DNA of 64,000 bases. Source: Hemerocallis citrina. Its lineage: Eukaryota > Streptophyta > Magnoliopsida > Asparagales > Asphodelaceae. The stretch is taken from the NCBI GenBank assembly GCA_017893485.1, contig CM030362.1, positions 38,658,984 through 38,722,983 of the forward strand. The letters run 5' to 3'. Positions 1 through 64,000 of this stretch are shown here, in pieces. Numbering within the stretch: the stretch's first letter is position 1; every line of letters starts with the position of its first letter. Under the pieces are notes generated by a model. The model saw only the letters and a list, made by a program, of their open reading frames with translations. It had not been told where the DNA came from and ran no database searches. The position numbers and the translations under genes were made by a program.

Positions 1-1086
1 AACAATAGCAATAATAATAATAATAGTGATAATAATTTTATTCACAAAATAGAGTAAAATCAACTATACGAGTTCAAATTGTATGGAAACATAAAGTGTG
101 ATAGTATAAACAAGATGTCATAAAGAAAATATTTCTTTACTTTTAGTTTCATTATATAAGTAAAAAGTTTTGAAATATCAATTAGCCAATGGGTAGAAAA
201 TCTTGCCTCCTTAACATCAAGTTGCATGTTTGCCTTCACGACGTCAGGTTTCAAATTGCCGTCCGGATATTCGGTTGCACATTGTGCCTCCCCGATACCC
301 AGTTGCAATTTGCCTCCATTGACATCGAGTTGCATATTTGCCATTTCGACATTAAGTTGTACCGAAATGGTAAAATGGAAAATGTAACCTCCCATACACA
401 CAGGGATATGGGACATTTAATTTAAGTATGATGTTGTGTTTTGAAATTCGTGATATATAAATAGTAGGAGAGTAAGAAACGAGGTTGAAAGCCACACAAT
501 AATATATCAAAATAGATGCATAGATTATAAATATCAAACACAATAGTACAAAATAATAATACTGAAAATGACTTATAAGAGTAGGAAGAAAACGGAATGA
601 AATATATGCATAAGTACAATCCCAAAAGAGAAGATGAATATGCAGTGTAGCAAATTTACACAATAGATATATCATAAAAATATACAATATCGTAGAAGTT
701 AAACGAGCCTCTAACATGTCCTTGAAGATCCTCCGATGCCGATCGACGAACCAAGCGGGAAGAAAAGAATGGTCAACTTTAGAATTAAATGAATATGGGC
801 ACAAAAGAATAAAAATTATACCCAACAAGGAATCAATGAATGCGAATGAATAGAAGGAACGAAATAACTAAGAGATGAAGGAACTGAATATGAAGGGAGC
901 AAAATAGGAATCAAATGAGAGGGTATCCAGATTACATGTTGGTTATTCATGTTCATGTGATTAGCATGATGCGCATATTATTGAGTTAGACTGGTTAGAA
1001 CCGAACTTGACTAACACATTAGTCAATCATGATTAACACACTAGTCAAACCCAGCTAAACTCCAACATAGTTAGAGCCTAACCTGG
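1..1086 (-). other. Leader/internal region of a minus-strand Ty3-like LTR element, no coding capacity seen
   Basis: This stretch lies on the internal side of a primer binding site at 1087-1098, so it should be the 5' internal leader of an LTR retrotransposon read on the minus strand. No gag, protease or reverse transcriptase motif is visible in any frame. Around 205-350 there are imperfect tandem repeats built on TTGCCTCC...ACATC.AGTTGCAT. The open frames here are short, AT-rich and unlike any family I know. The identification rests on the neighbouring PBS and LTR end. Confidence 0.4.
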
Positions 1087-1098
1087 GCTCTGATACCA
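1087..1098 (-). other. Primer binding site (initiator tRNA-Met)
   Basis: The minus strand reads TGGTATCAGAGC, complementary to the 3' end of plant initiator tRNA-Met, the usual primer of plant LTR retrotransposons. It is separated by 9 bases from an LTR end that begins TGTCACGCCCCG on the plus strand. This fixes the element orientation as minus. Confidence 0.8.
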
Positions 1099-1107
1099 CT
1101 AAAAACC

Positions 1108-4100
1108 TGTCACGCCCCGCTTCCCGGAATACGGAAACATAGGCACGTAACTGAGGCCTAGCGAATGATATAAGTACGCCAACTCATATCACCCATAAAC
1201 TGTACCAGTCTTAACTCAACAATATAAAAAAATGAATCACGACCGCGCATAAATACATAATCACATAAACGAGAATGAAATTCAATAACCAAATCTGGAA
1301 TATAAGAACTCACCAAATAATTCGAGAGGCTCATGCTCCAATCGTAGAAGAACTGCTCATCAATGCCTTCTGGGAATTCTCCTTATACACTTGTGCTTGT
1401 TCATCTAAAAATAAAGAACAATTTGTCCTTAGAGCAAGTATGGACAGTAAGTAGTGAAAGCAAAGAGTAAAGGAGTAAGGTACATGAAGGAATATGAATC
1501 AAGATCAAATTGCAAAGACAATAATGGTACTAATAACAATGGTCATAATCGAGTATACACGTGTCAATTTATGTTCATTAGAATGTCATTTTTCCTATCT
1601 AGTGCACGTACTACTGCGTCTCATACCATAGGTTCGGTACACACAAAATAGTGTTCGTTTGAGACATAGTGGTGGGATCTACAGAGCGTGTACTCGGTTT
1701 CAATAACAATCATTTAAAATTTTCAATTTCCAATTTCCAATCAATCATTCAAAATTTTTAATTTCCAATCAATCATTCACAATCAATACTTCTCCTTCCA
1801 TGTCAATACGATATCACGATAGGCCTTACCGAGTACATTTTCTGAGAGTATCCACTACTAAGTCAACCCTTATTAACCCCGGCTTGTTTAGTATTTTATT
1901 ATTATGTCACTCATGTCTATGCAAGTGTGTATAAGAATATCAAGGGAACGATACAAATGCAGCAATATGATGCATTGCACAATAATAAACATGAAGTAGG
2001 AATCTAAAACAACAATTCTCTCTATATTATTTTAACTGATTCCTAATATAACTGGGTCGAAACCTCAGTACAAGACAAACAATGCAGCAGTAACTTATAA
2101 AAAGCCATCGCATATATGTTCATTCAAGTCGATAATTAACATGCTATTGTATCATGAAATGCATTACACTATTATACAGCAATTAGAATGGATTTTGCAA
2201 TGTACGAGTCAATTCACGATGTCATTGTTCAAGGCATGATATTTCAATCAATCAATGTATTCAATCACCATTCATTTTCCTTATATGCAATCTCTAGTCA
2301 TTTTATTTATGTCAAGTGTATATGTAGGCTTGGGTTTGAGTCAATGGATAATAAAAGAAGTCAAGAGTACATTGGGTTAGCTCGTGTAAACCCTCGATAC
2401 TCCCAATAGAAGGGACACAAGGTAGAGTTAACGATAAATAAATTGGAACTACTTGCATAAGAGGTCAATTAATCTTGAACTAGAATAAATAAAATAGTTC
2501 ATGTGGACTTGTCTTTTTCTTGTAGACGGTTAGATTAGAATCACCAGAATAATGGGATCAGAATCCCGGGGAGCAATCCCAAGAAACACGTGTAAAATAT
2601 ATGTGAGAAAATGCCAAATAGTGAATTCCACTCCACACCGGATCGGCCAGAACGCGGGACGGCAAAACCAGATTTGCTACAGCCAGAACACGGGACACCG
2701 AATCGGCCAATAGAAATTCTTCTACACACCCGATCAGATCCGAACACAGGACAGCGAAAGTGGGATCTGGTGCGCGCCAAACAGCAAACAGCAAGAAACA
2801 ACCAATCGGATCGCAGCTCTACACCGGATGGCCCCAAACACGGGACAACCAAGTTGGATCTGCTGCGACCGAACAGCGGACAGCAAATCCAACGAATCGT
2901 GGCTCGTCTTCCTTCTCGCGATAGCGGAGGAGAGAGAGAGACGGCGGCGACTTGGCGGCGTGCGACGACTGCGACGGCTGAGGCAGGCGACTCTGGTGGC
3001 ACTGCGTGCGGCGGCGTTGGTTGGGAAGCGATGCAACGATAGCACTTCGCTGGAGAGCGAAGCTCTGTTCCGCGCTCAAAAATAGAGGAAGACGGAGCGC
3101 GCGATCTGGGGACTTCGACGGGGCTTGGATGACGACGACGAGAGCGGTAGGGGGGTTGCTGGCACTGTGAGGGTGCTGCGAGGGGCTCTAGAGGTGAGGA
3201 GCGTCGTGACTGGAGGAGGAGAAGAGCTGTGGAGCGTCGGAGTTGGCAATGGGAATGGTGGTGGACGCGAGCGGGGGTTGAGCGATTGGAGAAGATGAAA
3301 AGTGCGGCTCGTGAGGGGGAGGTCGAGCGGCGAGGAAGAGACCGGAGGCGAGCGGAGATCGATGGAGGCGAACGGCGGTGCAAAGCTTCGGCAATGGCTG
3401 CAACGGTGGGAGCTCGTCGATGGTGGAGCTCCGAGCGGCGGGGATGGCAAAGGAGGAGGACGAGAGCACAGGTGGCGACAGAGTTGAGTTTGAAGACGAT
3501 GCAATGGCGGAGGAAGCTCGAACGGGGAAGGTTGCTGGCGGTGGACTCGTGGCGCTCGAGCGGAGAAGGCGATGGCAATGGTGGTAACGGCATCGAGGAT
3601 GAGGAGGTGGCGGTACTAGATTGAGCAGGAGGCACTCGGAAGCTTCAGTGGGTTCGTTAATGGCGATGACACAGCGAGGATTGAGGAGTTCTTCGATGAT
3701 GGTGAGGTCGAGCTCGACGGCAAGAGGTGGCAGAATGGTGGACGGCTGCGGGAGTGATGGCAGAATGAGGGGAAGAAGACGATGAGAATGGGGGGTTCCG
3801 TTTTGTTGGTTTGGGTTTGTTGGTTTTGGAAACGGGAGAGGGGAGAGAGAAGAGAACAGGAGAGAGGGTAAGGAAAGGGATTTAATAAAATAATAATTAA
3901 CATAGTGGGTAGTTAGAGAGAGTAAGGATGTGGTTACGGGGATGTGGGAAGAGTGGAGAAAAGTGGAAAAATTTGTATACGGGTGAGTGTATGGGTTCGT
4001 GGGTTTGGGCTTAGGGTTAGAGTCCAATAGGAGATGGGATTGGGATTGGGATAAAATCCAACAAGGGATGGGCTACTCTTTGGGCTTCAAACCAAATAAT

Positions 4101-4320
4101 TAAATAATACAACATATATCAACAATCAATGGGCTTCAAAGGAGATAAATAAAAAGAAGAGAGATCAATTCTAGTTTGGAATATAAATTTGGGTTTCAAT
4201 AGGAGATTCAAGAAGATTTAAATGCATCGAAAAGAAATTATACGGAAATTGAAATACAAGAATACATGGAAAAGAAAGAAGTAAAATGGAAATCCGTATA
4301 ATCGGAAATAGGGGTTACAC
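1108..4320 (-). mobile_element. Truncated long LTR of a Ty3-like retrotransposon (5' LTR, outer end missing)
   Basis: The LTR starts with TGTCACGCCCCG next to the PBS. No matching CGTGACA end with a target duplication was found downstream, so the outer boundary is lost. I place the limit at 4320, where hAT sequence begins. The stretch 2540-3800 is GC-rich and purine-biased on the plus strand, giving long open frames on both strands (for example minus 2541-3635) rich in Pro, Ser, Arg and Leu. No domain is recognisable, so I treat it as LTR/untranslated sequence. The extent is an inference; only the inner edge is certain. Confidence 0.45.
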
Positions 4321-4379
4321 TACTAGATATTTTACAATGGTGGAAAGACCATGAACACACTTATAGTATTCTGTCATAT

Positions 4380-4604
4380 ATGGCTAAATATTTACTAACT
4401 CCTCCTGTCTCTACAGTTGCTTCTGAAAGTGCATTTTCTTCAAGTGGCAGAGTTCTAACTGATTACAGGAATCGCTTGAAGCCCGACATGTTAGAGATGC
4501 TCGTTTGCACAGAAGACTGGCTGAAGGCTGAAGATAGGACACAAGGAAAAACATTATCTACGTCCACAAGTAGGAGCAACTCGCCGGAAGAACAACAACA
4601 ATAA
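4380..4604 (+). pseudogene. hAT transposase C-terminal dimerisation domain (fragment)
   Basis: The 74 codons encode the conserved C-terminal hAT dimerisation domain: a LLTPPVSTVASESAFSSSGR segment followed by LTDYRNRLKPDMLEMLVC. This region mediates transposase dimerisation in Ac/Tam3-type enzymes. The catalytic RNase-H-like part and the BED zinc finger are missing because the element is truncated at about 4321, so no active enzyme can be made. In contrast to the copy near 32.4 kb, this segment still has an open frame through the RLKP motif. Confidence 0.85.
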
Positions 4605-4930
4605 CAACAACAACAATAGTAACCAAAATAAAGAATTCAAGATCAACAACAACAAATTCAAGGCCATCAACTTGAAGACAATTGTAAATAGATAAAAAAA
4701 AATTGTATTATATCTGTGCTTATTATTTAAAATTAGAAAAATTGAAATAAATTGAAATTGTATATAAGAAATATGTTAGTGTATAGAACAAATTTGTGAA
4801 TTGAATTCTTTATTTCATTAGAAATTGTGAAACTTGTATAACTTAAAATCATATGAATAATATTTTAATATTTTTTGGCAATTTCACTCTTTCAATCTTA
4901 TTATTATTATTACAATTTTTAATAATTATT

Positions 4931-5062
<132 letters not shown>

Positions 5063-5067
5063 CTTTT

Positions 5068-5165
5068 AAGTTTAAAAAAAAACCTATCTAAACGGGCCAA
5101 CTCGCGAACTGACCCTAAGTTTAAAAAAAAACCTATCTAAACGGGCCAACTCGCGAACTGACCCA
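5068..5165 (+). repeat. ~49-bp direct tandem duplication
   Basis: The segment AGTTTAAAAAAAAACC...AACTGACCC occurs twice back to back with no visible differences. It is just inside the right end of the truncated hAT element and is absent from the complete copy, so it arose locally. Confidence 0.85.
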
Positions 5166-5345
5166 GCCCGATCCGGGTTGGACCCGAAAGGGTTCACGGG
5201 TTGGACGGGTCGCCATTTCCACTTTTTGACCTGGCCCAGCCCGGCCCGGTTAAGCCACCAACTCGGCCCGAACCCTCCCAAGTCAACATCCAACCCGGGG
5301 CGGGTCCGGCCCAGCCCAGCCCGTTCGACCCGAATGCCAACCCTA

Positions 5346-5990
5346 GGGCAGTGAATGAATTGGCTAACAAACTGGATCAAGAAGAGGCCAGGCTGAACCA
5401 ACATGGTATTGTGGTTGCACATCTCGTCCAAGGAGTTGGATCTAAAGTTGGGAGAAGGCAAACTTCAGGCCAAAGAAAAGCACCACCCAGAAATAATGCG
5501 GCTAAACAATCCAATAAGAAGAAGGCAAGGAAGGATGATAGTTGTAAATTTTGCAAGAAACCAGGACACATTCAGAAAGACTGCACTAAACGTCGAGAAT
5601 GGTTCGAAAGAAAGGTAACCTTTTGGGTTTTGTAAGTCATTCTAATCAAATCTTACTTATGTATCTTCTAAACTTGGTGGATTGATACTGGTGCTAACGT
5701 TCACGTTTCTAACTTGATGTAGGGATTTCTTATGACCCAAACCATAAACCCAAGTGAAAACTTCTTATTCAATGGAAACTAAGACAGAGCCCCAATTGAA
5801 GCCATTGGAACCTATCGTCTCATTCTAGATAGTGGTCATCACTTATATTTATTTCAGACCCTTTATTGTTCCTTCTATTTTTCGTAATTTGGTTTCTGTT
5901 AGTAAACTTGATCAAGTTGGTTATTCTTTTCATGTGGGAGATGGTTGTTTCAGTTTATTCATGAATTCTAGACGTATTGATTCTGGCACT
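5346..5990 (+). pseudogene. Ty1/Copia gag-protease fragment
   Basis: The plus strand encodes the end of a Copia gag with a CCHC zinc knuckle (CKFCKKPGHIQKDC, 5546-5587). After a frame break comes a protease-like segment with WIDTGANVHVSN (about 5680-5720), whose DTG is the aspartic protease catalytic triplet. It continues through IEAIGTYRLIL and RNLVSVSKLDQVGYS, which are typical of the protease to pre-integrase region. Several stops and frame changes break it up. No integrase or reverse transcriptase follows and no LTR was found, so it is a remnant, cut on the left by the hAT right end. Confidence 0.8.
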
Positions 5991-6262
5991 ACAAACGACC
6001 CAAAGATCACTGGTGTTTATTTTTTGATTTCTCGGCATTTAAAAACGTCGAGATTGAATCGCCCCGGCACTTCGTGAAACGCCGCCACAAGCACTGAGTT
6101 TGCCCCTGTCGGGGATGCACAAAATCTTTCCTGGCATTTTCAAATGCCGGGGTTGTCTTTTCGGCTATCCCTGCATTTGGAAACTTCGAAATAGAATAAT
6201 TTTCATTTTTTTTAATTTTTTTCATTGGAAAACCTATCCTGGCATTTTAAAATGCAGGGATA
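5985..6262. mobile_element. Possible CACTA-type terminal fragment with palindromic subterminal repeats
   Basis: Sequence beginning CACTACAAACGACC is followed by five short palindromic motifs of the form CGGCATTT..AAATGCCG (for example TCTCGGCATTTAAAAACGTC near 6030 and CTGGCATTTTCAAATGCCGG near 6132). CACTA elements start with CACTA and carry subterminal repeats, which fits. However, CACTACAA also falls where the Copia frame could encode Gly-Thr-Thr-Asn-Asp, no second terminus was found, and the motifs are degenerate. Confidence 0.35.
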
Positions 6263-6267
6263 GGCCA

Positions 6268-6340
<73 letters not shown>

Positions 6341-6372
6341 TATTATTTATTATTTATTATTTATTATTTATT
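6268..6372 (+). repeat. (TTA)n microsatellite, degrading to (TTATTTA)n
   Basis: A run of TTA units of about 75 bp is followed by four to five TTATTTA units. It ends at a T-rich stretch. Short open frames rich in Tyr over it are artefacts. Confidence 0.95.
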
Positions 6373-6589
6373 GTTTTTTTAGGGAAGAGGGGTTTAATAG
6401 TTAGGTTGTTATTGTTGATTTTATCAAATCAAAATACCTGCAATTCAATTCACAATTTTCTACAAATTAATGAATCAAACATAATAAACAATAGACACGT
6501 CTTTTACAACACAAGTTCATTCAAATAATCAAGCATAATAATTAAACAATTCATTTACAATTACTTTAGACAACAATCAACAAATTTTA

Positions 6590-6860
6590 AAGAGAGATAC
6601 CATAGCGACAGCCAAGGCAGACTGGATGACATAATTGGCAAAAAAGGTCTTGGAGTAACATTTCAAATCTAGTGAATGAAAGCAGCTCGAATACAATCCT
6701 CTCTAGGTCACTCTCCCCAAAGTACTTGAGGCATTTTTCAACCACATTGCTACTGAATTTGTGTTGAGAGCTGCACATAGTTTCCATTGAACTGCCTTGC
6801 CAAGTTGGCAATTCCTGACGGATAAATTTTTTCGAGAATGAACTGTACAATGTAATTCTT
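6590..6860 (-). pseudogene. Pumilio/PUF RNA-binding protein, truncated pseudogene fragment
   Basis: Read on the minus strand in three frames, this stretch gives consecutive PUF-repeat sequence. First comes NYIVQFILEKIYPSGIANLA, then RQFNGNYVQLSTQ. A frame break follows, then KFSSNVVEKCLKYFGESDLE and FELLSFTRFEMLLQD. A second frame break leads to FANYVIQSALAVAM. NYIVQ, KFSSNVVEKCLK and NYVIQSAL are hallmark PUF helices; the family binds mRNA 3' UTRs. About two of eight repeats remain. The first segment is preceded by an intron-like TTTACATTTCAAG, so this looks like a genomic fragment and not a retrocopy. The two frameshifts make it non-functional. Confidence 0.75.
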
Positions 6861-7443
6861 GAAATGTAAAAAGTGTATTACTGCTGAGAAAATTATCAAT
6901 GGGCAAGAGTGTCATGAGTACAAGTAAAAAAAAACAAGGGTGTTACCATACATAAACAGAAAATGATGAGTTTTTTGAAAATAAAAGTGACCAAGGTCAC
7001 CTGTTTCATTAATGATAGATTAAAGAAACATAAAGAGCCCATCATTACAACCACACCCTTTTCCATCTAAAACAAAAGATAGTTCCACCCCAAGATCTAA
7101 GAAAAGATACAACATTGATTACATAAATACTTCCCAAAATATCCGATATGCCAGGCTTGCTAACTCCAAGCGAAAGCTTCTCCCGACTTGGTCTTGATCC
7201 TCCATCATCTACTGTGTTCCTTCCATCCTTGGTTTCTTCCATGGGCCTCCTTGACCTGTCCAAGTCTCTGTTAGAACTAGCATTTTATGTAGTAACATTT
7301 GAAATGAACATCTAGTATCATGGAAGCAGAAATCATTCCTATCTAACCATAAACTCCATAAAATAGCCCCCACTGTACTATCCCAAAGGTCCTATGATCT
7401 ATGTTTATGTGTTTTGTTCGCCAGCTTCCCCACAAGTCATCGA

Positions 7444-10400
7444 TCAGGTAGGGATTGCGGTCGTGTGAAAGCCCAACCCCATAATCTCCCAAACCAACCT
7501 AGCTCTAGGGCATACTAGAAAAATGTGAGTAGTGTCCTCTTCCCCTCTGTTACATCGCCGACACGTAGCATCTAGCAGGATATTTCGTTTCACGAGGTTT
7601 GTTTTGGAGAGTATGCCGTCGTTGATCACCAGCCACAGGAAAGCCTTAACCTTGGGTGGTGCTTTGGTCTTCCACATAATACTTGCAGTTGAAGTCCTTA
7701 AGCCTCCATCGTTAATGAATCCATACATAGAAGATACTGAGAATGTTTTGTTTTGTCCTAGAGTCCATTCTCTGACATTCTCCTCTATCCTCTCTTGGGT
7801 TCCTTCTTCCTGTAGCATCACGTTGAGCCTCCTAAATTGTTCCTGTGCGTCATTGGACAGATTACCTCGGGTCTCCAGGGTCAGTCTTCCATTCCTCCAT
7901 ACATCTTGGACTAGTGCATCCACCCTCGTAGCGTAAGACGCCAGTTCATGGTAGAGCGATTGAAGCGTATGTCTCCACACTATTTATCTTTCCAAAATCT
8001 AATGGTGTTTCCTTTTCCCAACTTGCACTTCGTGTTCATGTGGTAGATGTCGCCTACCTTTGCGATTCCCTTCCAGATACCAGACGTCCTTCCATGCCTG
8101 CATTTTCCTCTAAATCTAACGATTTTCCTTCTTCGATATCACATGAAGGAGTTGCTCCACCACGCCTTGCGTTGTTTATGCATTTTCCACCACCATTTGG
8201 AGAGTAGGGCCTTATTCATGTCTCTGAGGTTAAGGATCCCCAGTTCACCAAACTCTTTCTTCTTGCAGACCCTATCCCACCTAATAAGATTAATGCCCTT
8301 GTTTTTGTCGAGTGCTCCTTTCCACAGGAAGTTCCGCCTGCACTTGTCGATTCTCTCGATTGCCCAACTTGGAATCTCATAGATCGACATAAGGTAAGTA
8401 GGAATGCTACTAAGGACGGAATTGATGAGTGTGATTCTCCCCACCAGGGATAGACAATCTTTTCCACTAAAGGGACCCAATCTTCCTTAATCAGTTTACC
8501 AGGTCTGATCGGTGTTCCCAAATAGTTAATCGGATAGTCCTTTGTTTCGCATTGTAGCAAGGTTGATGTGAATTCCGTGGATGTCGCATTGTCGTTGTGT
8601 AGAACAGTAACACAGCTCTTTTGCAGATTCACCGCCAGGCCAGACCAGAATTCGAAACATCTTAGGAGCACTCGTATCGCCAAGATTTCTTCCGCCTTAG
8701 CCATCCCAAAGACTGAAGTATCGTCAGCATATTGTAGAATCATCAATGGTTTGGCTATCCCTTTAACTGAAATTCCTTTGGTAAGTCCTGCCTCCAACCC
8801 TCTCTTCGACATTTCAGCCAAACCATCTGCTACAATTGCAAAAATGAGTGGTGACAATGGGTCTCCTTACTTAAGACCTCTCTTACATCTGATTTCCCTA
8901 CCTATTATTCCATTGACTAGAACGAAGGACTTGCCATTCGTAATACACCTCTTCATCCAAAGCTTCCATTTTTCTCCAAATCCTTTTAAGTTCATTGCCT
9001 CCTCCACACAGCTCCATTCTACCATGTCGTAGGCCTTTTGAAAATCTAACTTTAGCATGAAACCGTCTACCTTGTCTTTGTGTCCTCTGAACACCATTTA
9101 GTGTGCCGATGCAATGCTGTCCAGGATGTCTCTTCCTTTTACAAACCCACTTTGTGCCTCGCCTACGATATCATTAAGCACAGGAGCTAATCTATTTGCC
9201 AATGTCTCCGTGATAATCTTGAACGATCCATTAAGCAAGCTGATAGGCCTGAGATCCTTAAAGCTGAGGACATCGACCTTCTTTGGGATAAGGACCACGT
9301 TCGCATAGTTCAGTCTCTCTATCTGCGCCTCCCCCGCATAAAAGTCCTGAAAAATGTCTAGAAGATATTTCTTGATGATGGGCCAAAATTTTGTGAAGAA
9401 GCAGATCAGGAATCCATCTGGGCCTGGAGCTTTATCTTGTCCTAGCGTCTTAATTGCCTTTAGCACCTCCTCCTCCGTGAATGATTCTTCTAAACTTTCA
9501 CATCCCTCTAGTAACCCCTCGCTCCACATATCCGAGCTCAACTCCCCTCTCAGCATTCCCCTCTTTCCCAAAAGATCTCTGAAGGACTCGTCAATATGAT
9601 TTCTAACTACGGACTCATCCTCTGTCCAGACCCCGTCCACCACCAACCCCTTAATATGATTGTGGTGCCTTCTACCATTGGCCACCCTGTGAAAAAAAGC
9701 GGTATTTGTATCTCCTTCCTTGAGCCATTAAATCCTCGATCTCTGTCTCCAGTAGCATTCTTCCATTTCACCAATAGAGTAGATTTCTGCCCTACTAGCC
9801 GCTAGTTCCTTAAATTCCCTCTCTTGTAGATCTCTATCCTCTTCACATATTTCTAATTCTTGAATTCTCCTTCCTAGTCTCTCTTTCTTTTCTTTGATCT
9901 CCCCAAATTCCTCTTTAGCCCATTTCTTTAGACGTTTTCTCAGGCGACGAAGCTTGATGATCCATCTAGATACCGCATCGGACGTCGGCGTCGTCAATTC
10001 CCAGGACTCTTTAATGACGTTTGAAAGGTTAGGGTTCAGCAACCACGCCTTCTCGAACATGAAGTGGCGTTGTCTCGGTCGCATGTCCCTCTCCCATTCT
10101 AGTAGCAGAGGTACATGATCAGACGTAAGCCTCGGGATTGATTTGATTGTTGCGAAGGGGAATAGATCCTCCCACTCTGTGGACACCAGGATTCTATCTA
10201 ATTTAGCTAGGGTTGGGTTTGCCTGCATGTTAGTCCATGAGAATTTTCTGTCGTTCGCTTATATTTCAATGAGGCGTAGGTTGTTAATAATTGTGTCAAA
10301 TTGTTGCCTGTCCCTCTCGCTAGGCCCCCTACCCTTGTGTTCATAAGCAAATCTAGTGATATTAAAGTCTCTCTCGATGACCCATGGACTAGTGCACCTA

Positions 10401-10787
10401 TCCCTAATGTTTTGAAGCTTTACCCAAAAATCCCGTCTCAGAGACGAGTTATAGGGGCCGTAAACCGAAGTAACCATGTGAACCCAGCCGTCACCTTTAT
10501 GCTTGATTACAATGGACACAGAGAAATCTTGAACGAACACGTCTATTATATCAAACACCTTAGAGTCAACTCCTATTGCGATACCACCTGACATGCCTCT
10601 AGCCGGTTTAGACCACCAAACAAAATCTCTAAGCGACCTAAGCCCCAAAAAATCATGATCATGCTGGGGAGCTATCTTAGTTTCTTGAATCACGCACAAA
10701 ATTGGTTAATCCTAGCTATCGTGTCATTCACCAATCTACCCTTGACCTTCGACCGCATCCCTCTCACATTCCAGAAGATGTAACTCA
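7444..10787 (-). pseudogene. LINE ORF2: endonuclease / reverse transcriptase, frameshifted
   Basis: Translation begins at ATG 10787 with MSYIFWNVRGM, the start of the apurinic-type endonuclease. After a frame change it continues with VCVIQETKI and VTSVYGP, then LAKLDRILVSTEWEDLFP and SDHVPLLLEWE. The RT core runs from about 9500 to 8220, with DKAPGPDGF, the LRPISLLNGSFKIITETLAN palm entry and the catalytic YADD in ILQYADDTSVFG. The zf-RVT domain at 7980-7444 carries MWKTKAPPKVKAFLWL and CRRCNRGEEDTTHIFLVC. Frame changes near 10720, 10240, 9690, 8860 and 8470-8220 and stops prevent a full protein. Normally this enzyme nicks DNA and primes reverse transcription of its own RNA. Confidence 0.88.
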
Positions 10788-11049
10788 TGGGGAAAAACTA
10801 GAAAAAGGAACTTCTATCCTACCTAACAAAGCAGAGGATGCCTATAAGCTTCCGCTCTAAGGACTCTAACTCTACTACTTTGTTCACTACCCGGAGCCCC
10901 CATATTAAGACCAAACATAGTAGCATAGTAAAGAAGCACTTCATCGGAAATAAAACTTAGAATTGAGAACGAACCTCCGCAGGCTGACATTGGCTCTTTG
11001 GCTTTTGCTGCCGATCTAATAAGGTCCTCCTCACTAGGCCCTTTGGCTC

Positions 11050-13064
11050 CCTACCTATCGATCTGTCTCTTGCTCTTTCGCTTTGCTTCCTCAGTTCCCT
11101 TTACTACTTCCCCACCATCTGTCTCTGCACTATCCTGTATGACCGGTATAAGAGCCTTAACCTCATTTTTCCTCTTCTCAAATTTGCCATCTGAGTCTGT
11201 GATCTCCTTACCAACGTCGTCAAGCGCCCCGATAATGTCATCCCCGGTCGTGATATCTTCCAATGATCCCTGATTGGTCTCCTCAACTGCCTGAGCTCCT
11301 ACGCCCCCTGGGCCTTGCTCGTTGTCCTCCCCATTCCCCTCCATCCTGCCTCTCCCACCCTAAAGGTTCTCTTCCCTAGACAGAATAGAAGGCCGATCAA
11401 TGAATGAGCTCCCTTTACCGTGACCAGCCAGGCCCACTTCAGGCTATATTGGCATCCCCCCATAGGCCAGGCCCATTACCTAACAAGCTCATTGTGAGGG
11501 ATTTAACAGCGATATCCAGTGCTGTTTTGAATTCCGCTGACGACAAGCACATGATCTCCGCCTGTTTTTTAGTGGGCCCCCCCGAGGTCTGACCTGGTTC
11601 ACAGTTGGTCCCCTCGAAGACCGTTGCACCCCCATCCGTATGTGGACTGCTACCCTCAAAAGGATCACTGGTTAATAACCGATTCTGGCTTTGAACAGCT
11701 GACGTGGAAGGCTCTTTACCTTTTGCAGCATCCACAATACCTAGTACATCGATGCTAGAGCCATCGATGGGTCGCTTTCTATCTCCTGAGCCTCGTCTCT
11801 GTGCCAGTCCTTGTCCGGTGTGAGGTGGATCCCGTGTGTTGGAGGACGACGCTGTATGGTGTGCTGCAGGCTTCAGATTCGACCCAAACCCATCTAAAGG
11901 TCGACTTTGCTCATGGGTTTTAACCTGAGTTTGAATCGATAATGGGCGGCTTGGGTTCGCTCTTGCTGGATCTGAAGGAAGGATTGCATCTTCCTCCTTG
12001 CTCCTCTGTTTGAATCCCCCCTCCGAATTGGACCCTGAATACTCCGGCGAACTCCGGAAAGAGACTTTCTTCTTCCTCTCGACTATCACCTTAATCTCGT
12101 ACTTCTCATCTTCGAATTGAGCGACTATTACAGATGGGATGAGACTGACATCCTCCACCGCCACTTGATTCCTAGCATACTCTCTTCTAAGTAGGAAATT
12201 TGTATTCTTGTCGATGCTAAGGAGGGAGCCAAAACTATGAACCAAATTTTGGAAACCTGATCACACCCAACACTGTAGTGAAAGGTTGAAAAGTCTCAAC
12301 CACAGTGACGATCGCACATCCATCTTCAAAGCGCCGAAGGCTCTTGACCACCGAATCATCGTAATATAAAAATCTTCCCCCTCGAGGCTTCCAATAGCCA
12401 AAAGCTCCCTCGTGATTTCATACGTCTTGCAATACACCATCAATACGTCTTCCTTAAGCTTTTGAACATCCCATTCTAGCCTTGAAATTGGTCGCACGCT
12501 ATCGGAAAGTAGCTCCTTGATGGCCTCGAAGGAAGGATACCCAGTGTGGATTTTAAGTATGATAGAGTTAGTGAACCGGCTCTCAAATTCGGCCATGATC
12601 GGGGTCGGAGTAATCACCACTCTAATCACCTTCCATCTACCGTCTATGCTTTCCTCCGATCCCGCCGCAATGGGCTTGCTACCACTCCCGACGTAAGGCA
12701 AATCAGTGCTGGCTTTGGAGTGGGCGCACTCCGACGTCAAGTTACGAGGGCAACTCTTTGAAATATGGCCGTATTTCTTACACGCATAACAAAACCAATC
12801 GTTAGTGCACTTGTGGATGGAGTGCCCCCTCTCCGCACACTTGTGGCATATTGCGTTCTTCTTGGCCGTCGGAGGAGCTGAGCTAGATGAAGACGTGGCC
12901 TTCTCTGCCTTTTTCTCTTCCCTTCTAACTCGCTTAGGCTTAACGAGGATCCATTCCCCTTCATCATCTATCTTTTTGATCGGAACCTCTCTATCCGGTG
13001 ATCGCCTACCTCCTCGTTGCTCTCCCCTTCCGGACCCCCCTATGGCGCTCTTTGTTGCCTCCAA
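11050..13064 (-). pseudogene. LINE ORF1: zinc-knuckle nucleic-acid-binding protein, interrupted
   Basis: From ATG 13064 the frame encodes a basic N-terminus, then two CCHC zinc knuckles (CHKCAERGHSIHKC and CYACKKYGHISKSC). Next is a DUF4283-like region (ITPTPIMAEFESRFTNSIIL and following) that usually forms the RNA-binding core of plant L1 ORF1 proteins. A TGA at 12261-12263 interrupts it in frame, and the same frame then continues to 11439. That stop can be explained by one C-to-T change in CGA. Later sequence (11344-11051) is in another frame. The C-terminal half is acidic and Ser/Pro-rich. Confidence 0.8.
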
Positions 13065-13130
13065 ATAGGGCCTTCTAGAGGTCGATGGGTGTCTCGCAGC
13101 TCTCTCCTCCTCAGTCTCTACCTGCTTCTG

Positions 13131-13604
13131 TTGTAGTTGGTCTCTTCCTCTTTTCTCTCAACTGATGGATGGCAGTTTTTGTTGTAGGGTTTCTCTTCTT
13201 CTTTTCTTTCTCCAGACTTCATAGCCTCTAGCTTTATCCTTACAGAGTTGATGAAAATGATGAGTTTCAAGATGATATCATAGTTCATCAGAAAAATGAC
13301 ATTGGACACGGAATATATACGAATTCAAATCCTACTTATAATGCTTATGTAGAAATGATACCGACACAGCAGGAAAGAAATTAATAATACATGGTTTGGT
13401 TTAATTTTGTAAGGCAAAGTTTGTTTATTTTCTTTCTATCTTCATCGTCCCTGGAGCCCAGTTTCATTTTAAGTGCACCGAGAAACTCACCGGAGCTCCA
13501 ACCATGGTTTTAGATGATACGGAAAAGAAGATGCAAAATTTGCTCTACGCAATTTGATATAGCAAAATGCTAGACATATATGAGTTTTTACCCGGTCCAA
13601 ACAT
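13131..13604. other. Unassigned intergenic stretch
   Basis: No gene is recognised. On the plus strand about 47 codons from 13232 (after an AG that could be a splice acceptor) are open and acidic, starting VDENDEFQDDIIVHQKND and ending at a stop near 13386. This could be a last exon of a lost gene or transposase, but I cannot assign a family. Confidence 0.3.
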
Positions 13605-13697
13605 ACATTATAAATGCATTGGAGTCCACTTCTCACTAAAAGACAAGGTTAAAATCTTGTCTTTTAGTGAGAAGTTGGGACAATGCATTTATAATGT
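13605..13697. repeat. 93-bp near-perfect hairpin (~42-bp arms, 8-bp loop)
   Basis: The left arm runs from ACATTATAAATGCATTGG through CTAAAAGACAAG, and the right arm is its reverse complement with a few mismatches, around a GTTAAAAT loop. Outside it, GAGTTTTTA (13582) and TAAAAACTC (13838) form a wider, looser inverted pair, so the hairpin may be the core of a ~280-bp MITE. A miRNA-like foldback is an alternative. Confidence 0.75.
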
Positions 13698-14062
13698 ACT
13701 AGTATTATACAGGTGCTGTGCACGTGGAGAAAAAATGAAATGCAAAAGGCAAAAAAAAAAAAATAATAAATCTACCAGCACGTCCGTTGCACGGGTTGGG
13801 ATATGGACAAATTACACTAAAGCCTTCTATTTGGAGTAAAAACTCATGTATGTGTAGTCATCCTCTTTGATATAAGGGAACAGTTATCCATCTAAATGAA
13901 CTCACTAAATTTTCATGAGATGATTTAAATGTTTTTTATTTAAACAGTCTATGATTTCTAAGTATACTGAATATAGTACAAACACAAATACAATAAAGAT
14001 TTAGTCATATTCATAGTGTGTAAATAATTATAAACCAATAAAATGAGAACTTAAAGATAGGC

Positions 14063-14664
14063 AGGAAGTTTATCAATTTAACTGCGGTGTTCCTTCAAGC
14101 CGTACAAAGATAAACAACATTTTTTTCAGTTCATATACGGAAACACACAGTTTCTATATTATTCAATGAATATGATTAGGATATCAATATGTATTGCATT
14201 AGATATGTGACTTATGTCAATGGCCTTGCATTTTCACTCAGAACATTCCAGCTTCTGCAAGTATGAATTATACAGGAAGTTTATCAATTTAACTGCGGTG
14301 TTCCTTCAAGCCGTACAAAGATAAACAACATTTTTTTCAGTTCATATACGAAACACACAGTTTCTATATTTAGCAATGAATATGATTAGGATATCAATAT
14401 GTATTGCATTAGATATAGGGTAATGCTACACCTACAACCTTTACAACCTTACAACCTTATGCGGCACAATCTCATTGGAGATGTGTACAACTCATTACAA
14501 CCTACTCTGCAATACATTCCAATGAGATTGTGCTACCTAAGGTTGTAAAAGAAAAGGTTGTAAGAAAGGTTGTAGGTGTAGCATTACCCTTAGTTATATG
14601 ACTTATGTCAATGGCCTTTCATTTTCACTCCTAACATTCCAGCTTTTGCAAGTATGAATTATAC
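14063..14664 (+). repeat. Tandem duplication of a ~211-bp unit
   Basis: Copy 1 (14063-14273) and copy 2 (14274-14664) both begin AGGAAGTTTATCAATTTAAC and end AAGTATGAATTATAC, with few differences. Copy 2 is longer only because a MITE is inserted in it at 14417-14589. The duplication therefore predates the MITE. Confidence 0.92.
14417..14589. mobile_element. 173-bp MITE with ~30-bp terminal inverted repeats
   Basis: The ends are AGGGTAATGCTACACCTACA and the reverse complement of TGTAGGTGTAGCATTACCC. The flanks read TTAGATAT on the left and TTAGTTAT on the right, a plausible 8-bp target duplication with one change, suggesting a non-autonomous hAT-type element. The empty site is visible in copy 1 of the surrounding tandem duplication. 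Confidence 0.85.
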
Positions 14665-14943
14665 ACTTAAAAAACATTGGTTACCCAAAGGACGATGAAG
14701 ATACCAGTTTCCAATGCAGTCCCCAAATGAATTAACACACATCATTGATGATACCAGTTACCAGAATGTTGCATATATGAGTAAAAAGCCAATGTAGAAA
14801 GCCATGATCAGTGCACCTACATATATATAGTAAACTGCTAGTTAATCTTAGTTGTCGATTTCAGTGCTGCCAAAATAAAATTAATTAAAACTACCAAAAA
14901 ACTTAAAAGATTTATACAATTTAGATACAACACATATAGAATA

Positions 14944-15146
14944 TGTTGAAAACAGATTTGAGAGAAAAATAATATTTTTCTTATTCATATTTTTTTCCCT
15001 ACTGTATACATCTATATATAAGAATTATATTTTTAGAGAAGAAGAAAGGAGATTGGGAGAAGATTGAGGGGTGTGAGATTTGGAGAATCTGTTTCCTATA
15101 GATTAGGAAGCAGAATATACATATTAGTACTTACTACATTTCAACA
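14944..15146 (-). repeat. Copia 3' LTR (left copy)
   Basis: 203 bp, TGTTGAAAAC to CATTTCAACA, adjacent to the polypurine tract CTCCCCCT (plus strand) at 15147-15154. It is very similar to the right copy, which suggests a fairly recent insertion. Confidence 0.95.
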
Positions 15147-15246
15147 CTCCCCCTGAAGTTTATACATAGATATTGAACATGCCCAACTTGTCAACAAATT
15201 TCAAGAAGAGCCGACTCAAAACTGCCTTGGTCAGGATATCTGCAAG

Positions 15247-16563
15247 CTAATCTTCTGACTTCACTTTAGATATCTCAATGACTTTCTTATCCAATTTCTC
15301 CTTGATGAAGAATCTATCCACCTCTACATGTTTCGTCCTATCATGTTGAACTGCATTGACGGCAATATCACATGCTGCTTGACTATCGCAATACATCTTC
15401 ATAGGTTCATTCGGACCACAGCCTAAGTCCTGCAACAAGAGTTTCAGCCATAAAGCTTCCGCTATACATAAAGCTACTCCGCGATACTCAGTCTCTCCAC
15501 TAAAGCGCGCAACAACATTTTGCTTCTTGCTCCTCCATATAACTAAATTTTCTCCAACAAAGGTGAAGTATCCAGAAGTGGAGCGTTTATCAATTATAGA
15601 TCCTGCCCAATCAGCATCAGTATATGCCTCAACCTTCAAGTGACCATGTTTCGAAAATAAGACCCCTTTTCCTGGAGCAGACTTAATATATCTCATAATT
15701 CTCATCACTGTATTAATATGTTGTTCCCGAGGCGCATGCATAAACTGACTTACAACACTTAAAGCATATGACAAATCTGGCCGTGTATATGCAAGATACA
15801 TCAGCCATCTAACCAATCTCTGATATCTTTCCTTATCACAAGGTATATGATCAGCTTTGTTGCACAGTTTCGGTCCTTCTTCTAACGGTGTACTAATCGG
15901 CTGACAAGCGAACATTCCAGTCTCCTTTAATAAATCAAGAGCATACATTCTTTGAGATAAAAATATTTCCTTTCTTGAGTGAGAAACTTCAATACCAAGG
16001 AAGTATCTCAAAGAGCCAAGATCTTTTATTTCGAACTCTTGTGACAAGTAGTTATTTACTGCCTTCCTCTCTTCAGGATCATCACCAGTTACTATCATAT
16101 CATCCACATAAATAATGAGAGCAGTAATTTTACCTTCTTTCATTTTTAGGAACAGAGTATGATCTGAATTACTCTGATAGTATCTGAATGTCCTCACTGA
16201 TTTTGTAAATCTCCCAAAACAAGCTCTTGACGACTGCTTAAGTCCATAAAATGCTTTCTTCAAACGACATAGTTTATTGCTGTGTTAGACTGATCTGTTT
16301 GACCCTGGTGGAAGATCCATATAAACCTCTTCTGTCAATTTCCCATGCAAAAATACATTCTTCACATCAAATTGCTCCAACGACCAGTCAAGATTTGCAG
16401 CAAGTGACAGTAGGACTCGAACAATATTGAATTTTGCCACAGGTGAGAATGTATCTTCATAATCAATTCCATACATCTGAGTGTATCCTTTAGCAACCAG
16501 TCTTGCTTTGTATCGCTCTATTGAAGACTTAGACTTCACCGTATAAATCCATCTGCATCCTAC
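15247..16563 (-). pseudogene. Copia reverse transcriptase and RNase H
   Basis: Read on the minus strand, the RT starts with GCRWIYTVK and [12 protein letters not shown] (about 16563-16490) and the [11 protein letters not shown] motif. After an in-frame TAA at 16285-16287 it continues with KKAFYGLKQSSRACF and the catalytic YVDDMIVTGDD (near 16110). RNase H follows with YTDADWAGS, the STSGYF segment and the C-terminal KHVEVDRFFIKEKL. Both parts are in the same frame, so the only break here is the nonsense codon. These enzymes would copy the element RNA into DNA. Confidence 0.92.
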
Positions 16564-18022
16564 TGGCTTCGTCCCTACTGGCAGCTCGACTATCTCCTAA
16601 GTCTCATTTTTTTTCAAGGACTTCATCTCCTCATCCATAGCTGCTTTCCATCTTGGATCAGTAAGGGCTTCCTGCACAATGTTAGGAATAGATACAGTAG
16701 ATAATTGATTTACAAATAACTTATTTGATTCTGACAAGTGGTGAGTGGATACATAATTACTTATGGGATATTTGACATTACTAGTGAGATCAGGTTCATA
16801 AGTGCGTTTTGGAATACCTTTATTAGTACGGTGCGGGAGTTCTCTTCTAGGAATTTCGGACAACGATGACGATTGGTTTTGGGGTTCTGACGATTCACTC
16901 TCACTGAAATTTGGTACTGGTTGCAATTCTTCAAGAGGGTCTTCTTCCCTTGGTTGCACTTCTTCATGAGGGTCTTCCTCCCTTGTTAGGTCTTCATTCA
17001 AGTGTTTACCATTATTTGTATCCAGTTGTTCGTTCTGACTGGTAATTACTTCATCATACCCAAGAGTTTGAACTTTACTAACCCCTTCATCATACCCAAG
17101 AGTCTGAACTTCACTTCGGTACTCCTCCTGAAGTTCAGTCGTAGAAGAAGAAAAATACACTTCATCTTTATGAAACACAACATCCATAGTCACAAACATC
17201 CTTGAGCTGGTAGGTGATAGCATCGATACCCTTTCTTATCCTGTGCATATCCCACAAAAATACAGCGGACAGCTCGAGGAGTTAACTTATTACGTTCATG
17301 TTGATGAAGATGAACAAATGCAACACACCCAAATACACGAGGTGAAAAGTTGACGACTTTTGGTGCATTCACAGCTTCAGTTAATGCTTGAAATGGTGTG
17401 AGAAAGTTTAGGATACTAAAGGAAACTCGGTTGATTAGGTATGCAACAGAAGCAAGGGCTTCCCCCCAATAGATGAGTGGCATATTTCCATAGATGAGAG
17501 AAGCATGGACCACCTCGAGCAAGTGTCTATTTTTTCTTTCTACAATCCCATTCTGTTGGAGTGTATATAAGCATGTAGTCTAGTGAACAATTCTGTGTTC
17601 CTCTAAATATTGTTGCAGATTCGAACTCAATTACTCTCCGCCATTATTACTCCTAAGAACTTGAATCTGTGATTTATACTGAATCATAACATGCTTGTGA
17701 AATTTTTGAAACAAGCCTCTACTTCACTTTTCGACTTCGTCAAATAAATCCAGGTCATACGAGTACAATCATCAATAAATATCACAAACCATTTGGCTCC
17801 TCCAAATGTAGTGGTTTTGGATGGACCCCAAATATCAGAATGAATAATCATAAATGGAAGGGAGCTTCTAGCTGGACTTGGAGGAAAAGAGATACGGTGA
17901 CCTTTTGCGAGTTCACACATATCACACCGAAAGGCAGAAATATCAAACTTCAAAAACAAACTTGAAAATAATTTCTTCAAATAACCAAAAAAACATGCCC
18001 TAAACGTCGATGCCATAGTCAA
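16564..18022 (-). pseudogene. Copia pre-integrase / integrase region and linker
   Basis: The segment from 18022 carries CELAKGHRISFPPSPARSSL and the integrase core with IHSDIWGPSKT and VIFIDDCTRMTWIYL, where the Asp residues belong to the DDE triad. The 17522-17190 part has INRVSFSILNFLTPFQAL and FVGYAQDKKGYRCYHLP, typical of the Copia integrase C-terminus. A frameshift at about 17205 leads into the linker (FVTMDVVFHKDEVYF onward). A TAG at 16597-16599 replaces what is usually Trp in the ETWEIV-type motif before RT. The integrase core and C-terminal parts are in different frames, so no full polyprotein is possible. Confidence 0.88.
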
Positions 18023-18074
18023 ATATTTGATTTCTTCTTCTCATCTTCGGATCCTTCCACACTTGTAGCTTGAG

Positions 18075-18548
18075 TCAACTTGCTTCTAAATCCAGATAAT
18101 AAAGTTTCCCCCCATAACCAATCGTCTTGCGAGTCCAAATATCCTTAAATACACAATGTGAAGGCCAAAAGACTACAATATAATGTAGGGTAGTAGTTAT
18201 TTGAGCAACAGATAATAGGTTAAAATTCAAGGATGGCACAACTAGGGTAGTATCTAAGGTTAGGTTGTTTGTGAGATGTATGGTACCCTCGCTAGTAATA
18301 GTGGCAGGATCACCATTGGCGGTGGACACAATTGATTTGGTGGATGGTTGAAAATTTTGAACTTGTCTAGAATCAAAAGTCATATGGTCGGTAGCACCCG
18401 AATCAATTATCCATGCATTATTCATAACAGGGGCAGAAATATTAAATACCTTACTATCATTACCTGCAGCTGTAACTAATGTAGAGGTGAGTCCAATACT
18501 CATCTCAGCTCCATCAGTTTGTTCCATGGTAGTGGCACAAGAAAACAA
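18075..18548 (-). pseudogene. Copia aspartic protease segment
   Basis: The frame contains WIIDSGATDHMTF (about 18410-18370), the DSGA catalytic motif of Copia proteases. NFNLLSVAQIT and GYGGKLYYLDLE follow and lead into the pre-integrase region. Upstream, where a gag with UBN2 domain and zinc knuckle should lie, none is seen in any frame. Confidence 0.88.
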
Positions 18549-19006
18549 CGGATCTGATCTTCAGCAACCAATAGCAAACGACACAACTTGGCCAAGAACA
18601 GCTCCAAGTCTTCAACGAACAACAAAACAGCAACAATCCAACACCGGATTAATCCCTCCCCTTCTTCTCAAAATAGCAAACACAAACTCCACGGCTCCCT
18701 ACCCGAACAGCAAACACACACACCGAATCCCAACCACCAAACGGCAACAGTACAATAAAAGACAGCGGCAACAACAGTGAAGAGAGAAGTAATCACAGCA
18801 TGAGTGGCTCGACCGACGGTGGCCTGGCACTGCTGGCGACTGGCAGTGGCCGATTGGAGGTCGACGACGGGACTGGAGGTGAACGGCGACGAGCTCGAGC
18901 GGGAAAGGGAGGAGCATTGGGGTTTTGAAGATGATGGGAAAGCAATCACAGCGAACGGCTGGCGGCTGGCGGGGTGAGTTTTCGATGGTGACGGCAGCAG
19001 CTAGGG
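18549..19006 (-). other. Copia leader / remnant without recognisable gag
   Basis: This is sequence between the protease and the nested solo LTR. It is GC-rich with short open frames but no zinc knuckle or UBN2 motif. The gag has been deleted or was never present in this derivative. Confidence 0.5.
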
Positions 19007-19411
19007 TGTAACGCCCCTGTCCCTAGCTCAGACAATTTATACAATTTATAAGACAAATAGATACTATGTAGTACAACTGCCAACCACAGGCTGCCTCTCA
19101 AAAGGTGGTTAACCGATTAGGTGACTCTTGATATAGGCTATTATATTTATATATTATTATATTTATGTGCAATCCCGATATGGGACTATTCCATTTTACC
19201 TCTTCCGTTCTCTCTCCCACGTGCAGACCTCCACTCGTGAAGCCACGTCATCGGCAGAGAGAACAAAGGCACTGCACAACGGGTGGGCCGCCACGTCACT
19301 TCCCAAGTGACGACACAACATTAATCTGCTGTTTGCTTTCTCAGTGGGCCCCCTCACATTTAATACTATTCCTTTTATTCTTTTCACAATATTTTACCAA
19401 ATTAGCCAACT

Positions 19412-19487
<76 letters not shown>

Positions 19488-19501
19488 CACGGGGTGTTAC
19501 A
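19007..19501. mobile_element. 495-bp solo LTR with 5-bp TSD, nested in the Copia leader
   Basis: It begins TGTAACGCCCC and ends GGGGTGTTACA, inverted ends typical of plant Ty3-like LTRs. The perfect duplication TAGGG lies at 19002-19006 and 19502-19506. There is no internal region, so it is a solo LTR or a very short derivative. It inserted after the host Copia. Confidence 0.9.
19416..19484 (+). repeat. (AT)n microsatellite, ~68 bp
   Basis: An uninterrupted AT run lies near the right end of the nested solo LTR. It may approximate the TATA region of that LTR. Confidence 0.95.
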
Positions 19502-19506
19502 TAGGG

Positions 19507-19950
19507 TTAGGCTGGCATCGATGGAGGGCTACGAGGTCGAGATCGACAGAGGAAAGGGAAGAGAAAGAGGTGGAGCTCGGTGGACTGCGACGTGCAAGGC
19601 GATCACGGTGGTGCTCGGGAGGATGGATCTGGAAGGAGGGACTGCGGGGTGTGGGGTTGAAGACGAGGGCTTCGATGATGATCAGGGGTCGTCGACTTCG
19701 GGGATGTTGAGGATCAGGGGTCGTCGACTTCGATGATCAGGTTTCGGGGTTCGACGGCAGCTTCGGATCTGTGATGGCGACGAGATCGGGGTCCAGTCAA
19801 TAAAGACGATGGACGAAGTTGGGGTTTTGGGGTTCGGGTTTGGATTTGGATCTGAAGTCGGGGAAGAGATTGGTGATCGGTGAGGTTGAACAGTGCCTCT
19901 TCTTCTTCCTCTTCTTCACGTAGCCTCGAATATTTTAGGCTCTGATACCA
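19507..19950 (-). other. Copia 5' leader with PBS
   Basis: Leader sequence runs from the PBS (19939-19950, minus strand TGGTATCAGAGC) down to the nested LTR. It holds a short direct repeat (ATCAGGGGTCGTCGACTTCG occurs twice, 19681-19735). No coding sequence is recognised. Confidence 0.7.
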
Positions 19951-20152
19951 TGTTGAAAACAGATTTAGGAGAAAAATAATATTTTTCTTATTCATATTCT
20001 CTTTCTCTACTGTATACATCTATATAAGAATTACATTCTTGAAGAAAAAGAAAGGAGATTGAGAGAAGATTGAGTGGTGAGAGATTTGGGGAATCTGTTT
20101 CCTTTAGATTAGGAAACAGAATATACATATTAGTACTGACTACATTTCAACA
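19951..20152 (-). repeat. Copia 5' LTR (right copy)
   Basis: 202 bp, starting TGTTGAAAAC directly after the PBS complement and ending TTTCAACA before the TSD GAATA. It should hold the promoter for minus-strand transcription. Confidence 0.95.
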
Positions 20153-20157
20153 GAATA

Positions 20158-21479
20158 CAGTAGAAGTCAAGCCAAATTTATCAAAAGCATCAGAACCTTT
20201 CTTAAATATCCTCTTCACTTTCCATAATAAAATTCGACCTTCCCATACTTCTGCATGGCTTCACTTCTCGATGGTTATTAGACTCAGTCCTCTGCAAAAG
20301 ATGCTGCAGTACACAAGTTTGCAACCAGAGTTCAGAAAACAATGATATCATAATTTCTGGAGGAGAGAAAAATGTAACTGCTAGATAACATGAATTTCAT
20401 TAGAGTATCATCACAGTGATGTGATAACCGCCTTTTCTGTTCTTTTTTGCATTAATTCATTTGCTTCAATAAAACTTGTTCCTGTATATTCTTCTAATGT
20501 AGAAAGCAAAGTTGTATCTGAGATCTCTCTATTTCTTAGAGGTAATTGAACAATTTGTAATTTTATTCTTGAATCTAGTTATCTAGATATCTGGGACAGT
20601 GGAAAACTAGAACATCAATTTTATTTTTTGGGTTAATAATATGTTTAATTTTATTAGTATATGATTATGACATATATTATGTTGGATAAAATATATTTTT
20701 TATTGCTTGAATTTTGTGTGAATTATACTATTGTATCATCCTCAATGGAAAAAAAAAACATATATATGAACATCCCCCCCCCCCCCCCACCAAAAAAAAA
20801 AAAAAATTAATGTGTAACCCCCGATAAGATAAGTAAGACTGTAATATTACAATATTATCAATTACGTGCTGGTGTTAGTTTAAAGGGTTTATATTTCACA
20901 ACAATAAGAGATTATATCCAAGTTTAGCAAAGTTCGATAGGTTTTTAGTGTCAAGTGAATCGAATACATCTTTCATTTTCTCTTATGTTCATTTAATACA
21001 ATCTCTAATCATACTCCTCCTATTCCCTTCTCATTTATCCTATATTAGATCTTTAAATTCTAAATTTGAAAAGTTTTGGCTTCAAGCCCGTCCTTTTCGT
21101 TCATACAATTTATTTATTTTTTGATCATAAAAGGTTGGCAGATGCCCCCCTGTGTTTCATTAAAAAGCTTTTAATAAAACAATAATCAAGTAACGGACAA
21201 TGATGTTCATGTCACCCACATGTGGTCCATGATGCTCATTCTCCGACCAAAATATGAGTCCCCCTACCGTACATGATAGTGACTTACCCCCAAAATAAAT
21301 ACATCAAAATACATGAACACAAAATACATCACATTCCCGACGGCCAAATACATGAACCCAAAATAACAAAAACATACAATTTATTCTTATCAGCTGACTG
21401 GACGAACTTCTTCTTCTCCTAATCTAACTTAAAGTTTCGGTTAAATTAAAGTCTATTAAACTAGTCTTACCCTATAAAA
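20158..21479. other. Unassigned intergenic stretch
   Basis: No gene is recognised. There is a homopolymer block (poly-C then poly-A, 20776-20805) and a TGTAACCCCCG at 20813 that resembles an LTR start but has no partner. A segment at 21130-21175 (GATGCCCCCCTGTGTTTCAT and following) resembles a LINE 3' tail. Otherwise it is AT-rich. Confidence 0.5.
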
Positions 21480-21776
21480 ATTAAAATAATTTTAAGAGTC
21501 ATAAAATTATATGGAACTTAAAATTTAGAGATGTTCTTTAACTATTTCGATCACAATATAATTAAAAGATGAAAAATCTACAAATTAACAAATTATCACT
21601 TCCAAACAAACCAACATAATTCTATATTTCAATTCAATTTAAAGGAAAGAAGAAAAAAAATCCGAATAATTATTGAAGTTAGGTTGTGGCTCTTCTCAAA
21701 CTCCTTGACGGCCTTCCCTTTAAAATCAAGCATTTGCTATCAAATTTAATATAATCAACATTAGAAACACATGGAA
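21480..21776 (+). repeat. Local repeat, copy 1 of 3
   Basis: The segment includes CATAAAATTATATGGAACTT, CTATTTCGATCACAATATAA and GTGGCTCTTCTC. It is similar to sequence at about 25640-25950 and at 26220-26311 plus 29373-29620. It ends at the TSD of the long solo LTR. Confidence 0.7.
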
Positions 21777-24700
21777 TGCAACACCTCGAATTTCAAATAA
21801 GGATAAATTCGAGATTTCACAGGATCTTTACTTCACTTCGTACAATTTTACAAGGAAATTTTAAAACTTTTTCAATAGTACATCAGAGTTCCTTTACACT
21901 TGGTTTTTACACAGTGGAAGAAATAAAGCTTACAACATTTGAAAACAAAAATATAACTTGTAAAATTTTAACATCATTTGCAACATCTTTAACTTTCAAA
22001 TAGCAACAGCATATCCACTTTATAACTCCTTGAATAGTCCCTTACCTGCATGTTAATCTATGGGTTCGTCAGTTTCTTGCAACTGACGAAATGTCATACT
22101 CAGCCATCCTCTCTATGCCAAGAATAGTATAACGATCTTATTACTTTAATAAAAATGCAATAAAAATTGGATGAATAAATAAAGTGTCAAAGGTGACTAT
22201 TCTAAACATAAGTGTATGTCATGCCTTAATGTCTAATGCACACAATTCTGTACTAGGATGACCCTAATGCACACTTGTTCGGATTCTATGCATCCCATAC
22301 TACATAGGTCCGAAGACAAGCACCTACGTTCTTCACAATACAGGGCTCGATCCCTCGCCATGAAAACTACCCGGTTGCAAAACAAAGTTCAGACTATTCC
22401 AAGAATTTGAATCCCAGCCTTGGAGTCCACCGCCGGTTGTTATAATGGATTCCACATCGTGTGAACTGTCCTGTATGTGACCCTCTAGCCCAGTATATAT
22501 ATATACATTGGAGACGGTAAACACAAAAACTCATCCGTCCGACTACTCAAGATCCCGGAGTCCACCGCTGACCCGTCCTCATAGTCCCGGATTAAAATAC
22601 AACAATCCGTCTCCCACGGGGCAACCTCAGTCCACCAACTGGGTCTATAGTCTTGGAGTCCACCACCGACTATATAGAGCACCCCACTTACGTTTCCCCA
22701 AGTTTACTACAACTTCGCCTAAGTGCCTAATTATCTTAGTTCAAGACATGAGTAATCTTTCAAGCCTAGAATTAGTTTTACCTCCTACCGGACTTAATCA
22801 ACAATTACGAGATAGCTCCATAGCCATATCTCCAAATCATATCTCAAATATTTTCTTTCAATAATGCCGGTACCGAGGCTTACTAACTCTAAATCATAAA
22901 CTTTCATGTACAAGAAACATGGGTGATCACACCCTTCATCAAGCATGTCTTAACTTATTATATTCATGTCTCTAACTTATCCATAATTTGTTCTATGTCT
23001 CATTTAGCATCAACATGTGAATCTCTTATCAAAACAAAATTTCGTTCATGAATTAACAACAATAATGAATTCATCACTTGCAAATTCGAAATTTAAACTC
23101 ATGAAAAATACTCCAAATAATTATTCATCAAATTGAGCGCATATATACTCAACATTCATGCATAATCCCATCAGAAGAAATAAATTCTCACATCGAAATT
23201 CTACTTTTCTTTTAAGGAAAGAAAAATCAATCATGCTACTAAAATAGTTAATTTTGAAGACAATATCTCGATCTATCTTTCATTCCTCAACATATGCATA
23301 TAAATCTTCAATCTTATTATTTTTATAGATTCTCCATCACTTTATATGAATACTAGACTATTCTCCAAATTTTTAATTGCATTGTCTCATTAAAATCATT
23401 TGTTGAAAATACCCAAAATAAAGAAAAAGGGCTGTGGGGTTTTGATCCCGTGACCCATCAGCCAAGACCCAAACCACAGACCGAAAGCCAAGAGTCCAAA
23501 TGGACTCTAATGTCCAAAGTACTCTCTAATTCCCTTTTATTCTATTTTCGGATTTAATTTGTTAGCAACCCAAAAGAAAAGTTTTTAAGGTCCATATGGT
23601 TCGAACCCGAGCCAACAGACAAAGGCAGCGCCACCCCGACAGCTAGACCAAGGGCGCTGGACGTCACAAAGGCCAATCACATCCTTTTAATTCGCTCTCT
23701 GTTAATACTTTGTTCTTCAAAAAAAACTCGTTTTCTTTATTCGTTCTATTCTCTTGTTTAGAAATGAAACCATGAATTGAGTTTGCTTTTTCAACAGTAA
23801 GTTATAGATTTATAAATCATATTTCAGAAAAACAACTTTTAAAATCATTTCAGACACAAATTTGCATATATTCTTTTTAATTTAAAGATAGCATATTATC
23901 TTTTAGGAAGAATAAAAATAAATTAAACATTCAAGTTATTCCTTCTTATTACCAAATCACAATTTGTATGCATTCTCTTTAGTCAAAGACTATATTTTTA
24001 TAATAATCTAATGAGTTCCATAACATCGAAAGAAAAAACTTTATTTACTTATCTAAGAAGCATTTCCAATATTTTCATATAATCTACGGTCTCTTCATGC
24101 ATATCAATTCACGACAAAAACTATTTGATCATTTCCTTTCTCATTGCCAATTAGCATGATAAGAATCAATTTATTTAACATGGCATAACTCGCTTCTATT
24201 CATACTACACACAATTCAAATTACTCATATGTTATCTCTAGCATGCATTGTTTCATGTAACAAAAAATAAGAGAACACCATATCACATCAATTTGGACTA
24301 TAATAATATTATCTTCTATGCATTAGAAAGTGCAAAGACCACCCACCTCTAGTGAAGGTTGAAAAAATGTGATAGAAGTATTCCTAGCTCCAAACAAAAC
24401 CTCCTCCTCCTAGTAAGAGTTCTTCAAGCAAGATTTCCACCACCAAGCATGATAACACTCTTTCTTTTCTCTCTTTCTTTCTTTTTCTTTTCTTTTTCTC
24501 TTATTTTCTTTTGTGTGTGGGAATGAGAAGAGATTGGGTGGTATTTATAGGACTACATTAGGGTTTACATTGCAAAAATTACACACCCTAATAAATCTTC
24601 TCATTTAACACAAATTAAACCTCATTTCTATAACCTCTAAATTAAATCTCACAAATCATAACTTCCCCTAATTAAACCTCCTAATTCATAACCCCCAAAT

Positions 24701-25605
24701 CAAAATCCCCTCCTTCTCTCCTATGAAAATCCGGTCATGCATAATGTGGATCCGGTCCTAGGTGTGTGTGCATGTACACATGCACATACTACTTCCAATT
24801 ATATTACAAAACATGCATCTACCTTTTGTATGTTTCCAAGCCCGTTAGAAGTAGCAACAGCACACCCTTGTACATGACGTTTGGTCCAGCACCATGTGGG
24901 CCCTCCCCCCAATTCATCAATAATACAATTCATAAATTTAATCACAAATGCCATCCATGCATGTATGCATTTTTATTTTTATTTTCAAACAGCAACTTAC
25001 CTTTTCCTTTTCAACATATATTCGATATATATCTATTTTATATACTTTTAAAAAACTACGGGAGTTACACGCTCCGAAATTTATTTTGAAAACAAATGTG
25101 CTTGTACGTTTACCGAAAGCAAGTGCGTCGCACGTTAAATATGAAAATGCGAAAATCGACTTTATTGATGAAAAGTTATTAAATATAATCGAAAAAAATA
25201 TAGGCAAAATTATATTTACTAATTTATATATATTTCATGATGAAATCACTATACGTAGAAAACACGTGCATTATACGTACAAAATTATCTTAATCAAAAA
25301 TAGGAAAAATGAATTTCCGTTTTATAAAAAAAATAGATTTGAAAACATAAAATAAATAATTGAAACCTAGAAATTTCACCCATGGCTGAAAATATGTAAT
25401 TAATACGTGCATTGAAAACACGTAAAAAGCACGTAGAATACAAAGTTTGAAATATTATATTTTTGTTGACTCAAAATAGGGAAAAATCAATACTGAAAAT
25501 GTATAAATATTTGGTAATCAAAATACGGGGTGAAAACATGTTACAAAATGCACGTGCATAACACACGAGGGCAAAATTGTAATTTCAATTTTGCGGGGTG
25601 TTACA
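21777..25605. mobile_element. 3.83-kb solo LTR (Ty3/chromovirus-like) with 5-bp TSD
   Basis: The ends are TGCAACACCTCG and CGGGGTGTTACA, inverted repeats of one another with two changes. A perfect duplication TGGAA lies at 21772-21776 and 25606-25610. No gag or pol is inside and there is no PBS next to either end, so the unit is a single very long LTR. It contains degenerate repeats of GAGTCCACCNCCG (22420-22680), a TATTTATAGG box at 24541-24550 that may mark a plus-strand promoter, and purine/pyrimidine tracts. Tekay/Del-type elements have LTRs of several kilobases; that family assignment is an inference. Confidence 0.8.
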
Positions 25606-25639
25606 TGGAAGAAACAATAATTAATAATTATCTATATCA

Positions 25640-25950
25640 AAAGATGACAAATGTATAGATTACCAATTCACGTTTTCAAACCAACACCATTCTATATTTT
25701 CTATTCAACTGAAAGGAAACCCTAAAATTCTCGATGTGGCTAAATTTTCAACAATTCCAGTACCAATTTTCTCTAATACATGATAGACTAAGAGAATTAT
25801 ATAAAAATAATTTTATGAACTGTTAAAAGTATTTTAGTCTGTTAACCTGTGGAACTCTGTGCAATTTGTTCTGTTACCCTGTGCAAATTGCACAGACTAA
25901 AATACTTTTAACAGACTCATAAAATTATATGGAACTTAAACAATACAATG
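25640..25950 (+). repeat. Local repeat, copy 2 of 3, carrying a hairpin
   Basis: It shares AAACCAACACCATTCTATATT-type sequence and CATAAAATTATATGGAACTTAA with copies 1 and 3. A ~114-bp inverted repeat lies inside it. Confidence 0.6.
25809..25922. repeat. ~114-bp fold-back (MITE-like)
   Basis: The left arm TTTTATGAACTGTTAAAAGT and following through TAGTCTGT pairs with a right arm from ACAGACTAAAATACTTTTAA to CATAAAA. An inner pair, CTGTGCAATTTG and CAAATTGCACAG, extends the stem. It could be a very small MITE or a hairpin RNA gene. Confidence 0.75.
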
Positions 25951-26311
25951 ATGATATGCACTGTCCTTCTTTTTTCTTCCAGTTTATCTTATTTAATAAC
26001 ATGTGCTACTCTTATCTGGAAAACCCAAATAATGATATTTTTATCTATTTCGGTCATACTCTTTGAAACCACTAAAGGAGATTTCATTAGTTTATATTCT
26101 TTTATTATCATGTACATGCACAGTAACTTTAGTTCTTAAAAAAAACATAAAAATTATTAAAGGACGGAGGTGACCCTATTCAACACCGACACAACACTAA
26201 GACATTGTCAAACCGTAGATCCCTAAATTTAGAGATGCCCCTTAACTATTTCGATCACAATATAATTAAAAGATGACAAATCTATAAATTAACAAATTCA
26301 CATTTTCAAAT

Positions 26312-27051
26312 TGTAGGGATCCCAACGCTCGTTGTCGCTGCGGAACTAAATAGAGCAATGAGAAAGTCGAAGTATATGAGACGAATAAATTGAGCAAGCA
26401 AGTCGATCCACCAAACTAACACAAACACACCGATGACTTATCCCGGTTAGCTTTTGCTTAATTCGGAGGAAAATATAGGGAGATATGATATTCAACTAGA
26501 AGAGATTATAAGGAGCTATTGATTCACTCAATACAAGGAATTAAACTCACCCACCAACAACTATCTCTCTCTCGAGCCTCTCTTCGCAAGGGAGAATAGA
26601 ATCTATGAAGTACTGTCTTTCATATTGGAGGAGTTTGCAAAATATATAGAAGAATAAAGAGAAAACCTATGTCTAATCTTGATTCTCAGTCGTCCGATAT
26701 AACTTGGAAAAGAAGTAACTGAATAGGAGCCGCACGATCAAACTTGGAATTGAAGATTGGGCTAAAACGATCTAACAAATCGAAGCCCGAAAACGAACAC
26801 AGCGCCGCGGTCGGTTGACCGTCCAACAAGACCGATCGACCGTACCACTCTCTGACATTTCCTGTACTACGAGTGGTCGGGGGACGCGGTTGGGGGGTGT
26901 GGTCGACCGCAACATAGGATAGTCGACCGCAACTATGCCTGCTCCTTGCTGCTGCTGTTTTCCCTTCTACTCACTTCGACGATTCGACCTCCGTGCTTCA
27001 TCTTACCTTCTTCTAATCTGAACAACGAGTATTCAAGACACAATCCTAACA
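26312..27051 (-). repeat. 3' LTR of the gag-only Copia element
   Basis: 740 bp, TGTAGGGATC to CAATCCTAACA. It contains GGTCGACCG-type palindromic motifs (26815-26930), also present in the other LTR. Confidence 0.93.
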
Positions 27052-27206
27052 AACTCCACCTTGGATTGCATACGAGTGCTATCACATGATGTGTTACTTA
27101 TCTCCAAACTCTAATAAATTCCACATGCAAAGAAAACTTAGAACATTAGCTTCTTCTTCTAGTTGAACTGATCTCTATCCAATCTTACCAATTCCAGTAT
27201 ACCCCT

Positions 27207-28583
27207 TCAAGGGTACACCTCCGTAGATGTACTCACGAAGTTGCCAAATTCTGCACGAACTCCACCTATCCTTAGGCTTTCTCCACCTCTCGACGATATT
27301 CGAACGTCGTGGTCTCGTTTCGATGAATCTAGTTGCGGCAAACTAGCTGAACTTGCGAGAATAACGGGAAAAGAAGCAATACTTGAGCAAGTATTTCGGA
27401 TTCCCCAAAGCTTATAAAAACTGTTTTGGCTTGGCCCAACTACTCTCATACCTCTAATCACCTTACGACGACCTTTAAAAACAGACAAAACTCCACATCG
27501 AGCTGTGTACCTGCAGCCCCATGCATCAAGAGTTCCCAAAGAAATCAGATTCCGTTTCAGCAAAGGAATATGCAAAACATCCCTTAAAGTGAACATATTT
27601 AGACCTGGCATCTTCAACTCAACTGTCCCCTCACCCACTACTTTACAAATCTCCCCAGTTATCGTTGTCACACAACGCCCCGTAGTAGACTTATAAGTAG
27701 AAAATAACTCCCTCTTGGAGTAAATATGAAAAGAACTCTTTGAGTCAAGAAACCAACTAGAATCCACTTCTAAAGAATTAAAAACAAGAAGACATGAATT
27801 GCCTGAATCAAAGGCACTAACCATATTAGCAGCTGAACTCCCGTTCTTTGTGCTCTTCTGATTCTGCAACTTCCAACAGTCTTTCTTGATATGCCCTGAC
27901 CTATTGCAATATCGGCAATGGATCGAATCCTTTTGCAAAGCACTTTGTCTTCCCCCCGAAAGACCATCCACTGCTAGACAACTTGTAGGAATAGATGATG
28001 ATGATTTACGGGTCTCCTTCCTAAGTTGATTTTCCTTCAATGCTTTGATTACACCATCTACCGAAATACTCTCTGTGGCAGATCTACCGTGTAGCATGGT
28101 AGTGATCAAAGGCTTATACGAATCCGACAGTAAATATATCAGGTTGAAAGCTTTATCTTTATCACACACATCTGCGTTGATGGCCTTAAGTTCAGATAAT
28201 ACCTTATTGAACTCTGTAATGTGGTCTCAGAGATCGGTACCTTTCTTCATAGATAAATGGAACAACTTTCTCTTCCAATGCATTCGATCTAATAACGACG
28301 AACCAGAATAGTCAGCTATGATTTTTTTCCACAAACTCGCCGCATCAATTTCTCCAAGAAATTTGCACTTGACCTCGTCTGCCAAGGATAGTCGGATCAG
28401 ACTTATGGCTCTTTCACCAATATCTTCCCAACCTTCATCCTTCATATCAGTTGTCTTTTCTTTCTTCTTAATGGCTAACTACAAACGTTCATGAACAAGA
28501 ACATCATACATGCCAGTCTTCCAAAGATTGAAATTAATCTTTCCATCGAACTACTTAATCTTCAAAATACTGTGGCCTGTCAT
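27207..28583 (-). pseudogene. Copia gag with CCHC knuckle and protease remnant; three in-frame stops
   Basis: One frame of 459 codons runs from ATG 28583 (MTGHSILKIK) to the TGA at 27207-27209. Gag features are FNLWKTGMYDVL, GWEDIGERAISLIRLSLAD and DYSGSSLLDRMHWKRKLFHL, then the knuckle CRYCNRSGHIKKDC. The protease-like part has SSWFLDSKSSFHI, where the catalytic DSGAS-type motif reads DSKSS, so it should be inactive. It ends shortly after LLKRNLISLGTLDAWG. Nonsense codons lie at 28551-28553, 28479-28481 and 28227-28229, and no frameshift is seen. Gag would form the particle that packages the RNA. Confidence 0.88.
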
Positions 28584-28624
28584 CTTAACCAAGGGACTCG
28601 GCAATCTAAAGCTCTGATACCAGT

Positions 28625-29372
28625 TGTTGGGATTGGGGCGTCAACCAACACCTGTTGTCGCAGCGGAACTAAATAGAGCAATGAGGAAATCGAAGTAGAT
28701 AAGACGAATAAATTGAGCAAGCAAGTAGATCCACCAAACTAACACAAACACACCGATGACTTATCCCGTATTTTTTGCTTAATCCGGGGGAAAATATAGG
28801 GAGATCTGATATTCAACTAGAAGAGATTACAAGGAGTTATTGATTCACTCAATACAAGGAATTAAACTCAACCACCAAGAACTATCTCTCTCTCGAGCCT
28901 CTCTTTGCAATAGAGAAAAGAATCTATGAAGTACTGCCTCTCATATTGGAGGAGTTTACAATATATATAGAAGAATAGAGAGAAAAACTAGGTCTAATCT
29001 TGATTCTTAGTCGTCCAATATAACTTGAAAAAGAAGTAACTGAATAGGAGCCGTACGATCTAACTTGGAGTTGAAGATTGGGTTGAAATGACCTAACAAA
29101 TCGAAGCCAAAAAACGAACACAGTACCGTAGTCAGTCGACCGTCCAACAAGACCGGTCGACCGTACCACTCTCTAAAATTCCCTGTACTATGAGCGGTCG
29201 GAGGGCGCGGTCGGGGGGTGTGGTCGACCGCAACATTAGACAATCGACCACAACTATGCCTGCACCTTGCTGCTGCTATTTTTCCTTTTACTCACTTCAA
29301 CGCATCGACCTCCGTGCTTCATCTTACCTTCTTCTAATCTGAACAACGAGTATTTAAGACACAATCCTAACA
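28625..29372 (-). repeat. 5' LTR of the gag-only Copia element
   Basis: 748 bp, TGTTGGGATTGG to CAATCCTAACA, next to the PBS. It is highly similar to the left copy but with scattered changes. Confidence 0.93.
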
Positions 29373-30490
29373 CAAATCAACCAACATCATTCTATATTTA
29401 TAAAGCAAATAAAAAAATCGAATAATTACCGAAGTTGAGCTTACAATGCAATAGGTGGGGATGTGGCTCTTCTTGGACCCCTCCTTGATTTACTCTGCTA
29501 TCTCCTTCTCCACAGTGTGCTTCTCAACTGTCTTCCCTCTCAAATCAAGCCTTCTATCTTAAATCATTCCCTCTTAAATGAAACATAATCAATATCAGAA
29601 GGTGAGTGGTTGCTTTTATTATTATTTTATTTTATTTTGTAAATTTACTGCACGTGTTAGTACATGTTCGTTTCTTCTTCTTTTTTTCTTATGTGTTAGC
29701 ATAGGGATGGCAACCGGGTCGGCCTGACCAGTGACCCGCTCGCCAAAACCCAGCCCGCTAAGATACGGTTCGGGTCGGGTCGAACCTGCGAGCTTAAGCG
29801 GGTCGACCCGGGTCGTCTAATTTTCGTTTCCAACCTGTTCAACCCGGCCCGTCAACCCGGTGAATAGTGCCCAACCTGCCCACCAACCTGCTGGTCGACC
29901 ATTCAACCCGCGGGTCCAACGAACGAAAAAAACATAGGCTTGATGTTCTAGCCGTTTTTTGGTTTTTTTTTTTTTTGGTTTTTTTTTTTGTATTTTTTCC
30001 CTATAAATACGCCTTAAACCACTCTAAAAATTTCACACCTTATTCTCTTACTCTCTCTACTACTAGTACTCAATTCAATCTCAATTCTTTGAAATTTTGT
30101 CAAAAAAGAAGCTATCAACATAGAAGCGACAAATTCTGATCGTATAAAATTCAAAATTCAACTACGTCTACTTCAAGTCTTCAACTCCTCCAAGGCTTCA
30201 ACAAAGAATCTCTCTTACTATCTATATACGAGTTGGGACTTCTACTTGTACTTCTACTTTTATTTTCACTCTCATTCTATATACGAGTATCCGAGAAGTA
30301 CGGTATCAAAATTTCATAACCCTCTTATTGTCTTTATATTTTTTTTCTAGTTTAAATTTTTTTGTATCATATTAGTTTGTTGGTTTTTTGATCTTCTCTC
30401 TCACAACCGTCCTATTGTTTTCTAGATTTTTTTTAAATCTTATCTCGCCTAGATTGTATTTAATTTTTCCACATAAACTACTATATCAGC

Positions 30491-32600
30491 ATGTCTAGAT
30501 CACGAGGTAGTGGCCGTAGTCAAAGTGGACAAGATTCAACCGGCACTTCTCGTAGGCGTCTTATTGTCCCACAAAATGAGCCCACCGAAAAGTACCCTAT
30601 GACCGGACACATTGGTACACAAGATGTGTTTGTGGGAGACATAGACATAGAAGAAGAACCACAAACAAAAGCAACCGAAACAACACAACCGGGTAGTAGT
30701 ATGAAAAATAGAGGGAAAACTAGTGATTGGCACAAATTTTATGATTATATTCCGGACGAAGAAAATCCGGGTGTAGGTATAAAAATTTGTAAAACATGTT
30801 CGAAACCAAACAAATGGAAGAAGGATGAGGGGACGGGTACAATAAAACGATACATCCAAAATGTACACAAAGAACTTCTTGTAGACCTATCCTGCCAACA
30901 AAAAATCCACCCTAGGACCGGTGTAGTTGATAGCGACTCTTATGATCCCGAACTTGTACGTCGGAAAATGGCACGACTAGCAATTAAGGAAGAGTTACTA
31001 TTTTCCTATTCCGAGACTATAGACTTAGAAATTTTTAATCAAACTGCATTAAACCCGCATTTTAAAAGAATCCCTAGGAATACTTTGAAGTCGGAGTATT
31101 TTAAAATGTACAACGAAATGAGAAAAGCTTTGATTGCCATTTTATGGAGTTTAACTTGTAGAGTTTCTTTAACTTTCGATTGTTGGAAGGGTTGCAATAA
31201 TATTCCAATGATGGGAATAACTTGTCATTGGATCGACAGTGATTGGATTCTTCAAAAAAGGATCATATCACTTGTCGCGTTGCCCTATCCCCATAGTGGT
31301 AATTAAATTGCAAATCGTATTTTAGAAATTTGTGATGTTTTGCATATTCATGATAAAATTATGTGTATAAGTTTTGTTAATGCATCTAACAACAATGCAT
31401 CAATTAATATATTAAAAACCGCATTAAATCCCCTATCTGACAATATTTCATATTAGATGTGCATGTCATATTTTAAATTTATATGTTCAAGATGCCGACT
31501 AGTTAACATTAAAAATTGGGTACATTTTATTGCATTAAGTGGCCCTATATTTCAAGAACGGAAAGCATTGTGTAAGCTTAAAAAATGTACATTTTAGAAA
31601 ATTTCTAAAGGATGTTAAACACCGATGGAACTCTACTTTTGATTTGCTACATGTTGTTACTAAATATAAACATGTATAAATGATTTTTGTATGGCAAAAA
31701 ATATGCCAAATTTTTTAATGACTCCCGATGCTTGGTTTTATGCTGAATCTTTGTTAAATTTTTAGAACCTTTTAAAACCGCAACTTTAAAATTTTCAAAA
31801 TCTTATGAATTTACTCCTAGTATTATTTTTATCAATAGTTATTATGATGCAAACTTTCAAAGAAATGATCAATGATGCTTTTATTGGTCATATTCTGAAA
31901 CCTGCATACACCAAAATTTTGAAGTATTTTAATCCTCCTCCTATGTTGTATTGTATTGCAATTGTGATGAATCATCGTATCAAATTAGAAGGTATGAAGA
32001 GTTTGATTGAAATATTTTTTACTTTACTTGGGGAAGATGAATCTTAAATTGATTGCGGAACATTTTTAGCAAAATTTGAATCGACATTAAATAACTTGTA
32101 TGATTATTATGATAGAAGTTTTGCATCTAGTAATACATCTACTTTAGTTACTTCTTCAGCTACTTCTAAAGGTAAGGGTAAGAGTAAATTAGATGATGCC
32201 ACATTTAATTTTACTTGCTAAAATTCAATCAAAAAAAGTTAGGATTAATCAACCAAATGAATTACATTAGTATAATCAACAAGATTCTGAAACTTTTACT
32301 TTTTCACTAGATATTTTACAATGGTGGAAAGACAATGAACATACTTATAGTATTCTTAAATATATTGCTAAAGATCTACTAACTCCTTCTGTCTCTACAG
32401 TTGCTTCAGAAAGTTTATTTTCTACAAGTGGTAGGGTTCTAACCGATTAAAGGAATCGCTTAAAGCCCCAATCGTTGGAGATACTCGTCTGCACGAAAGA
32501 CTGGATGAAGGCCGAAGATATAACTCAAGGAAAAGGGTTCAACACGTCTACAAGTGGTAGCAACTTGCCAGAACAACAACAACAACAATAACAACCAACA
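30491..32600 (+). pseudogene. hAT transposase, degenerate
   Basis: The first 271 codons are open (30491-31306). They begin with a Ser/Arg-rich N-terminus, then a BED-type zinc finger with CKTCSKPNKWK and IKRYIQNVHK. The start of the RNase-H-like core follows with WSLTCRVSLTFDCWKGCNN and MGITCHWIDSDWILQKRIIS. After the TAA at 31304-31306 homology continues (IANRILEICDVL, FVNASNNNASIN) but is broken by many stops and frame changes. The dimerisation domain near 32380-32500 is also interrupted (a TAA in the DYRNR motif). The protein would have cut the element ends; it cannot be made now. Confidence 0.85.
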
Positions 32601-33490
32601 TGAAGAATTGAAGACCAACAACAACAACAAATTGAAGACCAACAAATTGAAGAAAATTATAAATGTATAAAAAAATGTATAAAATCTTTATTTTTAATAA
32701 AAAAAAGTTGTGTAATTGAAGATAATTGAATTTGTATAGAAGATATTTATTATTACATAGAACAAATTAGTAGAAAAATCTTTGTTTCTTATAAAAAATT
32801 AGGAAGTTTTGCATCTAGTAAGACATCTACTTTAGTTACTTCTTCTTCGGCTACTTCTAAAGGTAAGGGTAAAAGTAAATTAGATGATGCCACATTTAAT
32901 TTACTTGCTAAAATTCAATCAAAAGAGTTAGGACTAATCAACCAAATAAATTACATTGGTATAATCAACAAGATTAAACTTTTACTTTTTCACTAGATAT
33001 TTTACAATGGGGGAAAAACAATGAACATACTTATAGTATTCTTAAATATATTGCTAAAGATCAACTAACTCATTCTGTCTCTACAGTTGCTTCAGAAGTT
33101 TTATTTTCTTCAAGTGGCAGGGTTCTAACCGATTAAAGGAATCGCTTGAAGCCCCAATCGTTGGAGATACTCGTCTGCACAAAAGACTGGATGAAGGACG
33201 AAGATATAACTCAAGGAAAAGGGTTCGACACGCCTACACGTGGAAGCAACTTGCTGGAACAACAACAACAACAACAATAACAACCAACATGAAGAATTGA
33301 AGACCAACAACAACAACAAATTGAAGACCAACAAATTGAAAAAAAATTATAAATGTATAAAAAAATGTATAAAATCTTTATTTTTAATAAAAAAAAAGTT
33401 GTGTAATTGAAGATAATTGAATTTGTATGGAAGATATTTGTTATTTTATAGAACAAATTAGTAGAGAAATCTTTGTTTCTTATAAAAAAT
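32115..33490 (+). repeat. 688-bp tandem duplication of the hAT 3' region
   Basis: Copy 1 (32115-32802) and copy 2 (32803 to about 33490) both run from GAAGTTTTGCATCTAGTAA to TTATAAAAAATTAGG and include the dimerisation-domain coding region. They differ by small indels and substitutions, so the duplication is not very recent. Confidence 0.9.
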
Positions 33491-33557
33491 TAGGAAACTT
33501 GTATAAGTTGAAATCATGTTAACAATATCTATATTTTTTGGGGGCAATTTCACACTT

Positions 33558-33559
33558 TG

Positions 33560-33595
<36 letters not shown>
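33558..33595 (+). repeat. (ATT)n microsatellite inside the hAT 3' end
   Basis: About 12 TTA units lie at the same relative place as the (GTT)n run of the truncated hAT copy at 4931-5062. Confidence 0.9.
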
Positions 33596-33829
33596 TAATT
33601 TTAAAAAATTATTTTAAATAGCCGGGCCAACCCGCGACCCGACCCGGGTTGGACTTGAATGGGTTTACGGGTTGGGCGGGTCGACATTTTGCAAATCCAA
33701 TCCTGCCAGGCCCTGCCCGGTTATCTTTCAGACCCGAATCAAACCCGAACCCGCCCTACTCGGGTTCCAACCCGGACGGGTTTGTCCCGACCCGGCCTGG
33801 TCGACCCGTTTGCCAACCTTATGTTAGCA

Positions 33830-35825
33830 CATGCTAGTTTTCTACTTTTTCTCTCCTTGCTCTATTTTAATAGACGAAGAGCGCTCTCTCCTAATAGTAT
33901 AATATATATAATAGTATGTATAATTTTAAAAATAGTTAATTTTAATAATATTTGATCGGACGATTATATATATCTGCATAGTTTATCAAGTAAGATTTCA
34001 ATACAGTGAATATACCATAGACCAATGTTGAGGAGAAAATTTACTGAGATTGCAGCAAAAGAAAGCAGCTTTAATCAAAATTGAAGTAAAACAGTAAAGC
34101 AACTTTAATCAAGATATATGTTTTCTTTTCGGAAACACCCTCAATAAACTTTGGTAGGTGCTAATGCTAGTGAGAAAAAGTATAAATATATGTATTGTTT
34201 TGAGCTTAAGACTTACATCAATCCTTTTAATACAATGCGCCTGATGAAGCACCCCCTTTTGGTACGTCTACATAATGGCAACAGATATTCGCCATAAAAC
34301 TGGAGCATGAATCAAAAGATATAGTATATGACAAAGTTCATCAGCACTGAGAAACCACTACAGAGGAAACCTTCGAACACGAAAAACATAATTGCTAAGT
34401 AGTAGACTTTTACCTTCTATATCCACATTCATCAACCATCCAAAATCCGTCAGCAAGACAACACCTGAAAGAAGGTAATTTGAATGACTAAATTGAATTA
34501 AAATAATGTGAAATTATTATAATGGTCTTTTGAGAATTTTCACAAACACCTCGTGTGCACCACAAATGAGAAAATAATTGTAATCAAGATAATCCAAACT
34601 CCAAATTTGAACATTTTCACATCTATAAGCATCTTACTAAACCCTATATTTTGAAGATTGGTGTATAAATCTCTAATCAAATTCAAAATTAAAACTCATC
34701 CATTTGAGTTCCATATGCCCCCACAACACAGGAAGCTCCTACAACTAACATATTTCAGTTCATTCATGCATTGTATCAAACAGGATGAGTGTATATAGTA
34801 AATAGAGATAAGATTGAAGAATTTAACATGGGAAGACGAAGCTGCATATAATAAACCAAATGATCTTTAGACATTATTCTTAGATTCATTAAATATTTTC
34901 ATCTCTTTAGCAAATAATTATAGTATATATCCAATCCAAAATAAGAGAGGATGTTACAACTTGATCAATACCTTAATATCATATTCTCAGTATTCTAAAA
35001 AATAATAAATATATAATCCAAAATAAGAGAGGGTCTTACAACTTCCTGAATGCCTTAATCTCGGCGATGATTTGGGATATGGCGTACGGTTGCTGCCTGA
35101 ATTTGGGCGGATTAGCGAACAGTGAATGATTACGGTTGAGTTTTAGGTTAGGGACGATGGCGAGGATAGGCGAACGGGGATGACTTTTATTTGGGTGGAC
35201 TGGTGGACGGTGAACGGCGACAGTTTGGATTGGGGCGGATTTGCGAACGACAAACGGTGACGGGTGGGTTTTAAGCGAGGATGGGTTGAGGGGATTTGGG
35301 GAAAGAAAGAGTTTTTTGTGTTTTGTATATTTTTAAATTTGTTTTATTAAGTTAAAGGTGTAGTCTGTACATGGTAAGATAAGTTTGAACTCCTAATTTT
35401 GCTCTTCTTTCTCTATTTCAAAATAGAGAAAGGAGGGAGGGGATAATCCTATTTACTTAAGATATAATATAATATAATATAATATAATATAAATAATATG
35501 GTTGTAAAGTATAGAGTAGGAAGAGGTTTGGTCATATGAATGATAGGAAAAATGATTAATGGAAGTAATTTCTAAGATAGATACTTTGAAGGAATCTCGG
35601 TCTCTTTATGATTATTAGTAATCTGCACGTGCTTTGCACGTTCTAATAAATATATTTTTTAAAGTAATACTAAGATGTAATTTGACCTCGAACCTGAGAC
35701 CTCTCTTTACTCGTCACATACTCTTTATAAATTACCTCTAGTGGTACCAACTTTTATTTTATATAGTAGCAATTTTGTAAATAATTATATCGTAAATAAA
35801 TTTAAACTTTGACGTATTATGTTAA
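33830..35825. other. Intergenic stretch without recognised genes
   Basis: The stretch is AT-rich DNA. It includes an ~82-bp tandem duplication (34933-35014 and 35015 onward, both with AATCCAAAATAAGAGAGG), a GC-richer block at 35045-35300, a (TATAA)n run at 35463-35491, and a CTGCACGTGCTTTGCACGTT motif near 35622 that recurs elsewhere in the window. No coding sequence was identified. Confidence 0.6.
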
Positions 35826-35828
35826 CTA

Positions 35829-37850
35829 ATGGGAGAGAGAGGAGAGAGGAGGGAGGAGAGTGCATGGCTGCCTTGGAGCAAGAGTAGATCTTATGCTCAT
35901 GTGCTAATGGCGGCTTCTCCTCATCATTACCCTTCTCGAATCCCACGCCCAAACCCACTACACCCCGCCCCTTCCCCTTCTCTGCCAAAAATCCTAAACA
36001 AACCCATCTCTCTTCCAAACCGCTTCTCCACCAAAAAAAACCACTTCACTCAACAGCCCAAGATCCAACCGAGCCACCGACGAAGCAAGATGGAGGCCAG
36101 ATGCATGCGATGTGGCGACATGGGTCATCTCGCGGTGGACTGCCGGAAGAGTGGCATTCACTGTTTCAACTGCAGAAAGGTGGGTCATCGAGCCAGGGAA
36201 TGTCCGATCTTCAACAGGAAGGAATCCATGGCTATCGAGCTAGCCCACAACTCCGAAATAGCCACGGCCCTCCCAGCGCTGCATGCAAGAGCCTTCCTCC
36301 ACCTTATCAACCCCAGATCCAAACCAGATGCTGCGACTGTGGAGAGCGCTCTAAACTTTGCCTGGAGACGGCAAGGTGGCTGGTGGGAAGTCAAAAGAGT
36401 TTCTGAGGGGGTCTTCCATGTGCAGTTTCCATCTGAGGATGACGCCAAATGAGCCATTTCGGAGGGGATTTTTCATTTCTCAGGATTCAATGCGACCTTC
36501 TCCCCATGTTCGATGGAATTCGGTGCGAAGATGAAGCCTAAGCCCTGTTTCACCTGGATAAATGTCCCCCTTTTGCCATTCCACATGTGGAATCAGAGTT
36601 CGATAGATCTAATTGTCCAGCCTTTCGACAAATACATTACTATGAGCGGAGATATGAAGGCAGCCACTTCACGGGACCAAGCTCTAATTTTGATCGAAGT
36701 AGATGACGTTGGCCTCATCTCCAAGAACTTGCTGATCCACTACCAAGTTCCTTGGACAAAGGAGTTGCAAATCCATGAGGTACCGGTTCTACTCTATGGA
36801 AGCCCCATCCCCTCAGCCGATGTAGCTAGCGGCAAGGTCAAGCTTTTTTCCCAGCATCCAGAATCCTCAACCAGTTTTTGGTGTCGGAGAGAAGCCCCGC
36901 CGGTGAGCAATCCTGTTCCACCACCGCCGCAAATCCCGCAACGTGATCAGGGTGTGATTGGAGATCCTAAAGGGTAAGCACAAATTGCGGAGGCTGTTGG
37001 TTCAGTTAAGGATTTGGCGGCGCAGTCCCAGCCCCCACCAAATCATTCCCTTTTTGCAAATCAATTTTTAAATATCTCTGGCCTTGCAGATTCGAGCCTA
37101 AAGATTCCTAAAGTGGTCCCTCAATCTGAGCAATTGGTGGAACCACCTATGCCAAATCTTTCGCCACCTATCATTGTGGATGACTCGGATTCGCCAAAGG
37201 AAAATTTGAATATTCCCTCCGCAGCTTCACAAATACATCCTGACAGCTCGGCAAGCTCCCATGACATTGCTGCAGAAGAGGAGCTCTGCCATATGGAATG
37301 GAAGGGCAAGTCTGTCAACATCCCCCAATCCCTATATCTTCATATCAAACCAGCAGTTGAACTTGCCCTTGAAGCTGAAGTCGACAAACAGGTATCTAAG
37401 CTTGAGACTTCTCAGAAGTTCCACTTCAGGTCTGGTGCAGTCGGAGCAACAGCATCAAGCTTTCGAACCAAGTCAGTCATCCCTAGGCGCCATCTGCAAG
37501 CTTCCAACTCCACTACTGGCTCAGTTCCACCTGGGTTCGAAGAAGGAACTAGCAAACGTCGCAAACGCGTCAGATCAGCTTCAAGGATACCCACCACCAG
37601 GCCATTCCTACATCACCTGTGAGCCTCTGCCAAGAGCGCATCTCTCTGCAAAGCGGCAGGTACTTTATCTTCGAAGACAACCTTTAATTATGCATGTCGA
37701 AATCCTTTCGCTTTACTTTCCAATGATGATCTCCTCGAAGTAGTGGAATCGGTGGGAGTGGCGGCTACAGGGCCACACTCACTCACCAAGCTCAAGCAGG
37801 TTGCAGAGGTTGCAGTTGATCCCCCTGATCAACAGCAACAACTCAATTAA
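35829..37850 (+). pseudogene. LINE ORF1: zinc-knuckle RNA-binding protein, three in-frame stops
   Basis: A single frame of 674 codons opens at ATG 35829 and ends at TAA 37848-37850. Two CCHC knuckles are near the N-terminus (CMRCGDMGHLAVDC and CFNCRKVGHRAREC, about 36103-36210), followed by a DUF4283-like domain (NFAWRRQGGWWEVKRVSEGV to FHMWNQSSIDLIVQPFDKYI). The C-terminal part is Ser/Pro-rich with a basic TSKRRKRVRSAS patch. Stops interrupt it at 36450-36452 (TGA), 36975-36977 (TAA) and 37620-37622 (TGA), each one C-to-T change away from CGA or CAA. An internal ATG near 36091 could be the true start. The protein would coat LINE RNA. Confidence 0.85.
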
Positions 37851-37911
37851 CGCATGAGATAGTTGCATCTAAACTGTTTTTCGTGCATGTTGCTGTGTGT
37901 TATCAATTTCA

Positions 37912-40900
37912 ATGAAGATAGGAAGCTGGAATGTTCGGAGACTGGGCAACCCCTATAAGTGTGACTTAATAAAAGATGGACTCCGGAATGCTCGTATAAA
38001 TGTTGTGTGTCTTCAAGAGTCCAAGCTCTCTAATCCTTCACCTAGAAAGCTCTCTTCCATTGGAGGTAACTATATTAACTCTTGGCGCTCTCTTGATGCG
38101 GATGATAGTCGTGGTGGCATCCTTGTTGGCTGGAACGACAACCTCTTTGATTGTCTATATTGTGCCATCGACATATTTTCTATCTCCATCTCTTTCCGCA
38201 CCAAATCCACAGGGGTTCAATGGTCACTTACCTCAGTTTACGCTCCTTTTGAGCTTGAAGATCGGGAACTCTGTTTCCATGAAATTGTGCAGCGGCATAG
38301 AGTTCTCAGCGATGCATGGGTCATCTGTGGAGACTTCAATGTGACCATCTCCAATCAAGAACGAAACCGAGGATTTGGTTCTGGCAGAGACATGAAGAAT
38401 TTCCGAAGTTGAATACAACAGCTACAACTCATTGATCTGTCGCTTGCAGGGAGAAAATATACATGGTCCAATCTGCGCCAAACTGCTTCTTGTGCAAGGC
38501 TTGACAGATTCCTAATCTCAAGCCAGTTTGATCAGACCTTCCCCTCTTGCGTTCAACACTCCCTACCCCGTATCGCTTCAGACCACTGCCCTCTCATTCT
38601 TGATTCTCAGGCGATCCAAAACAAAATTCACTATTTAAGGTTCAAAAAGGCCCGGGCTTCTCATGTGGATTTTAATCATAACATCACACGCTGGTGGACT
38701 AGTTTTATTTGTACAGGCTCCAAAGTTGACATCCTTGCCAACAAACTTACCCTTCTTAAGAGAAGAATCAGAAGGTGGAGAAACGAGGTCTTTGGCCATA
38801 TTCCTAAGCGTAAAGAATCTCTGCTCCAAGTTATCCATAATTTAGATATCATTGCTGACTCTCAGACACTCGACTCCTTCCAATCGGCTGAGCTCAATTC
38901 GGCTCGCATAGAATATCACAAGCTTATCCAAGCTGAGACCACATATTGGAGACAGCGATCTCGCATCACTTGGCTCCAGGAGGGGGACGCCAACACCAAG
39001 TTCTTCCACTCAATAGCTAACGGGCGACGTCGGAAAAATTTCATCTTCTCACTGCTTCATAATGGAAGCCTCATCACTGATCAATCAACTATCAGATCCT
39101 GCTTCGACTCTCACTTTCAAGACATCTGTGGCTCCAACACAGAGCCAGATTTCAGAATAGAATGGACTACCCTCTACCCTTCATCAACAACTGACCTCTC
39201 CGCACTTGATGCTGATTTCAGTAGGGAGGAGATCAAGAAAGTAGTCTTTAGTATGAATGGCGATAAGGCACCAGGCCCTGATGGTTTTTCTATGCATTTT
39301 TATCAACAGCACTAGGAGACTATCCAAGATGACCTCTGCAATATGCTCCTGGCCCTCCAGCATGGTGAAGCTTCAATGGATAGGTTAAACTACTCTACAA
39401 TTGTGCTCATTCCTAAGTGTGATGGAGTCTCTACTGTTTCCGACTATAGACCCATCAGCCTGCTGAATTGCTCAATGAAGATCTTCACTAAGATTCTGGC
39501 CAATAGGCTGAGTCCTATTCTGCACTCTCTTGTCTCCTCATCTCAAAGTGCATTCCTCAGGGGCAAATCCACGGTAGACTGCTTTCTGGTTGCGCACGAA
39601 GCCATCAACTTGTGCTACTCAAAGAAGTCTGATTCTATTATGCTAAAGATTGACTTTCGCAAAGCCTTCGACATGCTCAACTGGGGCTTCTTGGATCAGC
39701 TGCTGATTGCCAGAGGGTTTGGGCCTCGATGGTGCTCCTGGATTAAAGCAATGCTGCATTCCACCAAGTCTAATATCTTGGTTAATGGTATAGGAGGGAA
39801 GACCATAAGTTCCAAGAGAGGCCTCAAGCAAGGGGACCCTCTCTCTCCGATGCTTTTTATCCTAGCTGTAGACGTCCTTGCACAAATGCTACGAGTTGGT
39901 AGAGAAAATGACACCTTCTCACAGCTTGACCTAAGAGGTTCGCTGGCCAACCTCTCCATATTGCAGTTTGCCGACGACACTTTGCTGTTCTGCAAAGGGG
40001 ATGAGCAGGAAGTGTTGCATCTGAAAGTGCTCTTGCACCTGTTTGCAAATGTTTCTGGGTTACACATTAATCTTTCCAAATTAGCCATTACTTATTTTGA
40101 ACGCTCTCAAGCCAAGCTCAACGCCTTCTCTCATATATTAGGCTGTAGCCAAGATACCTTGCCAACCAAGTATCTTGGAATGCCACTAGCAAAAGGCAAG
40201 CTTAAAAAAAGGGACTGGCAACCCTTTCTTCTCAGGATTGAGCGGAGGCTATCCACATGGAAAGGCAGACTGCTATCTCGTGGGGGGCGACTCATCCTGA
40301 TCAATTCAGTTCTCAGTGCACTTCCTACCTATTTTGCCTCTTTCTTCATGTTGCCGCGATGGGTGATTGCCCGTATAGACCAAATAAGAAGTAGATTCTT
40401 CTGGGTTGGAGGTGACACGCAGGCTAAGGGGGTCACTTGTACTAGCTGGAAGCGTATCTGCCAACCCAAGAAACAGGGAGGACTTGGGGTGCTTGACCTT
40501 CAGCACTTCAATCATGCCCTCCTGATGAAATGGTGGTGGAAGCTCTACACCGACAACTCCCTTTGCACCCAAACCCTAAAATCACTTTACTTTCACGACG
40601 ACAGCGACAATTTTGTCTGTAAGGCCCAATCCTCTGACTTTTGGAAAAATCTTTACAAACTCAAAGAACAATTCGACCAAGGAATTTCATGGGAACTTGG
40701 CAATGGGAGTTTGCTTAAGTTCTGGACATCCAAGTGGATCGACAAGCACAGCATTGCTACCCTTTATCCTCACCTATTTGAAGCAGCTTGGAACAAAGAA
40801 GCTTCCCTAAGATCGCAAGGGTTCTTGTATCAAGGCCAGTGGACATGGCGCCCTAGTCTGCACACATCATCCAATAGTAACATCTTGTCGGAAAAGAGAA

Positions 40901-41571
40901 TGCTACTACAAACCATCTCCTCTCTTCAACCCTCACCACTTCAACCTGATCGAGCTATATGGAACCATGACATCTCTGGGTGCTTCTCGGTCAAATCGGC
41001 TTATTGTTTCTATATCAACTCTAGCCTAATTTTCCCCTTCTTTCGAGCATGTTGGAAGAATTGTGCGCCCCTAAAATGCAAAATTTTTACTTGGATGTTG
41101 TGTGGTAAGAAGCTCAACTCCAGAGAAAGACTTCATTCCAAAGGGTGGAATGGGGATATGGCATGCAGTGACTGTGTATATCATACTGAAACCACCTATC
41201 ACATCTTCTTTGCGTGCCCGAAGGCTACTCAAACATGGCTTCACTTCACAAGAGCGTTTGATATCAACAACCTGCCGGAGTCTATTTCGGAATGCTTCTC
41301 CACTTGGTGTTTTGATCACACGAAACACATATTCACACACTCATGGCATCTCATCACTATTGCTATCTGTTGGACTATTTGGAATGCTAGAAATGATAGA
41401 ACTTTTTTCAGCAAACAATCTTCGGTGGTTAAGCTGATATCTAACACTAAATTCTGATTTTCTCAATGGCTAGATTCAAGTGGCGAATCGAAGAAAAAAA
41501 ACAGAATCTTGGAGGAGCTCGGAAGGACGGGTGACAGCGACTTAATGCGACCCGATCAAGGGGGCGGCTGA
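37912..41571 (+). pseudogene. LINE ORF2: endonuclease-reverse transcriptase, three in-frame stops
   Basis: A 1220-codon frame starts at ATG 37912 (MKIGSWNVRRLGNPYKCDLI). The endonuclease shows NVVCLQESKL, LTSVYAPFE, WVICGDFNVT, RLDRFLIS and SDHCPLIL. The RT shows DKAPGPDGFSMHF, YRPISLLNCSMKI, SKRGLKQGDPLSPMLFILAV and catalytic FADD at 39967-39978. The C-terminal zf-RVT domain has FSVKSAYCFY, CAPLKCKIFTWML and CSDCVYHTETTYHIFFAC. Stops lie at 38410-38412 (TGA), 39313-39315 (TAG) and 41455-41457 (TGA); in each case the family usually has Trp (TGG). Only 61 bases separate it from ORF1. Confidence 0.92.
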
Positions 41572-41965
41572 TGGAAATGCAACATAATCGCTCATGCTTC
41601 ACTGCTTTAATGTCTTTTCTGTTTTTTATAACTGTAATTTTGGGACTGTGCCAAGTCCGATGTCTTTTATTTTGTTAAACTCTGCTTCATGGTTTTGCTA
41701 TGTCTGCTAGGGGGTTCAAATGCTTCGGATCGTTGTAAGGAAGGAGAAGAGGGATGAGATCATGTTGGTGGCTCTAGCAGAGGTGTACGACAGATGTCCG
41801 CTGCCCTCTCTACGATCCACAGGCATGCCATCTCGAACTCGATTTCTTCCATAATCCGAGCAACTCCCTACAACATATTTTGTACTGACTATTATGCTTT
41901 CTATTATATATATATATATATATGAGGTAGGACTTTCCTACCTTTTGCCAGTCAAAAAAAAACAA

Positions 41966-42386
41966 CAGTTGAGTAAATGAATTGTTAATATAAACCCTAC
42001 TTAAAAATGAATGGTTAAGATTAGATGGTTGAATGCATGTCTACAAATTATATGTTATCTACAAATAACAACTCCAACTCTCCTATTATAATATTCCAGA
42101 TCAGAGATGATAAAAAGTTAGAGTGGAGATGAAAAAGGAACATCTTCACTTTTTACATATGGAGAGAATATTAAATGGTGTCATAGATCAAAAGGCAAAT
42201 GGCTTTTGGATGATAACACCAAACTCTTTCATAATTATACTTTTCATAAATAAAAGTTAATAACAGTCTTTTGTCAATGGAGGGAAAATGTAATTGTAAT
42301 GATATCTCTACTATTCACCATTCATGCATTCTATAAATACTATTAGAATGTAAGTAATATTTGAGGAATATTTGATAGCAGTATTA
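41966..42386. other. Intergenic AT-rich stretch
   Basis: Flanking sequence between the LINE poly(A) and the left half of the split MITE. No genes, repeats or motifs were recognised. Confidence 0.6.
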
Positions 42387-42934
42387 TTAGACCATCTTCA
42401 ACCATGCTATCTATATCTCAATATTAGTCAAAATAGCAGATTTAAGAAGAAAAAAGAAAAATCTGCTCCAACAGAACTCGCTAAACTACTCGCCAAAATT
42501 GATATATTAGATTTAATTGTCGGATCTGATGAGTTTATATCACTAGCAAAATTTTACTTATGCTCTTTCCGCGTCTTAAAAAAAATAATAATAAATAAAA
42601 AAAACCCCAAGTTTAAGATGTGAAGAGATCGTGATCTCGGAGCGCAGGCTTCGCGCTATCACGAACTTCGCTGCATCGCGAAGCAGATCATGAGAAAGAG
42701 AATTTCTTTTGTTTGTGCTTGGGCTTGGGGTTTTTTTGTTTGGTTTTGTGCTTGTGCCGCTTGGGATTTTTTTTTTTTGCTTTTTTTGTGGTTTATTTTG
42801 TTTTGTGCTCATGCTGTTTTTTTTGTTTTGTAAAGTTTCTTCTGTATTATTTTGTGCTTGGGCTGTTTTTTTGTTTTGTAAAGTTTCTTTTGTATTGTTT
42901 TGTGCATGGGTTATTTTTTGAGACTTTAAATAAC

Positions 42935-43235
42935 GAATTTTTTCCCAAAACGCCCCATTTTTGCAAAGTTATTCCCAAACCGCCCTACTTTTTTTTTTAA
43001 TTCCCAAAGCGCCCCACTCGGTCTCTCAAAGACCGAGTCTAGTGCAAATAGACTCGGTCTTTGAAAGACCGAGTCTTGCGCTTTGAAAAATCAAAGAGCA
43101 AGACTCGGTCTTTCAAAGACCGAGTCTATTTGCACTAGACTCGGTCTTTGAGAGACCGAGTCTTGACTCTTTGATTTTTCAAATCCGCAGATCCCCTTTC
43201 TTCTTCTTTCTTCTTCTTCTCGACTTTAACCTACT
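42935..43235 (+). repeat. MULE left terminal inverted repeat with four 25-bp palindromes
   Basis: It starts GAATTTTTTCCCAAAACGCC, with two further short repeats of TTCCCAAARCGCCC. Palindromes of the form GACTCGGTCTTT/AAAGACCGAGTC sit at 43015-43039, 43051-43075, 43102-43126 and 43138-43162. A second level of symmetry (AGTGCAAATAG / CTATTTGCACT; TCTTTGATTTTTC) folds the whole repeat. Such sites are candidates for transposase binding. Confidence 0.93.
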
Positions 43236-43575
43236 CTATTTCTCTAACCCATCTTCCTAAATCTAGGCCGACCTCCTACCCACAAAATCTAATCTTAATC
43301 TAAATATATACACCAATATCTTCCTAACCCTCTAACCATCTCCACTATAACCCACTATAACAACCCAAAACCCTTATTTTGAAAGATCCATTTTTCTGAT
43401 TTTTGCTAAATTTGGAGCGGATCGCAACTTCAACTCTTTTAACGAAATCTATACGGCTCTGTTCTTGACGCTTGTGAAGGTATGATGAATATTGGCCTTT
43501 AATTTTCTGAAATTTGGTATAGATTTTGTTTGCGTTTAGATAATAACTCGCATATTTTAATAAATATACCTAGGT

Positions 43576-46245
43576 ATGGATCTTGAGATTCCTATTTGGT
43601 TATACTTTGGTGGTGAAATTATTCTTGATCCAAAGATTGGTAGTAGTTATAGTCATTTGGAACCGGAAATAGTTTGGGTACCCCGTACCATTACATTTGA
43701 AGAACTAGTTGAGAAAATCTATGAAGTTACTAATTGGGATAGGAATGAATGGAATGCGAAAATTTTAGCTCGATACGCAGCAGGAAGAGGAGGTGTTCAG
43801 TATTTTATGACAGTGCCCGTACCTACTGATAATGCGCTGAAGTCATTGATTGCTAGGACATTTGATCCGAATTGTGCTTGGTCTGTATTAGAGTTATATA
43901 TTCAGCAAATTCGAGTTGTAACTCCTCAGCCACATGATATCCCCAGTGCAAGCTTCATGCGGGTAGCACCTACACAGCAGTCGAGGCCTAACCCCGATCA
44001 ATCTTCACAACCAAATCCGGTATCCTCACAAGAGAACACCTTCACAAATACAACAATTCCGGATTCTGTAAATGTTGAGCTGCCACGCCAACCAAGCCCG
44101 GTTCCTGACTCTGTTCCAAATGACAGTATGTTTGAACTCTTTCAAAATGCAGTGATTAACAACAGCTTATTAAGTGATGATGAAGAAGAGGAAGAAACAG
44201 ACGATGATGAAAGTCTAGAAAGTGATGATGGAGAAGAAGACGATGATGTAGCTAATGTAAATCCTTCGAACAATAGTTCTAATGCAGTGAGAGTTACTGA
44301 TAGGTATGCTAATGTTAACGCTCATGTTACGGAGGAGATGGCTGAAGCTGCTAGAGTTCCCCCCTATCCAGAAGAGTCTTCTGGTTCATCCAATGTAGAC
44401 GAATTTTACGTTGGACAGGAGTTTGTTAGTAAAGACTCCCTTCTGCATGCTGTGAAGGTATATTCTATCAAGAAACATCGTGAATTTGTCACATTGAAAA
44501 CATCACCGTCACTATACACTGTTAAATGTAAAAAGGCACCTAGAAAACGTACAATAGAGGAGATCGTACAAGGTCCCCCAGGAGTAAGTGATGGTGGATG
44601 CCCTTGGAGATTACGAGCTATTGTTCCAAAAGGAGGGAGAAATTTTGTGGTGAAGAAGATAGTCGGCCCGCATACTTGTACGAATCCCACGTTGAATCAA
44701 GACCACTGCAAAATTGATGCTAACCTTGTCAGTAATTTGATTTTGGGTGTGGTGAAGAAGGATATTGCTGTATCACCGGGGGTAATTATTGAGATTGTTA
44801 AAATAGAATATAATTATCAGATTTCATATAAGAAAGCTTGGAAAGCAAAGCAAAAGGCAATTGAGAGGTTGTACGGTACCTTCGAAGAAGCATACACGAA
44901 GTTGCCTTTTCTACTAACAGCAATTCAAGCAGCAAATCCAGGTACCGTTGTCCACTGGGACAAATTTGAGTCTAGCCCCAGCGAGGAAACATTCAAGGGA
45001 GTATTTTGGGCATTTGGTCCTTCGATTGAAGGTTTCAAGTCTTGCAGACCGGTTATTAGTGTAGATGGAACTCATTTGTACGGTAAGTACAAGGGTTGTT
45101 TGCTAATTGCTGTTTCCCCGGATGCGAATGGTTGCTTATTTCCTTTTGCATTTGCATTGGTTGATGGAGAGAGTATAAATACGTGGACATGGTTTATGAC
45201 TTGCGTCCGGCATTATGTCACCGATCGCACTGAGTTGTGTGTTATCTCGGATCGTCATGCTGGTATATTGTCTGCTATGGATTTGCAAAACGGTACTTGG
45301 AACGAACCGAATGGATTTCATCGATATTGCATGCGTCATTTTGCCACAAATTTTTTTAGTAAATTTGGTAGCAAGGCATTGCGCAAGAAGGCCAAAAGTA
45401 TAGCTTGTCAACACCAACCCAAAAAGTTCATGGCCAAACTCGCCGAACTTGAAACCGTCAATGTCGAGGCGGCTAACTGGTTGAAAGAGAAACCGGTTCA
45501 GAAATGGGCACTTTATGCAGATGAAGGTCGACGATATGGAATGATGACTACGAACCTGTCAGAATGCTTCAATTCAGTACTGAAAGGAGTCCGTAGTTTA
45601 CCAGTAACTGCAATTGTTGAGACGATTTTTTTACGTCTCAACTCTTACTTTACTACTCGTCGACAGGAAGCTAATAAGCTATTATGTGAAGGGAAAATTT
45701 TTGCTAAACGAGTACAAGATGTAATTGATATTCGCCGTGAAAGAGCAAATCAACATGTGGTTACAATGTTTCATCATCAGCCTGGAATTTTTTCCGTCAA
45801 AACTGGTATACGCATGGTAAATGGAGAACGGAAGGGTGGGAACTTGCACACCGTGAATTTGGGTACGAAAACATGCACATGTATGAAGTTTCATCTATAT
45901 CATATTCCCTGTTCTCATGTATTAGCAGCCTGTGCTTATCGTGCAATCGATCACAAGCCTTATGTTGATAAATTTTACCTTATCACGTCATTAGCACAAA
46001 CTTGGGCTCCTGTGTTCAGTCCTATTCTAGATGAAGCATATTGGCCTACTATCGACGGTCCACGACTTGTACCGGATTCTAGTTTGCGACGGTCACGGAA
46101 AGGCCGGCCTAAATCCACGAGAATACGCAACGATATGGATGTGAGAGATAGTTCTAGCAGGGGAACAAGAATGAAATGTTCAAGGTGCGGGTTGGAAGGA
46201 CACAACAAGCGTCGATGTACTAACATAGCATCTCAAAACAGTTGA
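43576..46245 (+). CDS. MULE transposase (mudrA-like), 889 aa, intact
   Basis: It should bind and excise the element ends. The N-terminus (1-115) resembles the PB1-like domain found in many plant MULE proteins. An acidic linker follows (about 200-230, EEEEETDDDESLESDDGEED). The Mutator DNA-binding domain spans about 275-375, with FYVGQEFVSKDSLLHAVK and the WRLRA...HTC zinc pattern. The DDE core has VDGTHL (D497), CVISDRHAG (D559) and NLSECFNSVLKG (E663). A SWIM zinc finger, CTCMKFHLYHIPCSHVL, lies near 767-783 and a CCHC knuckle, CSRCGLEGHNKRRC, at 868-881. There are no internal stops. A 94-bp intron (43480-43573, GT..AG) may lie just before the ATG. It converges with the mobile domain gene. 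Confidence 0.95.
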   Translation: MDLEIPIWLYFGGEIILDPKIGSSYSHLEPEIVWVPRTITFEELVEKIYEVTNWDRNEWNAKILARYAAGRGGVQYFMTVPVPTDNALKSLIARTFDPNCAWSVLELYIQQIRVVTPQPHDIPSASFMRVAPTQQSRPNPDQSSQPNPVSSQENTFTNTTIPDSVNVELPRQPSPVPDSVPNDSMFELFQNAVINNSLLSDDEEEEETDDDESLESDDGEEDDDVANVNPSNNSSNAVRVTDRYANVNAHVTEEMAEAARVPPYPEESSGSSNVDEFYVGQEFVSKDSLLHAVKVYSIKKHREFVTLKTSPSLYTVKCKKAPRKRTIEEIVQGPPGVSDGGCPWRLRAIVPKGGRNFVVKKIVGPHTCTNPTLNQDHCKIDANLVSNLILGVVKKDIAVSPGVIIEIVKIEYNYQISYKKAWKAKQKAIERLYGTFEEAYTKLPFLLTAIQAANPGTVVHWDKFESSPSEETFKGVFWAFGPSIEGFKSCRPVISVDGTHLYGKYKGCLLIAVSPDANGCLFPFAFALVDGESINTWTWFMTCVRHYVTDRTELCVISDRHAGILSAMDLQNGTWNEPNGFHRYCMRHFATNFFSKFGSKALRKKAKSIACQHQPKKFMAKLAELETVNVEAANWLKEKPVQKWALYADEGRRYGMMTTNLSECFNSVLKGVRSLPVTAIVETIFLRLNSYFTTRRQEANKLLCEGKIFAKRVQDVIDIRRERANQHVVTMFHHQPGIFSVKTGIRMVNGERKGGNLHTVNLGTKTCTCMKFHLYHIPCSHVLAACAYRAIDHKPYVDKFYLITSLAQTWAPVFSPILDEAYWPTIDGPRLVPDSSLRRSRKGRPKSTRIRNDMDVRDSSSRGTRMKCSRCGLEGHNKRRCTNIASQNS

Positions 46246-46311
46246 AACTTCATTTTGTGTTTCCTATTGTGTTTGTAATATTTATTTCGAAATGAACACT
46301 TAGTTTGGATA

Positions 46312-46540
46312 GTTGTGTTGAAGTGGTTGTTTAGTTGTGGTGAAGTGAGTCTTGTTGCTGAGGTGTGGTGAGTCTTGTTGCTGAGTTGTAGTGTATTTTG
46401 GTACTAAGTTGGTTTGTTGTTTGGTATTTTGAAGTGGTTTATTAGTTGTTTTGTTGTGATTTTGAGTTGTTGGATGGGAATTTTGAGATGTTTGTTCAGG
46501 CATTTGAAGAAGAGGTTGTTGTTTTGAAAGATTGAAAAAC
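46312..46540 (+). other. Low-complexity GT-rich spacer after the transposase
   Basis: Irregular repeats of TTGTTGTGGTGAAGTG-like units precede the large inverted repeat. They are roughly the reverse complement of the CACCACAACAAACCACTTC units at 47190-47320, so they loosely extend the inverted repeat. Transcript ends of the transposase gene probably lie here. Confidence 0.55.
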
Positions 46541-47186
46541 ACTCAAATGCTGGCTGTAGCTAAAAAAAATTCACAGCAAGAAGACTCGGTCTTCCAAAGA
46601 CCGAGCCTAGTACAACTAGACTCGGTCTTTCAAAGACCGAGTCTTGTTGCTGTGTCTTTTTTTGGTATCAGACTCAAGACTCGGTCTTCCAAAGACCGAG
46701 TCTAGTTGTTCTAAGCTCGGTCTTTGGAAGACCGAGTCTTGATTCTGATAAACTCCAGAGCTCTGGAAGATTGAAAACAACACAGTCGGTTTTTTAAACA
46801 CCGCTCTAAAAACACTTAGACTCGGTCTTCCAAAGACCGAGTCTTCAATGTGAGAAGTTTTGATTGAAGACTCGGTCTTTGGAAGACCGAGTCTAGGTGT
46901 TTTTAGAGCGGTCTTTCAAAGACCGACTGTGTTGTTTTCAAACCTCCAGAGAGCTTGTTGGGCTCTGGAGTTTATGAGATTCAAGACTCGGTCTTCCAAA
47001 GACCGAGCTTAGAACAACTAGACTCGGTCTTCGGAAGACCGAGTCTTGAGTCTGATACCAAATAATAGACACAGCAACAAGACTCGGTCTTTGAAAGACC
47101 GAGTCTAGTTGTACTAGGCTCGGTCTTTGGAAGACCGAGTCTTCTTGCTGTGAATTTTTTTTAGCTACAGCCAGAATGCTGAGTGT
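46541..47186. repeat. ~640-bp central inverted repeat containing about ten 25-bp palindromes
   Basis: The left arm (46541 to about 46850) starts with ATGCTGGCTGTAGC; the right arm (about 46863-47186) ends GCTACAGCCAGAATGCT. The arms pair along almost their whole length, with a spacer near GTGAGAAGTTTT. Within them are ten copies of GACTCGGTCTT(T/C)..AAGACCGAGTC (starts near 46582, 46618, 46678, 46713, 46819, 46868, 46985, 47021, 47080, 47118) and two degenerate ones. The same palindrome occurs four times in each TIR. A read-through transcript from either convergent gene would form a long hairpin. Confidence 0.92.
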
Positions 47187-47189
47187 CAC

Positions 47190-47325
47190 AACAAACCACA
47201 ACAAACCACTTCTTCACCACTTCTTCTTCACCACAACAAACCACTTCTTCTTCACCACAACAAACCACAACAAACCACTTCTTCTTCACCACAACAAACC
47301 ACAACAAACCACTTCTTCAGAGTTA
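47190..47325 (+). repeat. Minisatellite CACCACAACAAACCACTTCTT
   Basis: Irregular tandem repeats of CACAACAAACCACTTCTTCT lie right of the central inverted repeat, within the MULE. Confidence 0.85.
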
Positions 47326-48014
47326 TCTCATAAACCTTATTAGAGTATCATTAGAGTTATCTCAATGATACTCAAGCCTTATTCCCAATTTTCACAACTT
47401 TTCATCTCAGTGGTATAGAAACCTTACTAGAACAAACCCACATCATAATTTTCAATAACAACATTCACACCAATCAACAAAATCACAACCTTTTCGCATT
47501 ATTGGTAATAGGTCTTATTTAAAACAAACCCATATCACAATTTCATCAAATAGCATAAACTCCAAAATGGGAAAAACACATTTTGGGATCTGAACTACTC
47601 AAGTTAAAACCTTAGAAAAAAAGAAGAAGAAGCAAATATTACTACATTCACAACCCTGTCAACAAAATCACAACCTTTTCACATCAATGATACTCAAGCC
47701 TTATTTAGAATAAACCCATATCACAATTTTCACATCAATGATATGAGATAACTCTTCATATCACATCAATGATACTCAAGCCTTATTTAGAATAAACTCA
47801 ACAACCACTTCTTGACACACCAATATCACCACTCCAACAATTTCAACCACATCAACAATTTTAATCACTTCATCTCAAACAGAGGAACATTTCAAAAATA
47901 CTACATCAACACAGCTACAAGATCAGCAACCAAGTTAAAAAAATAAAAAAACAACACTAAAAAAAACTACATTAAAACATACTACATTAGGAATACTACA
48001 TTGAAAATATTACA
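47326..48014. other. MULE spacer, 3' side of the mobile domain gene
   Basis: AT-rich DNA with dispersed direct repeats (TCAATGATACTCAAGCCTTA occurs three times, 47360-47785; AACAAAATCACAACCTTTTC twice). It presumably holds the 3' UTR of the minus-strand gene. No open frame is of interest. Confidence 0.6.
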
Positions 48015-50184
48015 TCAAGGGTCTGGTGTGAAGAAAACTGGGGGTCTTCTGTGTCGTCTATGACGATGGGGAGTTGCCTGTGTCAGTGCAGACAACGGAA
48101 TCTCCGGCTCTTCTTCAATCTCATCCCCAACGAGCTGTTCTCCATCACCTTGTGCTTCAATATCAGGGTCTGCTTCTTGTTCGTCTTCCGAATCACTTCG
48201 CGGTTGATGTGGCGGCCTATGAACAGTTCTCTTTCGTCGTTGACCGGTACGACCGCCGGTTCGATGTGTGGGGGTCCTAAGTATCGCATCTAATGTTGCG
48301 CCCTCCCCCACAATATCAGCTTGTGCACGGCAACACGATAACATCTCCCGTATAGTAACCTTCGACTGATCGGCGATGTTGCTATTTAGCATATGAGCAC
48401 ATTTCTTGGCAAGGGACCAAGTCTGGGTCAACTGAGAAACATGAAAGGTTGAATTAGATGCACATAAATATATAAAAACATATCGATATATAAAGTTTGA
48501 AAATTTAAAACGAAATATTAAAACTTACAAAGCCACGAATAGCGGATCCCTTTGGTTGGTACATCGGCAACCTCACCGAATGCTCATCTGCTGGTTCGGT
48601 CCCTGGTCGACGTATCGGTACAACGACTCCGGCAGGAGACTGCAACGGTGGGGAAATGAACCGTCTAGTGACTCTCTCGTACCAAGACAAGTACACACCA
48701 TGCAAGGAGAGGTCAAAAGGTGGGGTGTCAATGATGATTTCTTCGAAACGGTTAATGTTCCATCTCTGAACGTATTCGAAGAAGCAAGTGGCCCAGTTGT
48801 GTCCCGGTGTACAGCCCATTCCAGTGATGTTATGCATATCGGCATTGAATGGCACGGTAACTGGAATCCCCTGGTGCAGACCAAACTGCCGTAAGACCCT
48901 ATCGGGGTAGTAGAACTCAACAACCCCGAAGTTGATTAGAGGTGCTTTCGTGAGCCACAAATTACGCCTGAACGTACAGATAGGTGGCAGCCGAATCAAT
49001 CGCTCCTCTGTGTACGGGGTCCACACCACACAGTCGGCGGCCAACCTGTCCAACTCGTCGCGGTAGTATGTCAAACACCTGTTGGGGTTGGCCGTCCATG
49101 TCATTTTTCCTGTCCAATACACACCAATCGGAGGTAGCATGTCTATATCTTCAGAAAGAACTCTCCAATGTTGGGACTGGATCCGTATTACGGGCCGACC
49201 TACGTGAATCCGTTCCCAACTCCATATTTGCAGTAGAATTAGAGGTCCATTCATCTGGTTCGAACCTATACTGCACAGACACAGACTCCGATACAGTGCC
49301 GATAGAATTGCACTGCCCCAACTGAAACGGCGGATCCTACCTATATCGGCGATTAGGGGCAAGAACATCAGTGCTACGGTATTCCCGGTTGAGTTCGGAA
49401 ATAGGACCGTGCCGAATAGTGTTAGAACATACGCCCTAAAGTAGCACTCCACCTCCGCTGCAGTTGAAGCGTCATTCAATCTATTTTTGAACGTATCCTT
49501 CAACCACTTTAGGCGGATAAATTTCCCATTTATCGCGCCAGCTTCCACTGCAACCCCTAGGAACTCCTCCACGAGATACACGGGATTGAAGTCCATCGAT
49601 CCTGTCACTGCCTCTCCATCGATTGGAAGCCCGGTTAGTATAGCAACGTCTTGTAAAGTCACCGTCATCTCCCCGACTGGCAGGTGAAATGAGTGTGTCT
49701 CGGGCCTCCATCGTTCAAGCAGTGCTTCGAGAAGTGGACGATCGCACTTGATGGATGTCATCATGGAAATACCGTAGAACCCACAATCTCTAAGCAACTC
49801 GTGTATGCGTGGGTGCACAGGTAGCGGATGCCCAGTCCTAAAACGGCACTCCGTAGCCTCGCCGTTCCAAACATACTGCGATCGATGCATCGGCTGGAGA
49901 GTGAGAAGTGAAGGGTCGAGTGGTCCGGGGCCTGCAGGAGGGATGTATGAAGACGAAGGGCCCGCCTCATTTGGATTGAATTCAACCTATATAACAATAA
50001 CATTTACATCAGTAGACCGATAAATATAATACAATTCTATTAGAATCAACATTTAATTACTTACATTAGTAGCATCGGTAGAAGCACGACCACCACGACG
50101 ACCACGACCACGATCACGTCCACCGCGATTACGTGGAGGTCTACTACTTTCTCCTACCTCGCGGTTACCCCTTGTGCGTGCCAT
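48015..50184 (-). CDS. Plant mobile domain (PMD) protein, three exons, 664 aa
   Basis: The intron-exon structure is my reading. Exon 1 is 50184-50065 (MARTRGNREVGESSRPPRNR, then an RG/RD-rich run). Exon 2 is 49986-48529 and exon 3 is 48431-48015. All introns have GT..AG borders (GTAAGT donors) and phase 0, and the joined frame is open. Exon 2 carries the plant mobile domain: HPRIHELLRDCGFYGI, THSFHLPVGEMTVTLQDV, ILTGLPIDGEAVTGS, then WLKDTF and PLIADIGRIRRFSWGSA. This fold is shared with MAIN/MAIL1, nuclear proteins affecting silencing and genome stability in Arabidopsis, and occurs in some transposons. Exon 3 ends in an acidic, then His/Arg-rich tail. Its role in the MULE is unknown. Confidence 0.85.
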
Positions 50185-51402
50185 TTACAGTAGACTACAA
50201 ATCCTACAAGTTTAACAAAAATGTTATTAACTACACAAAAGCTAGATATAAAAACAAATTATATATAACAAAGCCGTTCATTCTCTAATTTTAGCAAAAC
50301 ACTAGAGTATAACAAATTCAACAAGTTCTATACATAACCTAGACTCTATAAAATTCTAAAAAACTAGATTCAACACATACTATATGGAATAATATACAAA
50401 ATTGATTCAACAACAAAATTCTATTCAACAAGGTTTCAATAACTCTAACAACTCTTTCAACAAAATTCTATACAACATTGAACTCTTTCAACTCAATATT
50501 TCTTTCAACTCTTTCAACAGAATTCTATTCATTCCAACTTCAACTCTTTCAACTCTTTCTTTTTGAAAATCAATAACTCAACAAAATTTGGGTATTAATA
50601 CTAAAATTAACTCAACTATTTCTTCAACTATTTCTTCAACATATACTATTTGTTTTTTAACATCAATAACTCAACTCTTTCATTTGGAACATCAATGCTA
50701 AGCAAAATTAACAGTGAAAATAACATCAATAAACTAATGAACTAGAATTTGGAAGATAATTAAATGTGTTTGTTTGGAACATAAATTCATTTGGAACATA
50801 TCTGTACAAGTGAGTTCCATCTACACTAATTGGAAGTGAGTTTATTGATGTCCCCATAATTGTACAAGTGAGTTCCATTTGGACAAGTGATTTTCTTCAA
50901 GTGAGTTCCATCTAATGAACTCACTTCTACAGATGGAACTCACCCGCGAAACAAACAGCAAAATTCATTTGGAACATCAATAAACTCAACTCCTACTAAT
51001 CTTCTTTGTCAACAATAAGTCAAATTCAACTAATGAACTTCACAATAGCATCAACACTAACACAAATTTTGCAAAGGAAATGTTTAAGAAATATACCTAA
51101 CAAGTGGGAGAATCCGAAGACGAAGATGAAATTGGCAAGAAGAGCTTGACCAGTACAACCGAAATCTTCCAATTATGGGTATTCGGGGTTTAGGGTTTAA
51201 AGAAAGAATCGATTTTGGGGAATAGGATTTGGTAAATTGGGTATTCAGGATTTAGGGTTTTAAGAATTGGGGGAATAGGATTGGGGAAAATCGAAAATGG
51301 AATAGAGATTAATTGTTTTAGGGGTGTGTATCGATCGATTGAAGGCGTAATCGACCATAAAATTGGCAACGACGGTGGATGCGATGAGGAACAGAGAGAA
51401 GA
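50185..51402 (-). promoter_or_regulatory. Presumed promoter and 5' region of the mobile domain gene
   Basis: The region between the PMD start codon and the right TIR is AT-rich on the plus strand, with CAACTCTTTCAACT-type repeats (50440-50700) and repeats of GTGAGTTCCATCT (50810-50945, in both orientations). No coding sequence is seen. Its promoter function is inferred from position only. Confidence 0.4.
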
Positions 51403-51703
51403 AGAAAATAAAATCTAATAAATCGAGAAGAAGAAGAAGAAAGGGGATCTACGGTAATAAAAACGCCTAAGTCAAGACTCGGTCTCTCAAAGACCGAGTC
51501 TAGTGCAAATAGACTCGGTCTTTGAGAGACCGAGTCTTGCTCTTTGATTTTTCAAAGCGCAAGACTCGGTCTTTCAAAGACCGAGTCTATTTGCACTAGA
51601 CTCGGTCTTTGAGAGACCGAGTGGGGCGCTTTGGGAATTAAAAAATAAAGTAGGGCGGTTTGGGAAAAACTTTGCAAAAATGGGGCGTTTTGGGAAAAAA
51701 TTC
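51403..51703 (-). repeat. MULE right terminal inverted repeat with four 25-bp palindromes
   Basis: It is the reverse complement of the left TIR with few differences through about 230 bp, then patchy. Palindromes start near 51476, 51510, 51563 and 51597. The end is GGGAAAAAATTC directly before the TSD. Confidence 0.93.
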
Positions 51704-52139
51704 TTAAATAACTTGCATGGTTGGAGTGCGAACTTTTTTTGTTAGCCAAATTACCGAATTGTTCTTTATTTTGTATTCTTTTGTATTGTTTTGTGTTGGG
51801 CTTTTTTTTTTGTTTTAAAATATCTATAACTAGTCAAAATAACTAGTATTGTTAGGGTGCAGATTTTTTTTACTAATCAAATTATTTAATTGTTCTTCAT
51901 TTTGCATATCCTAGCAAGGCATTTTGCATATCCTAGCAAGGCAAAAATGCTTTGGATATGCTCTTAGCAAGTGATATTGTTGACAATATAATCTCTAACT
52001 TGGGAAATAAATTTTGTAAGCATAAAAATATGCATCATGTTTCTTAAATTAATAGATCAAGTATTATATTTTTTGAATATTTTACGGGTACTGTAAAAAT
52101 CTCATGGGTTGTAGCGGAGATACATTTCAAGTGGCTGAT

Positions 52140-52330
52140 TAGGCAAAGCTTTACCCTCCAGATTCTTTCTAAGCTCCCAATTCTAGATGATCCTTACATT
52201 GAAAAAGAAACACATAAAACTGCTTTTGATTTGTCAATGGACTCTGCTCCTGGCCTAGATGGTATCCCGAGATTCTTCTACCAAGTCTTTTGGGATGACA
52301 TTAAGACCCAGTTGATGCCTTCTCTGTTTT
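52140..52330 (+). pseudogene. L1 LINE reverse transcriptase fragment
   Basis: The plus strand encodes LSKLPILDDPYIEKETHKTA, then MDSAPGLDGIPRFFYQVFWD and IKTQLMPSLF. The APGLDGI..FFYQVFW block matches the conserved DxAPGPDGFxxxFFxxFW entry to plant L1 RT domains. It is about 60 codons long and truncated on both sides. It is clearly different in sequence from the two larger LINEs. Confidence 0.8.
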
Positions 52331-52801
52331 ATATAATAACTAGGTTTGTCCGTTGATACATGCCTACGGCACGGTGTATCTTGTTTGATCATATAAAATA
52401 GTTTTGAAAATCTAGCAAATTAATTGGAATAGCAAACATAGAGCAAAAAACATATTATATGGTTTTTTTTAAAATTATTTTTAAAGTTGTTAAATTTTTA
52501 AATTTTTTAGTTTATTAATTTTTAATTTTAAAAAATTTTTAAAAAAATTTATTTTCCTAATTTTTTGAATAGAGGAGGGAAGGAGAGAGAGAGAATTAAA
52601 TAAATATAAGAGTTGTTTTGGGTGGAGGATTTGAATTTGAGTTTTGGGGGAAATTTTTGGGGGAAAAATATGTTTTATGAGATTAGATCTAGGTCTTTGA
52701 TTTTTTTGGGGATTGAACCACTTGATAGCTTTCTTTGTGTTTTATTATATAGATTGTTTAGATTCTCTAGGAATAACTGCACTTCGTATTGACTCATAGA
52801 A
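52331..52801. other. Intergenic stretch with a dispersed-repeat end
   Basis: It begins with GTCCGTTGATACATGCCTAC and GGCACGGTGTATC, similar to other CACGTnn..GCACG motifs in the window, and is otherwise AT-rich. No gene was recognised. Confidence 0.45.
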
Positions 52802-52810
52802 CAGAACTGC

Positions 52811-53565
52811 AAATTTTTGACCAAAATGACCCACTTTTTGAAAGTTTTTACCAAAATGACCCATGTTTGAAAGTTTTAATCAAAACGACCCACTCGCTAA
52901 CTGAGTCAGCGACCCTAATGAATACAGGGGAGTGTATACTTGGTATTTTTCTTCAGGTTTCACCACTTAGAAAAAAACTGAAGAAAAAAGTCAAGTATAC
53001 ACTCGCTATCTCAGTTAGCGACCCTGTTTTCACTAGAATCATTAACTCGGTTAGCAAGTGCGGTACAAATGAATTGAGGAAAAATATATTTTGGCTTGAT
53101 TATAAAAAAATCATTGGGTTTAGAGTTGCTATCTTAGTTAGCGAATGTGTTTGTACCACATTTGCTAACAGAGATAGCGAGTATGTTGACTTGAAGAAAA
53201 AAATATTTTTTTATTTAAACTCGCTATCTCAGTTAGCGAGTGTGGTACAAACACACTCGCTAACTAAGATAGCGACTCTAAACCCAATTCGTTTGTACCA
53301 CACTCGCTAACTCAGTTAGCTACCTTAGTGAAAACAAGGTCGCTAATTGAGATAGCGAGTGTATACTTAATTTTTTTCTTCAGGTTTCACCATTTGAAAA
53401 AAAATTGAAGAAAAGGCCAAGTATACACTCGCTAACTCAGTTAGCGACTCTGTTTTCACTATGGTCGCTAACTGAGTTAGCGAGTGGATCATTTTGGTAA
53501 AAACTTTCGAAAGTGGGTCTTTTGATAAAAACTTTCAAAAAGTGGGTCATTTTGGTCAAAAATTC
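52811..53565. mobile_element. 755-bp MULE-type MITE with nested 21-bp palindromes
   Basis: A perfect 9-bp duplication CAGAACTGC lies at 52802-52810 and 53566-53574. The ends are AAATTTTTGACCAAAATGAC and, on the other strand, GAATTTTTGACCAAAATGAC. The layout (T-rich end with repeated TTTTRACCAAAATGACCCA, then palindromes) copies that of the big MULE, whose end is GAATTTTTTCCC. Palindromes of the form CTCGCTAACTSAGTTAGCGAG occur many times and the element as a whole folds back on itself. It has no real coding capacity; the 173-codon frame across it is an artefact. Confidence 0.9.
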
Positions 53566-53657
53566 CAGAACTGCTGGTGCTAAAAAGCGATACAACTCTG
53601 ACCTATTAGTTTACATAATAATATTAATTTCAAAATATTCATGAAACTCTTGGCTAA

Positions 53658-54341
53658 GAGTATCTGTATTCGTTCCCTATATTTTCAAAATTTGAAGAAA
53701 AAAAAAAGGAACAGTACTCGTATATATTTAAGAGACGATCGAGGAATTTCCCAAATATAAAAATTGGAAGATAATCTAGCATCCGATCCAAAAAAATTCT
53801 CGGGCGCAAGATGATCTTGCGTATGAGCAATTTAAAAAATTAAAAAGAAGAAAAAAGTATCAGACACAAGATCATCTTGCGCCCGTTAAAAAAAAACTGA
53901 AGGAAACGGACGCAAAATTATTTTGCATCGGAAGAAATTTAAAAAAAAAAAAAAACTAAAAACAGTACTGACGAAAGACCATCTTGTGGCCGTTGTTTTT
54001 TTCCCCTAAATATATATATATATATTTCTCTATGGAATAGGGTTTATAGGATTGTTTATGCATATAGTCTATATTCGAGATTGGTTTGATTATTTTTATC
54101 AAGGATTGAGATGGAATGGGTTTATATGAATTGTTATATGTACGTTGCGTACAAATTTTTTTTGGTGAATGTGTTGGACTCAAATTTTTAAAAAAAAATT
54201 AATGGCTGAAATTGGTTTGAATTTGTTAGATCCACCGTTCGATCAAATTTTGAGTTTTTAACGACTACACGTCCAACTCAAAATTTCTATTTATATTCCT
54301 CAAATTTGGAAACTTCGAGTCTTAACGCACTAAAGATACTC
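53658..54341. mobile_element. GAGCATC-family MITE, element E (684 bp)
   Basis: The ends are GAGTATCTGTATTCGTTCCC and the reverse complement of CACTAAAGATACTC, flanked by TAA on both sides. Internal ~21-nt palindromes share one arm type: GGCGCAAGATGATCTTGCGT near 53800, GACACAAGATCATCTTGCGC near 53860, and GGACGCAAAATTATTTTGC with GACGAAAGACCATCTTGTGG in degraded form. No coding capacity. Confidence 0.65.
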
Positions 54342-54351
54342 TAATAGGTTA

Positions 54352-54514
54352 ACTATTGTTATTGGGGATCTTGTGGACTTTATTCTGCTGAGTTTATTAA
54401 AGAGATGTTTATTCCTGATCGTGAAATTGGAGTGCAAGAGGTTATACGTTTTGTTTATCATGAGAAATCTGAAGCTACACTTCTCAAACATGACGAAGAA
54501 GATGCTTCAATTTA
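54352..54514 (+). pseudogene. Possible Ulp1-type (C48) protease C-terminal remnant
   Basis: About 50 codons are open to a TAA at 54512-54514: YCYWGSCGLYSAEFIKEMF, then IPDREIGVQEVIRFVYHEK. The SCGLYSAEFI segment resembles the catalytic-Cys region (DCGxYxxxFI) of SUMO/Ulp1 proteases, which plant MULEs often carry. It lies in the gap between MITEs E and A. The similarity is short, so the call is tentative. Confidence 0.35.
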
Positions 54515-54537
54515 AATAAATGGAGAAGTAACTATTA

Positions 54538-55226
54538 GAGCATCTACAATGGTTTGCTATAATATATAGCAAAATGAGAAATAACAAATAGTAAAAGCGA
54601 CTTTCGTCACAGTGCTTCGTTTTTTAAATTATGAGAAAGAATTATTTTTTAATCGGACGGAACATCTTGTTCCGTGCCAAAAAATATTTTTGATTAATTA
54701 AATAATAATTAGTTATTAAATAGTAATTAGTTAATTTGTTATTGATTTAAATAATACTAAATATTTATTAAATACTTACTGAATAGTGATTAGAGTGTTA
54801 TTTAGTGGGTTAATGGGTGAAAGTGACAGGTTTCTTCTTCAAACGGGACATGTCCAGTTTGTCCAATTTTGAGATCAGACGGGACATGTCCCTTCCATTT
54901 CTTTCAGGTTTCTTTTTTTTTATTTTTTTATTATTACTGAGACGGAACAACATGTTCCGTCTGATATCTTTTAAAATATATATAAAATTCGGGACAAAAC
55001 AACTTGTTTCGTCCAATGCGATAAAAGAGAATAGAGGGGGGGGGGGGGGAAGGGGACGAAACATGTTTTGTTCTCCCTATAATTTGATAATCGTCAATTC
55101 GTTTCTCAAATATGAGAACGAACTGTAGTGATTTTGGCATAATATGGCAAAATAGCAAACGACTGCAGACCTATGTTTTTCATAATATGGAAATATGGCA
55201 AAGATAGAAAACGATTATGGATGTTC
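54538..55226. mobile_element. GAGCATC-family MITE, element A (689 bp)
   Basis: The ends are GAGCATCTACAATGGTTTGC and, reversed, GAACATCCATAATCGTTTTC, flanked by TTA (54535-54537; 55227-55229). Internal palindromes use GACGGAACA..TGTTCCGTC arms, for example GACGGAACAACATGTTCCGT near 54942 and GACGGGACATGTCCC near 54878. No coding capacity. Confidence 0.8.
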
Positions 55227-55229
55227 TTA

Positions 55230-55943
55230 GAGCATCCACAGTCGTTTGAGGTTTTAAAAAAAATGAAAAAATGCTTATTTTACCTTTCCATTTCGACGAA
55301 ATGCTGCAGTCGTCCAAAGGCAAAAAATGTATTTTTTCGATAAAAATGAAACAGACGAAACATTGTCTGTGATTAAAAAATCATTTATATAGTCAGAAAT
55401 CGAGAAAATATTAATAAAATATACGGGACTTTGTCCCAAAAGGGAAAAAAATTGCAAAATAACCGTCCGGGTTTTAAGGATTTTTTTTGCAAAAAAATTG
55501 CAAAAACATTTACAAAATTGCAAAACCAATTTATAAATTTGCAAAAAAAATTAAATATTTGCACCCAGTGACCAATGATGGTAATTTGCAATTTTTTTTA
55601 ATAAGGAATTGGGACCCAATGGCCTGGACGATGTTTCGTCCAGTCATTATATGCATATTTCTGGGTTTTTTCTTTGTTTTTTTAATTTTAATTCAGACGA
55701 AACATCATGTTTCGAAACATCATGTTTCGTTCGATTATTTAAAAATATAATTAAATAATCGAGACGAAACATGATGTTTCGTCAGGCATAATATGCATTT
55801 TGCTATTTCGAATGCTATTTATACCTTTCTATTGTAGTCAAATACGTAAAAAATGGAAAAATAGCCAACGACTGTGTCCGCTATAGTACTCCTAAAATGC
55901 AAAAAATGACACACAAAAAAAAAACAAACCACTGTTAGTGCTC
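55230..55943. mobile_element. GAGCATC-family MITE, element B (714 bp)
   Basis: The ends are GAGCATCCACAGTCGTTTGA and, reversed, GAGCACTAACAGTGGTTTGT, flanked by TTA at 55227-55229 (shared with element A) and 55944-55946. Palindromes use GACGAAACAT..ATGTTTCGTC arms (near 55700-55780). No coding capacity. Confidence 0.8.
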
Positions 55944-55946
55944 TTA

Positions 55947-56336
55947 GGAAGTATATTTTCTTAAAACAAAAAATAAGAAAAAGAGAAATCAAGCTATTTG
56001 TTTGAAGACAATAAACGGTTTTACTCTTCACTGAAAATTTTGGTTAGTTCAGCTCTTATTTTAACGAAGCGGATTAAATATTGTTATGCTAGTTACTAGT
56101 TTACATTCTAGATGAACTTCTCCAAAAAAATAACACTAATGTTAGCTTTTTTGAGTTTAATTCAAGTTAATATAACACCACCACCAAGATCACATTTAAT
56201 TCAAGTTAATTATGTGTTTAACCTTTTTTGTTAAAAAAAACTTGGATCCCACACTGTTAGTATAGTGTTTATGATAACAGATATTTATAGATCCAACACT
56301 GTTAGTAATGCTTCAGTCACTATCAATTTCACTACC
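55947..56336. other. Short intergenic stretch between MITEs B and C
   Basis: AT-rich; it contains CACACTGTTAGTATAGTG and CAACACTGTTAGTAATG, a short direct repeat (56253-56310). No gene was recognised. Confidence 0.5.
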
Positions 56337-56339
56337 TTA

Positions 56340-57115
56340 GAACATCCACAGTCGTTTTTCTCATTTGTTATAAAATGACAGCTACAGTAATAGCAATTGG
56401 ATGAGGATCGTGCAGTGGTGCTTTGCTAAAATTTTCTCATTTAGATTAGAGACGGGATATGATATTCTGTCCCTCTTTTTTTAATTTTAAAAAGACGTAG
56501 AACGGTATATGTTCTTCCGGACGGAGAATGATTCCCCGTCTCTCAAATAAAAAAATAAAAAAAAAAAATGGAAAAGCTTTGGACAAAATATCCATGCAGA
56601 AAAATAAAGTTTACATGGTATAAACCTACTAACTGTGGATGCTCTTAGAATGAGGCTCTTGGACTTTATTTTTCTGGTTTGGTATAACAAAAATGGTATA
56701 ACAAAAAAAAAAATTGGAAATAGGGAGGGACGGGGATTGATACCCCGGCCGGGGTATCATTCACCGTCAGAGGGATTATTAAAAAAAAAAATTATTTTTT
56801 AAGGGGGAGAGACGGGGTATCATACCCCGTCCGGGGTATGTATCCCCGTCCGACCATTTTTTTTTAAAAAAAATTAATTAAAATTATTAAGACGGGATAT
56901 GATCTTCCGTCTGAATCGATTAAATAATCATTAAATCGGAGGGACGAGATATGATATCCCGTCCTTTATAATTTGAGAAACTGCATTTCGTTTCTCATAT
57001 TTGAGAAACAAGAATAGAACGTTTGTTATAAAATGGTAAAATGAGAAACGATTGCAGAGGTTCGTTTGCTATAATATGGCAAAATGGCATATATAGCAAA
57101 CGACTGTGGATGCTC
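56340..57115. mobile_element. GAGCATC-family MITE, element C (776 bp, possibly composite)
   Basis: The left end is GAACATCCACAGTCGTTTTT; the right end, reversed, is GAGCATCCACAGTCGTTTGC. TTA flanks both sides (56337-56339; 57116-57118). An extra right-type end (ACTGTGGATGCTC + TTA) at 56632-56647 suggests two elements in tandem or an internal rearrangement. Palindromes use GACGGGATATGATATCCCGT and GACGGGGTATCATACCCCGT forms. Confidence 0.75.
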
Positions 57116-57118
57116 TTA

Positions 57119-57779
57119 GGTGGCATACTCCTATTGGAGAGTTTCCCACCTACTGTATCTTTTGCTACATATTGGAGTGTGTCATCTAAGATAGTGAAGA
57201 GAAATATGATGAAATTGATAGTGGATGTAGCATTACTCAATCTCTAAAGATAAATTTCACTAAATTATACACAGGTTTTTACCAATTTGCAGATGACTAT
57301 TGTCCATCTACTTTTTCGCGGGTGACTATTGTCCATCTACATTTTACCAATACACAGGTTTATACCAATATCTACTTTTTCGCGGGTGACTATTGTCCAT
57401 CTACTTTCTTGTTGCGGATTAGTGTACTCCGTTAAAATCAAGTATCACATGTTATCACACGACAAGTTTAGGTTATTTTTGGTATGTTTACCCATGGCTG
57501 TTTTTAGTGTTTAATAAATTTATTTTCCCTAATCAAATATGTTTATTTTACTTAATTAAAATTGCAAATATTTTTGAAAAGTATAAAGGGAAAACAAAAC
57601 AAAGAGAAGATGATGAGATGTTTTGGAGAGGTTCATTTTAATAACTAAAAATAAGTAAAAGGTAAGCTGTAATAAGAAAGAGAATGGGAGCTTATTCAGA
57701 TTAACAGAGAGTTAAAATGGTCAATCTCAGTTAAGACTGATGCCGTGAAGACATAGCTAGTGAACCACAATTACTTTAA
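57119..57779. other. Intergenic stretch, no gene recognised
   Basis: It contains a short direct repeat (TTCGCGGGTGACTATTGTCC at 57316 and 57380, with a third partial copy at 57290). Otherwise it is AT-rich. Confidence 0.55.
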
Positions 57780-58706
57780 GGGTACGTTTGGTACACGGTA
57801 ATATACAAGAAAATCTAGAATTACCCTCTGATTACCTGGTTTGGTAAAATATGAGTATAATTTTGAAAGAATTTTTAAATTTCCATGGGAATAAAAATTC
57901 TTTTTTATGAATGATATACATTCCTCTTTAAAAGGGTGAGATTTGTGGATTCATTCACATAAGAAATAACTGAGATTATCATGTTACCAAATCGCCCTAC
58001 AGATTTTTGATAATCTTTTTGCCTTATCATATTGCCGCTATATGTTCCCTCCAGCAAATTTGTTACTCTGCCTTATGAGGATGAGATTTGTGCATATTTA
58101 TATATAAATATGAATATCCAATTACAGATCGAACAAAATTAAATAAGTATGATATATGTTTTAGTATAATGTATCAATTTTAACAATAGTATCCACCATT
58201 ATTGATTAAAAAATTGAAGGGAAAATCCTCTGCCTACTAAGTCAAAAATAATATATTTCATTGATAATTATAATTCATGTATGCCTAAGATCATGTATTT
58301 GTACCGCGTGCATTTCATCTTTTCTTTTTGCTATTTGAAATATATTAGAATCATAATGTAATTTTTTGAGTCATCTATTTGTTACTGTACTCAAGTTTTA
58401 TAAGATATATTAATATTGGTTTTGCATGTGTCACGCATATGCATGGATTACTAAAGTAGATAATAGTTATATTGTTTCTTTTATAAATAAAACCAAAAGG
58501 GTACTTTTGGTAATATCTACTATAGCGAAGGATTGATGTGAATGAATTGGTCTATATTAAACACAGTATTAAAATCTTTCCTGAAATGCAATGTCTTGTA
58601 CCATACGCAGTATTGCAACATTCATGATAATCATGATTCATATCCTCACCTTCACAAAAATCCGTCTATTCCAAGGAATTCATCAATCCGCATACCAAAC
58701 GCCCCC
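57780..58706. mobile_element. PIF/Harbinger-like MITE, 927 bp
   Basis: The ends are GGGTACGTTTGGTAC and, reversed, GGGGGCGTTTGGTATGCGG, with the GTTTGGTA core characteristic of PIF/Harbinger and Tourist-like elements. TAA flanks both sides (57777-57779; 58707-58709). Repeats such as GTGAGATTTGTGGATTCATT match the general AT-rich body of such elements. It has no coding capacity. Confidence 0.85.
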
Positions 58707-58709
58707 TAA

Positions 58710-59033
58710 AAGGTATAATATACCCAACTGTAAAAATAAAATATGGGTATAGTATTTTTTTTTAGAAAAAAAATATAGATATAGTTATCCGCAAATTGGT
58801 GAAAACTAGGTATGGTTTAGTGAAATTTACCCTATCTCTAATTTTATAATGGGGGAAGGCCTTAGTGTCATTTGCAAATCTACCAACGTGTGCAACACAC
58901 GTGCATAATTATTATAAAGGAGATTTCAGGTTCGAGTCTTCCCTACGTCAGAATTTTTATCTTTATTTAAAAAAAAAAAATTAAATATGCATCGCACTTG
59001 TAAATTACTAGTCTGGATGACTTGTAACACAGC
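58710..59033. other. Intergenic stretch with a dispersed CACGT repeat end
   Basis: Contains CAACGTGTGCAACACACGTG near 58885, then CAGGTTCGAGTCTTCC and GCATCGCACTTG. This resembles the 35.6-kb region (CTGCACGTGCTTTGCACGTT followed by CTCGAACCTGAGACCTC). It is likely part of a dispersed non-autonomous transposon. Confidence 0.4.
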
Positions 59034-59036
59034 TTA

Positions 59037-59844
59037 GAGCATCCACAGTCGTGTTTCTCATATGTTAAAAAATGGCAGCTACAGTAGTAGCAAATAGCGA
59101 TGTTTGCTGCAGTGGTCGTTTGCTATATGTTTCTCATTTTTTAGAAAATATTGCGCGGGACGGTAGAACATTTTCCGTCTCATTTGAAATAAGCGAGCGA
59201 CGGTATATGTTATACCGTCTCATCGTTTAAAAATAAATTAAAAAAAGTTAATTACTTATTAACTATTAAACTATATTAATTAAATAAATTAAATAATATA
59301 ATAATAACTAAACCTAATTAAAAACTAACTAAACCTATTTAACTACACCTAACCTACCACTAAACCTATTAAACTATAATAACTACTGTGGATTGGTCAG
59401 CCGGTATAACATATACCGGCCGGTATATGTTATACCGTCCCACCATTTTATTTTTTATTTTTTTTTATTTTTTATTTTTACACAAAATCTGACCGTTGGA
59501 TTGGGAAAAAAATAAAAAAATAAAAATAAAAATGAGACGGTATAACATATACCGAACGGTATATGTTATACCGTCCGACCCACTTTTTTTAAATAAAAAA
59601 AAAGGGGGATGGTATAACATATACCGGACGGTATATGTTGTACCGTCTTTCAAAATTTGAGAATCGCAATTCTGTTTCTCATATATAAGAAACGAATATA
59701 GCATGTTTGCTAAAAAATGACAAAATAGAAAACCACTGCAGCGATCTATTTGCTATAAAAATGGCAAAATGAAAATTATAGCAAACCATTGTGGATGCTC
59801 TAAAATGGCAATTTGCCAAATATAAGAAACAACTGTGGATGCTC
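59037..59844. mobile_element. GAGCATC-family MITE, element D (808 bp)
   Basis: The ends are GAGCATCCACAGTCGTGTTT and, reversed, GAGCATCCACAGTTGTTTCT, flanked by TTA (59034-59036; 59845-59847). At least five copies of GACGGTATATGTTATACCGT-type palindromes, some as head-to-head pairs (59400-59440, 59533-59577, 59609-59648). It is the MITE closest to the ABC transporter gene. No coding capacity. Confidence 0.82.
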
Positions 59845-59847
59845 TTA

Positions 59848-60547
59848 CATCCTTGTTGTTATGAAATTTAACATGTAAACATTTCAGACCCATCAGGCCC
59901 AATAGCTTTAACAGTTGCCCCAAATCTTGGCCCAATTATAAAATCTTGGCCCAATTCCCGGTTGTAGAATTTCTCAGAGGCATACATTCAAACAGTTGCT
60001 TTGCATCTAAAGATTCCACATTTCCACAAATCTTATGAAAACACAGAAACAAGAACCAAAACCCAAACTCCAAAATTCTTACCTTCTGAATGACTAAACA
60101 AGTTTCAGTTTATCTGAAAGAAAAAGCCGAGATCGACATTACGAATGCAGGCCTGCCATGAAGCGAGAAGACAAAACTACAGGTAAAATTTAGACAATTA
60201 TTCTTCATTCTTTACAGATTTGGTCATGTTCGTAGATGTTATCATGCTGTTCTAAAATTTGAAGCTATTATTATTCTAACTTTTTTTGGCGTTTGAAAAT
60301 TGAAGAAGAAGAGAATATTGAATTTGACCCATAATAGAGATATACATTGTGTTGAGAATTGAATATAATGTGTACCTGAATTGATTCAAAAGTACAAAAG
60401 AACTCTGTTGTCTTTACAAATAATAATATAGCCTAATAAACAAACTCAATCTTCACTGTATCAAACTATATATAGATAATAAATACAATTTCTGTACATT
60501 ACGAATTCATCTATTTTGCTGTGTGTTGCTACAAAGCAACTTCACGA
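59848..60547. other. 3' flank of the ABC transporter gene
   Basis: AT-rich with no second gene visible. Its right part should include the 3' UTR of the minus-strand transporter. No clear poly(A) signal could be chosen. Confidence 0.5.
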
Positions 60548-63500
60548 TCATCTTTTCTGGAAATTGAACATCTTGATTGCAAATGCAAATACAACGGCGA
60601 AGAGTACTGTGAAACCGACCATTGCGATCGCAACATACCCCAAAAAGTCGTGTCTAAACCCAAAAAAGTCATGCAAAAAATCCTGCACGCTCTTTTGATC
60701 GTCTTCAAGCATAGTCGTGTAATCTCCAAATTGTGAAGCCACCAATCCATACAAGGTCCAAGCAACCGGGCATGCCCAAGAATACCATCTCCACCATACC
60801 GGAATTCTCTGCAACCAGCCACAAATTTCTTAGTTCAGTATCTTAGTTAATGAAAGTGTTGAAATGAACAAGTGAAGAGTAGAGAAACTTACAGGTCTAG
60901 GGATCAAGTAGCCAGCAAAAACATTCCATATGAAGTAGAACGCAGACGAGACTATGGCAGCAATGTCACTATTGGGTGTCATAGCAACCGCCATCATTCC
61001 ATAGAATGTGAAGTACAAGAAGGTGAAGTACATGAAGAACAAGTACCAGAGGAATTTTGTGACAGTCCATTCGAATGAGATGCAACTATAAACGATGACT
61101 CCATAAACGAGAGTTTGAAATAAGATGTGCGGGATCTCTATCATTACCTGCAAATAGAAGGAGACAAACAATGTAAGGGAAATGGGTGAAAAGTAGAGAC
61201 ATATTGATGTATATATTTTTTTATTTTATGCTCTAGGTTAGAACCTGGGCATATGCATAAGGGAGAGCAGAATACATTCCAGCTGCCTTCTCTCTGTAGA
61301 AAACTGTTCTCTCTACATCTACGATAGGCTGCACGGTTTGGCCATTCTGGATTCCGATGAAGAGAACTGCACCATACATTGAGCCAAGAGAATTGAAAAG
61401 ATCTTGTTGTGTGGTCCTGAAACAAATCAAAAATAAAGATCGATGAAGTGTGTTAGTCTCTGACATCGAATACAATCATGAATGGACCGGTAAGGAATTA
61501 CTTTAAGAACTTACACTTTTTTCCCGAGTCTCCAGAAAATGGATCCGAAAATGAGGGCAATGACGGTGGTGAAGAAAATTCTCGTCGCAGTGTAGGATGG
61601 ATTGCGCCAGTAGGACTTGTGTTGCTTCCATAGGCAAGCTAAGCATTGACTGAAGAAGGATTGGGAGTACTTGGTTGGGAAAAACAGGTCATTTGAAGCA
61701 GGGGGACGAGTGCTCAGTTCTCTGATCATAGCTTTATTTCTCCTGTAAATTTGCATTAAATTAGCATGATCACCAATTCTAGTGTTGGTTTCAATTCTCT
61801 CTCAGTGTCGAATATGTTTGAATGCATGGGGATGTTCACTTACTGGTAGAGATCAGAGTTTCTGTAATATTCAGAAAAGTTGATATTAAGGATATCTTCT
61901 TGTGCTTGGGTGGTCACTTCCAGCATCCATGTCGCGGGATTATACCTTTCTTTAATTTTTCTAACCCCGTTAATATCCTAAAACAGAATCAAAGGTAACG
62001 GTCGGATGAGAATTGGTTGTTTAAACTTTTTAAGGAAGAATATTGTATGCTATCCATTTCATCACGAAGACTCACCTCAAAGTACTTGATCAAGTGGCAC
62101 GATTGGCTACCCAGTGGCCCAACATATATCTCTTCTCCACCTCGTTTCATAAGGAAGAGCTGCAGTACATGAAAGATGGAGATCAATATCAATAGTATCT
62201 TTAGCTGTATACAAGGAAAATTGCAGTCTCAATTTAAAATTCTCACTTCATCAAAGGCTTCAAATATGTCGATGCTGGGTTGGTGAATTGTGCAAACTAC
62301 AGTCCTTCCCGTGTCCACAGTGTTTCTAACTGTCCGCATAACAATTGCTGCAGCCCTTGCATCCAATCCAGATGTTGGCTCATCCATAAATATAATTGAA
62401 GGGTTGGCAACGAGCTCGACTGCAATGGTCAGCCTTTTCCTTTGCTCGGTCGATAGCCCATTCACACCTGGTAGTCCCACTAGTGCTCCTCTCAATGAGT
62501 TCAATTCCACTAGATCCATCACCTCTTCAACAAACATCTGAATTGACCCAAATATATGTTAGTTTTAAGTCCAAACGCAAAAGATTTATCAAGAAATCTC
62601 CTCCTACTAACCTCTCGTGCTCTGGAATCAACTTCAAATGGTAAGCGAAGCCACGCAGAGTAGATGAGAGATTCATAGACTGTAATGTGTGGCGAGTGGA
62701 TGTCATTCTGCTCACAATACCCAGATATCCGAGCAAATGTGTCTTGGTTCTTGGGATACCCAGAAATGGAAATGTCTCCGTCTATATGGCCTCCAGTCTT
62801 CCTTCCAGCCAAAACATCCATTAGGGTCGTCTTTCCAGCACCGCTAACACCCATCAGTGCTGTTAAAACACCCGGCCTGAATGCTCCACTGACACCCTTC
62901 AGTAGAACCAACCGGTCCTCCAAAACTCCTCTCTCTTTCATTTCCTGGAAATAAAAAATGGGTTCTTTTTAGACGTCGTGCTACTCTTGTACTCATAATA
63001 TATATGAGGAGTTTAGAAACTGATTTTACCTGTGGCATGTCCACAGAGTAGCTGACATTGTTGAAGGCGATTGAAAGAGGAGTGAATGGAAGTACCATTC
63101 CTCTTTTCTTGATCTCTGTGGTGTTCCTTCGAATTTGATCACCACCTGCATATTTAATTTACCTACTTATTTCAAATTTTTCGACTAATCTGTCATTTTA
63201 TAATAATGATGAGCTAGTCTGAGATTGACCTGTGGTTACTGCCCTGGCAGAATCGGTTCCTACAGGCAGTAGTGCTACATTTTCTCCAGTTCGGTTCGCA
63301 TGCTTCTCCCTCAATTCCTCTTCGGTTACAGTTACTTGACCTTTTCCAAGTGCTGCAGAAACCATATTCATAAGTTTCAAGTATGATAACATATTTGGGT
63401 GAAAAATAAATGCTATTATTGCCGGTGTTGGGGATACTCACGGTCTAGCCAGTCAAGAAAGAGAACAAAGAGAATGTTGAAGAGGAAAATGTATCCGATA

Positions 63501-64000
63501 AGTCCTCCTACACCAATCCAGTACCAGTTGGGATCGACAAAGATCCCGCGAACTCTCAGAACTTTTTCCCCCAATGTTTCCCCTGTGGTGGCATTGACAA
63601 TCTGAGCCAGATTTAATTTTCTGTGAGCTATTGATCTCGGCAAAATAGAAGACGAAGATGTCTTATTGGTATTTCATTTAATTGAATGCCTACCTTGTGC
63701 CAGCTATGCCCGAGGAACTCATTCACTGCAACTGCATTCTGTGCATACATCATGGGAGAAGACCAATAACCCCATGTCCACCATTTCTTGATATTCTCTG
63801 AAACCAGAAATTGCTCAAAATGTAACAAAGAAAGGAAAAAATTCATACTGCATGAGCTATTTGAAGATAATGAGCTATGCTTAGTTTCTTCGCTAAGAAA
63901 TTGGTTACTTCTAGAAGAAATCTTGATATTCTTTGGCATACCTCGTGATATAAGAAAGCCACCAAGAACTAAACACACGAGTTGTGCAAAGGACCCAAAT
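60548..64000 (-). CDS. PDR-type full-size ABC transporter (ABCG), 3' part, 13 exons in window
   Basis: A plasma-membrane efflux pump of the pleiotropic drug resistance type. Exons by my reading: beyond 64000-63942, 63797-63694, 63601-63442, 63352-63230, 63145-63030, 62944-62612, 62537-62247, 62159-62076, 61977-61844, 61742-61515, 61416-61245, 61147-60893, 60808-60548, all with GT..AG introns. The first three cover the end of the first membrane domain ([19 protein letters not shown]). The second nucleotide-binding domain has Walker [10 protein letters not shown], signature [20 protein letters not shown] and Walker [13 protein letters not shown]. The last membrane domain has [14 protein letters not shown] and [20 protein letters not shown] and ends FNFQKR-stop. 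The N-terminal half lies outside the window. No defect is visible. Confidence 0.95.

Follow-up and report, generated by a model that had tools for sequence, protein, structure and literature searches.

Re-coded 21-bp palindromes in a MULE and in PIF/Harbinger-like MITEs of Hemerocallis citrina: candidate sites of a sequence-specific DNA-binding protein

The window, a stretch of 64,000 nucleotides of Hemerocallis citrina DNA, contains an autonomous MULE, a non-autonomous relative of it, and five MITEs, A to E; no strand is assigned to these elements or to their palindrome arrays. The autonomous MULE (42935..51703) has long terminal inverted repeats (TIRs; 284 columns, 94.7% identical) and is flanked by the 9-bp target duplication TTAAATAAC at 42926-42934 and 51704-51712. 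Its transposase of 889 aa (43576..46245, + strand) contains PF10551 (60.2 bits over a cut-off of 27.6), PF03108 and PF04434, and comprises a Mutator DNA-binding domain and a SWIM zinc finger. The second gene (48505..49890, - strand) encodes a plant mobile domain (PMD) protein of 461 aa, in which the PMD domain PF10536 scores 269.3 bits over a cut-off of 34.9. The relative is 755 bp long (52811..53565) and lies between copies of CAGAACTGC at 52802-52810 and 53566-53574. The 9-bp duplications and long TIRs, together with the transposase, identify these elements as MULEs.

Both MULEs carry 21-bp palindromes whose outer arm letters are constant and whose inner arm letters form a code. The hand-listed sites of the autonomous element number 19, all with code GTCT: four in the left TIR (43017..43160), 11 in mid-element between the two convergent genes (46585..47139), and four in the right TIR (51478..51621). 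Palindromes of palindromes are nested among them. The relative has ten hand-listed sites (52893..53484, site 53161 included), some degenerate, with code CTAA/CTAT. The two elements can be aligned at their ends and retain a common palindrome frame, but at orthologous palindromes arm positions 5, 7 and 8 agree at 1 of 24 places. Four codes occur among 41 MULE ends, a set made of 40 fetched ends minus the incomplete L111 plus the two window elements; one of the 41, L093, has no palindrome by the rule used. L131, with CCCATACCT on both sides as its 9-bp target duplication, has CTTTCT between its genes and CTTTTT in its TIRs.

CpG is depleted outside the palindromes in the relative (5 vs 12.6 expected) and in the non-coding DNA of the autonomous MULE (60 vs 111), and is not depleted inside them (17 vs 12.6 and 39 vs 31, respectively). 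This contrast is not used as proof, because the numbers are small and the motif itself fixes CpG. Outside the palindromes of MITEs A-E, CpG is not depleted (O/E 1.02-1.56).

MITE E (53658..54341, 684 bp) has TAA/TAA flanks, the ends GAGTATC...GATACTC, and palindromes at 53803, 53863, 53909 and 53970 with code CA.G. The other four have TTA/TTA flanks. MITE A (54538..55226, 689 bp) has sites at 54656, 54941 and 54993, plus a fourth, degenerate site at 55055, with the mixed codes GA.C, GG.C and AA.C. MITE B (55230..55943, 714 bp) has sites at 55696, 55711 and 55763, code AA.C. MITE C (56340..57115, 776 bp) has sites at 56451, 56520, 56729, 56748, 56811, 56891 and 56943, with GG.T and other codes. 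MITE D (59037..59844, 808 bp) has sites at 59159, 59199, 59400, 59419, 59536, 59555 and 59627, code GT.T; its right end is duplicated, the inner copy finishing at 59800 and being followed by TAA. The 3-bp TTA/TAA target duplication, the TIRs and the lack of a long coding frame are traits of PIF/Harbinger MITEs, and no ORF of at least 150 aa starts within A-E. The preliminary description had given all five GAGCATC-type ends, TTA/TAA flanks and lengths of 684-808 bp. Sizes and flanks are as described, and the shared ends are confined to A-D, where the end regions align far past the terminal bases. E belongs to a separate family, most other copies of which align from base 8 at 77-84% identity (best 40 of 1522 candidates scored).

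Several palindromes near 21 nt, mostly with GACG and CGTC at their ends, had been described for each MITE. At a threshold of at least 8 of 10 pairs, 22 palindromes of 21 nt are present in the five elements (E 4, A 4, B 3, C 6, D 5), whereas shuffled sequences give a summed mean of 1.3; the GACG frame is missing from three of the 22. The common scaffold of the arms is GACG-NNANAT-S-ATNTNN-CGTC. Across 25 sites picked by their ends, the six inner arm letters differ on average by 2.00 within and 3.23 between elements (permutation p 5e-5), which confirms the greater likeness of arms within an element. The p value is 2e-4, 2.2e-3 and 2e-4 after dropping E, D or B, respectively, and half-site units (n=30, three letters) give 1.04 within and 2.14 between (p 5e-5). 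The homogeneity of arms within an element, as first proposed, is pronounced in B, D and E and weaker in A and C, where several arm types occur. Arm positions 5, 6 and 8 account for most of the differences between elements, as seen in 23 of the 25 sites after removal of two with lengths other than 21 nt.

The genome-wide copies extend this picture. The MITE end occurs 2,628 times as an exact match in the species' own 3.78-Gb assembly; the TIR pattern has no match in genome_contigs, and its two matches in viral_contigs were judged chance after the surrounding sequence was read. From the genome, 88 MITE loci were taken: eight by similarity to D, 30 by a pattern requiring GACG after the TIR, and 50 along C1, taken in genome order with the TIR as the sole criterion. 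The sample is not unbiased, since the loci were gathered by these three routes. Both ends are present in 74. With window A-D added and D removed as a duplicate of L003, 77 remain, 72 of them with at least two framed sites. The copies are mostly 0.5-1.0 kb long, with TIRs and the 3-bp TTA/TAA duplication; interior palindromes are absent in 4 of 78 MITEs and single in 1 of 78.

In the 77 MITEs, GACG...CGTC pairs are exactly 21 nt in 227 of 247 cases, a count of length and pairing free of the 8-of-10 selection. The symmetry of the genome palindromes is partly selected, because they were picked at at least 8 of 10 pairs. In the 72 MITEs the centre is C or G in 294 of 300 palindromes, and change between clusters is located at arm positions 5-8. 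The 72 MITEs support coordinated change of arms within elements and diversification between families, and the 41 MULE ends support the same conclusion independently. More than one code is held by L041, L053, L054, L056, L075, L081, L088, and window A and C. Concerted evolution of an internal cassette, as first suggested, is apt as a description, but in A-E the homogenised unit is the palindrome only. The palindrome flanks there are near background, so that conversion tracts spanning a larger cassette are without support.

An element-serving, sequence-specific and probably two-fold symmetric DNA-binding protein may recognise the 21-bp palindromes, the inner letters being a switchable code; we regard this proposal as evenly poised between right and wrong. 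Two turns of B-DNA are 21 bp. The constant frame would consist of the outer letters (GACG/CGTC in MITEs, CTCG/CGAG in MULEs) and the central C:G pair, and about four inner letters per arm (positions 5-8) would be the replaceable code, its letters changing jointly, at the majority of an element's sites, whenever a lineage takes on a different reader. The reader in the MULE would most likely be its own PMD protein, the predicted fold of which matches VANC21 at an aligned identity of 11%. By sequence, no PDB chain matches the PMD profile at E<=0.1, with one unrelated chain at 0.87. A shared fold is in itself no demonstration of function. By analogy with VANC, the PMD would recognise the palindrome arrays of the TIRs and of non-coding regions, and would lift silencing from members of its own family alone. 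The sequences themselves establish the sites, their fixed length, the division into frame and code, the switch at orthologous places, and the PMD gene with its predicted fold; binding, a dimer, anti-silencing, and the PMD rather than the transposase as reader are what we infer. Findings that count against the proposal are the spread of PMD divergence over the whole protein in the one pair of elements compared, the MITEs with more than one code, the difference in L131 between the palindromes of its TIRs and those between its genes, the five of 78 MITEs with one interior palindrome or none, the 9-bp VANC21 motif in same-orientation arrays, and the failure to find an autonomous MITE partner among the candidates scored.

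The arms had also been suggested as possibly matched to a binding protein or a small RNA. The fixed 21-bp frame, the C/G centre and the VANC-fold protein encoded by the MULE favour the protein. The small RNA is not favoured on sequence grounds: mismatched pairs have no excess of G-U over C-A in the window (17 vs 16) or in the 72 MITEs (52 vs 72), which argues against RNA hairpins. The same mismatches weigh on the small-RNA part of a wider and improbable explanation, that the sites serve a host activator or silencer or a small-RNA pathway, with code changes as gain or escape. A common host factor would explain a layout shared by two superfamilies, and silencing escape is a proposed driver for VANC targets (PMC10398659), but many family-specific codes are not accounted for by one host factor. 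Only slightly less improbable is a neutral process in which template switching corrects and copies hairpin-forming palindromes and yields symmetric, homogenised arms with no reader. Nested palindromes in the MULE and mixed-code elements such as A and L053 fit it, whereas the fixed length, the C/G centre, the switching of inner letters within a kept frame, the unhomogenised flanks in A-E and the identical layout in two superfamilies do not.

An unlikely reading, though a likelier one than these two, is that the palindromes are transposase sites required for transposition (in MITEs, sites of a PIF/Harbinger transposase or Myb-like helper), with codes that track transposase changes. Sites in TIRs and near ends agree with it, as do the DNA-binding domain and zinc finger of the MULE transposase. 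Against it, 11 of the 19 sites in the window MULE are mid-element; across one code switch, in one pair of elements, identity is 83% for the transposase and only 70% for the PMD; and L132, a PIF/Harbinger element with both genes, has no such palindromes. On the preferred proposal of a matched binding protein, the MITEs would be served by a putative partner. The autonomous partner sought for the GAGCATCCACAGTCG MITEs was not found among the 150 of 4009 DDE_Tnp_4 candidates scored, and L132 also lacks the MITE TIR. On C1 below 95 Mb, judged by eye, 0 of 10 DDE_Tnp_4 matches (from those 150) and 0 of 3 PMD profile matches (117 of 19,735 scored) lie within 10 kb of the 100 listed TIR places.

Among the closest known systems is the anti-silencing system VANC/VANDAL of Arabidopsis. 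These MULEs encode, besides their transposase, a second gene that is less conserved, and have short multi-copy motifs in non-coding regions that are family-specific and change together (PMC5735166, PMC10398659). The Hemerocallis MULE likewise has a transposase and a second, less conserved protein, here of predicted VANC21 fold, and many-copy, non-coding, family-specific motifs that change jointly. The VANC21 motif, as presented in the sections consulted, is 9 bp long in same-orientation arrays and is not described as a palindrome (PMC5735166). The Hemerocallis motifs, in contrast, are odd 21-bp palindromes, dispersed or paired, in which the frame is constant and the inner letters vary. The second protein is a PMD; DUF1985 is absent from the domains listed for the window protein at E<=0.01 and falls below cut-off in that of L131 (19.8 bits against 35.1). 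The TIRs are long, unlike the degenerate ones of VANDAL, and the same design is also present in MITEs of another superfamily.

The window PMD has the same PF10536 domain as MAIN/MAIL1 and TE-encoded PMDs. A review puts forward PMDs encoded by TEs as a means of countering silencing, and recognition of the promoter motif 'DOWN' by the MAIN/MAIL1 complex, or else by an unknown factor, is no more than a hypothesis (PMC7156037, PMC8616336). In contrast to MAIN/MAIL1, the candidate targets here lie inside the PMD-encoding element itself. The MITEs resemble PIF/Harbinger-related MITEs in size, TIRs and target duplication, and differ in their arrays of code-bearing palindromes.

En/Spm and Ac/Ds have subterminal arrays of repeated short protein-binding motifs near their ends and are similar in this respect; those motifs are not known to be 21-bp palindromes re-coded by family. 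Among the matches listed, the literature searched holds no earlier description of such palindromes, and the TIR or palindrome letters as a query return no transposon paper on the subject.

The palindrome layout recurs across two superfamilies, MULE and PIF/Harbinger-like MITEs, within the same window. A broader generalisation is possible but doubtful: transposon PMDs may be VANC-fold readers of a palindromic 21-bp frame, in each arm of which about four letters are replaceable, joint re-coding giving private self-recognition channels, and the two superfamilies sharing one type of lock. If true, host PMDs such as MAIN/MAIL1 would be relatives of these readers, perhaps with the same DNA-binding surface, and sequence-specific anti-silencing would reach beyond VANDAL to another MULE lineage, perhaps to MITEs. 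The locus supplies the hypothesis that the PMD is a VANC-fold DNA reader. Candidate targets lie within the element that encodes it, naturally re-coded variants can act as controls, and co-variation can be analysed over a very large number of copies. How a DNA-binding protein and its numerous sites can shift specificity jointly could be studied here as a natural experiment.

Reading frames for reverse transcriptase, MULE, PMD (plant mobile domain) and ABC-transporter proteins give the window a plant-nuclear look. Reverse-transcriptase, zinc-knuckle, copia-type and ABC-transporter fragments are scattered at 35829-41457, 7444-9685, 15247-16263, 27207-28169 and 62519-62941. The existence of five PIF/Harbinger-like MITEs was borne out, with boundaries confirmed for E (53658-54341), A (54538-55226), B (55230-55943), C (56340-57115) and D (59037-59844). 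The common ends ascribed to all five hold for A-D, which have TTA flanks and alignable end regions; E has TAA flanks and variant ends (GAGTATC). With the best 40 of 1522 candidates scored, E is a family separate from A-D. MITE C has an internal right-end copy at 56644 (TGTGGATGCTCTTA) and thus may be nested or composite. In D, the right end (59758-59845) is a tandem duplication of a 44-bp unit, so that the element could end at either of two places, one with TAA and one with TTA.

A-E together contain 22 palindromes of 21 nt in which 8 or more of the 10 arm positions pair, versus 1.3 in shuffles; the GACG frame is absent from three of the 22. The preliminary description held that arms are more alike inside than across elements, and 25 sites, chosen by their ends and scored at six inner letters, agree: the mean difference is 2.00/6 within and 3.23/6 between (p 5e-5), with the same outcome for 30 half-site units. 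Among 23 of these sites, positions 5, 6 and 8 have the largest between-element differences (0.72, 0.61 and 0.81, against 0.21, 0.12 and 0.29 within), and at positions 1-4 and 9 the between-element difference is no greater than that within. One arm type per element describes the nearly uniform B, D and E, but A and C each combine several. In A, B, C and D alike, the site nearest the 3′ end falls at an equivalent place of the alignment; C and D have their own arms there, and the degenerate site of A is similar to that of B. Similarity of the palindrome flanks is close to background, which indicates that in A-E it is the palindrome that is homogenised as a unit.

Genome-wide counts refer to the window's own assembly (3.78 Gb, 701 contigs), where the 22-nt MITE end occurs 2,628 times as an exact copy. 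Both ends were present in 74 elements from 88 fetched loci, and A-D of the window bring the set to 78. The 78 contain 325 interior palindromes, where ten shuffles average 14.9; four elements have none, and one has a single palindrome. After removal of D's duplicate (77 MITEs), 227/247 GACG...CGTC pairs are exactly 21 nt long in an allowed range of 17-26, and their inner letters, not selected for pairing, are 66-93% paired. C or G occupies the centre of 294 out of 300 palindromes from 72 MITEs. Framed palindromes number 295 in 55 kb of element DNA and 67 in 167 kb of flanks, which may hold further elements. The most frequent spacings are 52 bp (21/228) and 19 bp (12/228). Four B-type MITE ends at G000:C2:245198094-245205449, regularly spaced by ~2.43 kb, look like a tandem array whose unit contains a MITE.

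The variable part is a code at arm positions 5-8, which includes GGGT, AAAC, GTAT, GATG, CAAC, GGAC, AGAC, ATAC and GAAC. Twelve clusters were built from palindrome-masked sequence, and one representative of each (60 palindromes) gave a code difference, of four letters, of 0.59 within and 2.32 between elements (p 2e-4). Positions 5-8 differ by 0.51-0.63 between and 0.13-0.25 within representatives; at positions 1-4 and 9 the two are almost equal. Across all 72 MITEs the code difference is 0.74 in the same element, 1.56 between different elements of a cluster and 2.79 across clusters. With elements oriented first, different-code-group pairs at backbone identity.75-.80 (112 pairs) agree at.95 in the frame and.46 in the orthologous-site code, while palindromes of one MITE are alike at.82. 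For 171 same-group pairs at.80-.85 the code is retained at.84, and different-group pairs at.85 or above (32 pairs) reach.58. On a tree of end regions, eight changes suffice for eight code groups, against a shuffled mean of 42. Several codes occur in one element at loci L041, L053, L054, L056, L075, L081 and L088, which, like the elements with no or one interior palindrome, counts against a simple picture.

The same arrangement is found in a second superfamily. An autonomous MULE at 42935-51703 is flanked by a perfect 9-bp target duplication. Its TIRs show 94.7% identity across 284 columns, and its 19 CTCGGTCTTTSAAAGACCGAG-type sites lie within the two TIRs and in the spacer that separates the convergent genes, with arm letters 3-8 identical in 38/38 arms. 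That spacer (46539-47186) forms one large inverted repeat (324 columns, 92%) made of palindromes. A non-autonomous MULE relative at 52811-53565, with its own 9-bp duplication, lies right beside the MITEs and contains 10 CTCGCTAACTSAGTTAGCGAG-type sites, some degenerate. Both MULE ends (42935-43015 and 52811-52892) open with roughly three ~30-bp units (CCCAAAACGCCCC-type) in tandem, immediately ahead of the first palindrome. End regions of the MULE and its relative are 67-73% identical over 88-126 aligned columns, with palindromes in corresponding positions. At four orthologous sites of the right TIRs, positions 5, 7 and 8 match at 1/24, positions 2, 3, 4, 6 and 10 at 39/40 and the central base at 4/4; outside palindromes the match is 101/157. 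For the left TIR of the relative, the same classes give 1/18, 29/32 and 1/3, and 98/163 outside.

The genome holds 2,073 matches to the MULE end pattern. Codes among 41 ends are GTCT (22), CTTT (12), CTAA (4) and CTAT (2), with one end lacking a palindrome, and 80/85 CTCG...CGAG pairs are 21 nt. Palindromes frequently form pairs with a 36-bp spacing in the MULE, its relative and fetched MULE ends. Code distance, of four, is 0.13 within an element, 0.08 to same-code and 2.02 to other-code elements. First-site agreement upstream, in the frame and in the code is.81,.92 and.48 for the 362 pairs with different codes, as against.92,.97 and.99 for the 268 pairs that share a code.

In MITEs and MULEs, elements hold many sites whose frame and centre stay constant while the inner letters can be replaced, and in both superfamilies orthologous sites differ in a coordinated way; one of the two, the MULEs, also carries a gene with a predicted VANC fold. 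This PMD gene has more than twice the third-codon divergence of the transposase gene when the window MULE is compared to another MULE (L131), and module exchange between MULEs may lie behind the gap. PMD candidates in the assembly numbered 23,271 and 19,735 at first look, and 92 of those scored are nearly identical to the window's PMD. The strongest rival is that the palindromes are transposase-binding sites; the fit is poorer for hairpin repair alone, for small RNA and for host factors. Palindromes of this kind are absent from L132, a PIF/Harbinger element that encodes Myb-like and DDE proteins; many near-equal-score matches in the genome suggest a recent burst of another family.

The anatomy resembles the VANC/VANDAL anti-silencing system of Arabidopsis. 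However, a DUF1985 match over the cut-off, same-orientation motif arrays and degenerate TIRs are missing here, and the palindrome system is therefore not classed as a VANC/VANDAL member. No description of such palindromes was found in the literature searched, and to that extent a palindromic code shared by MULEs and MITEs would still count as new. We infer that a dimer would bind two turns of DNA, making contact with the frame whatever the family and with the code letters in a specific manner, and that the site array would supply density. Joint change of several sites could proceed through selection site by site or through copying of 21-bp units. Reader and sites would shift specificity together; the driving force may be evasion of silencing or of cross-talk with their relatives.
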